IMG/VR virus record: IMGVR_UViG_3300035142_000014
Location: 1 to 40,709 of that record
Origin: a virus
DNA: 40,709 nt
Strand: one strand, 5' to 3'
Shown: piece after piece, positions 1-40,709 of the stretch
How positions within the stretch are numbered: the stretch's first letter is position 1
Layout of the letters: each line of letters starts with the position of its first letter
Translations under genes and position numbers: made by a program
Notes under the pieces: model-generated
What the model was told of the DNA's origin: nothing
What the model saw: only the letters and a program-made list of their open reading frames with translations
The model's database searches: none

Positions 1-18
1 GGCAGCAGTAGAAATTTT

Positions 19-51
19 GGGATTTTGGGTACCGGGTACGGGGTTCTGGGG
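19..51 (+). other. Canonical G-quadruplex motif
   Basis: Five G-runs lie in 33 bases: positions 19-21, 27-29, 34-36, 40-43 and 48-51, separated by loops of 5, 4, 3 and 4 bases. This satisfies the usual G3+N1-7 pattern with one spare run. The G-rich strand is the coding strand, so the structure could form in the non-template DNA or in a transcript. Its place just ahead of the terminase genes suggests a packaging or promoter role, which is inference. Confidence 0.6.
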
Positions 52-61
52 TGGTCGCAAT

Positions 62-90
62 GTATCAGCGCGCGAGTTGTCCGTTACCTT
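62..90 (+). promoter_or_regulatory. Bipartite promoter-like motif, copy 1
   Basis: GTATCAG, 15 bases, then TTACCTT, ending 35 bases before the small terminase start. The bases preceding it (AAT) also match. The same layout recurs at 3755-3783 and 15230-15258, where the second box is CTACGAT. This copy is the least exact. Likely a late promoter, inferred from recurrence and placement upstream of structural genes. Confidence 0.45.
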
Positions 91-125
91 GGTAGAGACC
101 GGATCAAATCCGGGAAAAGACCGGT

Positions 126-776
126 ATGTCCGACTCCGATCCCACCACTGAGCGCGGCCCATGGCTCCGCCTACCTGAAGAGACCGCGAAATCATACGCC
201 GCGTTTATGGCCTACCTTGGCCTGGGCCCCCGGCGCTCGATCGCCCGCGCCATGGAGTTAGTCGGAGCCGGCCCCGGAAGCGTGCGTCAGTGGGAGAGGT
301 GGAGCTCAAAGTACAACTGGGTGGCCCGCGCCGAGGCCTACGACGACGATCGCCTGCTCAAGGACATGCAGCGCCGCGAGCGGGACACGGAGATCGCACG
401 GCAGGCGTTCCTGTCCCGCGCACTAGACAACGTAGCGGCCCACGGGGACATAGCCCGGGGCCGGATGCCTTTGGGCGATGCCATGCCTGTCACGGACAAG
501 CACGGCAAGGTGATCACCTATATGGCGACCGGTCCTGATGGCGAGGAGGTGGAGCGCCCCGTCATGCGCCCACTGATCCCGGCGTCAGTGCGACTGAGTG
601 CAATCCAGCACGAGTTAGGGGTCGGTGGGATTGATAAGGTCAGGCGCATGGAGCTCACCGGCAAGGATGGCGATGCCATCCGCCTCCAGGCACACGTGGC
701 GCTGGCCCAACTCGATCCGGACAAGCTGGTGGCGCTCGCCGCGGCGTTCGGGGTGGGCGACGATGGCGACGAGTAG
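126..776 (+). CDS. terS: Terminase small subunit
   Basis: Probable DNA-recognition subunit of the packaging motor, binding phage concatemers and handing them to the large subunit. The 216-residue product has a helix-turn-helix-like stretch at about residues 36-60 (RSIARAMELV...SVRQWERWSSKYNW), the usual N-terminal DNA-binding layout of small terminases, followed by a charged helical middle. It ends 14 bases inside the start of the large terminase gene, the standard pairing. The ATG is preceded by a purine-rich stretch (GGGAAAAGA) rather than a strong Shine-Dalgarno. The family is divergent and the call rests mainly on position plus the HTH. Confidence 0.75.
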   Translation: MSDSDPTTERGPWLRLPEETAKSYAAFMAYLGLGPRRSIARAMELVGAGPGSVRQWERWSSKYNWVARAEAYDDDRLLKDMQRRERDTEIARQAFLSRALDNVAAHGDIARGRMPLGDAMPVTDKHGKVITYMATGPDGEEVERPVMRPLIPASVRLSAIQHELGVGGIDKVRRMELTGKDGDAIRLQAHVALAQLDPDKLVALAAAFGVGDDGDE

Positions 777-2337
777 CGCCCGCGACAACCTGACCCTCCT
801 GGCTGGGTTGCCCCCTGATGAAATCCGCGAGCGTATCGACGCGGCGCTTTGTACGCAAAGCCTGGCTGAATTCGTGCGCCGCGCGTGGCTGATCCACCAT
901 ACGCAGCCCCCGACCTGGGGTTGGCACATGGACGCCATCTGCGAGCACCTTGAGGCGGTTCACGCGGGGCAGATCGAGTGGCTTCTGATCAACATCGCAC
1001 CCGGGTTCGCCAAGTCCCTGCTGGTGAGCGTCTACTTCCCGGCGTGGGTCTGGACCCACAATCCCGGGTACCAGTTTTTGTGCTCCGGCGCGGCCGAGTC
1101 CGTGGTCCTGCGTGATGCGCGCCGGCAGCAGGAGGTGTGCCAGAGCCCGTGGTATCAGCGGGCGTTCATCCCGCAGTGGGAGATGCTTTCAAGTCAGAAC
1201 GCCAAGGGCTACTTCGTCAACACGATCGGCGGCCATCGGATCAGCCGGACGTGCCAAAGCGCGATCACTGGTCTCCGGGGCGACTGCCGGATCCTTGACG
1301 ACCCCCTGGACGCCCAGAAGGCCTATGACGACAAGAGCTCGATCGACAAAACCAACGACTGGATCGACTCGGTGTTTCTGAAGCGCCGGAACACCCAGGC
1401 CAGCCCGCTGATCTTGATCATGCAGCGCCTGAACGAGCGAGACCCCACCGGCTATCTGCTGGAGAAAAACCACCCGAACACGGTTCACCTGAGCCTGCCG
1501 AACGAGTATCACAAGGACGTCGTGATCGACACCGGCGTGATTCGCCGAGCTACCGGCAAGCCGTGGGCCGACCCGCGGGAACGTGAGGGCGAACTGCTGT
1601 GCCCTGCCATCCTGAACGACGCCGGGACGGCCGAGGAGCGGGAAAACGAGATCATCTATAGCGCACAGTACCAGCAGGATCCAATGCCGGCTGGGGGTAC
1701 GATTTTCATCCGCGAGAATTTCAAGCGATGGGTACATCCCGGCACGAAGGGTGCGGAAGAGCGCGGCGCGGTGGAGCTCCCGGCCCGCAAGGACTTCGAT
1801 CGGGTGGTGCTATCACTCGACCCGAACAACCTCAAGGCCGTCAAGGCGACGCGCAACACGGACTACGCCGTGCTGGACGTCTGGGGCGCGCTGGGCCGGG
1901 ATCGGTATCTGATACGTCAGATCCGGGAAAAGCTCGGGGTCGGGGCGACGATCCAGCTGTGCTTGCGAGCGATCGAAGAGCATCAGCCGGATAAGGTCTA
2001 CATCGAACGCAGCGCCAACGGCCCTAGCGTGATCAGCGCCGTCAAGGCCGAGCTGGGGTTGCCGGACAAGGACACCAGCTACGTGGTGTCGGTGAGTGTG
2101 CAGGGCGAAAGCAAGACACAGCGTGCGACGGCTGCAACGCCGATCATTGACTCCGGGCGCGTCTACGTCCCGGACCCGGACGAGTACGGCGAGATGGCGT
2201 ACTGGTTCATGGAGGTCTGTGGATTCCCCGGCCGTCGCCGGGACGATCGCGTAGACACGATGACGATGGCCCTTCTCGAGTTGGAGAAGGATCAGGGTCA
2301 GCAGGTCTGGACGATGAGCATGAAAAGGGACAAGTAA
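763..2337 (+). CDS. terL: Terminase large subunit (ATPase and nuclease)
   Basis: Motor and endonuclease that pumps DNA into the prohead and cuts it. The 524-residue protein has an N-terminal ATPase with a Walker A-like loop at about residues 79-85 (APGFAKS, where many relatives have PRxGKS) and Walker B around 176-180 (RILDD). The C-terminal RNase H-like nuclease shows LSLDPN with DYAVLDVW, then KVYIERSANG, and a final DDRVDTMTMAL. This order fits the large-terminase C-terminal nuclease family often annotated in prophages. The start at 763 is chosen because upstream codons in this frame are a shadow of terS; the genes overlap by 14 bases. The Ala-Lys-Ser in Walker A is a mild departure from the usual Gly-Lys-Ser. 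Confidence 0.93.
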   Translation: MATSSARDNLTLLAGLPPDEIRERIDAALCTQSLAEFVRRAWLIHHTQPPTWGWHMDAICEHLEAVHAGQIEWLLINIAPGFAKSLLVSVYFPAWVWTHNPGYQFLCSGAAESVVLRDARRQQEVCQSPWYQRAFIPQWEMLSSQNAKGYFVNTIGGHRISRTCQSAITGLRGDCRILDDPLDAQKAYDDKSSIDKTNDWIDSVFLKRRNTQASPLILIMQRLNERDPTGYLLEKNHPNTVHLSLPNEYHKDVVIDTGVIRRATGKPWADPREREGELLCPAILNDAGTAEERENEIIYSAQYQQDPMPAGGTIFIRENFKRWVHPGTKGAEERGAVELPARKDFDRVVLSLDPNNLKAVKATRNTDYAVLDVWGALGRDRYLIRQIREKLGVGATIQLCLRAIEEHQPDKVYIERSANGPSVISAVKAELGLPDKDTSYVVSVSVQGESKTQRATAATPIIDSGRVYVPDPDEYGEMAYWFMEVCGFPGRRRDDRVDTMTMALLELEKDQGQQVWTMSMKRDK

Positions 2338-3753
2338 ATGGGCATCCGTGAGACTGTCAGAAACTGGCTGTTCCGGGACATCACAGAGGATCGCGACGCC
2401 GACCGGACCGACTATTTCGCGTCGTGGGGTGACGGCTGGTACTCGCCAGTGCTCACGTTCTCAGGCCTGAACCTGGACGAGGTGATTCAATCGGCGTGGG
2501 CGTCCTACGTTGCGATCGATGGCAATAGCCGGACGATGGCAAGCCTCGATCCCGTGGTCCAGATGAGACGTGGCGGCACGTGGAAGCAGGCGCCCGACTC
2601 TCATCCCCTGTGGGTCTGGCTTGCCGACCCCATGGGCCCAGATCCGGTGTATCCGTTCTGGTCCTGGGGCCGGCTCATGCATCTGGTGTTCCTCCACCGG
2701 TACGCCGCCGGGAATTGCTACCTGAAGCCCCAGATCGTCGGCCGCGGTGAGAGCCGGAGGATCTACGCCGTGGTGCCGTTTCTGAGCCCAGGGAGCATGG
2801 GGGCTACAGAGGATCCCGACCTCAAGACGGTGGAGAAATACTACTACCTGGGCGACCAGTACGATCCCAGCCAGATCGTCAACATCTCCGTGCCGGGGGC
2901 CGATAGCTACTGGAAGGGGTCCAGTCCACTGCGCGCTGCCATGGGTGCGATCAGTACGGAGAACTACGCCGCCACGCGCCAGGACGCTGCCCTCCGAAAC
3001 CGGATAGGGCTCGGCCCGATCGTCGCGATCAAGACTCCACTGGGTCCGAACAAGAACCAGGAGGATGAGCTCTACGATCGCCTGATCGCCAACTACCAGG
3101 ACGCGAAAAACGAAGGCCTGCCGTGGATCGTCGGCGGGGAGATCGAGGTCACCGAAGGGCCGAAGGCGTCCGACCTGGAGCTTTTTGAAACGCGGAAGTA
3201 CGCCGCGAATCAGATTCTGAGCGTGATCGGGATGCCGCCACCCGTAGCCGGGCAACTGGACCGCGCGACGTGGGCGAATTTCGAGCAGGCGAACATCTCG
3301 TGGTGGACTCACTACCTATTCCCGAACCTGAACGACACCTACCGTGCGATCAATGCGCAACTGGTGAGCCAGGTCTACGGCCCGGACGTCCGGGTCTGGT
3401 ACGACCTCACGGGCTCGGACATCGCCCACCAGCTTTTCGGGCAGCGCGTCAAGACGGCGCTGGAGCTCCAAAAGCTGGGCTACTCCACCAATGACATCAA
3501 TCAGCGCCTGGAACTCGGCATGGACTCGCCGGAGTATCTCGACCTGCCGAACACCCAGCTTGTCCAGGCCGGGCGCGTGGACCTTTCGGCCGTGGTCAAG
3601 ATGCTGCAGGAAGGCCTTGGTGCCTTGGTCAAGGACGATGAGCCAGAGCCGGATCCGCCGCCGCAGATGATTCCGCCCACGGTCCCCGTTCCCGAGCTCC
3701 AGCCGGCCGAGGAAGGCCAGGACGGGGACGGGGACGAGGACGAGACGCCGTAA
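2338..3753 (+). CDS. Portal protein (HK97 family)
   Basis: Forms the dodecameric ring at one capsid vertex through which DNA passes. The 471-residue product has typical HK97-type portal features: an early VIQSAWASYVAIDGNSRTMA helix region, the HPLWVWLADP segment, AAGNCYLKP in the wing, and the hallmark region with ILSVIGMPPPVAGQ and ANFEQANISWW near residues 293-322. The tail is acidic and proline-rich, ending in Asp/Glu runs encoded by a near-repeat of GACGGG. It starts directly after the terL stop and its own stop lies inside promoter-like motif copy 2, which marks a likely new transcription unit. Confidence 0.93.
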   Translation: MGIRETVRNWLFRDITEDRDADRTDYFASWGDGWYSPVLTFSGLNLDEVIQSAWASYVAIDGNSRTMASLDPVVQMRRGGTWKQAPDSHPLWVWLADPMGPDPVYPFWSWGRLMHLVFLHRYAAGNCYLKPQIVGRGESRRIYAVVPFLSPGSMGATEDPDLKTVEKYYYLGDQYDPSQIVNISVPGADSYWKGSSPLRAAMGAISTENYAATRQDAALRNRIGLGPIVAIKTPLGPNKNQEDELYDRLIANYQDAKNEGLPWIVGGEIEVTEGPKASDLELFETRKYAANQILSVIGMPPPVAGQLDRATWANFEQANISWWTHYLFPNLNDTYRAINAQLVSQVYGPDVRVWYDLTGSDIAHQLFGQRVKTALELQKLGYSTNDINQRLELGMDSPEYLDLPNTQLVQAGRVDLSAVVKMLQEGLGALVKDDEPEPDPPPQMIPPTVPVPELQPAEEGQDGDGDEDETP

Positions 3754-3783
3754 TGTATCAAACCGGGCGCGTGGGTCTACGAT
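3750..3783 (+). promoter_or_regulatory. Bipartite promoter-like motif, copy 2
   Basis: GTAATGTATCAA, 15 bases, then CTACGAT, lying in the only gap between portal and protease genes. The two boxes match copy 3 (15225-15258) exactly, 19 of 19 bases, with identical spacing. The second box ends 7 bases before the protease ATG, so if it is a -10 element the transcript would have almost no leader. Inferred late promoter for protease and capsid. Confidence 0.6.
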
Positions 3784-3790
3784 ATGTAGC

Positions 3791-4558
3791 ATGGATCCGA
3801 GTACCCACGGAATCCGCGGCCTTGCCTCGGTATTCGGCAACCTAGACGCCTACGACACGATCGTAGACCGCGGTGCCTTTGCGCGTGAGGTGAAAGCCTT
3901 CCGCGCCGGGGAGACGCTTCCCCTTGTTTCCCGACACAATACCCTGCGGGATCCACGCGCCGAGCCGATCGGCGTAGTGACTTACCTGGAGGAAACCGAC
4001 GAGGGCCTGTATTTCGAGGCCCGCCTTGACGACACCCAGGTAGGCCGGGATGCGCTGACGCGGGCCGAGTCCGGATCCGGCTCTGACGCCTCCTTCTCCT
4101 TCCAGCCAGTCCGCACATACATGGAGGAGGGGCGGCGCGTGATCCGCAAGTCTGGGCTTTACGCGTTTTTTGGCGACGATGCGTGGGAGAAATCCGGCGG
4201 GCGGGACCTGTGGACAGAGTGGAGCGGGCGCGGGCTGGATGGCACCGACCACGAGCGGATCGTGCTGCCTACGCGCGAAGCAATGGCCATGATAAAGGCC
4301 GCCAAGAAGATCAAGGGGTGGGGCGAGCTTGACCCCATCCACCCGCTTAGGGTGATCAAGATCGAGCACCTCTCAGAGGTGGGCGGCGTCAAGGAGCTCG
4401 GCCCGAGTCCCGCCCGCCTCGGCGCGAATCCCAAGGCATACGCCGAGGCCTTTGATCTGGCCGAGGCCAAAGAGCAGAACAACGCCGCGCCAACGGCCGC
4501 GGACAACAACCCCCTAGCCGATGCACTCGCATTGGCAGCACAGGAGATCGCACAATGA
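3791..4558 (+). CDS. HK97-family prohead protease
   Basis: Matures the prohead by cleaving the capsid N-terminal delta domain. The 255-residue protein opens with the family signature GLASVFGNLDAYDTIVDRGAF (in two parts, residues 10-30), has the catalytic His in LVSRHNT (H49), and the nucleophile region GSDASFSFQP (probable S101), consistent with peptidase family S78. The C-terminal half beyond residue ~190 is low-complexity and Ala-rich. The ATG is close behind the promoter-like motif and lacks a good Shine-Dalgarno, so it could be translated from a near-leaderless message. It overlaps the capsid gene by 4 bases. Confidence 0.9.
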   Translation: MDPSTHGIRGLASVFGNLDAYDTIVDRGAFAREVKAFRAGETLPLVSRHNTLRDPRAEPIGVVTYLEETDEGLYFEARLDDTQVGRDALTRAESGSGSDASFSFQPVRTYMEEGRRVIRKSGLYAFFGDDAWEKSGGRDLWTEWSGRGLDGTDHERIVLPTREAMAMIKAAKKIKGWGELDPIHPLRVIKIEHLSEVGGVKELGPSPARLGANPKAYAEAFDLAEAKEQNNAAPTAADNNPLADALALAAQEIAQ

Positions 4559-6180
4559 GCGAGCGAAGCATGGACGCGCCTGGCGTGGACGCCAAAGTCC
4601 GGGACGAGCTGGGTAAGCTGATCGACGCAACCAACAACGTGGAGACCCGCGTGGACAAGGCCCTGGACCTCATGGCCCGGGACGTCAAGAGCATCGCCGA
4701 GAAGGTGGACAAGGCCACGGCCGATGCCCTCACCAAGGCCGCCGACGCCCTCGAGGGCTCCCGCACGGCCGAGGAGAAGGCCAAGGGCTACGACGTGTTG
4801 GAAACCTCCATGCGCGACGCCTACGCGAAGATCGAGTCCCGCATGGACGAGCTGGAGGCCGCCGCGCAGCGCCCGCGCCAGGGTGGCCGCAACGAGCGCA
4901 CATTCGAGGACGCGCTGAACGAGCGCACAGCCGACATTCAGGAGTTCCTGAACGGCCACGATCGCGGCGCCCGCGTCCAGATCGGTGACGTGCCGCGGCT
5001 GGACATCGAGACCCGCGCCCTGCCGAACCTGGGCGACACCCAGCTGGGCGCCATCGTCCAGGACCACTACCTGCCGACCTTCGACCTCCTGCGGGCCGAG
5101 ATGGTGGGTTTTCTGGACCTGATTCCGAAAACTCCGCCCGTGCGCGGCGACACGATCAAGGCGCCGTACTGGACGCGCAAGGGCAAGAGCTCCTTCGTGC
5201 AGACCCTGGTCAACGGCGCGATCACCGGCGACGTAACCCCGGTCAACGACGTGACCGTCGACAGCACGGCCGGATTCGTGGCCGGGTCCTACGCCCGGTT
5301 CTACACCGCAGGCAGCGGCACGCTTCTGGGCCGCGTCAAGATCGCGTCCATCCCGGACACCACCTCGCTGATTTTCGCCACCGACGCGATCGACTTCGCG
5401 ATCGCCGACGACGATGAGTGCATGTGCGAGGCCATCGCCGCGACGGCCGAGCAGGGCACCAAGCCCCCCGGGTACTTCGAAAACGCGCTGGCGTCGGTGA
5501 CCAGCCAGACGATCGCCGTCTACACCAAGCTGACCCGCCAGGTCCTGGCCGATTCGCCCCAGCTCGCGAGCTACATCCAAGGCGAGCTCCGGATGCGGCT
5601 CCGCGAGTCCCTGGAACTCCATTGCCTCTACGGCACTGGCACCGCCCCGCTCCTGGATGGGTTCATGAACCACGCCAGTCTGGCCACCGACGTCTGGGGG
5701 ACCGTCCTCACCGTGGGCGACACCATGGCCGACCTGCTGACCTACGCCGCCGGCCGCATTCCCGGCCGCTACCCGAAGGTCTGTGTCATGTCCTCGGGTA
5801 CGGACTACGAGGAAACCGGGACGGCCTACGAGTCGGACTGGAACAAGCTCGTGCGGGCCAAGGCCGACGACGGCCACTACATCCACGGGCGCAACGGTCC
5901 GATCTCGATCGTCAACGAGCCCGGCCGCAAGTCGGTGGGCGCCGTGCGCGTGGTCGAGACCCAGCAGATGCTTCCGCAGTCCGCCCTGGTGATCGACCCG
6001 CGGAACGCCTCGACCCTGATCCCGCGCGCTGGCATGACCAACTTCGAGATGTCCTACGTGGGCAACGACTTCATCCAGAACCTGACCACCCTGCTCTACG
6101 AGGAAGGCTGGGCCCACATGATCAAGGACGCCGCGGCGTTCCGCGCGCTGGACTTCAGCACCGAGCCCAGCGCCGTATAG
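4555..6180 (+). CDS. Major capsid protein, HK97 fold, with delta domain and inserted domain
   Basis: Main shell protein. At 541 residues it is longer than typical HK97 capsid precursors (about 385-430). Residues 1-115 are a charged coiled-coil delta/scaffold domain. The HK97 core follows: LGAIVQDHYLPTF, then LTRQVLADSPQLASYIQGEL, LHCLYGTGTAPLLDGFM, and the C-terminal P-domain segment. Between the predicted E-loop strand (IKAPYWTRKGKSSF) and EQGTKPPGYFE lies about 70 extra residues with beta-rich pattern (VDSTAGFVAGSYARFY, GRVKIASIPDTTSLIF). This looks like an inserted domain at the E-loop. The TGA-overlapping ATG couples it to the protease. Confidence 0.92.
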   Translation: MSERSMDAPGVDAKVRDELGKLIDATNNVETRVDKALDLMARDVKSIAEKVDKATADALTKAADALEGSRTAEEKAKGYDVLETSMRDAYAKIESRMDELEAAAQRPRQGGRNERTFEDALNERTADIQEFLNGHDRGARVQIGDVPRLDIETRALPNLGDTQLGAIVQDHYLPTFDLLRAEMVGFLDLIPKTPPVRGDTIKAPYWTRKGKSSFVQTLVNGAITGDVTPVNDVTVDSTAGFVAGSYARFYTAGSGTLLGRVKIASIPDTTSLIFATDAIDFAIADDDECMCEAIAATAEQGTKPPGYFENALASVTSQTIAVYTKLTRQVLADSPQLASYIQGELRMRLRESLELHCLYGTGTAPLLDGFMNHASLATDVWGTVLTVGDTMADLLTYAAGRIPGRYPKVCVMSSGTDYEETGTAYESDWNKLVRAKADDGHYIHGRNGPISIVNEPGRKSVGAVRVVETQQMLPQSALVIDPRNASTLIPRAGMTNFEMSYVGNDFIQNLTTLLYEEGWAHMIKDAAAFRALDFSTEPSAV

Positions 6181-6187
6181 GTGAGCC

Positions 6188-6442
6188 ATGAGACCGCGCC
6201 GACGTGTTAAGCGGATCCGGATGATCAAGACCCACGAAGGCCTGGAGGTGGGCGTGATTCTGTCCCGGCCGCACCATGTGGCCGAGGCTTACGTCCGCGA
6301 AGGTCTCGCGGAATACCTGCCCTTGGACGCCCCGGCCCCGGCAGTCGCCCCCCCTCCCGGCCCCGGGGCTCGGGTGTCCTCCTCTGACAAGCCAAAGCCG
6401 AAGCGCAAGCGCAAGGCCAAGGCGAAGCCCAAGGCCGACTAG
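6188..6442 (+). CDS. Small Lys/Pro-tailed structural-region protein
   Basis: 84-residue protein of unknown function between capsid and connector genes. Residues ~12-46 look like a small folded domain (GLEVGVILSRPHHVAEAYVREG), followed by a Pro-rich linker and a strongly basic tail (KPKPKRKRKAKAKPK). The same plan, small domain plus Lys-rich tail, is seen in the gene at 6857-7072. Small proteins of this form near capsid genes occur in many phages, with unproven roles such as head-tail joining or DNA contact. ATG 6188 follows a GGTGA purine stretch; an internal ATG at 6221 is also possible. Confidence 0.6.
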   Translation: MRPRRRVKRIRMIKTHEGLEVGVILSRPHHVAEAYVREGLAEYLPLDAPAPAVAPPPGPGARVSSSDKPKPKRKRKAKAKPKAD

Positions 6443-6852
6443 TGGCCACGGCGGCGGCCACATACCTCTGGGCCGACCACAAGGCCGCGATCCGGGTCTT
6501 CGTGGGCCTGGCGTCCGACGATGACAGCGAGGACACTAACCTGGGGCTGTGGTTCGACGCTGCGGTGGCAGCGTGCGACAACTTCGTCCGGTGGACTTGG
6601 GTGGATTCGGACGATGCGGACGTGACCCATGGCTCCGGGGTCAAGCTCGGGATCTATGAGTACATCCGCGCCTTGCGAGACCACTACAAGCGGGGCAATG
6701 TGTTGGGCGTGACCCAGCGTCGCACTGGGGCCCTGGCTGAAAACTACGGCGGGGGCGGCCTGCTGACGGGCGCCGATCTGGCGCTCCGCGCAGCCCGCCC
6801 CCACTGGCATCACGACGCCCGGACCACATGGCTCCAGGGCGCGGAAGGATAG
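6442..6852 (+). CDS. Head-tail connector, gp6-like
   Basis: 136-residue adaptor, probably the ring under the portal. It follows the helical pattern of HK97 gp6-like connectors: DHKAAIRVFVGLASDDD...DAAVAACDNFVRWTW near the N-terminus, then a helix (IYEYIRALRDHYKRGN). The GTG start overlaps the previous TAG (CTAGTG), a junction form used repeatedly in this genome. Function is by family resemblance and position. Confidence 0.7.
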   Translation: MATAAATYLWADHKAAIRVFVGLASDDDSEDTNLGLWFDAAVAACDNFVRWTWVDSDDADVTHGSGVKLGIYEYIRALRDHYKRGNVLGVTQRRTGALAENYGGGGLLTGADLALRAARPHWHHDARTTWLQGAEG

Positions 6853-6856
6853 GTCC

Positions 6857-7072
6857 ATGAAGGTCCGATTTCTTTTCACGAAGTCCGCCCCGCTAGACGG
6901 GCGCGGCAAGCCTCGGGCGGTACCTGGGCTGATCGTCAAGATGTCCGCCAGCGATGCCGCGCGGTATTCCGCTGGCGGGTTCGGCAAGGTGATCCAGGAC
7001 AAGGACCTAGTCCACGCGAAGCCCAAGAAGTCCGGCAAGAAGTCCGGCAAGAAGTCCGGCGAGGACGAGTAG
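6857..7072 (+). CDS. Small Lys-tailed structural-region protein with KKSG repeats
   Basis: 71-residue protein of unknown function. The N-terminal part (MKVRFLFTKSAPLDGRGKPR, then LIVKMSASDAARYSAGGFG) resembles small phage proteins with the layout 'MKVRFL ... A..Y...G' and a charged tail. The tail carries three perfect 12-base repeats (7025-7060) coding KKSG three times, then EDE. Paired in architecture with the 6188 gene. Start ATG follows GATAGGTCC. Confidence 0.6.
   Translation: MKVRFLFTKSAPLDGRGKPRAVPGLIVKMSASDAARYSAGGFGKVIQDKDLVHAKPKKSGKKSGKKSGEDE
7025..7060 (+). repeat. Three tandem 12-bp repeats coding KKSG
   Basis: AAGAAGTCCGGC occurs three times without mismatch at the 3' end of the 6857-7072 gene. 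It lengthens the basic tail by slippage-prone units. Confidence 0.9.
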
Positions 7073-7073
7073 G

Positions 7074-7532
7074 GTGCCCAAGGACGTCCAGGACATTGAC
7101 CGCGGCTGGGGTGCAATGGTGACAGCCGTTGCCGATGCCGATGGTGTGGAGGCCCGCATGGGCTACCTGTCCGGCGTCCCGAAGTATCCCAGGAAGCGGG
7201 GCAAGACGCAGGTGGCAAAGGTCGCCGGCGTCCACGGGCTTGGCGGCGCGTCTGGTCTAATCTCGAAAGTCTGGGACGCCACAGAGCCTGAGCGCGCCCG
7301 CCGCAAGGCCCGCGCGATCGATCGGATCATGAAGGGCGCCGACGCCGAGACAGAGATGCTCAATGTTGCAGAGTGGCAGCGGGATCAGTACAGGGACGCC
7401 ATCCGATCCAAGGGCCTGGAAGACACCGGCCGCCTGATCGAGGGTGTCCGCGCTGCTATCTTCGACGGCAAGACCTGGGTGGCTGGCGACGACCCGAAGC
7501 AGCCCCGAATGGGCAACAAGGGGCCGTTCTAG
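7074..7532 (+). CDS. Probable tail-completion / minor virion protein (gp10-like)
   Basis: 152 residues, GTG start at 7074 one base after the previous stop. It begins DIDRGWGAMVTAVADADGV, with a following HGLGGASGLISKVWD and a helical middle rich in Arg (ERARRKARAIDRIM), ending LEDTGRLIEGVRAAIFDGK. This pattern (small beta start, Arg-rich middle, terminal 'G.LI.gI' helix) is that of HK97 gp10-like or Mu-like tail-joining proteins placed here in many myophages. Assignment is by layout and position only. Confidence 0.5.
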   Translation: MPKDVQDIDRGWGAMVTAVADADGVEARMGYLSGVPKYPRKRGKTQVAKVAGVHGLGGASGLISKVWDATEPERARRKARAIDRIMKGADAETEMLNVAEWQRDQYRDAIRSKGLEDTGRLIEGVRAAIFDGKTWVAGDDPKQPRMGNKGPF

Positions 7533-7885
7533 TGACCCTGCTCGGTCAGGAAACCCTGACGGTGACGCCCTACACCGTGGCAGAGGCAAGCGGCGTTCTG
7601 GTGCCGTCTGCGGGGACGCCGTTCACGGTGATTGGTACCGTGTTGCCAATCTCCGATCGAACGCTCCAGATGCTGGATGAGGGAACCAGGGCGTCGGCAC
7701 GATTTGAGCTCTACGTGGAAGGCACGGACCCGGCGCCGGACATGTCTGCCACTGGCAGCGCTGCAGACCGCACCACGTGGAACGGTCGCACCTACAAGCT
7801 GATCGGCGTCCGGGACTACACCCAGCACACCACAGGCATCCCGCACAAGCGGTATGTACTGGCCGAGGTGGGCTCCGATGAGTAG
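7532..7885 (+). CDS. Head-closure / head-tail adaptor protein
   Basis: 117-residue beta-rich protein. The true start is GTG 7532, which overlaps the previous TAG; codons further upstream in this frame are a shadow of the preceding gene. Features typical of stopper proteins: VIGTVLPISDRTLQMLDEGTR, a mid strand FELYVEG, and WNGRTYKLIGVRDYT near the C-terminus. These proteins plug the connector channel after packaging. Overlaps the next gene by 8 bases. Confidence 0.65.
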   Translation: MTLLGQETLTVTPYTVAEASGVLVPSAGTPFTVIGTVLPISDRTLQMLDEGTRASARFELYVEGTDPAPDMSATGSAADRTTWNGRTYKLIGVRDYTQHTTGIPHKRYVLAEVGSDE

Positions 7886-8402
7886 GGCAACTGCCATAGA
7901 GTCCGCCCGCTCGATCCTGGCCACGGCTACGGGGCTGTCTGTCCTGTACGCCCAACAGCCCGAGGCGACCGCGTTTCGGCCCACGGCGGCCAACTACCTG
8001 ACTCTCGAGGCCTTGGCTGACGCCAACGTCGGGAGCGTACCGCGCCCATTCATGGACGCGACGCAAGACGATGACGGCATTCCGAACCCGCTGACCCTGA
8101 CGCATTACCAGCGCCGTCGAACCACGCTCCAACTGTCTTACTGGGGAGCCGGGGCCGCCGACGCGCTGATCAACCTCCACCTAGCCCTGAATACAGCCAC
8201 GGTCCGGGCGTCGCTTCGCGCGGCTGAAATCGGGCTCCATGTGGTCGGGGATACCGTGGAGGACAACGATGCCCAGCGGGACACGACACACGAGCCCGCT
8301 GCGACGCAGGACCTACACCTGTATTGGGTGGCCACAAAGGATGAGGACCTCCACCCGATCGAAACCATTACGAGCTCGGAGACTCTGAACGATCCGAGCT
8401 AG
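7878..8402 (+). CDS. Neck / tail terminator protein (gp12-like)
   Basis: 174-residue protein, ATG 7878. The opening MSRATAIESARSILATATGL and a central QRRRTTLQLSYWG with a later AEIGLHVVGDTV are characteristic of the neck terminator family found before the sheath gene in Bcep-like and related myophages. It would cap the tail tube and sheath where they meet the head. The 8-base overlap with the preceding gene supports coupling. Confidence 0.65.
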   Translation: MSRATAIESARSILATATGLSVLYAQQPEATAFRPTAANYLTLEALADANVGSVPRPFMDATQDDDGIPNPLTLTHYQRRRTTLQLSYWGAGAADALINLHLALNTATVRASLRAAEIGLHVVGDTVEDNDAQRDTTHEPAATQDLHLYWVATKDEDLHPIETITSSETLNDPS

Positions 8403-8413
8403 GAGCTTAGGCC

Positions 8414-9484
8414 ATGGCAACGGCGAATTTCAACAGCGACATCACGGTCAATCTCTATACGACCGCCCAGTCCGTGGATCGGACCGTGTTCGGGGTCGGC
8501 GCCATCGCCACAGAAGGCGTGGAGGCCGGATTCACGGAGACCTACCGGGTCTATGAGAGCAATACCGAGGTGCAGCAGGACTCGGACGTGGGCACCGTGG
8601 GCAAGGCCGCTGCGGCGGCTTACTACGCCCAGCCCCAACACCCGAAAAAGCTGATCATCATCTCGGCCGACTACGAGACGGTGGCCACCGGCGAGCTCGG
8701 CACCAGCCTGGATGCGGCCTACGCGGACATCCAGGAGGCCGGGGAGGACTTCTACGGCATCTGCGTGACCAGCCGCGACGAGTACAACTTCGCGGCGCTC
8801 GCCGCATGGTGCGCGACCAACACCAAGCTGGGGTTCGTGCAGTCCGACGACTCGGACGCCTCCGGAGGCACGCCGAGCAACGACTTTGACACCCTGCAGG
8901 CGCTGAGCAACAAGCACGGGATCAGCCTCTGGCATGACGATGACGCTGAGTATGCGGACATCGCATGGATGGCCCAGGTCCTGGCGGCCGACCCGGACAA
9001 CCGCGCCAGCGTGGCCTACGACAAGACCTTGACCGGGATGACCGCCCCGGTGCTCACCAGCACCAACAAGAGCAACATCCTGGGCTACGGCGGGAACCTC
9101 TACCTGCCGTTCCTCGGCGTGGATGTCACCCGGCCCGGCAAGGCGTCCGAGGGCTCCTGGATCGACGAAGTGATCCTGCAGGACTGGATCAAGGCCCGCG
9201 TTCAGGAGGACCTGGCGCAGTACCTGATCGATCAGTCCCAGCTCGGCCGCAAGGTGCCATACACGCAGATGGGCCTGAATGAGCTCGGCGCCCAGGTCGG
9301 CGGGAGATTCCAACGCGGCGTCCAGATCGGTCACTTCGAAAAAGACTCGGTTGTCGTGACCGTCCCGGACATCGACGATGTGTCCGCCGCGACGAAGGCC
9401 AGCCGCGCCGCGACGATCGAAGCCTCGGCCACCATCACCGGCGGGATCGCCACGGTGACCGTCAACATCGGCATCACGACCTGA
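8414..9484 (+). CDS. Tail sheath protein (DUF3383 type)
   Basis: Contractile sheath subunit, which marks the phage as a myovirus. At 356 residues it belongs to the short sheath class. The N-terminus (ITVNLYTTAQSVDRTVFGVG) and the middle (AAAAYYAQPQHPKKLIII, FYGICVTSRDE, YADIAWMAQVLAADP) follow the DUF3383 pattern, and the C-terminal part has the helix WIDEVILQDWIKARVQEDLA with the inserting strand region near the end. Preceded by AGGAG at 8401-8405. Confidence 0.85.
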   Translation: MATANFNSDITVNLYTTAQSVDRTVFGVGAIATEGVEAGFTETYRVYESNTEVQQDSDVGTVGKAAAAAYYAQPQHPKKLIIISADYETVATGELGTSLDAAYADIQEAGEDFYGICVTSRDEYNFAALAAWCATNTKLGFVQSDDSDASGGTPSNDFDTLQALSNKHGISLWHDDDAEYADIAWMAQVLAADPDNRASVAYDKTLTGMTAPVLTSTNKSNILGYGGNLYLPFLGVDVTRPGKASEGSWIDEVILQDWIKARVQEDLAQYLIDQSQLGRKVPYTQMGLNELGAQVGGRFQRGVQIGHFEKDSVVVTVPDIDDVSAATKASRAATIEASATITGGIATVTVNIGITT

Positions 9485-9498
9485 TAGGAGCCTGAACA

Positions 9499-9933
9499 AT
9501 GGCAGGAGCGCGACACTATAACCTGGACGAGGTCATGCTGATCGTGGCCGGCGTCTTTGTGGATGGGTTCATCGAGGGCGACGCGATCACCGTTGCCCGA
9601 AACGCCGATCGATGGGGGCTCAAGGACTCCCATCACGGCAATTCGATGTTCTTCAAAAATCCGGCCAACAGCGGCACCGCGACGATTAAGGTCGCACAGG
9701 GAAGCCCGGCCAATGTGGCACTGCAGGCCATCCTGGACACCGACGACGCAAGCGGGCTGGGCGTCGGGCCGTTCGAGGTCCGCGACCTGAACGGGACGTC
9801 ATACGCCATCGGCGAGCGGTCCCGGCTGGTCAAGGATCCCGACATGAAATTCGCCACCGAGGCCGGGGAGGTGGAGTACATGGTCCTGATCGCAGGGCTG
9901 AAGATCAATCACGGCCAGAATCGGCTGGCGTAA
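9499..9933 (+). CDS. Tail tube protein (DUF3277 type)
   Basis: 144 residues, start ATG 9499 behind TAGGAGCC. Probable tube subunit: YNLDEVMLIVAGVFVDGF, ITVARNADRW, ATIKVAQGSPANVALQAIL and a C-terminal MKFATEAGEVEYMVLIAGL fit the DUF3277 tube family that accompanies DUF3383 sheaths. Forms hexameric rings stacked inside the sheath. Confidence 0.82.
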   Translation: MAGARHYNLDEVMLIVAGVFVDGFIEGDAITVARNADRWGLKDSHHGNSMFFKNPANSGTATIKVAQGSPANVALQAILDTDDASGLGVGPFEVRDLNGTSYAIGERSRLVKDPDMKFATEAGEVEYMVLIAGLKINHGQNRLA

Positions 9934-9958
9934 TCACCAGCCATAGGAGGGGAGTCCT

Positions 9959-10501
9959 ATGCCTAAAACCGAACGCACCACAACGATCAATGACCACGAG
10001 TACCGCATGGTTCCGCTGGGAGCAGACGCGGGCCTGGACTTCGGCCTGGAGGTGGCAGAGATCGTCGGCGGACCGGTTGGTGCTGCTATCACGGCGGCCC
10101 TGTTTTCCGGGGACGAGGACGGCGAGGATCTAGACTGGGGCGGTGTGATTTCCGCCGCGGTAAACCTGCCGGCTGCGCTTCGCAAGGCCGGGGGCTCGGC
10201 CCTGTTCGCTCGAATCTTCGCCGGGAACTTTGTCCGCCAGATTCGACCTCAGGACGCTGGCCAGGCCCACGTACTCCAACTCAAGGACGCGCTGGCCCGA
10301 GATGAAGCGTTCGGGGATGGCAACCTGGCCGAGATGTTCGAAGTGGTGGCGTGGGTCATCAAGGAAAACTACGGCCCTTTCTGGACGGCTCTCTCAGGTC
10401 GCTTTGGCGGGCTGCTACAGCAGGCAGCCGGGTGGCTCGGCGCCGACCTGACCGAGACGCTGACGAACGAGAATCCGAACGCGCCGCCGAACGGCGACTG
10501 A
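9959..10501 (+). CDS. Tail assembly chaperone
   Basis: 180-residue acidic, helical protein between tube and tape-measure genes, the position of the gpG/gpGT-type chaperone that coats the tape measure. ATG 9959 has a strong AGGAGGGGAG upstream. Residues 60-75 hold a run of acidic residues and the body has FEVVAWVIKENYGPFW. A canonical slippery heptamer, CCCTTTC, lies in the correct reading frame at 10375-10381 and the -1 frame stays open to 10686, so a frameshifted longer product is possible (see findings). Confidence 0.7.
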   Translation: MPKTERTTTINDHEYRMVPLGADAGLDFGLEVAEIVGGPVGAAITAALFSGDEDGEDLDWGGVISAAVNLPAALRKAGGSALFARIFAGNFVRQIRPQDAGQAHVLQLKDALARDEAFGDGNLAEMFEVVAWVIKENYGPFWTALSGRFGGLLQQAAGWLGADLTETLTNENPNAPPNGD

Positions 10502-10686
10502 CAGAGGTATCCAATGCGGTCAAAGTCCACCTACAGCCCGGCCGACAGTGGCGCGGGTGGGCTTGGTACCTCGTTGTCACAGCCGGCGGATACGACCCGG
10601 TGCGGGTTTCGGTGGACTGGACGATCGTGGACGTTCACACGGTGGCAGCACACCTCGCCATCCGCGGCGCCTTTGATGGAGCCTAA
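10382..10686 (+). CDS. Possible -1 frameshift extension of the tail chaperone
   Basis: The -1 frame relative to the chaperone is open from before the slippery heptamer to a TAA at 10684-10686. Its last ~60 codons read like protein (WAWYLVVTAGGYDP, SVDWTIVDVHTVAAHLAI), and no ATG, GTG or TTG starts it sensibly after the chaperone stop. A competing reading is a 58-residue ORF in the original frame, ATG 10514 to TAG 10690, with AGAGG upstream and a CTAGTG junction to the next gene. One of the two is probably real. The Arg-rich part just after the heptamer looks like shadow coding, which weakens this model. Confidence 0.4.
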
Positions 10687-10690
10687 CTAG
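10514..10690 (+). CDS. Alternative small ORF between chaperone and tape measure
   Basis: 58 codons with an AGAGG Shine-Dalgarno six bases before ATG 10514 and a TAG that overlaps the tape-measure GTG in the CTAGTG form seen at five other junctions. The product begins MRSKSTYSPADSGAGG and shows no recognisable family. GC at third positions is about equal to that of the overlapping -1 frame, so composition does not decide between them. Confidence 0.3.
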   Translation: MRSKSTYSPADSGAGGLGTSLSQPADTTRCGFRWTGRSWTFTRWQHTSPSAAPLMEPN

Positions 10691-12537
10691 TGGCCACTCT
10701 CCGCGAAATCATCACGAAGATCACTTTTCGGAGTGACTCGGGGAAGCTCAAGGCCACAGAGCAGGGGGTCCGCAAGGTCAAAAAGCGGATGTCCCAGGCC
10801 GCTAAGGAGACCCGCAAATACCGTAAGAACATGGCCCAGCTCACCGGGGCCATGAAGGCGTTCGGCGCGGCGATTGTGGCCAACAGGATCGGCAAGGCGC
10901 TGATCGGTGGGTTTGCGGATGAGGCCGACGCGGCGGCCAAGTTTTCCGACGCCACGGGGATTCTTGTCGACGACTATCTGGCCCTTGGCCATGCCGCCAA
11001 CCTGAGCGGCGTTCAGCAGGCCGAGCTTGACAAGTCCTTGATGCAGCTTTCCAATCGGGCCCTGATGGTCACGCAGGGAAACAAGACCTACGCCCGATCG
11101 TTCGCCCAACTGGGGGTTAGCGTCACCGACGCCGCCGGGAAGCTCAAGGACCCAAAGCAGCTGTTCCTCGAGATGGCGGATCAGTTTCAGAAAATGCCGG
11201 CCGGGGTCAAGAAAACCGGTCTGGCCATGCAACTGTTCGGCCGCACTGGCGCCAAACTGAACGTCATGTTTGCGAACGGGTCCAAGGGGATCCGTGAGCA
11301 GATGGAGGAGTTCAAAAAGCTTGGCGGCGGATACACCCGCGCCCAGGCGGCACAGGCCGAGCTATACAACGACCAGAAGGCACGGCTGATCGTCGCCTTG
11401 AAGGGCGTGCGGAACCAGATCGCAGTCAAGCTACTTCCGGCGATCAATCGCACCACCGAAAGGATGCTTTCCTGGGTGAGAGAGGGCGGCAACGTTTCGG
11501 CGATGCTCGCCAAGATCGAATCCGCGGCCAAGTTGGCAGCCCCGGCAATTGCGGCGCTGGTGGTCTACATGAAGCGCGGGATCCTGCTCAACTTCGCCCG
11601 CGCCGTGGGGGCCGCCGCCAACGCACTGATGCTCATGGGCAAGGCCGCGATTTGGGCCAAGCTCAAGATGGGGATCCTGTTGTTGGCGATCGGCGCGATC
11701 GTGGACGTGATGCGCCTGGCAAGCGGGCAGGAATCAGTCCTGGGTCGCATGTTTGCAGATTCACCGGAGGCCTTGGCGTCGCTGCAGGAGGTGGGCAAGG
11801 TTCTGATCGACACGTTCAAGGGCTTGGCCAAGGATCTCGGCCCCACGCTTGCGGCGGCGTTCAGTGAGATCGTTCCGGCGCTGGCCGAGGTACTCGTTGC
11901 CCTGAAGCCTGCGATCCCTGGGCTGGTCAAGATCCTGGTGCTGGTGATCAAGCTCGTTGCGTGGTGGGTGAAAAAGGTAGCTCCGATTTTCGCGTGGTTC
12001 CTCAAAATTTTCCTAAAGCCGTTGGTGTGGATCTCAAAGCTGATCGCCTACGTGGCCGACCTGATCGATGAGACGGTTGATCTCGGCCGGGCATGGGACT
12101 GGATCGCGGCAAAATTCCGCGCCGTGGTGGGGTGGCTCAAGGCCAACCTTGGAGGCGTTTTTGCGTGGGCCGCGAACATCGCAAAGGGCGCGTGGCATGG
12201 GGTCTTGATTGTATTCAACGCGATCAAGACGGCGATCGCCTGGATCCTGGACAAGTCCGAAAGGGTCGCCAAGGTGGTTAAGAACCTCGGCGCAAAGGGT
12301 GTGCTCGGCACGCTCGGCGGCGGCATTGGCAGCCTGACCGGGGCCGTGGGCAAGACTGAGGGCGGAGGCAACACCACGGTGAATCGGGCAGTGAATACCG
12401 GCCCCGTGAATGTGACGGTCAACGCCGCGCCTAACTGGAGCGGTGGCGAATTCCAGCGCCGCGTGGGGGATGCCGTGGAGGGTGCGCTGCAGCGCCGAAT
12501 CAATGACGCATGGCGCACCACGTCGGAGGTCCAGTGA
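10690..12537 (+). CDS. Tail tape measure protein
   Basis: 615-residue protein that sets tail length and probably helps DNA ejection. The basic coiled-coil N-terminus (VRKVKKRMSQAAKETRKYRK) leads into the TMP signature region (ATGILVDDYLALGHAANLSG, ALMQLSNRAL-like, QLFGRTGAKL), then hydrophobic segments at about residues 278-345 and 390-440 that may insert into membrane. The C-terminus is Gly/Asn-rich. Using 1.5 angstrom per residue, the tail would be near 90 nm. Starts with GTG in a CTAGTG junction. Confidence 0.9.
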   Translation: MATLREIITKITFRSDSGKLKATEQGVRKVKKRMSQAAKETRKYRKNMAQLTGAMKAFGAAIVANRIGKALIGGFADEADAAAKFSDATGILVDDYLALGHAANLSGVQQAELDKSLMQLSNRALMVTQGNKTYARSFAQLGVSVTDAAGKLKDPKQLFLEMADQFQKMPAGVKKTGLAMQLFGRTGAKLNVMFANGSKGIREQMEEFKKLGGGYTRAQAAQAELYNDQKARLIVALKGVRNQIAVKLLPAINRTTERMLSWVREGGNVSAMLAKIESAAKLAAPAIAALVVYMKRGILLNFARAVGAAANALMLMGKAAIWAKLKMGILLLAIGAIVDVMRLASGQESVLGRMFADSPEALASLQEVGKVLIDTFKGLAKDLGPTLAAAFSEIVPALAEVLVALKPAIPGLVKILVLVIKLVAWWVKKVAPIFAWFLKIFLKPLVWISKLIAYVADLIDETVDLGRAWDWIAAKFRAVVGWLKANLGGVFAWAANIAKGAWHGVLIVFNAIKTAIAWILDKSERVAKVVKNLGAKGVLGTLGGGIGSLTGAVGKTEGGGNTTVNRAVNTGPVNVTVNAAPNWSGGEFQRRVGDAVEGALQRRINDAWRTTSEVQ

Positions 12538-13109
12538 TGGCTGAAGCGGTCTACTATCTGGTCGACCTCACGACTTACACCACGCTGTTTGAATTCGCAA
12601 CCGAGGAAAGCGAAAAGGCCGACCTGAAGGTCACTTGGACGAAGTATCCGATCGAGGCCGGCGCCAACGTGTCTGACTTTGGGTACGTGGAGCCGAAGGA
12701 GTACGAGGTAGAGGGCTATCTCACGGCCTATCCGATGATCGGCGGCGAAAACCTGCCGGGCCTCCTGGCTGCAGACAAGGCCTTGGAGACCCTCGCTGAG
12801 GCCAAGCAACCGGTCACCTTGATCACCTACTATTGGGCCGTCCAGATCGTCCTGGATTCGGCCGAGCGCGTATCCGATGGTAGCGCCGGGAATGCGCTGA
12901 AGGTCAAGATCAAGGGGCATACCGTGGACATCCCTGGCGTGAGGTACACCAACGTCCCAGCCAAGCGGATGAAGCGCGCTGTCAAGCGGCGGGCAGCGCC
13001 GAAAAAGGCACCGGCCGGGGCGTCTCCGAAATCAACCAAGACACCATCCACGGACCCCTATAGCCCCACCAATAAGGCCTATTGGGCGAACATCGCGGCG
13101 GCGCTATGA
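12537..13109 (+). CDS. Dit-like baseplate hub-adaptor protein
   Basis: 190 residues, ATG 12537 overlapping the tape-measure TGA (TGATG). The conserved part is VTWTKYPIEAGANVSDFGYV with EYEVEGYLTAYP, the pattern (target-strand, 'hPVE.Ga.isDh', 'G') of the Dit-like N-terminal domain in small-baseplate myophages. It would ring the tube end and anchor the hub. The last 60 residues are basic and Ala/Pro/Lys-rich, ending in NKAYWANIAAAL. Confidence 0.7.
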   Translation: MAEAVYYLVDLTTYTTLFEFATEESEKADLKVTWTKYPIEAGANVSDFGYVEPKEYEVEGYLTAYPMIGGENLPGLLAADKALETLAEAKQPVTLITYYWAVQIVLDSAERVSDGSAGNALKVKIKGHTVDIPGVRYTNVPAKRMKRAVKRRAAPKKAPAGASPKSTKTPSTDPYSPTNKAYWANIAAAL

Positions 13110-13483
13110 TCTACTGGATTCCCCCATACGAGCCCGACGAAGTCTATCCGGTCTACGATCACACGGTCGACTTGGGCGACGTTGAATACAGCTACACCCT
13201 GACCTACCGTGAAAGGCAGGATGGGTGGTATCTGGATCTCTACGATGCAGACGGCGAAGCCCTTGTGACCGGCAAGCGGCTTTCGATCGACGTCCCGGTG
13301 CTCTGGCGCCACGTAAAGGACGGCATGCCGTCCGGCGGCCAGATCGTTGTGATCGATACGGCGAACACAGGCACCGATCCGACCTACGAGGATCTAGGCT
13401 ATCGCGTAAAGCTAGCGTGGATCCTGGAGGCGGACTATCCGGACGCATCCGTTGACTACGGTGTCACGATCGAGGTTACCTAG
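13106..13483 (+). CDS. Baseplate plug-like protein (Pam3 gp18 / DUF6983-like)
   Basis: 125 residues. The core YSYTLTYRERQDGWYLDLYD, ADGEALVTGKRL and a final LGYRVKLAWI form the 'y...yR...gWyldlyda.G..i..G..l' pattern of a baseplate family typified by the cyanophage Pam3 plug. It probably sits at the baseplate centre near the spike. ATG overlaps the previous TGA. Confidence 0.6.
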   Translation: MIYWIPPYEPDEVYPVYDHTVDLGDVEYSYTLTYRERQDGWYLDLYDADGEALVTGKRLSIDVPVLWRHVKDGMPSGGQIVVIDTANTGTDPTYEDLGYRVKLAWILEADYPDASVDYGVTIEVT

Positions 13484-14289
13484 TGACGACGATCCAGGAC
13501 AGACGCCTGATCGTCAAGGTGGGCCTACCGGCCGGGCTTGCTCAGACCTGGACCGACCTTCACATGGAGGTGGAGACCGAGTCCGTCAATGGATCCACGC
13601 CGAACAAGTGCAGGGTGAAGATCTGGAATCTGTCGCCCACGTCGCTAACGTTCTTGCGCCAGAAAAAGCTGATCCTACAGGTCCTGGCCGGCAGTCCGAT
13701 CCCGAGCTCCATCTTTGCGGGAGACATAGACAAGCGAGGCGTCAAGACGACGATTCAGGGGCCCGACCAGATCACGGAGATCAGCGCCAAGGATGGCGGG
13801 GAGATCATCCGGAACAAGATTTTCACCGCGTCCTATCCGCCCGGCACTACGCGCAGCCAGGTACTGACGGACCTCCTGGCCCAGGCTAATCTGATCCGCG
13901 GCTACATCGATCCGCTGATCGCTGAGCGAGTCTACAAGGGCCCGGTGGCGTGGGCGGCCCCGGTGCGGAATGTACTCCATGAGCTCTACGCCCCAGAGGG
14001 CGCTCTGTGGTCCATCCAGGACGGCGTACTCCAGGTCCTGCATATCGGTAGCCCGCTACCCGGAAGCGCGCTCCTGGTGACGTCTGGGACGGGTCTCATG
14101 GGGTCGCCCACGGTCACCGACAAGGGGATCGACCTCAAGATGGTGCTAAATCCCGCGATCAAGCCCGGGGGGCTGTTGTCCGTCCAGAGCCGGGTGGCGA
14201 CTGGCGCCTATACGGTGTCAAAAATTCAACACCGCGCACACCGCACCGGGCTGGTGTGGGAGTCTCTGATCCAGGCGAGGCCGCAATGA
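13483..14289 (+). CDS. Baseplate hub protein (gp27/gp44-like)
   Basis: 268 residues, GTG start in a CTAGTG junction. The beginning LIVKVGLPAGLAQTWTDLHM and KCRVKIWNLSPTSLTFLRQK are typical of hub proteins in Bcep/Mu-type baseplates, where an early 'v.vyNL...t...l' motif is conserved. The middle has FAGDIDKRGVKTT and the tail end carries the usual 'v.GaY.V.kieh.gd..g..w.t' pattern (TGAYTVSKIQHRAHRTGLVW). It forms the trimeric hub holding the spike. Confidence 0.75.
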   Translation: MTTIQDRRLIVKVGLPAGLAQTWTDLHMEVETESVNGSTPNKCRVKIWNLSPTSLTFLRQKKLILQVLAGSPIPSSIFAGDIDKRGVKTTIQGPDQITEISAKDGGEIIRNKIFTASYPPGTTRSQVLTDLLAQANLIRGYIDPLIAERVYKGPVAWAAPVRNVLHELYAPEGALWSIQDGVLQVLHIGSPLPGSALLVTSGTGLMGSPTVTDKGIDLKMVLNPAIKPGGLLSVQSRVATGAYTVSKIQHRAHRTGLVWESLIQARPQ

Positions 14290-14939
14290 GCGATCCGACC
14301 CTCGAGGACCTGTTCCGGCGGATGATCGACGATGCCAACGGTACGCAGATCGGGGCCGTGCCGGCCACGGTGACGAAGTACACCCCGGCCACCCAGCGAT
14401 GCGACGCCAAGCCTCTGGCTCAGATGGCGACGGACGGAAGCGGGACCCTTCGGCCCCTGCCGATCTGCAGGGAGGTGCCCGTGGTGTGGCCGAGCGGGGC
14501 AGGGTGGGCGATCACCGGGCCGATGGCCGTGGGGGATATTGTATGGCTGCAGCCGGCCGGGTGCGATATCAGCGCCTGGGCACAGAACGGCACGCCGGAC
14601 GCCACCGACGCGGATCCGCGCTGGAACAGCCTGTCTGACGTGGTGGCCCTGCCGGGGTTGCGGCCTGTCACGGATCCGTTGACGTCGGACCAGTATAGCG
14701 CGGCGGCACTCGTGGTGGCGGCAGCCTCGGTCCTGCTCGGGGACTCCACGGCGACGGATAGGGTAGGGCTTGCGGGCCTGATCTATGCCGAGTTGACCAA
14801 GATCGAGACGGCCCTAAGCACGCACACCCACGCGGGGGTAACCACAGGCGTGGGTACAAGCGGAACGCCGGCGGCCCCGCCCTACGTGAAGCCCGCCAAC
14901 GCCGCCGCCATCGGCGCGGGGAAGGTGTACGCAATATGA
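14286..14939 (+). CDS. Baseplate spike protein (Gp138/gpV-like)
   Basis: 217 residues, start ATG 14286 inside the previous stop (ATGA). Residues 10-110 match an OB-fold spike N-domain: RRMIDDANGTQIGAVPATVT, LPICREVPVVWPSGAGWAIT and VGDIVWLQ. The C-terminal part contains LSTHTHAGVTTGVGTSGTP, the His-x-His spike segment in which paired histidines bind iron in related tips. It pierces the host outer membrane. Confidence 0.85.
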   Translation: MSDPTLEDLFRRMIDDANGTQIGAVPATVTKYTPATQRCDAKPLAQMATDGSGTLRPLPICREVPVVWPSGAGWAITGPMAVGDIVWLQPAGCDISAWAQNGTPDATDADPRWNSLSDVVALPGLRPVTDPLTSDQYSAAALVVAAASVLLGDSTATDRVGLAGLIYAELTKIETALSTHTHAGVTTGVGTSGTPAAPPYVKPANAAAIGAGKVYAI

Positions 14940-15292
14940 AGGATCTGAAGCTCGACCCGGACACCTGGGATCTGGCCTACGAGGAAGGCGACCTAGTGAT
15001 CATCGAGGACCAGGACGTGGTGGAGCAGTCGATCAAGATCGCGCTCCTGACCCAACTCGGGGAATGGGCCTACGATACCGACGCCGGGACGGCCTGGATC
15101 GGGCAGATCATGGGCCGCGGGGTCCCGGACGCGGCGATCGAGGCTGAGATCCGGCGTGTGGTGCTCGCTGTGGAGGGCGTGACCGAAGTATCGGACCTGA
15201 CGATCGTCCGGGACGTTCTGACCCGTAATGTATCAATAACGGTCTATGCGGCTACGATTTACGGTGATGCCGAGGCATCGCTGACGGTGTGA
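14936..15292 (+). CDS. Baseplate wedge protein, gp25/W-like
   Basis: 118 residues. VVEQSIKIALLTQLGEWAYD followed by GTAWIGQIMG gives the gp25-like lysozyme-related wedge fold, whose 'E.r' region lies in the middle helices. This protein starts sheath polymerisation in contractile tails. Its 3' end carries promoter-like motif copy 3. Overlaps the spike gene by 4 bases. Confidence 0.85.
   Translation: MKDLKLDPDTWDLAYEEGDLVIIEDQDVVEQSIKIALLTQLGEWAYDTDAGTAWIGQIMGRGVPDAAIEAEIRRVVLAVEGVTEVSDLTIVRDVLTRNVSITVYAATIYGDAEASLTV
15225..15258 (+). promoter_or_regulatory. Bipartite promoter-like motif, copy 3
   Basis: GTAATGTATCAA, 15 bases, CTACGAT, the same boxes and spacing as copy 2. It lies inside the end of the gp25-like gene, 37 bases before the J-like start. 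The intervening 15 bases differ from copy 2, so the match is not a simple duplication. Inferred internal promoter for baseplate, fibre and lysis genes. Confidence 0.55.
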
Positions 15293-15295
15293 TCC

Positions 15296-16477
15296 ATGGC
15301 AACAAGCCCCAGCCTAGATAGTACCGGCCTGACTGTTTTGCGCACTGCAGAGGTGCGAGAAAACATGGTAGAGGCGATCCTGGCCTCCAGCCAATTCGGT
15401 GCCGATGCCCAGGTGGGGAGCGATAAGGTGCTCGGTCAGATCCTGGACGTTGCGGCCGACCCGATCGGGCAGTGCTACGAGACGATCCAGAGCCTCTACG
15501 ACGGATTCGACCCGGACGGCGCGATCGGGACGCTCCTGGAGAACATCGCCGGGCTTACCGGCCTGACCCGTCAGGTGGCCACCTACAGCACGGCCACCTT
15601 GACCCTGGGCGGCACCCCGGGCACGGTGATCGCCGCCGGCAAGCGGTCGCGTGTGCCCGATGGTGGGATCTTCGCCCTGAACGAGGACGCAACGATCGGC
15701 GTCGGCGGGACGGTAGACGCGGCGGCAACCTGCACCACGGCGGGCGCGGTAGAGGCCGCAGCGGGGAGTATCACGGAGATCGTTGACGCGGTGAGCGGGT
15801 GGACATCGGTTACCAATGCGGCCGAGGCCACCGAAGGCGATCCGATCGAAACGGATACCGCACTACGGACCCGTCGAGAGTCCACGTTCAGCGCTGGTGG
15901 TAGTTGCATCCCCATGAGCCTGGCCGCCGCGCTCGAGCGGCTGGACTTCGTGACCTCGGCCAACGTTATCAGTAACGACACAAGCGCCACCGTGGACGGC
16001 GTCCCGGCGCACTCGTTCCGTACGGTGATCTATCCGACGATCACCGACGCGGACGATCTGGAGACCATCGCCCAGACGATCTGGCTCCACAAGCCCGCCG
16101 GGATCGAGTCCTACGGGACGGACAAGTCCGCCACGGTAACCAACGCCTACGACTACAGCTATACCGTCAAGTGGGACTGGGCCACCACTTTGACCATGCA
16201 TGCCAACATCGCGATCACCGTGGGCTCGGACTACCCGGCCACGGGCGACGCGCTTGTGAAGGCCGCGATCGAGGCCTGGGGCGATGCGCTCGGCCTTGCC
16301 GGGGACGCGCACAACGCCGGCCTGATCGCGGCCGTCATGGCTGCAGTCCCCGGCATCCAGGTGTTTACCACGGCTCAAGTCAAAGAGGCGGCCGGGGCCT
16401 ACGCCAATAGTTACGACGTGGACTCGGACGAGATCACGAGTTGGGACACGGCCAACATCACGGTGGTGTCTACATGA
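15296..16477 (+). CDS. Baseplate wedge protein J-like
   Basis: 393 residues. Landmarks of the Baseplate_J family: the start ...VRENMVEAILASSQFGADAQ, LLENIAGLTGLTRQ, ATLTLGGTPGTVIAAG, EATEGDPIETDTALRTRRE and the C-terminal repeat region with ALVKAAIEAWGDALGLAGD. It forms the wedge linking hub to fibres together with the I-like protein. Confidence 0.9.
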   Translation: MATSPSLDSTGLTVLRTAEVRENMVEAILASSQFGADAQVGSDKVLGQILDVAADPIGQCYETIQSLYDGFDPDGAIGTLLENIAGLTGLTRQVATYSTATLTLGGTPGTVIAAGKRSRVPDGGIFALNEDATIGVGGTVDAAATCTTAGAVEAAAGSITEIVDAVSGWTSVTNAAEATEGDPIETDTALRTRRESTFSAGGSCIPMSLAAALERLDFVTSANVISNDTSATVDGVPAHSFRTVIYPTITDADDLETIAQTIWLHKPAGIESYGTDKSATVTNAYDYSYTVKWDWATTLTMHANIAITVGSDYPATGDALVKAAIEAWGDALGLAGDAHNAGLIAAVMAAVPGIQVFTTAQVKEAAGAYANSYDVDSDEITSWDTANITVVST

Positions 16478-17061
16478 GCCTACCGATCTCCCAGGTGACA
16501 GATCATGTCGACACTGCCCTCGCGCAGCAGTTGGGCCAGTTTCTGGCCTCGCCCAGGTTGCGCGAGCTCACCGATATCATCGTGGACGAGGTACAGCGCC
16601 TGGAGGATTTGATCTGGGAGATCACCAACGAGATCCTTCTGGACAATGCCGAGGGCGTACAGCTGGACGATGTCTACGGCAAGATCGTAGGCGTGATCCG
16701 GCTATCGGGTGAGTCCGATTCGGACTACCGGCAGATCATCCGCGTCGCCATCCTGGCGAACAACAGCACCGGACACCCGGACGTTGTTGCAAGGGTGGTC
16801 GGCCAGGGTACCGGGCTTGACGTCCAGTACGAGCAGGTTGGCCATGCCCACTTCGCACTGCACGTGGAGAGCTCGGGCGGCATCTCCACCACCCACTGGG
16901 ATCGCCTGTCTGAGCTCCTGGCCCGCGCCGCCCCACTGGGCGTGTCTTGGCGCGTCCTTGAGGGTTCGGCCTCGGCCGCCCCTGGCAACAGCCGCTACAA
17001 TTCCGGCCGCTACAATTCCGCTGTGTACGGCCGGATCGTCGGTAAGAGTGAGGATCACTGA
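16474..17061 (+). CDS. Baseplate / tail protein I-like (DUF2612 type)
   Basis: 195 residues, ATG 16474 overlapping the J stop. Conserved stretches include LREFVDIIVDEVQ-like ELTDIIVDEVQRLEDLIWEI, GVQLDDVYGKIVGVIRLSGE and DSDYRQIIRVAILANNSTG, the DUF2612/gpI wedge pattern. The C-terminus carries a short repeat, RYNSGRYNSAVYG, of the Arg-aromatic-Asn-Ser type that often ends gpI-family proteins. Connects the baseplate to the following fibre. Confidence 0.78.
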   Translation: MSLPISQVTDHVDTALAQQLGQFLASPRLRELTDIIVDEVQRLEDLIWEITNEILLDNAEGVQLDDVYGKIVGVIRLSGESDSDYRQIIRVAILANNSTGHPDVVARVVGQGTGLDVQYEQVGHAHFALHVESSGGISTTHWDRLSELLARAAPLGVSWRVLEGSASAAPGNSRYNSGRYNSAVYGRIVGKSEDH

Positions 17062-18425
17062 TGGCTGAGCGCGTACCATTTCCGACGACCGTTGACGGCG
17101 AGGCTTACACCGAAGCTGACCTGACCTGGGCCGAAGATCCTGGCGCCAATGCGGTGACCAAGCCCGCTACGGCTCGGTTTGAGGATGGCTACTTTGAGGG
17201 TACCGGGTCGGACGACGGCAGCACGATCCCCGCCGAGGAGCACAACAGCCTGTTCTCCTGGTGGATGATGCTCTTTGCTTGGCTCAAGGACTTCGTGGCT
17301 CGGGAATGGGCCGAGATGTCCGAGGGTATCGGCGCCACAAGCGCCCCCGAGCGGTTCATCGTGCACGCCCCCGCCGCTGGAATGCGGGCCCTCATGAGCG
17401 AGGCCTACAGTCAGCAGGGCCCCACTGGTGCCTATACAGTCAAAGCACTGTGCGGCGATGGCGAGCAGCTTTACGTCGCCCAGGAAAATAGCGGCGGCCT
17501 GATCGACACCGTATACAACCTCGACCCGACCGACGGCCAGCCGCCGAGCTCGGGGAGCTGGAGCCAGGCCTTCAGCGCCGCGGGCTCCGGCGTTGCCCAG
17601 ATGTTCGCTGATGGCACGTGGCTGTGGGTGGCCATGAGCCACACCACCGCGCCGGGCTTGAAGCGCGTGGACCCAAGCGATGGCAGCTACACCAACTACA
17701 CCAACCACGGCTCCAATGACGTCGATCTGGTGGCTGGCAACGGCAGCCGGGTGATCTGCGTTGACGACACCAACGTGCTCCGGGCGCACGTCTACCAGGT
17801 GGGTGGCACCTACGACGGCTACCTGACTTTTGGGGCAGCCGACACGAAAACCCCGGACTCGATCTACGCCGTGTGCTGCGTTGGCGACCTCGGTGTCCTG
17901 GTGGGCGCCGACACCAGCGCGAACGAGTGGTACCTGGAGACCTTCATCATCTCCACCCGGACCTCTGTGGGATTCACCACCCTGGCCATGACCGTGGCCG
18001 ACGTCACCGAGGCGGTGGTAGTGTCCGATGGCCGAAGGATCTACGTCGGCCACAATCAGAGCACTCTGGCCGGAACGGCCTGCACCGTCAGCGCCTACGC
18101 CATCTCAGGCCTGGATTTCCTGTGGGGCTACGACTCTGGCGCCACGGCCACTGCCGGGATCTGGGTTGACGATATGTGGCTGTATATCGGCGAGGCCGCG
18201 AACACTCTGCTGATAGACAAGGCCACCGGCCAGCGCTTGCTCAAATCCGACGCGCCCGCCGTGCAGTGTGGCGACGGGGTGTCCTGGTTCGGCATCGACA
18301 CCAACAACGTGGAGCGCCTATGGACCGGGCGCCCCTCGATGGAGTTCATGAGGTGCGCCGCCGGCGACGGCAACCGCCTCCCCTGGCCGGGCATGCTGGC
18401 GCAGCCCACGGGCAGGAACCTGTAA
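17061..18425 (+). CDS. Tail fibre-like protein with predicted beta-propeller-like body
   Basis: 454 residues, ATG in a TGATG overlap with the I-like gene. Residues 1-110 resemble a baseplate-attachment region (helical FSWWMMLFAWLKDFVAREWA). From ~125 onward the chain shows repeated ~45-residue units, each with a 'x-h-x-v-x-G..l.v' strand set followed by a 'D.sdG' or 'D...' turn: LCGDGEQLYVAQ, MFADGTWLWVAM, LVAGNGSRVICVDD, YAVCCVGDLGVLVG, VVVSDGRRIYVGHN, GIWVDDMWLYIGE. This is the rhythm of WD/PQQ-like propellers. It is the best receptor-binding candidate. Assignment of fold is inference. Confidence 0.65.
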   Translation: MAERVPFPTTVDGEAYTEADLTWAEDPGANAVTKPATARFEDGYFEGTGSDDGSTIPAEEHNSLFSWWMMLFAWLKDFVAREWAEMSEGIGATSAPERFIVHAPAAGMRALMSEAYSQQGPTGAYTVKALCGDGEQLYVAQENSGGLIDTVYNLDPTDGQPPSSGSWSQAFSAAGSGVAQMFADGTWLWVAMSHTTAPGLKRVDPSDGSYTNYTNHGSNDVDLVAGNGSRVICVDDTNVLRAHVYQVGGTYDGYLTFGAADTKTPDSIYAVCCVGDLGVLVGADTSANEWYLETFIISTRTSVGFTTLAMTVADVTEAVVVSDGRRIYVGHNQSTLAGTACTVSAYAISGLDFLWGYDSGATATAGIWVDDMWLYIGEAANTLLIDKATGQRLLKSDAPAVQCGDGVSWFGIDTNNVERLWTGRPSMEFMRCAAGDGNRLPWPGMLAQPTGRNL

Positions 18426-18435
18426 GAAAAAAACG

Positions 18436-18451
18436 CGGGGACCCAACCCCG
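18436..18451 (-). terminator. Hairpin with minus-strand T-run
   Basis: CGGGG / CCCCG stem with a six-base loop just after the fibre gene. Seven A residues precede it on the + strand, so the T-run that makes an intrinsic terminator lies on the minus strand. It could stop antisense transcription; on the + strand it is only a hairpin. Confidence 0.35.
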
Positions 18452-18488
18452 TAACCGCTGGCCACTGAGCCAATGAGAGGAGAACGAA

Positions 18489-18923
18489 ATGGGAATCAAA
18501 GAACGCGATTCATGGAAATTCACGAGCTCGGACAAGCTCTACGACGATGAGCTGACCGAGCAGGCCGACGCCCCAACCCTGGTCACCGACGGCTACGAGG
18601 TCAACAGCTCGGGTAAGAAGGGCCCGCGCTACCTGAACTTCGCCGGGACGATTCGCAACGCCGCGGACGACGGCGAGGGCGCCGCCGACGTGTGGCTGTT
18701 CCCGTTCTTCTACTTCCCCGCGCATCCCGGCGAGGTCAAGTGGGTGGCCGCCAACGGGATCAAATTCCATCGCCAGGCCCAGATCCTGGCCGACACCTAC
18801 GGCGTCAAGGGCAACGTCTACCAGATCGTCAAGCCCGCCGGCGCTACCCGCGTAGCGTGGGCCACGTCCGCCAGTTTCGGCGCTGACACCACCCTCCAGC
18901 TCGTTGTCGAGCGCGACACCTAG
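18489..18923 (+). CDS. Virion-region protein of unknown function, beta-rich
   Basis: 144 residues, ATG 18489 behind a strong GAGGAGA. No recognised family. It has alternating hydrophobic/aromatic strands (VWLFPFFYFPAHP, ATRVAWATSASFGADTTLQL) and no membrane segment. The C-terminal strand pattern resembles the protein at 19170-19655. Position after the fibre gene suggests a fibre accessory, decoration or adhesin subunit. Confidence 0.6.
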   Translation: MGIKERDSWKFTSSDKLYDDELTEQADAPTLVTDGYEVNSSGKKGPRYLNFAGTIRNAADDGEGAADVWLFPFFYFPAHPGEVKWVAANGIKFHRQAQILADTYGVKGNVYQIVKPAGATRVAWATSASFGADTTLQLVVERDT

Positions 18924-18932
18924 GAGGCCATC

Positions 18933-19160
18933 ATGGGCGGCGTACACAGAAAGAAGAAGCGGTGGCGCCGCGTCGTCATCGGCGGAATCGCCTCACTGAT
19001 CCTGGCCGGAGCCGTGTTTGCCCTTGGCCAGGTCAGTGGGCGCGAGTCCGCCGTGAGCGGGGCGGGCGCCGATGCCACGGGCCTGGATGCAACCGGAATC
19101 GCGTATCGGTGGGGCACCTTCGATGCCACGTCGATTCGGTCCTGGGATGCCACGCAATAG
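18933..19160 (+). CDS. Small signal-anchor membrane protein
   Basis: 75 residues: a very basic start (HRKKKRWRR), one hydrophobic segment (VVIGGIASLILAGAVFALG, about 14-32), then a Gly/Ala-rich outer part with repeated Asp-Ala-Thr (four copies: ADATG, DATG, FDATS, WDATQ). Orientation by the positive-inside rule puts the C-terminus outside the cytoplasm. No known family. The N-terminal layout matches the 19665 protein. Start ATG follows GGAGGCCATC. Confidence 0.6.
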   Translation: MGGVHRKKKRWRRVVIGGIASLILAGAVFALGQVSGRESAVSGAGADATGLDATGIAYRWGTFDATSIRSWDATQ

Positions 19161-19169
19161 GATCGAGCC

Positions 19170-19655
19170 ATGAGCAACATCCGAAGCAGATATCGGCTCA
19201 GCCCCCTGAGCCGAACTACCGTCCTTGGCGCCACCCGCGGGGCGTTTCCGATCGTCCATGGTACCTACCTGGGCGATTCGGACGATCCTGGAGTGAATGT
19301 CGATGACGCTCACTTCCCACTGGTCGGGACGAAGGAGGACGGGACCACCCTGTCTTCCGACGCGCCGCCCAAGTACCTCATGATCGGGTACAACACGGCC
19401 GGCAGCGACAAGGCCAACGTGGACGCCCAACTCGTGGTAGAGTTCTGGGATCCGACCACGTCGGCGTGGTATCAGTCCGCGCCGATGGCCGTCCAGGGCT
19501 CGGCCGCGCTGGACGATACAGGCAACACTACCGTGGGCGAGCTCCTGACCGTCCAGGTACACCGTGGGGCCACATACGCCCGATTCTGGGTGCCCACCGA
19601 CCTGGGTGCCAACCAGGAGCTCCACGTGGTCGCCTACGCGGACAACGGGGCGTAG
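19170..19655 (+). CDS. Virion-region protein of unknown function, beta-sandwich-like
   Basis: 161 residues. Strands such as LMIGYNTAGSDKANVDAQLV, WYQSAPMAVQ, GELLTVQVHRGATYARFWVP give a jelly-roll-like rhythm, and the chain ends in a short strand (ELHVVAYADNG). No signal peptide or membrane segment. Probably a virion surface or fibre-tip component; it sits between two membrane-anchored proteins, which is unusual. Confidence 0.55.
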   Translation: MSNIRSRYRLSPLSRTTVLGATRGAFPIVHGTYLGDSDDPGVNVDDAHFPLVGTKEDGTTLSSDAPPKYLMIGYNTAGSDKANVDAQLVVEFWDPTTSAWYQSAPMAVQGSAALDDTGNTTVGELLTVQVHRGATYARFWVPTDLGANQELHVVAYADNGA

Positions 19656-19664
19656 GAGAGACTG

Positions 19665-20669
19665 GTGGTCAAGTTGAGAATCAAAAAGCGCTGGAAGCGA
19701 TACTCCGGCGCCGCGGCGATCGTGATTGCCGTTGGCGCGGGCGTGCTTACCTACGTGGGCAGCGGGGCGCATAACCCGGCGCCGCCGTCGAACACCATCG
19801 CCGTCCGAATCCACGTCCAGGGCTCGGACTCGGTGATCGATCCCGTGAGCACCTGGACCCAGACCGGCGGCGAGCGCTGCTTTGCCACGACAGCAGACGG
19901 CGCAACTGCGACCTGTTACGCCGCGGGCCCAGCCAAGACGTACCACGCGACCTGCTCCGGGCTCGGCTGGGTACCAGAAAAGGCCCGGATCAATCATCTG
20001 CAATGGAACGAGGCGATCGACTGCGCCGGAAACTGGACGTGTAGCGGGACGGCTACTACCACCCCCGGCAAAACCAGCCCAGAAGATAGCAATCCGACCG
20101 CGACCGAGATCTACTCTCCAAACGCGACCAGCCGCGTGCAGTCGGTGGTCGCCACTGGGTACACCGCCTCGGCCACTCTATACCTCCGGCTGTGGGTCCG
20201 ATGCTCGTCCAGCGTCTTGCGTATCCAGGCCAACAGCGGAGCATCTGACGGCCGATGGACCGTTGACTGCACGGCGATCGGCGGAGCCTGGACCCTGATC
20301 CACGAGACTCACGCCGCCGTTACGGAGCTCAATCAATTCGTGGCTTCAGGCAGCGGCAATCGCGGGATCTATCTCATGGCTCACTCGGCCGCCATAACCG
20401 CCCAAGTTTGGCAGCCGACCCTGACCGAGGTGGACGGGCTCAGTACGATTCCGACCGCCGCGGCCGCCGTAGACACCGGCTCTGTCACATGGAGCTGGGC
20501 CAACGACTCCGGGCAGGCCTGGCAGGCGGGCGACACTGTGACCAGCACGATCGCCGGCGAGGTGGGGGCTTGCTGGTACACGGGCGCGACGGACCCAGTT
20601 TACCTGTCTGGACAGCCTGGGTCGGAGTGCACGGGGATTATCTGCGAGCACAAGGTGGAAAGCCCATGA
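19665..20669 (+). CDS. Membrane-anchored surface protein with CBM-like region
   Basis: 334 residues, GTG 19665 behind AGGAGAG. Basic N-terminus (KLRIKKRWKRY), hydrophobic anchor (residues ~15-32), then a large exported region with ten or more cysteines, for example C72, C84 and the CSGLGW, DCAGNWTCSG group, suggesting disulfides in the periplasm or outside. Residues ~145-260 (IYSPNATSRVQSVVATG, ASATLYLRLWVRCSSSVLRI, GIYLMAHSAAITAQVWQPTL) have the strand order of carbohydrate-binding jelly rolls often found on fibres. Possible exported receptor decoy, superinfection-exclusion factor or virion protein; none is proven. Confidence 0.6.
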   Translation: MVKLRIKKRWKRYSGAAAIVIAVGAGVLTYVGSGAHNPAPPSNTIAVRIHVQGSDSVIDPVSTWTQTGGERCFATTADGATATCYAAGPAKTYHATCSGLGWVPEKARINHLQWNEAIDCAGNWTCSGTATTTPGKTSPEDSNPTATEIYSPNATSRVQSVVATGYTASATLYLRLWVRCSSSVLRIQANSGASDGRWTVDCTAIGGAWTLIHETHAAVTELNQFVASGSGNRGIYLMAHSAAITAQVWQPTLTEVDGLSTIPTAAAAVDTGSVTWSWANDSGQAWQAGDTVTSTIAGEVGACWYTGATDPVYLSGQPGSECTGIICEHKVESP

Positions 20670-21103
20670 TCAACATCCTGCTACCCATCCTGCTGTCCTT
20701 GTGGTCCGCTACCGGCCTCGAGGCCGAGGTTCCGCACTCGCGGTGGCTGGCGCGTTGCTCTGCCGTCCCGACCGATGCGGCCGAGGGAATCACAGTGACT
20801 CACGCGACGCAACGTCCCGGGGTTCGGGCCTGGCGATTGAAGAAAGGCACGAAGCGCGGGATCCTGGTTTGCTACCGCATGGGGTCTTACAGCGGCATGC
20901 CGGTCTACGCGTGCCATGGCCCCACGATCCTGCGGTCCAGGATGGCAGCCAGCCCAGACTGCACTCACGCAATCCCATGGTCGCAAGTTGGCAGCCTACC
21001 GCAAGCGGTCAAGGATTGGCTAGCAGACAAGACTACCAACTGCGGCGCGAATCAGTACGGCCCTGGCGTTGTTGCTGGGACAGACCCCTGCGAGGAATAC
21101 TAG
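20666..21103 (+). CDS. Secreted cysteine-rich protein
   Basis: 145 residues from ATG 20666, overlapping the previous stop (ATGA). The first ~20 residues (MINILLPILLSLWSATGLEA) are a good signal peptide with an Ala cleavage site. The mature part has six cysteines in RC, VCYR, YACHG, DCTHA, NCGAN and PCEEY contexts, consistent with three disulfides. No family recognised. Coupling to the anchored protein upstream suggests a joint periplasmic or surface role. Confidence 0.6.
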   Translation: MINILLPILLSLWSATGLEAEVPHSRWLARCSAVPTDAAEGITVTHATQRPGVRAWRLKKGTKRGILVCYRMGSYSGMPVYACHGPTILRSRMAASPDCTHAIPWSQVGSLPQAVKDWLADKTTNCGANQYGPGVVAGTDPCEEY

Positions 21104-21116
21104 GAGGAGGAGTGAT

Positions 21117-21779
21117 ATGCCGAAAACGATCGACGGATGGATCGGCTGGCTCGTGGCCCTGTCCATCACAGGGTTGACGATCTACGCCGCGCAGACGGAC
21201 CCCACGCCGCTTTGGTGCGCCATCGCTCTGGGGGTGCTTGGCACTCTTGGAACCCTGCTCAAGGGCGGGGGCGTGAGCCTCAAGGGCAAGACCGCCGCTG
21301 GCCCTATTGGTGGGACTCTCTTCTTGCTCGTGCTCAGCCTCGTGTTTGTCATCGGCGCCACGAGCTGCAAGGGTCCATACGACGCCGCATGGCGCACCCT
21401 GGACGGCGTGATCCGCGCCCGAGACACCACAGCCCAGGGCCTGGCCACCCACGCCAAAAGCGAGCGTGAGCGGTGCCTCAAGGCCCACGGCCCCAAAACC
21501 GAGGCCGGCGCCGCATGCATCAAACCCACCCGGGAGGCCCTGGCCGCCTGGCGCACCATCGCGCGGCCGGCCATCAACTCGGCCCTGCAGGTGACCGCGG
21601 CAAGCCTCCAGATCGCGGAGCGCGCCAAGGCCGACAAGCCCCCCGACTGGCTGACGCTCCTGCGGCCTGCTGTGTGCGCCCTGCTGCGCGCCGCGAAGTC
21701 CTGGGGGCACTGGTACCCCGATAAGGGCAAGGCTATCCTGACGGCCCTTAACGCCGCTGCGGAGGTGACCTGTGAGTGA
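21117..21779 (+). CDS. Three-TM membrane protein with soluble C-domain, holin candidate
   Basis: 220 residues, ATG behind GGAGGAGTG. Hydrophobic segments at about 8-25, 32-48 and 66-83 match a three-TM class I holin plan. The third ends ATSCKG at residue 84, which resembles a weak lipobox. A ~135-residue helical, Cys-containing domain follows, far longer than normal holin tails. It leads the lysis cassette. Could be a holin, or a lipoprotein-like spanin partner preceded by extra TM segments. Confidence 0.5.
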   Translation: MPKTIDGWIGWLVALSITGLTIYAAQTDPTPLWCAIALGVLGTLGTLLKGGGVSLKGKTAAGPIGGTLFLLVLSLVFVIGATSCKGPYDAAWRTLDGVIRARDTTAQGLATHAKSERERCLKAHGPKTEAGAACIKPTREALAAWRTIARPAINSALQVTAASLQIAERAKADKPPDWLTLLRPAVCALLRAAKSWGHWYPDKGKAILTALNAAAEVTCE

Positions 21780-21972
21780 CTGGACTAAGGCACTGGCGGT
21801 GGCCCTGCCGGCCATCAACGCCCTGATCGAGTGGGCAGCGGAACAGATCGGCGAGTCCACAGACACCGTCCGAAAGCGCGTGCTTTCTGAGCTCGCCAAG
21901 CCTGGCGCGGATCCGACCGACACCGAGGCCAAGGCGATCGACGACACATGGCCGGGGGAATCCGACCGGTGA
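21772..21972 (+). CDS. Small helical lysis-region protein
   Basis: 66 residues, GTG 21772 overlapping the previous gene by 8 bases. An amphipathic start (WTKALAVALPAINALIEWAAEQ) and an acidic C-terminus. Not recognised; may be a lysis regulator. Confidence 0.5.
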   Translation: MSDWTKALAVALPAINALIEWAAEQIGESTDTVRKRVLSELAKPGADPTDTEAKAIDDTWPGESDR

Positions 21973-22082
21973 TCCCACTGCAGGGTATCCGCGGGGCGGT
22001 GGTCTGGGCGGCCGAGTGGGCTGCCGCTGTAGTGGTGGTGGGCGCGGTAGTCTTGATCACTCACTCACCTTGGGGGCGATGA
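21969..22082 (+). CDS. Small single-TM protein (37 residues)
   Basis: GTG 21969 overlaps the previous TGA (GTGA) and its own TGA overlaps the next ATG at 22079. The product is mostly one hydrophobic helix (VVWAAEWAAAVVVVGAVVLI) after a short basic stretch. Tight overlaps on both sides and position between lysis genes suggest a pinholin-like, antiholin or accessory lysis peptide. Size makes any call tentative. Confidence 0.5.
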   Translation: MIPLQGIRGAVVWAAEWAAAVVVVGAVVLITHSPWGR

Positions 22083-22381
22083 TGGATGCCTGGATCGGAC
22101 ACCTGTTGACGGCTCTGGTCATGGTTGGGGGGTTGGCAGGCGTCTACGCTGGCCTGAAGTCTCAGATCGCCGTGCTCACCGTCCAGAACAGCAACCTGCA
22201 GGCCAAGGTAGACCGGCTCGAGGACAAGCTGGAAGCCGCGACCAGAGACCCGACTGACGCGCACCGTCGATTCTGCCAGACCCACTGTGAGGTCTACAAG
22301 GAGCGGGAGCGCCTGGAGGCGGCGCGGGCCATCACCGACCCCAAGATCCAGCAGTACCCACCACCGGGAGAGGGAGGGTAG
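22079..22381 (+). CDS. i-spanin-like membrane protein
   Basis: 100 residues. N-terminal TM segment (residues ~5-25, HLLTALVMVGGLAGVYAGL) followed by a heptad-type coiled coil (VQNSNLQAKVDRLEDKLEAA) and a Cys-x3-Cys-containing periplasmic tail ending Pro-rich. This is the Rz-type plan: anchored inside, spanning the periplasm. A second ATG at 22082 is equally possible. No nested Rz1-like lipoprotein is evident, though the 21117 product has a lipobox-like Cys. Confidence 0.55.
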   Translation: MMDAWIGHLLTALVMVGGLAGVYAGLKSQIAVLTVQNSNLQAKVDRLEDKLEAATRDPTDAHRRFCQTHCEVYKERERLEAARAITDPKIQQYPPPGEGG

Positions 22382-22385
22382 GGCA

Positions 22386-23087
22386 ATGCGAATCCGTGGA
22401 GCTCGGCGCCGCCTGGCCATCGACACCCCAGTCTACCTCACCCCGTACGCCCCCGCGGCCGAGAGATGCGGCATCACCCAGGCTGTGCGCTACATCCGCC
22501 GCAGGGAGCGCGTGGACCAGAGCCCGAACACGGACGGGTGGTGCAGGTACTTGAGCGTTCAGGAGTTGGGCGAGCTGCTCGAGCGGGACTGGTACGTCGG
22601 CCTCGTGCAGCGTGGGATCGGCTCCGGCCCGTGGCGGACCGCTGCAGACGGGCGCGCTTTGGGGCTTGCGGCAGGCCGCAACGCTCAGGGTCTCGGCATC
22701 CCGGCTGGGGCATCCATTGGGTGCGACTGCGAGTGGGCCACCCCGCCAGGCCCGGCGGAAATCCGCGACTACCTTGACGCCTGGGGCGCCGCCGTAGACG
22801 GGTTGGGCTACACTCCCGCTCTCTACGTGTCCACCGATGTGGACGTCCTGGGGCGTGAGGGTCTCTACCGCCGGCCGAGCTTCCGCGGCTACTGGGGCTC
22901 CGCCAGCGCCGTCTCCGGCGTAGCCGTGCGGGGCTACCAGATCAGGCAGACCCTCCAGTATGACCTGCGCACCGACGGCAGCCTGCACCCCGTCTCATCT
23001 TGGAAGGAGTGCAAGGGCGCAGTCTGCGACCTCGACGTGATGCAGATCGACGGAAGAGGCGACCGATGGCAGATGATCGCCGCGTAA
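22386..23087 (+). CDS. Endolysin candidate, DUF1906 glycoside-hydrolase-like
   Basis: 233 residues, ATG 22386. The chain follows the DUF1906 (Rv2525c-like, GH25-like TIM barrel) order: IDTPVYLTPYAPAAERCGIT, AVRYIRR, LSVQELGELLERDWYVGLVQ, GRALGLAAGRNAQGLGIPAG, IGCDCEWATPPGPAEIRDYL and LYVSTDVDVLG, YWGSAS, GYQIRQT. The Asp/Glu in CDCEW occupy the place of catalytic acids. No signal peptide, so release through a holin is expected. It occupies the usual endolysin position after the spanin-like gene. Muralytic activity is inference. Confidence 0.65.
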   Translation: MRIRGARRRLAIDTPVYLTPYAPAAERCGITQAVRYIRRRERVDQSPNTDGWCRYLSVQELGELLERDWYVGLVQRGIGSGPWRTAADGRALGLAAGRNAQGLGIPAGASIGCDCEWATPPGPAEIRDYLDAWGAAVDGLGYTPALYVSTDVDVLGREGLYRRPSFRGYWGSASAVSGVAVRGYQIRQTLQYDLRTDGSLHPVSSWKECKGAVCDLDVMQIDGRGDRWQMIAA

Positions 23088-23242
23088 TAGATCACGCAGA
23101 CCGCGAAGCCTACCAGCGCCTACTCCGCGAGGCGAGCCGCTACCTGGGCCGTCCCGAGGATCACGGTGAGGTGGTCGCCGCTGCGGAACTCGCCCTTGAG
23201 ACGTGGCGCCGCCTGCGCCGCGAGAGGGTCTGGGCCGAATAG
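23066..23242 (+). CDS. Small hypothetical protein
   Basis: 58 residues, ATG 23066 inside the end of the endolysin gene with GGAAGAGG upstream. Entirely helical and charged (EAYQRLLREASRYLG, ALETWRRLRRERVW). No family recognised. Confidence 0.5.
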   Translation: MADDRRVIDHADREAYQRLLREASRYLGRPEDHGEVVAAAELALETWRRLRRERVWAE

Positions 23243-23387
23243 GGCTCGCCGGAAACGCTACCGCTATCCCCGCATCTGCCCTCGCTGGCTGGTCTGCTAC
23301 GCCCTACATAATAGCGGCTACAATCCCCCACGCTGGTACTACCTCGTCCGATTATGCAAGCGATATCGTGCGCTTAAAGCCCTGTAG
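23166..23387 (+). CDS. Possible basic aromatic-rich small protein
   Basis: A 73-codon frame with GTG 23166 and a poor ribosome site. Its last ~48 codons lie in otherwise empty DNA, have GC-rich third positions, and code a Tyr/Arg/Trp-rich sequence (RYRYPRICPRWLVCYALHN). The codons before 23242 overlap another gene and may be shadow. Real start uncertain. Confidence 0.25.
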   Translation: MRWSPLRNSPLRRGAACAARGSGPNRARRKRYRYPRICPRWLVCYALHNSGYNPPRWYYLVRLCKRYRALKAL

Positions 23388-23488
23388 GTAGAAAAAGATA
23401 AAAAACTATTGACGTCGCAGGGGGTAGCGGTAACAAGATCCCTATGAGCGACGCACGAAACAACAACCACACGACGGAGGCAGGGAAC
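23388..23488 (+). promoter_or_regulatory. Early promoter region
   Basis: Short gap with an A-rich stretch (23391-23405), then TTGACG (23409-23414) followed by TCGCAG and, 16 bases after TTGACG, TAACAA as a weak -10. The A-run resembles an UP element. The TTGAC-R-TCGCAG string recurs at 26748-26759. It lies at the switch from lysis to accessory genes, so an early promoter is likely. An ATG at 23444 in the gap lacks a ribosome site. Confidence 0.5.
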
Positions 23489-23683
23489 ATGACGAAGCTC
23501 AACCGCAACCAGTATCGACCCCCCATCATGAACCTTCGCCCTTTCCGCAACTCTCGATTCTACACTGGCAAGCCCGCCCCATGGACCGACTTGTTCGATC
23601 GCCATATGTGGACCAGGCCTGAGGGCGAGAGGGGATACATTGCACAGCGACTCACGAAGCGGTTCTCGTTGGATGTGACCTAG
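23489..23683 (+). CDS. Small hypothetical protein, first early gene
   Basis: 64 residues from ATG 23489, chosen because GGAGG lies 8 bases upstream; the ATG at 23444 has no such site. Basic and aromatic (YRPPIMNLRPFRNSRFYTG). No family recognised. First gene behind the candidate early promoter. Confidence 0.5.
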   Translation: MTKLNRNQYRPPIMNLRPFRNSRFYTGKPAPWTDLFDRHMWTRPEGERGYIAQRLTKRFSLDVT

Positions 23684-23704
23684 CATTCCCCAAGCGTCTC
23701 GCCC

Positions 23705-23724
23705 GGTAAGCCGGCAGGCTTACC
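23705..23724 (+). other. Eight-bp hairpin with GGCA loop
   Basis: GGTAAGCC, loop GGCA, GGCTTACC: a perfect stem between two early genes. No T-run follows, so it is not an intrinsic terminator. It could be a processing or stabilising hairpin or an inverted-repeat protein site. Confidence 0.5.
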
Positions 23725-23750
23725 AGACGGGATGATAAGGGAGAGAGACC

Positions 23751-23933
23751 ATGAGGACGAAAATTGTCAAGCGAGCCACATACTCATCGACATGGACCGA
23801 GGCCTGGAAAACCGATGTTACGCCGCATTACAACCGCATCTGCGACAACATCGACCGCGTCGGTGGTAGCAGACACCGGTCTATAGCTCGTTCAATCTGG
23901 AGCAATCCCTATGAGAGCACCGCTCAGGATTGA
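23751..23933 (+). CDS. Small hypothetical protein
   Basis: 60 residues, ATG 23751 behind AGGGAGAGAG. Polar and basic (MRTKIVKRATYSSTWTEAW). Not recognised. Its end overlaps the next gene by 23 bases. Confidence 0.45.
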   Translation: MRTKIVKRATYSSTWTEAWKTDVTPHYNRICDNIDRVGGSRHRSIARSIWSNPYESTAQD

Positions 23934-24270
23934 GGATATCGGCTGGGGACGCAGGCGCAATGTCAACGCTGCGTGCAGGCTCATTGGTGAGCCAAACGCC
24001 ATCAAGTGCAACGCATGGGTTGCGCGCGTACGGATGTCTTGCGGGCGCATCGACCGCGAGTTCATCAAGCCCACATTCAACAACTCAAAGGCCAACGCGC
24101 CGCACACTCGCGGAGTCTACAAGTATTACTGGCTTGAGTGCGGTGATGGTTACGTGTACGAGGTATCTGCGCCGCTGTCCTGGCGCCGCGTGGATCGGTA
24201 CTTCTGCGTTGTGACCATCGACGGCGAAATCCAGCGTGTTGATGAGGAGTACGTGAGGGACTATGCCTAA
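23911..24270 (+). CDS. Hypothetical protein
   Basis: 119 residues. Two-part sequence: a basic N-terminal half with Cys (AACRLIGE, IKCNAWVARVRMSCGRID) and a beta-rich half (YKYYWLECGDGYVYEVSAPL, DRYFCVVTIDGEIQ). No family recognised. Overlaps the IbrA-like gene by 8 bases, so it may be cotranslated with that pair. Confidence 0.55.
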   Translation: MRAPLRIEDIGWGRRRNVNAACRLIGEPNAIKCNAWVARVRMSCGRIDREFIKPTFNNSKANAPHTRGVYKYYWLECGDGYVYEVSAPLSWRRVDRYFCVVTIDGEIQRVDEEYVRDYA

Positions 24271-25465
24271 GCGCGGACTGGGTATAGACGTGCTAACCGC
24301 AGCTCGTCAACGCATTGAGTGGACCTTTGACACGTTCCCGCGGATTTATCTGAGCTTCAGCGGCGGCAAGGACTCCTCCGTCATGATGCACCTTGTCTGC
24401 GCAGAGGCGCGGGCCAGGATGCGCCGCGTCGGTGTGCTTTTCGTGGATCTCGAGGGCCAATACAAACTGACGATCGACCACATCCAAGAGATGCTGGAGG
24501 AGTACCAGGATTGCATTGACCCTTACTGGGTGTGTCTTCCGCTGGCCCTGCGTAACGCCGTTTCGGTTTTCGAGCCCAGATGGCAATGCTGGAACCCGGA
24601 CAGATGCGCGGACTGGGTGCGAGAGCCGCCGGCCGGGGCCATCACGGATATGGGCGCCTTCCCGTTTTTCGAGCGCAATATGGAGTTCGAGGAGTTCGTG
24701 CCGCGTTTTGGCGAGTGGTACTCGCGCGGAAAACTCACGGCGTGCCTGGTTGGCATCCGGACGGACGAGAGTCTAAACCGATATCGGACGATCGCCAGCA
24801 AGCGCAAGCAGTCATTCGAGGGCCGACAGTGGACCACATACATTCAGGACGCCAAGACGGTTTACAACGTGTATCCGATCTACGACTGGCGCACGGAAGA
24901 CATCTGGACGTACAACGCGATGACCGGAGCGACGTACAACCGGCTCTATGACCGGATGTATCAGGCCGGGCTCGGCATCCATCAGCAGCGCATCTGCCAG
25001 CCCTATGGTGACGATCAGCGCAAGGGGCTGTGGCTGTTCCATGTCATCGAGCCCGAGACCTGGGCGCGCATCGTGGCGCGCGTCAACGGGGCCAATGGAG
25101 GCGCACTGTACTCGCAAGACAGCGGCAACATTCAGGGGATGCGAAAGATCACGCTTCCAGAAGGACACACCTGGGAGTCGTTTTCCAAGATGCTTCTGGG
25201 CTCGATGCCGGCCAAGACACGGGACCACTACGAGGATAAGATAGCCGTGTTCCTCAAGTGGTACGCCGACCGCGGATACCCGGACGGCATCCCAGACGAC
25301 GGACCTCTGGACAAGTCGGCGCCGAGCTGGAAGCGCATCTGCAAGACGCTTCTGCGTAATGACTACTGGTGCAAGGGGCTGAGCTTTACGCAAACCAAGA
25401 GCGACGCCTACGAAAACTATAAGCGCCTCATGAGGCGAAGGAGAGACGCATGGGGACTGATCTAG
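24263..25465 (+). CDS. IbrA-like PAPS-reductase family protein (DUF3440)
   Basis: 400 residues. Residues 33-39 are SGGKDSS, the PP-loop of N-type ATP pyrophosphatases that includes PAPS reductases, DndC and IbrA. The C-terminal half (HQQRICQPYGDDQRKGLWLF, ALYSQDSGNIQGMRKI, YWCKGLSFTQTKSDAYENYK) follows the DUF3440 pattern of IbrA. Several cysteines (QCWNPDRC, RICQ, WCKG) might bind a cluster. It sits directly before a ParB-like gene, the ibrAB arrangement. In E. coli IbrA/IbrB affects eib gene expression; the chemical reaction is not established. Here a nucleotide-activating role on DNA or RNA is plausible but unproven. Confidence 0.8.
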   Translation: MPKRGLGIDVLTAARQRIEWTFDTFPRIYLSFSGGKDSSVMMHLVCAEARARMRRVGVLFVDLEGQYKLTIDHIQEMLEEYQDCIDPYWVCLPLALRNAVSVFEPRWQCWNPDRCADWVREPPAGAITDMGAFPFFERNMEFEEFVPRFGEWYSRGKLTACLVGIRTDESLNRYRTIASKRKQSFEGRQWTTYIQDAKTVYNVYPIYDWRTEDIWTYNAMTGATYNRLYDRMYQAGLGIHQQRICQPYGDDQRKGLWLFHVIEPETWARIVARVNGANGGALYSQDSGNIQGMRKITLPEGHTWESFSKMLLGSMPAKTRDHYEDKIAVFLKWYADRGYPDGIPDDGPLDKSAPSWKRICKTLLRNDYWCKGLSFTQTKSDAYENYKRLMRRRRDAWGLI

Positions 25466-25968
25466 GCTGGACCAAGGATCACCCGGTGTCGCGGGTGCAG
25501 TGGGTCAAGACCGATCTAGTGCATGCCAACGACTACAACCCCAATCAGGTGGCGCCGCCAGAGATGGCGCTGCTCATGACGTCGATCGAGTCAGACGGGT
25601 ACACACAGCCTATCGTTGTGTGGGCTCTGGACGATGGAACCTATGAAGTAGTTGACGGCTTCCACCGCCATCTTGTGGGCCGCGAGCTGGGGCTAACCCA
25701 CCTCCCGGTTGTTGTCATCAACGATGAGCGCACGGACCGCGGCGACCGTATCGCAAGCACCATCCGGCACAACCGAGCCAGGGGCAAGCATCAGGTCGGG
25801 GCAATGAGCGAGATCGTGCAGGAGTTGGCCCGGCGAAATTGGTCAGACAAGAAGATAGGCAAGGAGCTCGGCATGGACCCCGATGAGGTGCTGCGACTCA
25901 AGCAGGTGACCGGGCTAGCTGAACTATTTGCAGACCGAGAGTTCTCGGAGGCATGGGAGGTCGAGTGA
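25450..25968 (+). CDS. IbrB-like ParB-domain protein
   Basis: 172 residues, ATG 25450 overlapping the IbrA-like gene by 16 bases. ParB/Srx-type fold: KTDLVHANDYNPNQ, VVDGFHRHLVGREL (residues 67-80, the ParB-box-like loop), RHNRARGKHQ, then an HTH-like part WSDKKIGKELGMDPDEVLRL. ParB-like domains can bind CTP or carry ATPase/nuclease activity, but no catalytic assignment can be made here. The tight pairing with the PAPS-reductase-like gene makes IbrB the best match. Confidence 0.75.
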   Translation: MGTDLGWTKDHPVSRVQWVKTDLVHANDYNPNQVAPPEMALLMTSIESDGYTQPIVVWALDDGTYEVVDGFHRHLVGRELGLTHLPVVVINDERTDRGDRIASTIRHNRARGKHQVGAMSEIVQELARRNWSDKKIGKELGMDPDEVLRLKQVTGLAELFADREFSEAWEVE

Positions 25969-26147
25969 TGCCCAAAAACCCCAAACTCAGCCACTCCACT
26001 GTTTGGATCCCCGTGGCCCTACGCGATCGGCTTAAGGTGCACTGCCTGGAGACCGGCATGAAGATGCGCGCGGTAGCCGAGCGGGCAATCCGGGAGTGGC
26101 TGGATCGCAATGCGCCCGACGACGGGCGGGAGAGGCATGAGGGATGA
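25968..26147 (+). CDS. Ribbon-helix-helix-like regulator
   Basis: 59 residues, ATG 25968 in a TGATG overlap with the ibrB-like gene. The pattern HSTVWIPVALRDRLKVHC (short strand then helix) and MRAVAERAIREWLDR (second helix) fits a ribbon-helix-helix DNA-binding dimer. Being cotranslated with ibrAB-like genes and close to the palindrome at 26362, it is a candidate autoregulator. Confidence 0.6.
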   Translation: MPKNPKLSHSTVWIPVALRDRLKVHCLETGMKMRAVAERAIREWLDRNAPDDGRERHEG

Positions 26148-26380
26148 GCGAGAATATCGGACGGGCGCGAGCAATCGAACGAAACGTCAGCGACTGCCCT
26201 AACTGTGGCGCGCCAGCCCTTGACGGCGGGGACGGGTGGATCTTGTGCAGTGCTCCTGGGGCGGAATGCACACTTAGGGCAGACCGGAAGACATGGGAAA
26301 GCCTGGCCAAGCTTCGCCATTCCTGCGATCTCGGCCAGGCCCCCGAAAAAGAGTTGACACGCTCCGACGAGTCGGAGTAG
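26144..26380 (+). CDS. Zinc-ribbon protein, Lar-like
   Basis: 78 residues. DCPNCGAPALDGGDGWILC and GAECTLRADRKTWESL give a C-x2-C ... C ... C zinc ribbon, similar to Lar-type restriction-alleviation or other small phage Zn proteins. The ATG overlaps the previous TGA. Its last codons contain the promoter -35 box and the 16-bp palindrome. Confidence 0.5.
   Translation: MSENIGRARAIERNVSDCPNCGAPALDGGDGWILCSAPGAECTLRADRKTWESLAKLRHSCDLGQAPEKELTRSDESE
26354..26359 (+). promoter_or_regulatory. Candidate -35 box TTGACA (second early promoter)
   Basis: Perfect consensus TTGACA preceded by AAAAAGAG, in the last codons of the Zn-ribbon gene. Eighteen bases later is TAGGTT, a weak -10 match. The spacer is almost filled by the perfect palindrome at 26362-26377, which is a typical repressed-promoter layout. 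The next gene begins at 26506. Confidence 0.5.
26362..26377. promoter_or_regulatory. Perfect palindrome, operator candidate
   Basis: CTCCGAC-GA-GTCGGAG, two perfect 7-bp arms, lies between a consensus -35 box and the likely -10 region. Suits binding of a dimer such as the RHH-like protein encoded at 25968-26147. It overlaps codons for the C-terminus of the preceding gene. Confidence 0.6.
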
Positions 26381-26430
26381 GTTGGACACTATCGTGATGC
26401 CCGAAACCAAGACATCCTAATTTTTCTGCT

Positions 26431-26477
26431 CGCGCCGGTGGTGGTCCTACCATGGGCATCACGACGCCACCGGCGCG
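26431..26477 (+). ncRNA. Long-stem hairpin in a 5' leader
   Basis: Perfect 11-bp arms (CGCGCCGGTGG at 26431-26441, CCACCGGCGCG at 26467-26477) enclose a 25-base loop, between the candidate promoter and the gene at 26506. No T-run follows it. May be a leader RNA structure or small regulatory RNA; a protein-binding inverted repeat is an alternative. Confidence 0.45.
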
Positions 26478-26505
26478 GGCACCTATTACCGCATGGAGCG
26501 TGACC

Positions 26506-26709
26506 ATGATTGTCCGAGTCTGCATGTACTGCCGAACGCCCTACGGCTGGGAGCAGGACGGAAAGCCAGAACACATGTATTCGCACGGCCTGTGCTGGCG
26601 TGAAGCCTGTATGCGGGAATTCAGCCGGCGCTACCTCATGCCCCTAGACGAATTGCGCGAAGCAAGGCGCGGGGCTGGCGTGCCCACGTGTCAGAAGGAT
26701 CTTTGCTAA
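26506..26709 (+). CDS. Small Zn-finger-like protein
   Basis: 67 residues from ATG 26506, chosen over the in-frame 26452 ATG because GGAG precedes it and 26452 falls inside the hairpin loop. MYCRTPYGWEQ and HGLCWREACMREF give C-x2-C ... H-G-x-C-x4-C, similar to small phage 'hypothetical Zn-finger' proteins. Function unknown. Confidence 0.55.
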   Translation: MIVRVCMYCRTPYGWEQDGKPEHMYSHGLCWREACMREFSRRYLMPLDELREARRGAGVPTCQKDLC

Positions 26710-26747
26710 GAGCAACAAACCAGCGACCGGATCCGCCCCTGTCCGGA

Positions 26748-26770
26748 TTGACATCGCAGCGGGAGAGCGT
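26748..26770 (+). promoter_or_regulatory. Candidate early promoter, TTGACATCGCAG motif
   Basis: TTGACATCGCAG-C-GGG matches the element at 23409 (TTGACGTCGCAG-G-GGG) at 15 of 17 bases or so across the core. It sits in a 118-base gap without other features, upstream of the 26828 gene. No good -10 box is visible, so it could instead be a regulator binding site. Confidence 0.4.
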
Positions 26771-26827
26771 GGGCCGTCAACCCACCCAGGCCGCAAGGGG
26801 CATTTTGAGAAAAAAGGAGTCAATGAA

Positions 26828-27058
26828 ATGCATGAGCCTCGACCAGTTTCTACGATGCGCGATCATTTCGACGCAGCTCTAGAGGCACTCCAGCAAACCG
26901 AGCCCAAGCCGTATTCGGCGGCTCAGTGGTTGATCGGCTGGCTCATGGTTGAGGTGGGGTACAACCAAGACGAATGGGATGCGATTGTGCAGACCATGAG
27001 AGACAATGAGGAGGAGAACGATGCCGACAAAGCCGAACAAGCCCGCGAAACCGAATGA
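26828..27058 (+). CDS. Small hypothetical protein
   Basis: 76 residues, ATG 26828 eight bases after AGGAG. Helical and acidic (DHFDAALEALQQTEPKPYSA, EWDAIVQTMRDNEEEND). No family recognised. A 19-codon frame from ATG 26823 overlaps the start and has a closer ribosome site; it may be an upstream peptide. Confidence 0.5.
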   Translation: MHEPRPVSTMRDHFDAALEALQQTEPKPYSAAQWLIGWLMVEVGYNQDEWDAIVQTMRDNEEENDADKAEQARETE

Positions 27059-27242
27059 CGTCAAGAAGCCCCGCGCTCCGCGCCGGATGGCCATCCGTCC
27101 GACCGATGAGCAGATCGCCGAGGCCGAGAAGATCGCCGCGAAGCATGCGGCCTTCGGTTTCACGCCCCCGGCAAAGGCCGTGCTGGAGGACGCGCTGGTC
27201 AAGGGGCTGGAGGTTCTGACTGGGCCGATCCCCGAAGCCTAG
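27021..27242 (+). CDS. Small basic protein, possibly RHH-like
   Basis: 73 residues from ATG 27021, which has GAGGAGGAG upstream. Lys/Pro-rich start then MAIRPTDEQIAEAEKIAAKH and AKAVLEDALVKGLEVL, a strand-helix-helix pattern like short DNA-binding proteins. Function not known. Confidence 0.5.
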   Translation: MPTKPNKPAKPNDVKKPRAPRRMAIRPTDEQIAEAEKIAAKHAAFGFTPPAKAVLEDALVKGLEVLTGPIPEA

Positions 27243-27249
27243 CACAACA

Positions 27250-27317
27250 GCCATCGTCGGCAGCCCGCGCGGGCCCGGGAACGCCCCGCGGCGAGGGTTC
27301 GACTCCCTCGGATGGCA
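27250..27317 (+). ncRNA. tRNA-like structure (degenerate)
   Basis: GCCATC at the 5' side pairs with GATGGC at the 3' side (6 of 7 acceptor pairs). A perfect T-arm follows the correct order: GAGGG, loop TTCGACT, CCCTC, at 27293-27309. In between, GCCC-GCGC-GGGC and CGGG-AACGC-CCCG form two short hairpins where D and anticodon arms belong. There is no U33 or normal seven-base anticodon loop, and about five bases are missing. So it is a tRNA mimic or remnant, not a normal tRNA. It lies in a 102-base gap. Confidence 0.45.
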
Positions 27318-27344
27318 TCCACAACCCACTAGGAGGGATAGCAG

Positions 27345-28436
27345 ATGATCAAGAACCTACAGCCTACCCTGGCCGAAGGCGGCAAGATCAAGATCGGCGG
27401 GCTCGGCGAGACGCGCACGTCCAAAGGCGGCTCAACCTATCGCCTGCCGATCAAGCACGACGCCTTCACCATCACCACGTCCCAGCGGGACGCGGCCGGC
27501 GACCTGGAGACCAACGACCAGATCATGGCCGCACTCGCCGCCTGCGGTTGCGCGGATAGCGACGGCAAGATCCGACGTCTGCCCGTGATCCTACACAGCG
27601 ACGAGATCGACGACGTGTTTCCCACGCGCTACGCGCGCTACAAGGGCCGCAAGCTCCAGTGCAGCGGAGACGGGGAGGCGGCCATCGTCGCTGAGACCGG
27701 CGAGGAAATCGGCTGCCCGTGTCCGCTTCTCGAGACCAGGGAATGCAAGCCCCACGGCACGCTGCTATGTTCGCTGGCCCTGCCGGGCTTTGCGGTAGCT
27801 GGCGCGGTCCACCGTTGGCGCACTACGTCGCTGATTTCGATTCAGCAGATGGTGGGCAGCCTGCTACACATCCGGCAGGCGGTGGGAGTCCTGCAGGGCA
27901 TCCCGCTGACCTTGCGCGTCGGCCCGGTGACTGTGTCGCCGGAAGGCAAGGCCACCACGGTCTATGTGTGCTGGCTCGAGCTCCGCGCGCAAGATCTCGG
28001 CGAGGTTCAGGCGATGGCATTGCACGTCGCACAACAGCGGCAGGCGGTACGCGCCGCGGTAGGAGGAACGGAGCCCACGCAGTATCGCGAGCTCGTGGCG
28101 GCGTCGCGGGTGGAGGAAGACAACGACCCAGAACCCGACCTGATCGGTGGGGTGGTGGAAGTGGAAGCGGAACCGGAACCGACTCCCGAACCGACTCCCG
28201 AAGCGACTCCCGAAGCGACTCCCGAAGCGACTCCCGAACCCCAACCCGAGCCCACAACCACCACCACAGCGACTGAGACGCCCAGAGAGACCGTGATCCG
28301 GATCGGTAAGGCCAAGGGCTTGAGCGGACAGAAGATCGCCGCGGTGGTGCGAAAGCTTCAGTCCGAGGGCACCGTGCCCGAGGACTCCAACACATGGAAC
28401 GACGACCACGTTGCTAGCGTGGTGGAGGTGCTCTAG
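27345..28436 (+). CDS. Gp3/RDF-like recombination-module protein
   Basis: 363 residues behind AGGAGGG. Residues 1-230 (GGKIKIGGLGETRTSKGGST, DEIDDVFPTRYARYKG, CKPHGTLLCSLALPG, TTSLISIQQMVGSL, TVYVCWLELR) fit the family named for phiC31 gp3, the recombination directionality factor, widely present in phage recombination modules of unknown role. A Pro-Thr-Glu repeat linker follows (residues ~270-305, encoded by 12-bp repeats) and a small C-terminal domain with helical EGTVPEDSNTWNDDHVASVV. No integrase is seen, so a role other than integrase control is likely. Confidence 0.6.
   Translation: MIKNLQPTLAEGGKIKIGGLGETRTSKGGSTYRLPIKHDAFTITTSQRDAAGDLETNDQIMAALAACGCADSDGKIRRLPVILHSDEIDDVFPTRYARYKGRKLQCSGDGEAAIVAETGEEIGCPCPLLETRECKPHGTLLCSLALPGFAVAGAVHRWRTTSLISIQQMVGSLLHIRQAVGVLQGIPLTLRVGPVTVSPEGKATTVYVCWLELRAQDLGEVQAMALHVAQQRQAVRAAVGGTEPTQYRELVAASRVEEDNDPEPDLIGGVVEVEAEPEPTPEPTPEATPEATPEATPEPQPEPTTTTTATETPRETVIRIGKAKGLSGQKIAAVVRKLQSEGTVPEDSNTWNDDHVASVVEVL
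28179..28238 (+). repeat. Five tandem 12-bp repeats coding PTPE/ATPE
   Basis: CCGACTCCCGAA twice then GCGACTCCCGAA three times. They encode a Pro-Thr-Pro-Glu linker between two domains of the Gp3-like protein and look slippage-prone. Confidence 0.9.
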
Positions 28437-28864
28437 TGACCCACAACTACCCCGCAGATCCCGACTACGAGAACACCAGCACCGGCGATGGCGCCGACCG
28501 TCCGCCACTAGGGGAGGGCGAGCACACCTGTCGGATCGTGGAGTGCAAGGTGGTGTTTTCCGAAAAACAGGGCGAGGACTTCCTGGTGATCGAGATCGAG
28601 GACGTCCACAGCGACGCCGGCGCCACGCTCTGGCAGAGTTTTGCCAAGGACCGCCTGAAGTGGCTCAAAAAGGTCTGTGACGTGATTTTCAATCCCGCGC
28701 CGCGCGGCCGAGATGAGATCAGAGGCCGTGCTTCCGAGGTGGTGGGTGACATCGTTTCGGTTAATACCGCGCGAAACGGGCAGTACCTCAACCACTACAT
28801 CAACAGCGTGCTCACCCGGCACGAGCCAGCGGCGGAAGTGAGCGACGATGAAATCCCCTTCTAG
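28436..28864 (+). CDS. Single-strand DNA-binding protein-like
   Basis: 142 residues, GTG in a CTAGTG junction. The middle (HTCRIVECKVVFSEKQGEDF, LVIEIEDVHSDAGATLW) looks like an OB-fold of the DUF669/SSB-like phage type, and the chain ends SDDEIPF. The acidic Asp-Asp-x-Ile-Pro-Phe tip is the hallmark of bacterial SSBs, used to recruit partner proteins. Place between recombination genes supports an ssDNA role. Confidence 0.75.
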   Translation: MTHNYPADPDYENTSTGDGADRPPLGEGEHTCRIVECKVVFSEKQGEDFLVIEIEDVHSDAGATLWQSFAKDRLKWLKKVCDVIFNPAPRGRDEIRGRASEVVGDIVSVNTARNGQYLNHYINSVLTRHEPAAEVSDDEIPF

Positions 28865-29816
28865 CGTTTCGGAATCCGACTACCGCGCAGAGCCCGCGTT
28901 CCACTACTCGGGCGCGAAGCTACTCGCCAAGAGCCCCGCGACGTTCAAGTGGAACCAAAAACACCGCAAACCGCAAACCGATAGTCAGGCCCTGGGCAGC
29001 GCGATCCATGCGCTGTGCCTTCAGGGCGAAGCGTTCTACGAAGCGCACTATCAAGTGCCCCCCATGACTCTCAGCGAACTGCCCGACTGGATGGTGGTAT
29101 GCGAGGATCACCACGTAGGCAAAAAGGGCGACTGGGTCAAGGCGGGCAAGGAGTGGAAGGCCGAGCAGGAGGCCCTGGGCAACGTCGCGGTCAAGCCGAA
29201 AGACATGACGTTCGTCGGCCTGTCTATGCGATCCGACGCGGGCAAGGAGTGGAAGGCCCGGTGCAAGCGGCAAGGCATCACGCCGATCGCCCAGGACACG
29301 GATCATCACGTCCGCGGCTGCGTGGAGTCCGTCATGGGGCATCCCCTTGCCGGCCCGATGATCCGTGAGGCTCGCGACGCGGGAGGTTGTGAGGTTCCGG
29401 TATTCGCCGAGATCGAAGGCGTCAAGTGCAAGTGCCTGGTGGACATAATCCACAAAACGCTGGGACTCGGCGACCTCAAATCCTGCGGAGACGTGCGCCC
29501 CGAGTCGTTTAACGGCGAAATCGGCAAGCTCGGCTACCACTGGCAGGCGGCCCTGTACCTCGATATCTGTGAGGCCGCGGGAATCTACACCGGCCCGGAC
29601 TGGCGGTGGATCACGGTCGAGCCCGAGCCTCCGTATTGCGTGGGCTTCGGCAAGCCGGCTCCGCTGGCGCTGCTGGAGGTCGGGCGGGACGCGTACCTTG
29701 AGCAGCTCCGCGTCTACAAGCGCTGCCTGGAGCGCGACGAGTGGCCCAACACCACCGGCGGGGAAGTGGAGTACGACCTGCGTGGATGGATGTACTACAG
29801 GAGGGATGAGGGATGA
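28848..29816 (+). CDS. RecE-like PD-(D/E)XK exonuclease (DUF3799)
   Basis: 322 residues. RecE/YqaJ-like order: ALGSAIHALCLQGE (residues 48-61), then Glu182, Asp199 in LVDII, Asp209-Leu-Lys211 in GLGDLKSCGD, and the YHWQAALYLD helix (230-239). These are the PD-(D/E)XK active-site positions. It overlaps the SSB-like gene by 17 bases. Two copies of GKEWKA (residues 100-105 and 132-137) suggest a small internal duplication. It should resect double-strand ends for annealing; no annealase is recognised nearby. Confidence 0.85.
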   Translation: MKSPSSVSESDYRAEPAFHYSGAKLLAKSPATFKWNQKHRKPQTDSQALGSAIHALCLQGEAFYEAHYQVPPMTLSELPDWMVVCEDHHVGKKGDWVKAGKEWKAEQEALGNVAVKPKDMTFVGLSMRSDAGKEWKARCKRQGITPIAQDTDHHVRGCVESVMGHPLAGPMIREARDAGGCEVPVFAEIEGVKCKCLVDIIHKTLGLGDLKSCGDVRPESFNGEIGKLGYHWQAALYLDICEAAGIYTGPDWRWITVEPEPPYCVGFGKPAPLALLEVGRDAYLEQLRVYKRCLERDEWPNTTGGEVEYDLRGWMYYRRDEG

Positions 29817-30025
29817 CCAAGGCTGAGCTAGAGGAAATCCGGGAGCGGCTGGAGAACGGGTATGTTGACGCGCCAATCCCGGCCCAGGCCGACGATATCA
29901 GCGCCCTGCTCGCCGAGGTGGAGAGGTTGCGAGAAGAGAGGTTCCGCCTTCAAATGGTGATCATCGACCAGGCAGAGTTCACGAAGGAACAGCGCGATGT
30001 ACTCATTGAGGAACTGAAGCCATGA
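29813..30025 (+). CDS. Small coiled-coil protein
   Basis: 70 residues, ATG overlapping the exonuclease stop (ATGA). Charged helix throughout with heptads (ISALLAEVERLREERFRLQM). Widespread small phage type with no known function. Confidence 0.55.
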   Translation: MTKAELEEIRERLENGYVDAPIPAQADDISALLAEVERLREERFRLQMVIIDQAEFTKEQRDVLIEELKP

Positions 30026-30060
30026 AGACCACGGCTGAAGAGCGCCTGAGGTGATTGAAG

Positions 30061-30300
30061 ATGAGTAGACAAGCAATCGCGCTGGCCATCGCCGCAGCAC
30101 TGTCCATCTGCTGTGGCGCCCAAGAGCCAGCCAGCCAGTGCGAGGACCACCTGGAGGCCGTCCAGATGTACTACGAGGCCCAGGACGCATGGTGCCGCAC
30201 CAACCTCCCAGAGGACGCCTACGGCGACTGCATGGGCGCCATGCGAGGCCTCGTGCGCAGGATGGAGGCAGTCTGGCAGTGCGGCTGGGAGGAAGAATGA
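30061..30300 (+). CDS. Secreted small Cys-rich protein
   Basis: 79 residues from ATG 30061 behind GAGGTGA. N-terminal signal sequence (AIALAIAAALSICCGAQ) with a Cys pair near the cleavage region that may act as a lipobox, then CEDHLEAVQMYY, WCRTNLP, DCMGAM and WQCGW. Four or more Cys in the mature part suggest disulfides. Not recognised. Exported proteins in an early gene block may alter the host envelope. Confidence 0.5.
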   Translation: MSRQAIALAIAAALSICCGAQEPASQCEDHLEAVQMYYEAQDAWCRTNLPEDAYGDCMGAMRGLVRRMEAVWQCGWEEE

Positions 30301-30584
30301 GCATTGACACTACAGGGTTAATGGTGCGGATAGGCGACGTGGACGTGTATCCCGTGCGTGTCGTGGAGTATTCCGGCGTTGATTTCATTGAACCCGGCCT
30401 CCCAGATGGCTATGAGCCGGGGTGGCGCTGCTACACCATGCGCACTCGTTGGTGGCGCAGCGGAGGCACGAAGGCTTGGTACGCAGAACACTACCAGGAC
30501 GGGGTGAAGACCATCGATACATGGCGCCATGAACCCGACCCCTGCGAGGCCACGACAGCGCCAGAAGTATTGGAGGACGAATGA
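30297..30584 (+). CDS. Hypothetical protein
   Basis: 95 residues, ATG overlapping the previous TGA. Beta-rich with aromatic strands (VRIGDVDVYPVRVVEYS, WRCYTMRTRWWRSGG), acidic end. Not recognised. Confidence 0.5.
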   Translation: MSIDTTGLMVRIGDVDVYPVRVVEYSGVDFIEPGLPDGYEPGWRCYTMRTRWWRSGGTKAWYAEHYQDGVKTIDTWRHEPDPCEATTAPEVLEDE

Positions 30585-30814
30585 GACACCCACGCACAAC
30601 GCCACAGGAGCGCTACGCCTTGGACTGCAGGGCCAAGGTCTCCATTGGATCGAAGCCCTGCCACTTCCGGCTTGCCGAGGTGGACCCACACCTACTGCGC
30701 CGCCTGATCCAAGACGCCGCAGACTACGCGCACACGCGCCGCCTGAACATGAGGCTACATCGCAGGGTGCAGGCACTGGAGACCTGGGCAAGGAAGCACG
30801 GGCTTGGGGAGTAG
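30581..30814 (+). CDS. Small basic helical protein
   Basis: 77 residues, ATG overlapping the previous stop. Has DPHLLRRLIQDAADYAHTRR and LHRRVQALETWARKHG helices. Not recognised; basic charge is compatible with nucleic-acid binding. Confidence 0.45.
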   Translation: MRHPRTTPQERYALDCRAKVSIGSKPCHFRLAEVDPHLLRRLIQDAADYAHTRRLNMRLHRRVQALETWARKHGLGE

Positions 30815-30819
30815 GGAGG

Positions 30820-31017
30820 ATGAGTGATCGATACGACAAGTGGCCGCGAATCGTCGATGACCCGTGGGACGACGACCAGACGGTCACCCCGGAAGACAGG
30901 GCGAAGATCGACGAATGGTTCAAGCGCGTATTCAAGAAGCGCCTGGAGCGCGGACAGTACAAAGGTCCGGTGATTGTTATCGCGTCCAGGCTGCTGGAGG
31001 TGGGCGAAGATGAGTAG
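30820..31017 (+). CDS. Small hypothetical protein
   Basis: 65 residues, ATG 30820 behind GGGAGG. Acidic first half (RIVDDPWDDDQTVTPED), basic middle (WFKRVFKKRLERG). Not recognised. Confidence 0.45.
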   Translation: MSDRYDKWPRIVDDPWDDDQTVTPEDRAKIDEWFKRVFKKRLERGQYKGPVIVIASRLLEVGEDE

Positions 31018-31258
31018 CAACAAACACAAGATCCCAGAAAAGATGGATACGGCCATCCTGTTGCAACTCTACCAGTCTGCGACGCTTTGCGACCACATGG
31101 GAGACATGTGGGACGACATCTATAAGGCGTTCAAATTGGCGGGGATCGAGTTGGACATTTCAGAAGACGAAAGATGGGAGGACTATCCTTTCAGCCCGGC
31201 ATTGACGCGGCTGGGCGTAACTACTGTTTGGGGAACAACATTGGGGGATGACGACTAG
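31010..31258 (+). CDS. Small hypothetical protein
   Basis: 82 residues from ATG 31010, overlapping the previous gene by 8 bases. Lower GC than neighbours. Has MDTAILLQLYQSATLCDHMG; not recognised. Confidence 0.45.
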   Translation: MSSNKHKIPEKMDTAILLQLYQSATLCDHMGDMWDDIYKAFKLAGIELDISEDERWEDYPFSPALTRLGVTTVWGTTLGDDD

Positions 31259-32784
31259 TGTACGCCCTCCGCGGCTACCAACTAGCAGCCGTCGAAGCCG
31301 CGCAATCCCACCGCGGCAATGCGCTCCTAGTGCTTCCCACGGGCACCGGGAAAACCGTCCTGATCGCCGAACTCATCAGGCAGACGCAGGGCCGAGTGAT
31401 CTTCGCGGCACATCGTAGCGAGCTCCTGGACCAGGCCGAGCGCACGATCTGGGAGCACACTGGGGTCCTACCCGGCCGGATCCAGGGTAGCACTCACGAG
31501 CCGGGCCGCGTGACTGTGGCAAGCGTGGCGAGCCTCCACGCGGCGCGCCGGGAGCGTACGCCGAGCCCCGACCTGCTTGTGATAGATGAGGCTCACCACG
31601 CCACAGCGCGCACGTACCGCGATCTCATCGCGTGGGCGGACTGCAAGACGGTGGGGGTTACCGCGACGCCGTACAGGCTGGATGAGGACGACGACGACAG
31701 TTTACCCGAGAGTGCGCCCGATAACGCCACGCCCTGGAAACTGGGTCACATCTTTGGCCAAAAGCCCGCCTACACCTATCCACTGATAGACGCGGTGCGG
31801 GACGGCTACCTGGTGCCGATCCGTCAATACGGAGTGCAAACCGCCTGCAGCCTTGACGGCGTGCCCATGCGCGGCGGTGAGTTTGCCGCGTCCGGGCTCG
31901 CGGAGATCGACACGCCCGAGCGCAATACCCTGGTGGCCGACGCATACCGGAGACTTTGCCACCCGCGAAAGGCAATTGTATTTGGTGCCACGGTTGCCCA
32001 TGCCCGGAATATGGGCGCGACCTTGACCGCCATGGGCTTCCGTAGCGCCGCTATCTGGGGTGGAGACTCCGGGCGCGATGACAAGATCGCTGCGTACAGG
32101 CGCCGCGAACTCGACGCGATCTGCAACTGCGGAATTCTGACGGAGGGATTCGATGATCCTGAGACCAGTGCGATCCTTATGGCGCGGCCTCTCGCAAGCC
32201 GAAGCCTATACGTGCAATGCGTCGGCCGCGGATTGAGGGTTGCGCCCAACAAGACAGATTGTGTCATCGTGGATTTCCTGGACGTCGGACAGCGTCACCA
32301 ACTCGCTACGCAGTCCGCCTTGCGGCTTGCAGGAATGCCCTCCGACGTCCCGACCGAAAAGCACGACGCCAACGGCCGAAACATCACGGAAGCGGTAGCC
32401 GAAGCGCTGCAATCCGTCGAAGACATGAAACGGCAGATCGAAGCCATGCCGCTGGCGTGGAGGTCCAAGGACATCACGCCGCGCTGGTCCGTCGAGGCCA
32501 TGGGCCTATCCGGCTATCAGCCCGAGCTCGCCTGGGAGATCAAGCCGGCAACCAAGAAACAACTGACCGCGATCCGGCGCTTCGGCGTCGACATTCAACG
32601 CGACGTCAACCGCGGCGAGGCCACCGCGCTACTCGACCGGCTGCTAACCCTTGACGCGGAGTTTCCGGACCCCGCCACGGCCAAGCAACTTGGCTTCATG
32701 CGCTGGAAGCGGATTCCAATCCCGGACGGCTGCACGAAGCGACAGGCGGGGGCGTTGATTGGGAAGTGGAGGGCAATGCAATGA
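31258..32784 (+). CDS. SF2 DEAD/DEAH helicase
   Basis: 508 residues, GTG in a CTAGTG junction. Motif Q-like LRGYQLAAVEAA, motif I LPTGTGKT (26-33), motif II DEAH (110-113), motif III-like TATPYR, and C-terminal motif VI QCVGRGLR with GFDDPETSAILMARP before it. This is the type III restriction/YejH-like SF2 helicase layout. The C-terminal ~100 residues form an extra helical domain (KKQLTAIRRFGVDI, KQLGFMRWKRI). Likely works with replication or recombination, possibly with the VRR-NUC protein two genes on. Confidence 0.9.
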   Translation: MYALRGYQLAAVEAAQSHRGNALLVLPTGTGKTVLIAELIRQTQGRVIFAAHRSELLDQAERTIWEHTGVLPGRIQGSTHEPGRVTVASVASLHAARRERTPSPDLLVIDEAHHATARTYRDLIAWADCKTVGVTATPYRLDEDDDDSLPESAPDNATPWKLGHIFGQKPAYTYPLIDAVRDGYLVPIRQYGVQTACSLDGVPMRGGEFAASGLAEIDTPERNTLVADAYRRLCHPRKAIVFGATVAHARNMGATLTAMGFRSAAIWGGDSGRDDKIAAYRRRELDAICNCGILTEGFDDPETSAILMARPLASRSLYVQCVGRGLRVAPNKTDCVIVDFLDVGQRHQLATQSALRLAGMPSDVPTEKHDANGRNITEAVAEALQSVEDMKRQIEAMPLAWRSKDITPRWSVEAMGLSGYQPELAWEIKPATKKQLTAIRRFGVDIQRDVNRGEATALLDRLLTLDAEFPDPATAKQLGFMRWKRIPIPDGCTKRQAGALIGKWRAMQ

Positions 32785-33533
32785 AAGAGCGACCGATCAT
32801 TTTCAGCGGGCCCATGGTCCGCGCGATTCTAGACGGGCGGAAGACCCAGACGCGGAGGGTGGTGAAGCAGGCGTTCGGCCAATGTGGCGATGGAATGGGG
32901 CCAGTTGCTCGCGTATGCGAACCATGTACAGAGTCCGGATTCCGGGCCGTCTATACAGACGACATGGATCCGGGCTGGAAGCCGCTACGGTTGCCTGGGC
33001 GACATGGCTTTCCGTGCCCCTACGGCGTGCCCGGCGACCGGCTCTGGGTGCGGGAGACGTGGGCGCCTGGATGGACCTATGGAGGCGCCTGCCACTGCGT
33101 CTTCTACCGCTCCGACGGTTCGGGCTGGATAGGCGACAGCGATCACCCCGTCACCGCGGTTTCTCGAGGTGAGTTCGGGTTGACGGAAGGCGGGCCATCG
33201 TGCTCGGCCCCATCGCGCACGAAATGGCGCCCCTCGATCCACATGCCCCGCTGGGCGAGCCGGATCACCCTGGAGGTCACCGACGTGCGCGTGGAGAGGG
33301 TGAGATCAATCTCGGCCAGCGATGCATTGGCAGAAGGAAGTTATCTCGGTAAGTGTCCGTGCCTGAGCGACCGTCCTCCGCGTGACTACTTTGACGCGGC
33401 GTTTCAGCAGCATTGGTGTCACGTCCACGGAGATGAGTTTACCCGTCTCTGGGACTCGATCAACGCATCTCGCGGCTACGGCTGGAATACAAACCCATGG
33501 GTGTGGGCCGTGGAGTTTCGCGTGTTGCCATGA
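32781..33533 (+). CDS. ASCH-like domain protein
   Basis: 250 residues, ATG 32781 overlapping the helicase stop. Opens KERPIIFSGPMVRAILDGRK-TQTRRVVK, then PYGVPGDRLWVRETWAPG, WRPSIHMPRWASRITL-type region, VTDVRVERVRSISASDALAEG and a final LWDSINASRGYGWNTNPWVW. This is a common phage ASCH-fold protein; the fold occurs in proteins acting on RNA or modified nucleosides, but the role here is unknown. Confidence 0.8.
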   Translation: MKERPIIFSGPMVRAILDGRKTQTRRVVKQAFGQCGDGMGPVARVCEPCTESGFRAVYTDDMDPGWKPLRLPGRHGFPCPYGVPGDRLWVRETWAPGWTYGGACHCVFYRSDGSGWIGDSDHPVTAVSRGEFGLTEGGPSCSAPSRTKWRPSIHMPRWASRITLEVTDVRVERVRSISASDALAEGSYLGKCPCLSDRPPRDYFDAAFQQHWCHVHGDEFTRLWDSINASRGYGWNTNPWVWAVEFRVLP

Positions 33534-33859
33534 CTGAACGCCAGATCCAGATCCAGATCGTCAAGTGGCTCCGCAGTGAGCGCCACCTAGCGATCCACGT
33601 CCCGAACGAAGGCCACCGGAGCCCGCGCGAAGCTGCGATCCTGAAGCGGATGGGTGTCATCACCGGAGTGCCCGACCTGCTGGTATTGGATCTCGGCCTG
33701 GCGATCGAAGTGAAAACCCCGAAAGGCACGCTAACGAGGTCGCAGGACCTGTTCCTACAGGCGCTCCGTGCCATCGGGTGGACTGTAGGCGTCGCGCGGA
33801 GTCTCGAGGACGCGCAGGAGATTGTGAGATCATGCAGAACCGCGACCAAGACAGACTAA
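33530..33859 (+). CDS. VRR-NUC domain nuclease
   Basis: 109 residues, ATG overlapping the previous TGA. Minimal VRR-NUC: Q5-I-x-I-x-I, HVPNEGHR (23-30), GVITGVPDLLVLD (Asp49), AIEVKTPKG (Glu60, Lys62), SQDLFLQAL and a final GWTVGVARSLEDA. Stand-alone VRR-NUC proteins can cut Holliday junctions or flaps. Neighbouring helicase and exonuclease genes support a DNA-processing role. Confidence 0.85.
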   Translation: MTERQIQIQIVKWLRSERHLAIHVPNEGHRSPREAAILKRMGVITGVPDLLVLDLGLAIEVKTPKGTLTRSQDLFLQALRAIGWTVGVARSLEDAQEIVRSCRTATKTD

Positions 33860-34071
33860 CCCACATCCTACGCCTTGGCGCCAGCGCGTCTGTAAGCGCC
33901 GCGTGGGACGCCTTGGCGCGGTACATGGACGAACCCACCCCGGAGAACTATACCGCGCTTCGTAGGGCCTACGCTGCCGCGCTGGAGGAACACGGGGCCA
34001 ACGTCGCGGAGCTCGAAAAGTACCTCGACGACGATAGGGACGCGGGTGAGTTGGAGCCCGTGGAGGAGTGA
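33832..34071 (+). CDS. Small helical protein
   Basis: 79 residues, overlapping the nuclease gene by 28 bases. ATG 33832. Acidic, helical (ENYTALRRAYAAALEEHG, VAELEKYLDDDRD). Not recognised. Confidence 0.45.
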   Translation: MQNRDQDRLTHILRLGASASVSAAWDALARYMDEPTPENYTALRRAYAAALEEHGANVAELEKYLDDDRDAGELEPVEE

Positions 34072-34076
34072 TAGCA

Positions 34077-34289
34077 ATGGAGGAAACGAAAAACCATCAC
34101 GCCACTGTGGCCCTTATCAAAATACTTGGCGCTCTGGAGGACCTCGTGGAAGTCCAGCGCCGCCGCGCCGCCATCCCGCCGATCTTCATTTTGCCCCCGC
34201 CGGGCGGCAACTACACCCCTGAAATGGTCGAGCAGCTGGGCAGGGTGATCCGGGACGCCATGGGGTGGGACGACCATGATCCGGCGTAG
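34077..34289 (+). CDS. Small hypothetical protein
   Basis: 70 residues from ATG 34077, chosen because GGAGGAG lies 8 bases ahead; a GTG at 34068 is possible. Amphipathic start (ALIKILGALEDLVEVQRRR), Pro-rich middle. Not recognised. Confidence 0.45.
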   Translation: MEETKNHHATVALIKILGALEDLVEVQRRRAAIPPIFILPPPGGNYTPEMVEQLGRVIRDAMGWDDHDPA

Positions 34290-34380
34290 CCGCGCCGCAA
34301 TCGCGCTCAGCGTACCGCTGATTATCCTGGCTGGAGCAGTAGCCGCGATCGTGGCAGGAGAAACCGCAGAATCGCTCTGA
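34276..34380 (+). CDS. Small single-TM protein (34 residues)
   Basis: ATG 34276 within the end of the previous gene, TGA 34378-34380. A basic start (MIRRSR) and one hydrophobic helix (IALSVPLIILAGAVAAIVA). A membrane miniprotein by composition; no close ribosome site, so coupling would be needed. Confidence 0.4.
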   Translation: MIRRSRAAIALSVPLIILAGAVAAIVAGETAESL

Positions 34381-34400
34381 GGAGCAGGAGGGATAGAACG

Positions 34401-34511
34401 ATGACGAAAGAACAGGCGATCGAGAAATACAAATCCGGCTGGTGGAAAACTGCAACCGACAAAGAGATCGTCGGTTTTCAGTTGCGCTTGTGGCGTGGTG
34501 TCTGGGGGTGA
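34401..34511 (+). CDS. Small hypothetical protein (36 residues)
   Basis: ATG 34401 behind a strong CAGGAGGG. Product begins MTKEQAIEKYKSGWWKT. Third positions are GC-poor compared with neighbours. Not recognised. Small but well supported by its ribosome site. Confidence 0.45.
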   Translation: MTKEQAIEKYKSGWWKTATDKEIVGFQLRLWRGVWG

Positions 34512-34515
34512 TTCC

Positions 34516-34880
34516 ATGACTGACATCAAATCCGAGATCGCCCGGCTGGAGGCGGTGTGTGAGGCGGCAGCAGTACGAGGCAAGAAGCTCAACCTCATCG
34601 CCACCCTGCCCGCCATCCGCATCGCCTGCACCGGCAAGACCGACGGCGACTACCTGAGCGCCGAGGCCGTGCACGAGATCATCGGCGACCAAGACAGCCT
34701 CGCCATTCCCGCGCCGCGCTGCCGGCGCTGGTCAAGGCGGGGCAATCAATCGACGCAGAGTAGAAGCGCTGCGCCGCTGCTAAGCTTGGCTGTGACGAGT
34801 ACAGCACTGGCTATCACGACGGTGTGCAGCATTGCCTGTTCCTTATCTCCCGCGCGCTGGAAGGGGTGGAGGTGGAGTGA
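34516..34880 (+). pseudogene. Decayed gene, frameshift and in-frame stop
   Basis: ATG 34516 begins a normal-looking reading frame (MTDIKSEIARLEAVCEAAAV ... LSAEAVHEIIGD). Around 34700-34725 protein-like sense moves to the -1 frame (ALPALVKAGQSIDAE), which meets TAG at 34761-34763. After the stop the same frame reads sensibly again (AAKLGCDEYSTGYHDGV, LISRALEGVEVE) to TGA 34878-34880. The original frame runs on to 34887 but its C-terminus (RCRRWSRRGNQS...) looks like shadow coding. Two lesions in one gene indicate decay, or sequence errors. Confidence 0.55.
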
Positions 34881-35071
34881 TGACTAGACGGGAAATGGTG
34901 CGAGACGAAATGCAAAAAATGCCGCGGTTCGAGCGTGAGGAGATCGAGCTGCTTTGGGCCGTCTTGGACGCGGCGCGGGAATGGCGTGATGATCCGTTTG
35001 GAGAGACTCAGCCAAAAGCCCTTTGCTCAGCAATCGATCGATACGACAAAGGGGGCAGCGATGATACCTGA
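34880..35071 (+). CDS. Small hypothetical protein
   Basis: 63 residues, ATG in a TGATG junction with the decayed frame, which supports that frame being the former upstream gene. Helical, acidic (VRDEMQKMPRFEREEIELLW). Not recognised. Confidence 0.45.
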   Translation: MTRREMVRDEMQKMPRFEREEIELLWAVLDAAREWRDDPFGETQPKALCSAIDRYDKGGSDDT

Positions 35072-35246
35072 TTTCGAGTGGCCGAGATGCCCGGAGTGTG
35101 GGGAGCTGGTGAACGTGATGACCATATCATCAGACGTATGGTCGGCTAGGTGTTACCACGACAAGCACCGCGCTAGGGCGATAGAGGGCGATCCCCTGTC
35201 CGCGCTGCGGGCGTTCGCTGAGATGGTGGAGGGAGACAATGAGTGA
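35061..35246 (+). CDS. Small Zn-ribbon-like protein
   Basis: 61 residues, ATG 35061, 11-base overlap. PRCPECGELVNVMTISSDVW then SARCYHDKHR: one C-x2-C plus a later Cys/His pair. May be a small metal-binding protein. Function not known. Confidence 0.4.
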   Translation: MIPDFEWPRCPECGELVNVMTISSDVWSARCYHDKHRARAIEGDPLSALRAFAEMVEGDNE

Positions 35247-35451
35247 AAAACTGAAAGCTGGCGCGCTGTATACCAACGGCAAGTCCGTGGTTCTGTTGAC
35301 TGGCCACTGGTCCCGCGGAATTCAGAAAATGGTTGGCTGCAAACCGCTAATGCCGCGAGTTGGGCTTTACAGGGATATGCCTGCTGAGCAATTCGCGAGT
35401 CAGTACCCGTACCGCGTGACCGGCGTGGTGGTAGAGGAGCCCGACCAATGA
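35239..35451 (+). CDS. Small hypothetical protein
   Basis: 70 residues, ATG 35239. Beta-rich (LYTNGKSVVLLTGHWS, YPYRVTGVVVEEPDQ). Its last codons and the following ATG are one arm of a 19-bp direct repeat. Confidence 0.45.
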   Translation: MSEKLKAGALYTNGKSVVLLTGHWSRGIQKMVGCKPLMPRVGLYRDMPAEQFASQYPYRVTGVVVEEPDQ

Positions 35452-35453
35452 GC
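35435..35453 (+). repeat. 19-bp direct repeat, arm 1
   Basis: AGGAGCCCGACCAATGAGC at a stop/start junction. The same 19 bases occur at 35608-35626, exactly flanking the 58-residue gene between them. Confidence 0.85.
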
Positions 35454-35624
35454 ACACATGAAACGATCGCCATGTTTGCGCTTGCCTTGTTTCCGCTATG
35501 GGGGTTGTTTGCGCTGAATCTGTGGGATGCGATCTCTCTGCGCCTATGGCCGAATCAGCGCGATCCATTAGCGGACGATATCGAGACGGTATTGCGCGTA
35601 GTGTGGAAGGAGCCCGACCAATGA
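35448..35624 (+). CDS. Small single-TM protein (58 residues)
   Basis: ATG 35448 overlaps the previous TGA; TGA 35622-35624 overlaps the next ATG. One hydrophobic segment (IAMFALALFPLWGLFALNLW) then an acidic-basic tail ending KEPDQ. Not recognised. It is bracketed by 19-bp direct repeats, which suggests acquisition or loss by recombination at the junctions. Confidence 0.5.
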   Translation: MSTHETIAMFALALFPLWGLFALNLWDAISLRLWPNQRDPLADDIETVLRVVWKEPDQ

Positions 35625-35626
35625 GC
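35608..35626 (+). repeat. 19-bp direct repeat, arm 2
   Basis: Identical to 35435-35453, 173 bases downstream, again at an overlapping stop/start. Each arm carries the Shine-Dalgarno-like AGGAG and the ATG of the gene that follows. Confidence 0.85.
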
Positions 35627-37114
35627 GAAACCAAAGAGACGCTGAAGCCGTGCCCGATCTGCCACGGAGAATCCAAACGAGAAAACAACGGTTGGCTGTT
35701 TTGCTCGGACGCGGAATGCCCGATGGTGTCACTGCCTGAAAGCGCCTGGAATCGAATCCCACGCCAGTCCGCCGCATGGCGCGAGGTAGTGCGGGAGATG
35801 GCGCCGTATTGCTATGCCAATATGCCTATGCCCGATCGGTCGACTTTGAGCGGTTGGCGAACTCGCCTCAAGTCGTGCGCGCCGGGGACGGGAGAGGATG
35901 CGGAAGTGCTGGCGAGGGAGATTAGAGCCCGCGCCACAGCTCTAAAAACGCAGGGGTTGATAGAAACCGGGCAGGTTTTTGACAGGATCGCGGAGGATGT
36001 CAGCCGTCTCGTCCCCCAGCCGTCTGAGGATGCGGAGAAGCTGGCGAGGGATTTGGATCGGCTGGCATTTGAAGCGGCTGAAGGGGTTTCGCACCTCGAA
36101 AGACACATCAGTGGGCTTGCCGACCAAGCCCGCCGCCTCTCCCCGCAAGCGGAAGCGCCGGGAGAGGTGTGGGTTGCAGTGCGTCACAACGGGGATGGCT
36201 CGACTACGGCCCACGCATTTGCCTCTGGCGAAGACCTTGCAGTGTTCCTCGAGTCGCAAGAACACATGACAAGGTGTACAATCTACCGCGTCCCCGTCCA
36301 TGGCGCCCCGGACGTAGCGGACGAGATAGCGGAGAAGGCGGAAAACGCCATCCGAGAAATGCAAGAAGCCGCGCAGTCCGAGACGCACCCTGGGGATGCG
36401 CACTGGGATGAGCCGGACCGCCCCCCGTGGCGCGAAGAGGACGGGGAGTACAGGGCTGATTGGCGAGAGTTGAGGTTGGTAGTTAGACCATCCGGTGATG
36501 GCGAGCCGCTTAGTTTTTTCTGGTGTGTATCAAGCGGCATCCGACCGGCCGATCTTGCCTATGGATACAGTAGGCACGAACCAGAGGGTATGCACTGCGC
36601 AGAAGGCGCAGCCCGCGATTACTCCGAAACGAGGGAGGATGAGGATGCTTTTCAGAAACCCGAAGGTTTGGCCGATAGCCGTTTGCTGCCTCAAGCACAA
36701 ACTGGTGACGAAGGTAGTTCACCAATGGGAGGAAGCGCGCGTGAAATCAACGATGCGTTCCGAGAAGCAGCAGAGCAAGACGAACCGCACCCGGCCGAAG
36801 TAGCGCCCGACCCGGTGACCAGACTGCTTCGTGCCGCGTACCATGAAGCTCAGCGCATTGACTGGGCAGACGGCGAAGCACGGATAGCATTCGGGTTCAT
36901 TATCGACGCCATCTCCGCCCTACGCGACGAGGTGAGACGTGGCGGCGCGCTGGCTGAAGAACCGGACGAACCGGACGAAGCGGACGAAGTAACCGAGCTA
37001 GTCTCTGCCGGCCTACAGCAAATCGAAATCGCTGGTGGTAACATCGACCACCTAGGCGCAACACAGAAGGCGCTGCTGGCTGTTGCCGCACTGGCAAACA
37101 GGAAGCGCAGATGA
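35621..37114 (+). CDS. Large composite protein with Lar-like N-terminal zinc ribbon
   Basis: 497 codons from ATG 35621. Residues 1-45 are Lar-like (LKPCPICHGESKRENNG, FCSDAECPMVSLPESAWNRI), a C-x2-C ... C-x4-C ribbon seen in phage restriction-alleviation proteins. Residues 60-340 are helical/acidic with a segment RELRLVVRPSGDGEPLSFFW ... YGYSRHEPEGMHCAEGAARD that looks like the end of a separate protein. Between 36645 and 36803 coding sense moves to another frame, and normal sense resumes after ~36804 (RLLRAAYHEAQRIDWADGEA, EEPDEPDEADEVTELVSAG). The ORF may be two or three genes joined by loss of a stop. Confidence 0.5.
   Translation: MSETKETLKPCPICHGESKRENNGWLFCSDAECPMVSLPESAWNRIPRQSAAWREVVREMAPYCYANMPMPDRSTLSGWRTRLKSCAPGTGEDAEVLAREIRARATALKTQGLIETGQVFDRIAEDVSRLVPQPSEDAEKLARDLDRLAFEAAEGVSHLERHISGLADQARRLSPQAEAPGEVWVAVRHNGDGSTTAHAFASGEDLAVFLESQEHMTRCTIYRVPVHGAPDVADEIAEKAENAIREMQEAAQSETHPGDAHWDEPDRPPWREEDGEYRADWRELRLVVRPSGDGEPLSFFWCVSSGIRPADLAYGYSRHEPEGMHCAEGAARDYSETREDEDAFQKPEGLADSRLLPQAQTGDEGSSPMGGSAREINDAFREAAEQDEPHPAEVAPDPVTRLLRAAYHEAQRIDWADGEARIAFGFIIDAISALRDEVRRGGALAEEPDEPDEADEVTELVSAGLQQIEIAGGNIDHLGATQKALLAVAALANRKRR
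36645..36803 (+). CDS. Nested out-of-frame small protein
   Basis: 52 residues from ATG 36645, six bases after GAGGGAGG, in a different frame from the surrounding ORF. The product (MLFRNPKVWPIAVCCLKHKL...) is basic with a hydrophobic stretch. Third positions in this frame are clearly GC-rich while those of the host ORF drop to roughly 40% in the same interval, so this is probably the true gene here. A TGA at 36640-36642 in the frame one base back would have ended the upstream gene at this start. Confidence 0.5.
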   Translation: MLFRNPKVWPIAVCCLKHKLVTKVVHQWEEARVKSTMRSEKQQSKTNRTRPK

Positions 37115-37878
37115 TCTATACCGGCGACGGCTGGGAAATTCGTTGCGGGAGGTGGGAGTGCACCCCACCGGTCGACGTCGACTGCATTCTGAGTGACCCA
37201 CCGTACGATGAGCGAACCCACGTCAACGGGCGCTCTGGTGTTGGGTGGAGTGGGTACAGCAACCATCGCGCAATCTGCGTCAATGCGCCCAAGAGTTTCG
37301 ATCCGGTCGACCCGCGCGCCATCGGTCCAGAATTGGTGTTCTTGGCTCGTCGGTGGGCCGTGCTCTTCTGCTCAGTAGAGCAGATTGGACTGTATGCCGA
37401 GGCATGCGGGGACAAGTACATTCGCGCTGGGACATGGCTAAAGCGCGGGCCTACCCCGCAGTTCTCAGGAGATCGCCCGGCGGTGTGGGGCGACGGCGTC
37501 GTGTGCTTGCATCGTAAGGGCAAGAAGCGCTGGAACGGCGGCGGCAAGCCGCTTGTCCTCGACTACACCACCGTTGGGCGCAACAACTACGCCGGGGGTG
37601 GCGCTGGCACACGGCTACATGAGACCGAGAAGCCAGTTGCGATGATGATGGAGTTGGTTCACAAGTTCACGGATCCAGGCGAACTCATCTGGGATCCCTA
37701 CTGCGGCTCCGGCACCACCGGCGTTGCGTGTCTCAGGCTTGGCCGGCGCTTCGTAGGCCATGAGATGCAGCCGCACTACGCTGAGACCGCCGCAGAGCGC
37801 CTACAAGCCGAGCAACGGGGCCTGACACTTCAATCCGCCCGCGCTGGGCAGCGGAGTATTTTCGATGTCATTGAGTGA
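37111..37878 (+). CDS. DNA methyltransferase, beta-class (N6-adenine or N4-cytosine)
   Basis: 255 residues, ATG overlapping the previous TGA. Catalytic motif IV DPPY (29-32) comes first and SAM-binding motif I DPYCGSGTTG (195-204) near the end, the order of beta-class amino-methyltransferases. Between them KPLVLDYTTVGR and ETEKPVAMMMELVHKF are the usual linking segments. It can protect phage DNA from host restriction; no partner endonuclease is evident. Target sequence cannot be told. Confidence 0.9.
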   Translation: MIYTGDGWEIRCGRWECTPPVDVDCILSDPPYDERTHVNGRSGVGWSGYSNHRAICVNAPKSFDPVDPRAIGPELVFLARRWAVLFCSVEQIGLYAEACGDKYIRAGTWLKRGPTPQFSGDRPAVWGDGVVCLHRKGKKRWNGGGKPLVLDYTTVGRNNYAGGGAGTRLHETEKPVAMMMELVHKFTDPGELIWDPYCGSGTTGVACLRLGRRFVGHEMQPHYAETAAERLQAEQRGLTLQSARAGQRSIFDVIE

Positions 37879-38083
37879 CTGGCAAGACGACCCACACGCA
37901 GACGTGCGATTTTTCAACGCCGAGGAACAGCGCCGTATCGCGAAATTCAAGATCCCGGGCGACACCCAGCAAAGTTGGGGCTCCGCCGCGTCCTATTACC
38001 CACGCAAGCCGATCGAATCCCCGCGTAAGTGGTTTCAGGAACACGCAGAGAAGCTCCGTGCGCTGGAAAGGGCGGCGCGGTAG
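37865..38083 (+). CDS. Small hypothetical protein
   Basis: 72 residues, ATG 37865 inside the methyltransferase end. Polar, with FFNAEEQRRIAKFKIPG and KWFQEHAEKLRALERAA helices. Not recognised; may assist the methyltransferase or replication protein between which it lies. Confidence 0.45.
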   Translation: MSLSDWQDDPHADVRFFNAEEQRRIAKFKIPGDTQQSWGSAASYYPRKPIESPRKWFQEHAEKLRALERAAR

Positions 38084-38102
38084 GGCTGGAGACACCCCAC
38101 CC

Positions 38103-40040
38103 ATGAACCTCCAATCCCGTCTAGAATGCGAGATCATCGCATCGGTGATCGCTAACTCTGAAATCCCGGAGATAGCGAACCAGATACAGACGCACCATTT
38201 CACCACGCCCGAGTGCGCCATCGCCTGGGACCGTATTAGGCGACTAGCGGCGTCCAACGTCCCGCTACGGTTGGAGTCGATCACCAGCGCCCTCGAGGCC
38301 GTAAAAGATTGGCCCAAGAAGTCGGGCGATGCCTTGTCTTGGCTGGTGGAGGCTACAGCGCACACACCAACGCCCGAGGACCTCGCCCAGGCCGTCAAGA
38401 AGGTGATCGCGCGGTGGCACCAGGACGCCATGAAGCGGGCAGCGAAGCGATACTCCCGCGCGCTGCAGGAGGGAGATCGCAAGTCCGCGGCGGACTATGA
38501 GCGGCAGCTCGCCGAGCTCAGGACTTCGCTCACCTCAGAGCGCACGATCGCGCTCGGTACGGACGAGCACCGCGTTGTGGACGAGACGATCGGGGCCATA
38601 GCGGCATCCAAGGTGGACCTTTTTCAGCGCAACCAGGAGCTAGCCGGCGTCATCCCATCCACGCCGGACGCCGCGCCGAAAAACGTCCGCATGGACGAGG
38701 GCACGCTGATCGTCAGGCCCCTTTCGCCATCTTCGCTGAGGTACTCAATCACCAGGGTGTGCTCGTTCATCGGCTACGACGGCCGAAGTGATGATTTCAA
38801 GGAAAAGCACCCCCCGGGATGGCTGATTCAACAGGTTCACGGCCTCGGGCACTGGAAGGGTATCCGGCCACTTTACGGTGTGTCAACCTCGCCGCTTATC
38901 GACCGCGCTGGGGACATCGTGTGCACTCCGGGGTATTCCGAAAGCACGGGATTCTACCTATCCAAGGTGCCGGCTGTTTCTGTGCCCACAAGGCCTACCA
39001 TGGAGGACGTGGTCGCAGCTCGGGACCTGCTATTTGACCTCGTGTGTGATTTCGAGTTTCGAGATGAGGCGTCGCGCGCAAGTTGGCTGGCCCTGCTGCT
39101 CACGATCCTGGCCAGGCCCGCAATAGACGGGCCGACCCCGCTTTTCCTGTCCACGGCCAATATCCGGGGCGCTGGCAAGACCAAGCTGATCGATCTCGTG
39201 TCCCTGATCGCCCTGGGCGTAACCGCGCCGTGCCATCGCTACCAGCCCAACCGCGACGAGTGTGAAAAGGCCCTGGTGAGTATCGCCCTGCTGGGCCTAC
39301 CCCTGATCAACTGGGATAACGTCTCCACAGGCATCGGAGGCGACCCCCTGGACCTCTGGCTGACCTCCACCACCCCGATCGCCCGGATCCTGGGCTCCAA
39401 TAAGACCGCGGCCTTCGACTGGCGCACCGTGATGGCAGCCACGGTCAACAACGCCGAGATCGTGGGGGACGTGGACCGCAGGGCCATATACTGCGATCAG
39501 CTGGTGGATAGTGAGTTTCCAGAGCGCCGTTCGGGCTGGAGACACGACCCCGTGACCACCCAGGCGGCCGAGCACCGCTCTGAGTACCTCGGGGCCGCCC
39601 TCACTATCCTGAGAGCTCACGCCGTGGCCGGGCGCCCTGAGGACGGCGGAAGGCCCAAGGGTAGCTATGAGAGCTGGTGTAGCGTCGTGAGAGACGCTCT
39701 GCTGTACGCAGGCTGTCCGGACGTGGAAAGGGACCAGGACGACCCGATCAAGCCCCCAGACACCGACAGGGAGACTCTGGGGAGGCTTGTGGCGGCCCTC
39801 GAGGGAGCGTTCGGCCTGGATAGCCAATTCGCAGTGCGGGACGTGCTGGACGTGGCCGTGGAAGATCGGGATCTGTCCGATGCCCTGGACGCCATCCCTC
39901 GCCGAGCCAAAAAGCTTTCTGCCGTAAAATGCGGTAAGCTACTGCACAAGTATTGCAACAGGACTATTGCGGGTAAGCGGATATCCTACATGAAGGACAA
40001 CGTAAGGAATTTATCCCTATATTCGGTGAAAAATATGTAA
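38103..40040 (+). CDS. Replication protein: DnaB-like N-domain fused to P-loop ATPase
   Basis: 645 residues from ATG 38103. Residues 1-120 follow the DnaB N-terminal domain (LECEIIASVIANSEIPEIAN, FTTPECAIAWDRIRRLAA, ALSWLVEATAHTPTPEDLAQ). A charged linker leads to an ATPase with a Walker A-like NIRGAGKTK (353-361), Walker B-like LPLINWDN (399-406), a sensor-type TVNNAEI and a probable Arg finger at R459/R460. That second half resembles the helicase/primase-like ATPases of phages (DUF927-like), not the RecA fold of DnaB. No Toprim or zinc finger is visible. Probably the replicative helicase or initiator. Confidence 0.7.
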   Translation: MNLQSRLECEIIASVIANSEIPEIANQIQTHHFTTPECAIAWDRIRRLAASNVPLRLESITSALEAVKDWPKKSGDALSWLVEATAHTPTPEDLAQAVKKVIARWHQDAMKRAAKRYSRALQEGDRKSAADYERQLAELRTSLTSERTIALGTDEHRVVDETIGAIAASKVDLFQRNQELAGVIPSTPDAAPKNVRMDEGTLIVRPLSPSSLRYSITRVCSFIGYDGRSDDFKEKHPPGWLIQQVHGLGHWKGIRPLYGVSTSPLIDRAGDIVCTPGYSESTGFYLSKVPAVSVPTRPTMEDVVAARDLLFDLVCDFEFRDEASRASWLALLLTILARPAIDGPTPLFLSTANIRGAGKTKLIDLVSLIALGVTAPCHRYQPNRDECEKALVSIALLGLPLINWDNVSTGIGGDPLDLWLTSTTPIARILGSNKTAAFDWRTVMAATVNNAEIVGDVDRRAIYCDQLVDSEFPERRSGWRHDPVTTQAAEHRSEYLGAALTILRAHAVAGRPEDGGRPKGSYESWCSVVRDALLYAGCPDVERDQDDPIKPPDTDRETLGRLVAALEGAFGLDSQFAVRDVLDVAVEDRDLSDALDAIPRRAKKLSAVKCGKLLHKYCNRTIAGKRISYMKDNVRNLSLYSVKNM

Positions 40041-40059
40041 GGGCGTCCCGCAAAACTCC

Positions 40060-40191
40060 ACCGGAGACCGGAGATAAACAACCTCTGTATACTCCCCCAT
40101 GAGAAACTGTCACTTAGTATTTTTATAATATATATTAGTGACAGTTTACGGAGGCCGGGTAGATTTGGTATGTCAATCTCCGGTTTCCGGT
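40060..40191. repeat. Outer inverted repeat pair
   Basis: ACCGGAGACCGGAGAT at 40060-40075 and its inverted partner ATCTCCGGTTTCCGGT at 40176-40191 differ by one base. Each arm is itself a tandem of CCGGAG-type units. The arms frame the AT-rich palindrome. Confidence 0.75.
40104..40147. repeat. Inner perfect inverted repeat around AT-rich core
   Basis: AAACTGTCACT (40104-40114) and AGTGACAGTTT (40137-40147) are perfectly complementary. The 22-base centre contains TATAAT at 40124-40129 and only one G/C. Could be a melting element with flanking protein sites, or an operator pair around a promoter. Confidence 0.75.
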
Positions 40192-40203
40192 AGAGGAAAA
40201 ATT

Positions 40204-40239
40204 AAGGCATACTGAACAGCATAGGAAGGCATACTGAAC
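40204..40239 (+). repeat. Two 14-bp direct repeats, 22-bp period
   Basis: AAGGCATACTGAAC at 40204-40217 and 40226-40239. The 22-base offset is about two helical turns, so bound proteins would face the same side, as with iterons. Confidence 0.7.
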
Positions 40240-40327
40240 GCCGCTGGAAGGTGCACAGGCAGGCGTATAACGCAGCGCGTAACCAGCACCCTTTGACAGC
40301 CCATGAGAATGCCACTACCCATAGGCC

Positions 40328-40654
40328 ATGCCCAGGCGCCCGCGCATACGAGGACAGTGCGAGCATGGCCCCCGTCCCTGCCCCTGGTTCGGATGCCGCT
40401 ATCACCTGGGCTCGGACGAGGTCACGCGCAACCATTGGGACCAGACCGTCCGCACCAAGATCACGCTCAGGCCAGAGCTCATGGAGGACGGCACCCCCAC
40501 ATGCGCTCTGGACGTGGCAGAGCAGGGATGCCACAGCCAGCGCGACGTGGCCACACTGCTGGGCCTATCGCAGCCGCATGTACTACGAGCCGAGCGCATA
40601 GCCCTGGTCAAGGCGCGCAAGGCGTTTGAGGAGATCGACTGGTTTGGAGAGTAG
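40328..40654 (+). CDS. Sigma-region-4-like HTH regulator with Cys-rich N-terminus
   Basis: 108 residues, ATG 40328. Residues 9-26 (GQCEHGPRPCPWFGCRYH) give three Cys plus two His, a probable metal-binding group. Residues 59-95 (CALDVAEQGCHSQRDVATLL, then GLSQPHVLRAERIALVK) resemble sigma-70 region 4, with 'v..ll.ls...v...e..al.k'. A family of this plan, 'RPCPWvSC.yHL ... CaLDvA', occurs in deltaproteobacteria and phages. Being the last gene before the terminase (if circular) it is a good candidate for a late transcription activator acting on the bipartite motif. Confidence 0.6.
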   Translation: MPRRPRIRGQCEHGPRPCPWFGCRYHLGSDEVTRNHWDQTVRTKITLRPELMEDGTPTCALDVAEQGCHSQRDVATLLGLSQPHVLRAERIALVKARKAFEEIDWFGE

Positions 40655-40709
40655 CGCCGCGACATAGGGGGGGGTAATTCCGACTTCCCTGGTGGGCGGA
40701 AATGCGTCG
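40655..40709. other. Window end, G-run
   Basis: Short non-coding end with eight consecutive G at 40667-40674. If the genome is circular this lies about 55 bases before the G-rich leader at position 19. No terminal repeat with the window start is visible. Confidence 0.4.

Follow-up and report, generated by a model that had tools for sequence, protein, structure and literature searches.

The closest described counterparts of the sites reported here appear to be the phage-specific promoters of Salmonella phage 7-11 and of phage phiEco32, and the relation is one of resemblance, not of membership. The late promoters of 7-11, which use the sigma factor SaPh711_gp47, have been mapped experimentally to the pattern GTAAtg-(16)-aCTA (PMC8948821), and the middle and late promoters of phiEco32, which use gp36, have been mapped to the element tAATGTAtA (PMC8948821, PMC4331800). 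The 7-11 promoters had also been predicted from low-copy motifs aligned in pairs (PMC4331800), and because that predicted motif differs from the one mapped by primer extension (PMC8948821), the inference of promoters from sequence only calls for caution. In phage Mu, the host polymerase needs a phage-made activator, the C protein, for the late genes (PMC4461284), and cluster A mycobacteriophages carry asymmetric stoperators that are spread over the genome (PMC9283540).

The stretch of DNA analysed here (the window) is a viral record of 40,709 bases with 63% GC, in which the called genes all lie on the + strand. The virion genes (terminase, portal, protease, capsid, tail and baseplate) come first, and replication and small genes follow past about 23 kb; gene starts were set by a simple caller together with homology, and the family-library scans took in part of the small genes. 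Within this layout, three copies of a bipartite motif lie on the + (coding) strand, each ending 7-37 bp 5' of a gene start. Copies 2 (3748..3783) and 3 (15223..15258) are exact and have 14+7 bases in common, CCGTAATGTATCAA-N15-CTACGAT. The earlier note had described these two copies at 3750-3783 and 15225-15258 with unrelated spacers; both are present and their spacers are only 33% alike, but the common part is longer than the 19 fixed bases that it counted, since the first box comprises 14 bases from 3748 and 15223. Copy 1 (57..90), AATGTATCAG-N15-TTACCTT, is weaker and matches at 14/19 positions; it had been placed at 59-90, and its start is better given as 57-59. Specifically, its boxes are AATGTATCA at 59-67 and TTACCTT at 84-90, the latter with a -10-like TACCTT at 85-90. 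A scan of the whole window on either strand found no fourth copy, the next best site being intragenic with a 13/19 match, which agrees with the earlier search by eye.

Each copy stands less than 40 bp upstream of a gene start, before the terminase, the protease/capsid and the J-like genes, as had been claimed, and a zone of 80 bp around gene starts takes in only 14% of genome positions. Copy 1 is intergenic and lies 35 bp from the terminase small subunit gene (126..776, + strand; PHROGs phrog_6299, E 8e-20). Copy 2, likewise intergenic, overlaps the portal stop codon (3751-3753), and its -10-like TACGAT (3778-3783) ends 7 nt 5' of the ATG (3791) of the head maturation protease gene (3791..4558, + strand; phrog_80, E 5e-19). 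Copy 3 is located within the coding sequence of a gp25/W-like baseplate wedge protein (14936..15292, + strand; phrog_120, E 1e-32), 37 bp from the baseplate J-like gene (15296..16477, + strand; phrog_6, E 2e-48).

Scoring against shuffled sequence, the check named in the earlier note, gave 0 matches to the full fixed pattern in 100 shuffles, a count that ignores the motif having been picked post hoc. A test that is fairer in this respect compares all gapped pairs on the same strand, information-weighted by composition. By this measure the exact pair ranks first in the genome, and a pair at least as good turns up in 1.3% of order-3 Markov sequences and in 2% of codon shuffles (P about 0.01-0.03). 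Without weighting, the genome holds about six other 12+7 exact-block pairs, with local tandem repeats set aside, and a shuffle holds about one. The bare argument from 19 fixed bases is therefore weak, and it is the composition weighting that makes the pair rare, because an AT-rich motif stands in a GC-rich genome; the assertion that such a match is unlikely by chance in 40 kb is upheld in its weighted form and not in its unweighted form. Once the first box is fixed, the probability of an equally strong second box within 40 nt is about 0.001-0.002. For a third site as good as copy 1, P is about 0.03 (one strand). At copy 1 the first box matches at 9/9 positions and the second at 4/7, a match that chance gives in 7% of cases.

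A single chance repeat with a gap among 40 kb, copy 1 being a weak look-alike and copy 3 plain gp25 coding sequence, would fit the abundance of unweighted 12+7 pairs, and it would also fit the finding that three occurrences of AATGTATCA without the second box are not significant (34% of shuffles hold such a 9-mer). This explanation is nevertheless improbable, as it must absorb the weighted pair, multiplied by the third copy and again by three placements at gene starts, and in addition the rare codons that fall exactly across copy 3. There, the motif codes for RNVSITVYAATI close to the C-terminal end of the gp25/W-like protein. The 12 codons across it rank, by codon choice, in the bottom 0.1% of 11,918 windows and form the most unusual stretch in the virion-gene half; for AT content, the 34 bp of the motif rank in the top 0.2% of that half. 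Such codons would suit a DNA signal overlying a protein; they are partly implied by the AT-richness of the motif itself, and we count them as support and not as independent proof.

For calibration, the same pair scan was run in five control phages of 58-70% GC. A pair of comparable strength was not found in three of the five. Rhizobium phage RHph_X3_2 contains one repeat, inside a tail gene, and Microbacterium phage MementoMori contains a 12+13 pair in two intergenic gaps (9115-9146 and 38042-38073). From these five phages, strong pairs tend to have a cause rather than to be noise. The MementoMori repeat, CTCGACACGCCG-N7-AACCCGGATTAGG, is itself bipartite and a candidate promoter or operator. 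Taken together, the motif of the window is very probably real and beyond chance.

TAnnnT recurs in the second box of every copy (TACGAT, TACGAT and TACCTT), and the 17 bp from TGTATC to TACGAT correspond to -35/-10 geometry with a non-standard -35. In a scan for sigma-70-like sites, none of the three sites scored as a canonical sigma-70 promoter (TTGACA at -35), and positions 1-20000 show no enrichment of canonical sites (1 against 3.1 expected). One mark of late promoters in general is found here: a motif that recurs more often than chance allows and stands just 5' of late gene units, on their coding strand. We consider it probable that the sites serve as phage-specific late promoters, in which host RNA polymerase would use the -10 and a phage factor would act at the first box. 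The earlier proposal is thus supported in part: the beyond-chance repetition, the apt location and the geometry favour a phage late promoter, whereas the factor that it named is weakly backed. Activator-dependent late promoters of the Mu type are laid out in the same manner, as a -10 plus an activator box. The Mu box differs in sequence from the present one, and no C homologue was recognised among the proteins scanned.

Like the 7-11 promoters, the three sites are bipartite, few and located 5' of late virion genes, with GTAATG followed by a CTA-containing box. Unlike in 7-11, where GTAATG and CTA are 17 bp apart, the distance here is 21 bp, and with this difference in spacing we rejected membership in the 7-11 type. 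Sites of that type (up to 2 mismatches, own spacing) number 10 in the window against 9.5 expected, and none lies at the three loci. At the 7-11 sites, a phage sigma factor directs the host core polymerase; no full phage sigma factor was recognised here among the proteins scanned, in a search whose queries did not include gp36 and gp47 themselves.

The phiEco32 element tAATGTAtA is matched at 8/9 positions in copies 2 and 3 (TAATGTATC) and at 7/9 in copy 1 (PMC8948821). The sites could accordingly be single-element promoters of the phiEco32 type, in which AATGTAT would be the core (-10), a phage sigma factor would read it, and the second box would be secondary or fortuitous; that copy 1 is best kept in its first box (9/9 versus 4/7) points the same way. 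In phiEco32, however, a single element suffices and transcription starts 6-8 bp past it, whereas here a second box stands at fixed spacing, which chance alone would rarely supply (P about 0.001-0.002), and phiEco32 has gp36, whereas the proteins scanned here yielded neither a homologue of it nor any other sigma factor of that type. We therefore regard the single-element alternative as unlikely.

A slightly less likely alternative is that the sites are operators or stoperator-like sites, at which a phage repressor or regulator would block or end transcription at gene boundaries. Cluster A stoperators are likewise short asymmetric sites across a genome that are bound by a phage protein, and the sites in the window are asymmetric, co-oriented with transcription and placed at gene boundaries (PMC9283540). 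On the other hand, the stoperators have many more copies, no second box and a known repressor, whereas the present sites are bipartite, with a fixed 15-bp spacer and TAnnnT, and number only three; the protein scan brought up neither a repressor nor an integrase, although 27345-28436 encodes a Gp3-like (recombination directionality factor-like) protein.

Outside the window, the motif at these loci occurs only in IMGVR_UViG_3300042731_002926, a 21,630-base IMG/VR contig from the same virus that is identical to window positions 2-21631. The exact pattern has 45 matches in IMG/VR, two of which are in this contig; the other 43, one per record in contigs of lower GC (32-54%), look like chance. Queries with the portal, MCP, sheath-like, J-like, TerL and P0001 proteins returned the identical contig or remote matches only (about 25-40% protein identity), and among these no relative near enough to judge how well the motif is kept; an Rfam search returned no matches. 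The contig begins one base past the window start, which hints that a physical genome end may lie just 5' of copy 1. Copy 1, 58 bp from the contig end and beside the terminase small subunit gene, could then mark a packaging or genome-end processing site. Terminase-binding sites cluster near one place, whereas the two best copies lie 3.7 and 15.2 kb from that end, and we hold this explanation to be very unlikely.

For the late-promoter reading that we prefer, the factor proposed earlier was the product of the last gene in the window (40328..40654, + strand), a protein of 108 aa (P0001) with a Cys-rich N-terminus and a C-terminal helix-turn-helix (HTH) that had been called sigma-region-4-like. 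The resemblance is seen, and it is weak: the C-terminus matches NCBIfam sigma factor C-termini at E 0.008-0.07, far under the curated cut-off, and a PDB sigma factor at E 0.81, and the protein has no Pfam match and no PHROGs match. No homologues were found in phages, plasmids or IMG/VR, and the single-sequence model (mean pLDDT 58.9, below 50 at the HTH end) is too poor to use. If the ends of the record join, the gene lies directly 5' of copy 1, a position that would suit a late regulator. On this basis, the protein is a tentative candidate for the factor of the motif, and it is doubtful that its Cys-rich module and HTH would stand in for the host sigma factor in recognising the -35 and so redirect the host polymerase to AATGTATCA-N15-CTACGAT promoters.

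The 287-bp gap 5' of the 40328 gene (40041-40327) contains nested inverted repeats. Its perfect 11-bp arms, AAACTGTCACT and AGTGACAGTTT (40104-40114 and 40137-40147), flank a very AT-rich core and are enclosed by outer 25-nt arms at 40056-40080 and 40171-40195 (84%). Three of the four sigma-70-like sites in 20710-40709 fall in or just before this gap, which may possibly be an operator, origin or promoter region. Other possible regulators are a PAPS-reductase/DUF3440 protein (24263) and the ParB-like protein that adjoins it (25450). The pair, at 24263-25968, recalls the IbrA/IbrB regulators, and a ParB-like/oxidoreductase pair likewise opens the MementoMori genome.

From the sequence, statistics, location and geometry of the sites, we infer a promoter activity, its timing, the polymerase and the factor as follows. 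The host RNA polymerase, carrying its primary sigma factor, would contact the second-box TAnnnT as the -10 element, and a phage-made factor would bind the AATGTATCA box at the -35 distance, in lieu of a normal -35. Because a phage-made factor would take the -35 box, the virion genes would be switched on only once early products accumulate. Transcription of the terminase-portal unit would begin at copy 1 and that of the protease-capsid-tail unit at copy 2, in the latter case possibly giving a near-leaderless mRNA; from copy 3, the baseplate-J and tail-fibre end would receive additional transcription. The predicted starts are about 97, 3791 and 15266, at most 30 nt from the respective ATG, and the predicted protease start coincides with its ATG. 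The Shine-Dalgarno match of the protease gene is 3 nt only; it was dropped as a sign of a leaderless mRNA, since several other late genes also have 3-nt matches. RNA hairpins past the predicted starts were discarded as well: all three regions can fold, but their energies reach the lowest 7-10% of genome windows at most and are for the greater part ordinary.

Phage-specific promoters are an already known kind of element, and the sites would be ordinary in kind; the motif is solid, and the predicted mechanism is unproven. If the proposal is true, it would show, from sequence alone, how an orphan tailed phage plans its transcription, together with a concrete promoter/factor pair, and it would add one more to the few phage-specific late promoters with two conserved boxes. 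Two-box late promoters of this sort would offer a way in to how small phage proteins alter polymerase specificity.

Follow-up and report, generated by a model that had tools for sequence, protein, structure and literature searches.

IbrA and IbrB form a protein pair that is common in phages, plasmids and E. coli, and the phage copies are often labelled as PAPS reductases, i.e. as sulfur-metabolism genes. IbrAB is reported (Sandt 2002) to switch on eib genes of prophages in the E. coli strain ECOR-9, which is the one effect described for it in the open-access literature. In E. coli K-12, the corresponding ybdNM operon is repressed by CitR (PMC9068703), and YbdM is up 29-fold with a resistance plasmid (PMC8764527). 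Surveys of phosphorothioation and BREX systems make no mention of IbrA, and cysH/PAPS reductase is named alongside phage auxiliary metabolic genes in a number of open-access papers. A first-pass annotation of the DNA analysed here regarded the chemistry of IbrAB as unresolved, in agreement with the open-access literature. Likewise composed of a PP-loop enzyme and a ParB-superfamily protein are DndC and DndB, of which DndC carries a dyad of conserved cysteines that serves in sulfur transfer (PMC10853773). In the DpdA/DpdB system, a base is inserted into DNA by a tRNA-modification-type enzyme together with a ParB-like ATPase (PMC12839542). The latter system is likened to IbrAB by description, and DpdA is a TGT, unlike the PP-loop protein IbrA.

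The window, which is the whole stretch of viral DNA under analysis, has 40,709 bases. As terminase, portal, tail sheath, and tape measure are all encoded, it belongs to a sheathed tailed phage, and its 22-30 kb part has no megablast match among known phages. All features described between 23911 and 26147 lie on the plus strand. Three genes overlap in the order C1 (23911-24270), ibrA (24263-25465), and ibrB (25450-25968), with C1 overlapping the ibrA start by 8 nt and ibrA overlapping ibrB by 16 nt. The latter overlap recurs in many relatives, so it is not due to chance. The mobile-element IbrA/IbrB and K-12 YbdN/YbdM of E. coli are the same two proteins in the same order with the same overlap, to which the window IbrA is 47-54% and IbrB 56-59% identical. 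These E. coli pairs differ from the C1-IbrA-IbrB form of the window in having no adjacent C1, nor the alternative small protein C2 described below. Since enterobacterial ybdNM and plasmid ibrAB have neither, some versions of the pair can do without a third protein. The stretch at 23300-26500 has a G+C content of 0.58-0.60 versus 0.63 for the whole record, which is consistent with an acquired cassette. Elsewhere in the window, an N6/N4 DNA methyltransferase (37111-37878, Pfam 3.4e-21) is located in the replication region; hence, the phage already has one DNA-modifying enzyme.

IbrA is composed of a PP-loop/PAPS-reductase-fold domain (approximately residues 4-260) and a following DUF3440 part. 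Both exceed the Pfam cut-offs (PAPS_reduct, 2.6e-20, 73.6 bits, cut-off 22.5; DUF3440, 1.6e-35, 122.9 bits, cut-off 25), and the protein matches phrog_2302 (4e-87), which PHROGs places in auxiliary metabolic genes as PAPS reductase. Residue conservation was inspected in 96 non-redundant homologs cut at 70% identity. The ATP-pyrophosphatase motif SGGKDS (residues 33-38, 24359-24376) is kept in all 96, with S33, G35, K36, D37, and S38 being invariant. Invariance extends to D62, E64, R166, E169, S170, R173, D208, D213, R243, R273, G276, and D367. IbrA very probably has ATP-pyrophosphatase activity. A profile search places FAD synthase (1.9e-7) and CysD (1.6e-6) among its closest relatives of solved structure, with PAPS reductase ranking behind them. 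The predicted IbrA structure (pLDDT 89) aligns with the PAPS domain of FAD synthase (Z 16.0, rmsd 3.2, 170 residues aligned) and with CysD (Z 15.1, rmsd 3.1, 171 residues aligned); the APS/PAPS reductases (Z 15.5-15.7) tie with FAD synthase. This comparison is informative up to approximately residue 265, and the part beyond is barely covered. FAD synthase and CysD transfer AMP. As they share the fold and the ATP motif with IbrA, we infer that IbrA adenylates its substrate. Different from these two enzymes, IbrA carries DUF3440 in addition and is almost always accompanied by a ParB-like partner.

This partner, IbrB, is composed of a ParB/Srx-like domain and a C-terminal part (Pfam ParB_N, 1.7e-9; phrog_2159, 1.5e-64), and the first-pass annotation had identified both members of the pair correctly. 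IbrB adjoins IbrA at 233 of 238 phage and bacterial loci, and two of the other five are at or near contig ends. Two motifs are nearly constant in these 233 sequences. The first one is DGFHR in the window (residues 69-73, 25654-25668), which conforms to DG[FYH]HR in 232 sequences, and the other is TIRHNRARGKH (residues 104-114, 25759-25791), which conforms to T[IV]RHNxARGxH in 227. The GERR motif of ParB partition CTPases is present in none of the 233, and the score of IbrB against parB_part is 35.9 bits, below the cut-off of 58.45. SbnI/SerK serine kinases match only partially, around the DGxHR motif. Among the relatives of IbrB with the better scores is the ParB-like region found in DNA methyltransferases of phages (phrog_498, 3e-13; PADLOC MTase_II, 1.5e-7). 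It is mainly this resemblance that argues for a nucleic-acid substrate, and we put the chance that IbrAB targets nucleic acid at about even.

C1, a protein of 119 residues that the first-pass annotation overlooked, was located by clustering the ORFs neighbouring IbrA across the fetched loci. In the first scan, its homologs lie directly upstream of ibrA at 53 of 80 loci, and the C1/ibrA overlap is found at 61 of 64 loci. A tblastn search detects C1 in the same position in Chlorobiaceae phage CV-1-33 (1e-11). Of 36 family members, 31 match the uncharacterised phrog_26647, with the C1 of the window falling below threshold. The AF2 model of C1 (pLDDT 91) is beta-rich with a predicted beta-sandwich-like fold. 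Against solved structures, Foldseek returned no match at E ≤ 0.001 and the best VIA-align Z score of 4.5 was not above noise, which does not show that the fold is new; among viral structures, a single uncharacterised protein gave a match (E 2e-7). C1 also occurs as a tandem pair of copies upstream of ibrA (locus L002, 4096-5008). Two Streptomyces loci (L091 and L176) encode a far longer protein, with cysteine pairs resembling a zinc ribbon, whose C-terminal region is C1; the L091 module is beside casA of a type I-E CRISPR system.

At 24 of the 80 first-scan loci, the slot of C1 is occupied by the unrelated C2, which is helical-looking by sequence. That C1 and C2 form a single family was rejected by an hhalign probability of 0.1%. 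We then counted both over 238 loci, which combine the 80 first-scan viral loci with those from a broader scan of viruses and a scan of bacterial genomes. The 158 viral loci comprise 60 with C1, 89 with C2, nine with neither, and none with both. Seven of them were the same contig fetched twice; after their removal, the 151 distinct viral contigs comprise 57 with C1, 85 with C2, nine with neither, and none with both. Hence 142 of these 151 contigs have C1 or C2 beside ibrA, in contrast to 8 of 80 bacterial loci. The difference between viruses and bacteria is strong (Fisher p = 4e-41), although this is no clean test because the viral and bacterial sets differ in distance from the query. The C2 counts are from a non-iterated profile, since the iterated profile drifted onto IbrB, likely because of real IbrB-C2 fusions. 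Such natural fusions number 14 ORFs, 13 of them distinct. In a separate scan started from C2 alone, every one of the 76 loci had IbrA or IbrB; at least ten of these loci were on already-seen contigs. Judged by the fusions and the C2-first scan, both of which are sequence evidence, C2 is part of the IbrAB machine. The scan from a closer C1 subset is a weaker test than that of C2, since it added just three new contigs, each of which has IbrA. One C2 protein, from Microcystis phage Mwe-JY13 (locus L083, 2549-2974), is annotated as ParB/sulfiredoxin in its record, which is probably a mislabel originating from the IbrB-C2 fusion family.

When the states C1, C2, and none are mapped onto a tree of 194 IbrA sequences (quick method, midpoint root), 10 changes are needed against a minimum of 2, so the third partner was swapped repeatedly. 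In the same tree, the YbdN clade of enterobacteria falls within the phage part. C1 distances track those of IbrA (0.62) more closely than those of IbrB (0.49), and so do C2 distances (0.56 vs 0.36), part of which is explained by shared inheritance. Taken together, a three-component unit in phages is well supported, and we hold it with good confidence. IbrAB was already known; as judged from open-access papers, the exchangeable third subunit appears to be new. As the third subunit and the IbrB-C2 fusion name the proteins to express together, the biochemical question on IbrAB becomes directly testable. For the phage form, testing IbrA and IbrB alone could overlook the activity.

Aside from C1 and C2, two accessory genes recur at the loci, neither of which is in the window. 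A GNAT-like gene is present at 44 of 238 loci, with or without C1/C2, and frequently separates ibrA from ibrB. Several GNAT-like proteins retain the acyl-CoA loop, and the clostridial ones look degenerate. An SNF2 helicase is present at 20 of 238 loci, mostly bacterial. In one case (locus L233, 22-636), the SNF2 helicase beside ibrA has a member of the GNAT-like family fused at its end.

We propose that a C1-IbrA-IbrB complex acts on nucleic acid, most probably DNA, by adenylating and tailoring it, with the ParB-like IbrB positioning the enzyme, a proposal that falls just short of an even chance. Specifically, IbrA would use ATP to adenylate the substrate with release of PPi, working in the manner of the PP-loop/FAD-synthase/CysD group and neither by PAPS reduction nor by cysteine-based sulfur transfer. 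The ParB/Srx-fold IbrB would bind nucleotide and DNA and position IbrA. C1, or C2 in related phages, may attach to the complex as an exchangeable small subunit that probably sets the substrate or the site. The GNAT-like protein and the SNF2 helicase, added in some family members, would fit a DNA-acting tailoring pathway, and the co-activator effect in E. coli would follow from the modification. More tentatively, and with a lower probability, phage IbrAB may be the core of a previously undescribed nucleic-acid hypermodification machine, with an adenylating PP-loop enzyme, a ParB-type DNA-loading subunit, exchangeable specificity subunits C1/C2, and sometimes GNAT-like acylation. In broader terms, a role of IbrAB in nucleic-acid modification or anti-defence is plausible. 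Several points weigh against the model: the APS/PAPS reductases tie with FAD synthase in the fold comparison, two cysteines of IbrA are still common, the enterobacterial pairs do without C1 and C2, the clostridial GNAT-like proteins look degenerate, and neighbour-based inference in phages can mislead.

The chemistry of IbrA bears on two readings that involve sulfur. As the phage copies are frequently annotated, IbrA would be a metabolic PAPS reductase (cysH) boosting host sulfur assimilation, in keeping with its PAPS_reduct domain and with the filing of phrog_2302. However, none of 243 IbrA sequences has ECGxH, the catalytic motif of PAPS reductases, the score against the CysH equivalog is 52.7 bits with a cut-off of 254.2, and ibrA is strictly linked to a ParB-like gene. 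PAPS reductase identity was rejected by the missing motif and the low score, and we find the metabolic reading scarcely credible; the conservation pattern makes the sulfur-metabolism label doubtful. The CC...CxxC pattern of APS reductases is likewise found in none of the 243. The other reading is a Dnd/Ssp-like phosphorothioation in which IbrA moves sulfur into the DNA backbone. The pairing of a PP-loop protein with a ParB-like partner recalls Dnd, as the first-pass annotation had pointed out, and DndC matches partially (PADLOC, 5e-8). At the level of mechanism, however, the parallel is unsupported, since IbrA scores 22.5 bits against the DndC equivalog (cut-off 290.4), the 96 homologs contain no invariant cysteine that could belong to a DndC-type dyad, and the solved structures closest to IbrA are those of adenylyltransferases and PAPS/APS reductases. 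The window proteins scanned include none resembling DndA, DndD, or DndE. Phosphorothioation is thus very improbable, though a shade less so than the metabolic reading, and in general IbrA is unlikely to be a literal PAPS reductase or a Dnd-type enzyme. Cys245 (24995-24997) and Cys370 (25370-25372) are common but not obligate, being kept in 84 and 86 of the 96 homologs, respectively, and two homologs (L088 and L090) have neither. This disfavours any obligatory sulfur-transfer step of the Fe-S or persulfide type. Because both cysteines are still common, a sulfur role in the IbrA subfamily of the window is possible.

Two further readings concern transcription and defence. IbrAB may be a transcription co-activator that switches on phage or host genes without nucleic-acid modification, with IbrB binding DNA or a regulator and IbrA adenylating or assisting a protein partner. 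Gene expression is the sole phenotype reported (eib activation in ECOR-9, as reported by Sandt 2002), IbrB is ParB-like, and K-12 ybdNM are themselves under CitR (PMC9068703). This reading leaves unexplained why the ATP-pyrophosphatase site is kept in 96 of 96 homologs and why GNAT and helicase genes are linked, and we consider it rather unlikely, albeit the most serious rival of nucleic-acid tailoring. Alternatively, IbrAB may serve defence or inter-phage exclusion, with C1 and C2 as exchangeable sensors and the helicase and the GNAT-like protein as effectors. Exchange of small partners and SNF2 helicases are typical of conflict systems. IbrAB shows modular exchange of its small partners and linked SNF2 helicases, and is spread widely on mobile elements (216 of 50,697 phage and 679 of 72,556 plasmid records). 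Nevertheless, no nuclease or known toxin family is recurrent among the IbrAB neighbours, and the three proteins of the window have only weak PADLOC matches. A defence function is improbable on this balance, and tailoring of nucleic acid by the C1-IbrA-IbrB complex is the reading we prefer.

Adjacent to the conserved unit is a small ORF (25953-26147), which the first-pass annotation had called ribbon-helix-helix (RHH)-like and had joined to IbrA and IbrB. The three ORFs are positioned exactly as it gave them and do overlap in series. The ORF likely starts at 25968, where an ATG and the ibrB stop share the sequence TGATG, preceded by GGAGG. Its resemblance to RHH proteins is weak, with a best Pfam E value of 0.0024 (18.5 bits, below the cut-off of 27) and an Arc-like phrog_582 match of 0.04, and by sequence it is possibly a diverged RHH. 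The unit as first annotated holds for IbrA and IbrB. As a conserved member, the RHH gene was rejected, since no homolog is detectable in 80 IbrAB viral loci, all of which have IbrB. In relatives, the slot after ibrB is occupied by other, unrelated small proteins. One locus without C1 and C2 (L035) has a second PP-loop protein with SGGKDS directly after ibrB, and another (L061) has, by eye only, a protein with a CxxxCxxC radical-SAM-like motif after ibrB.
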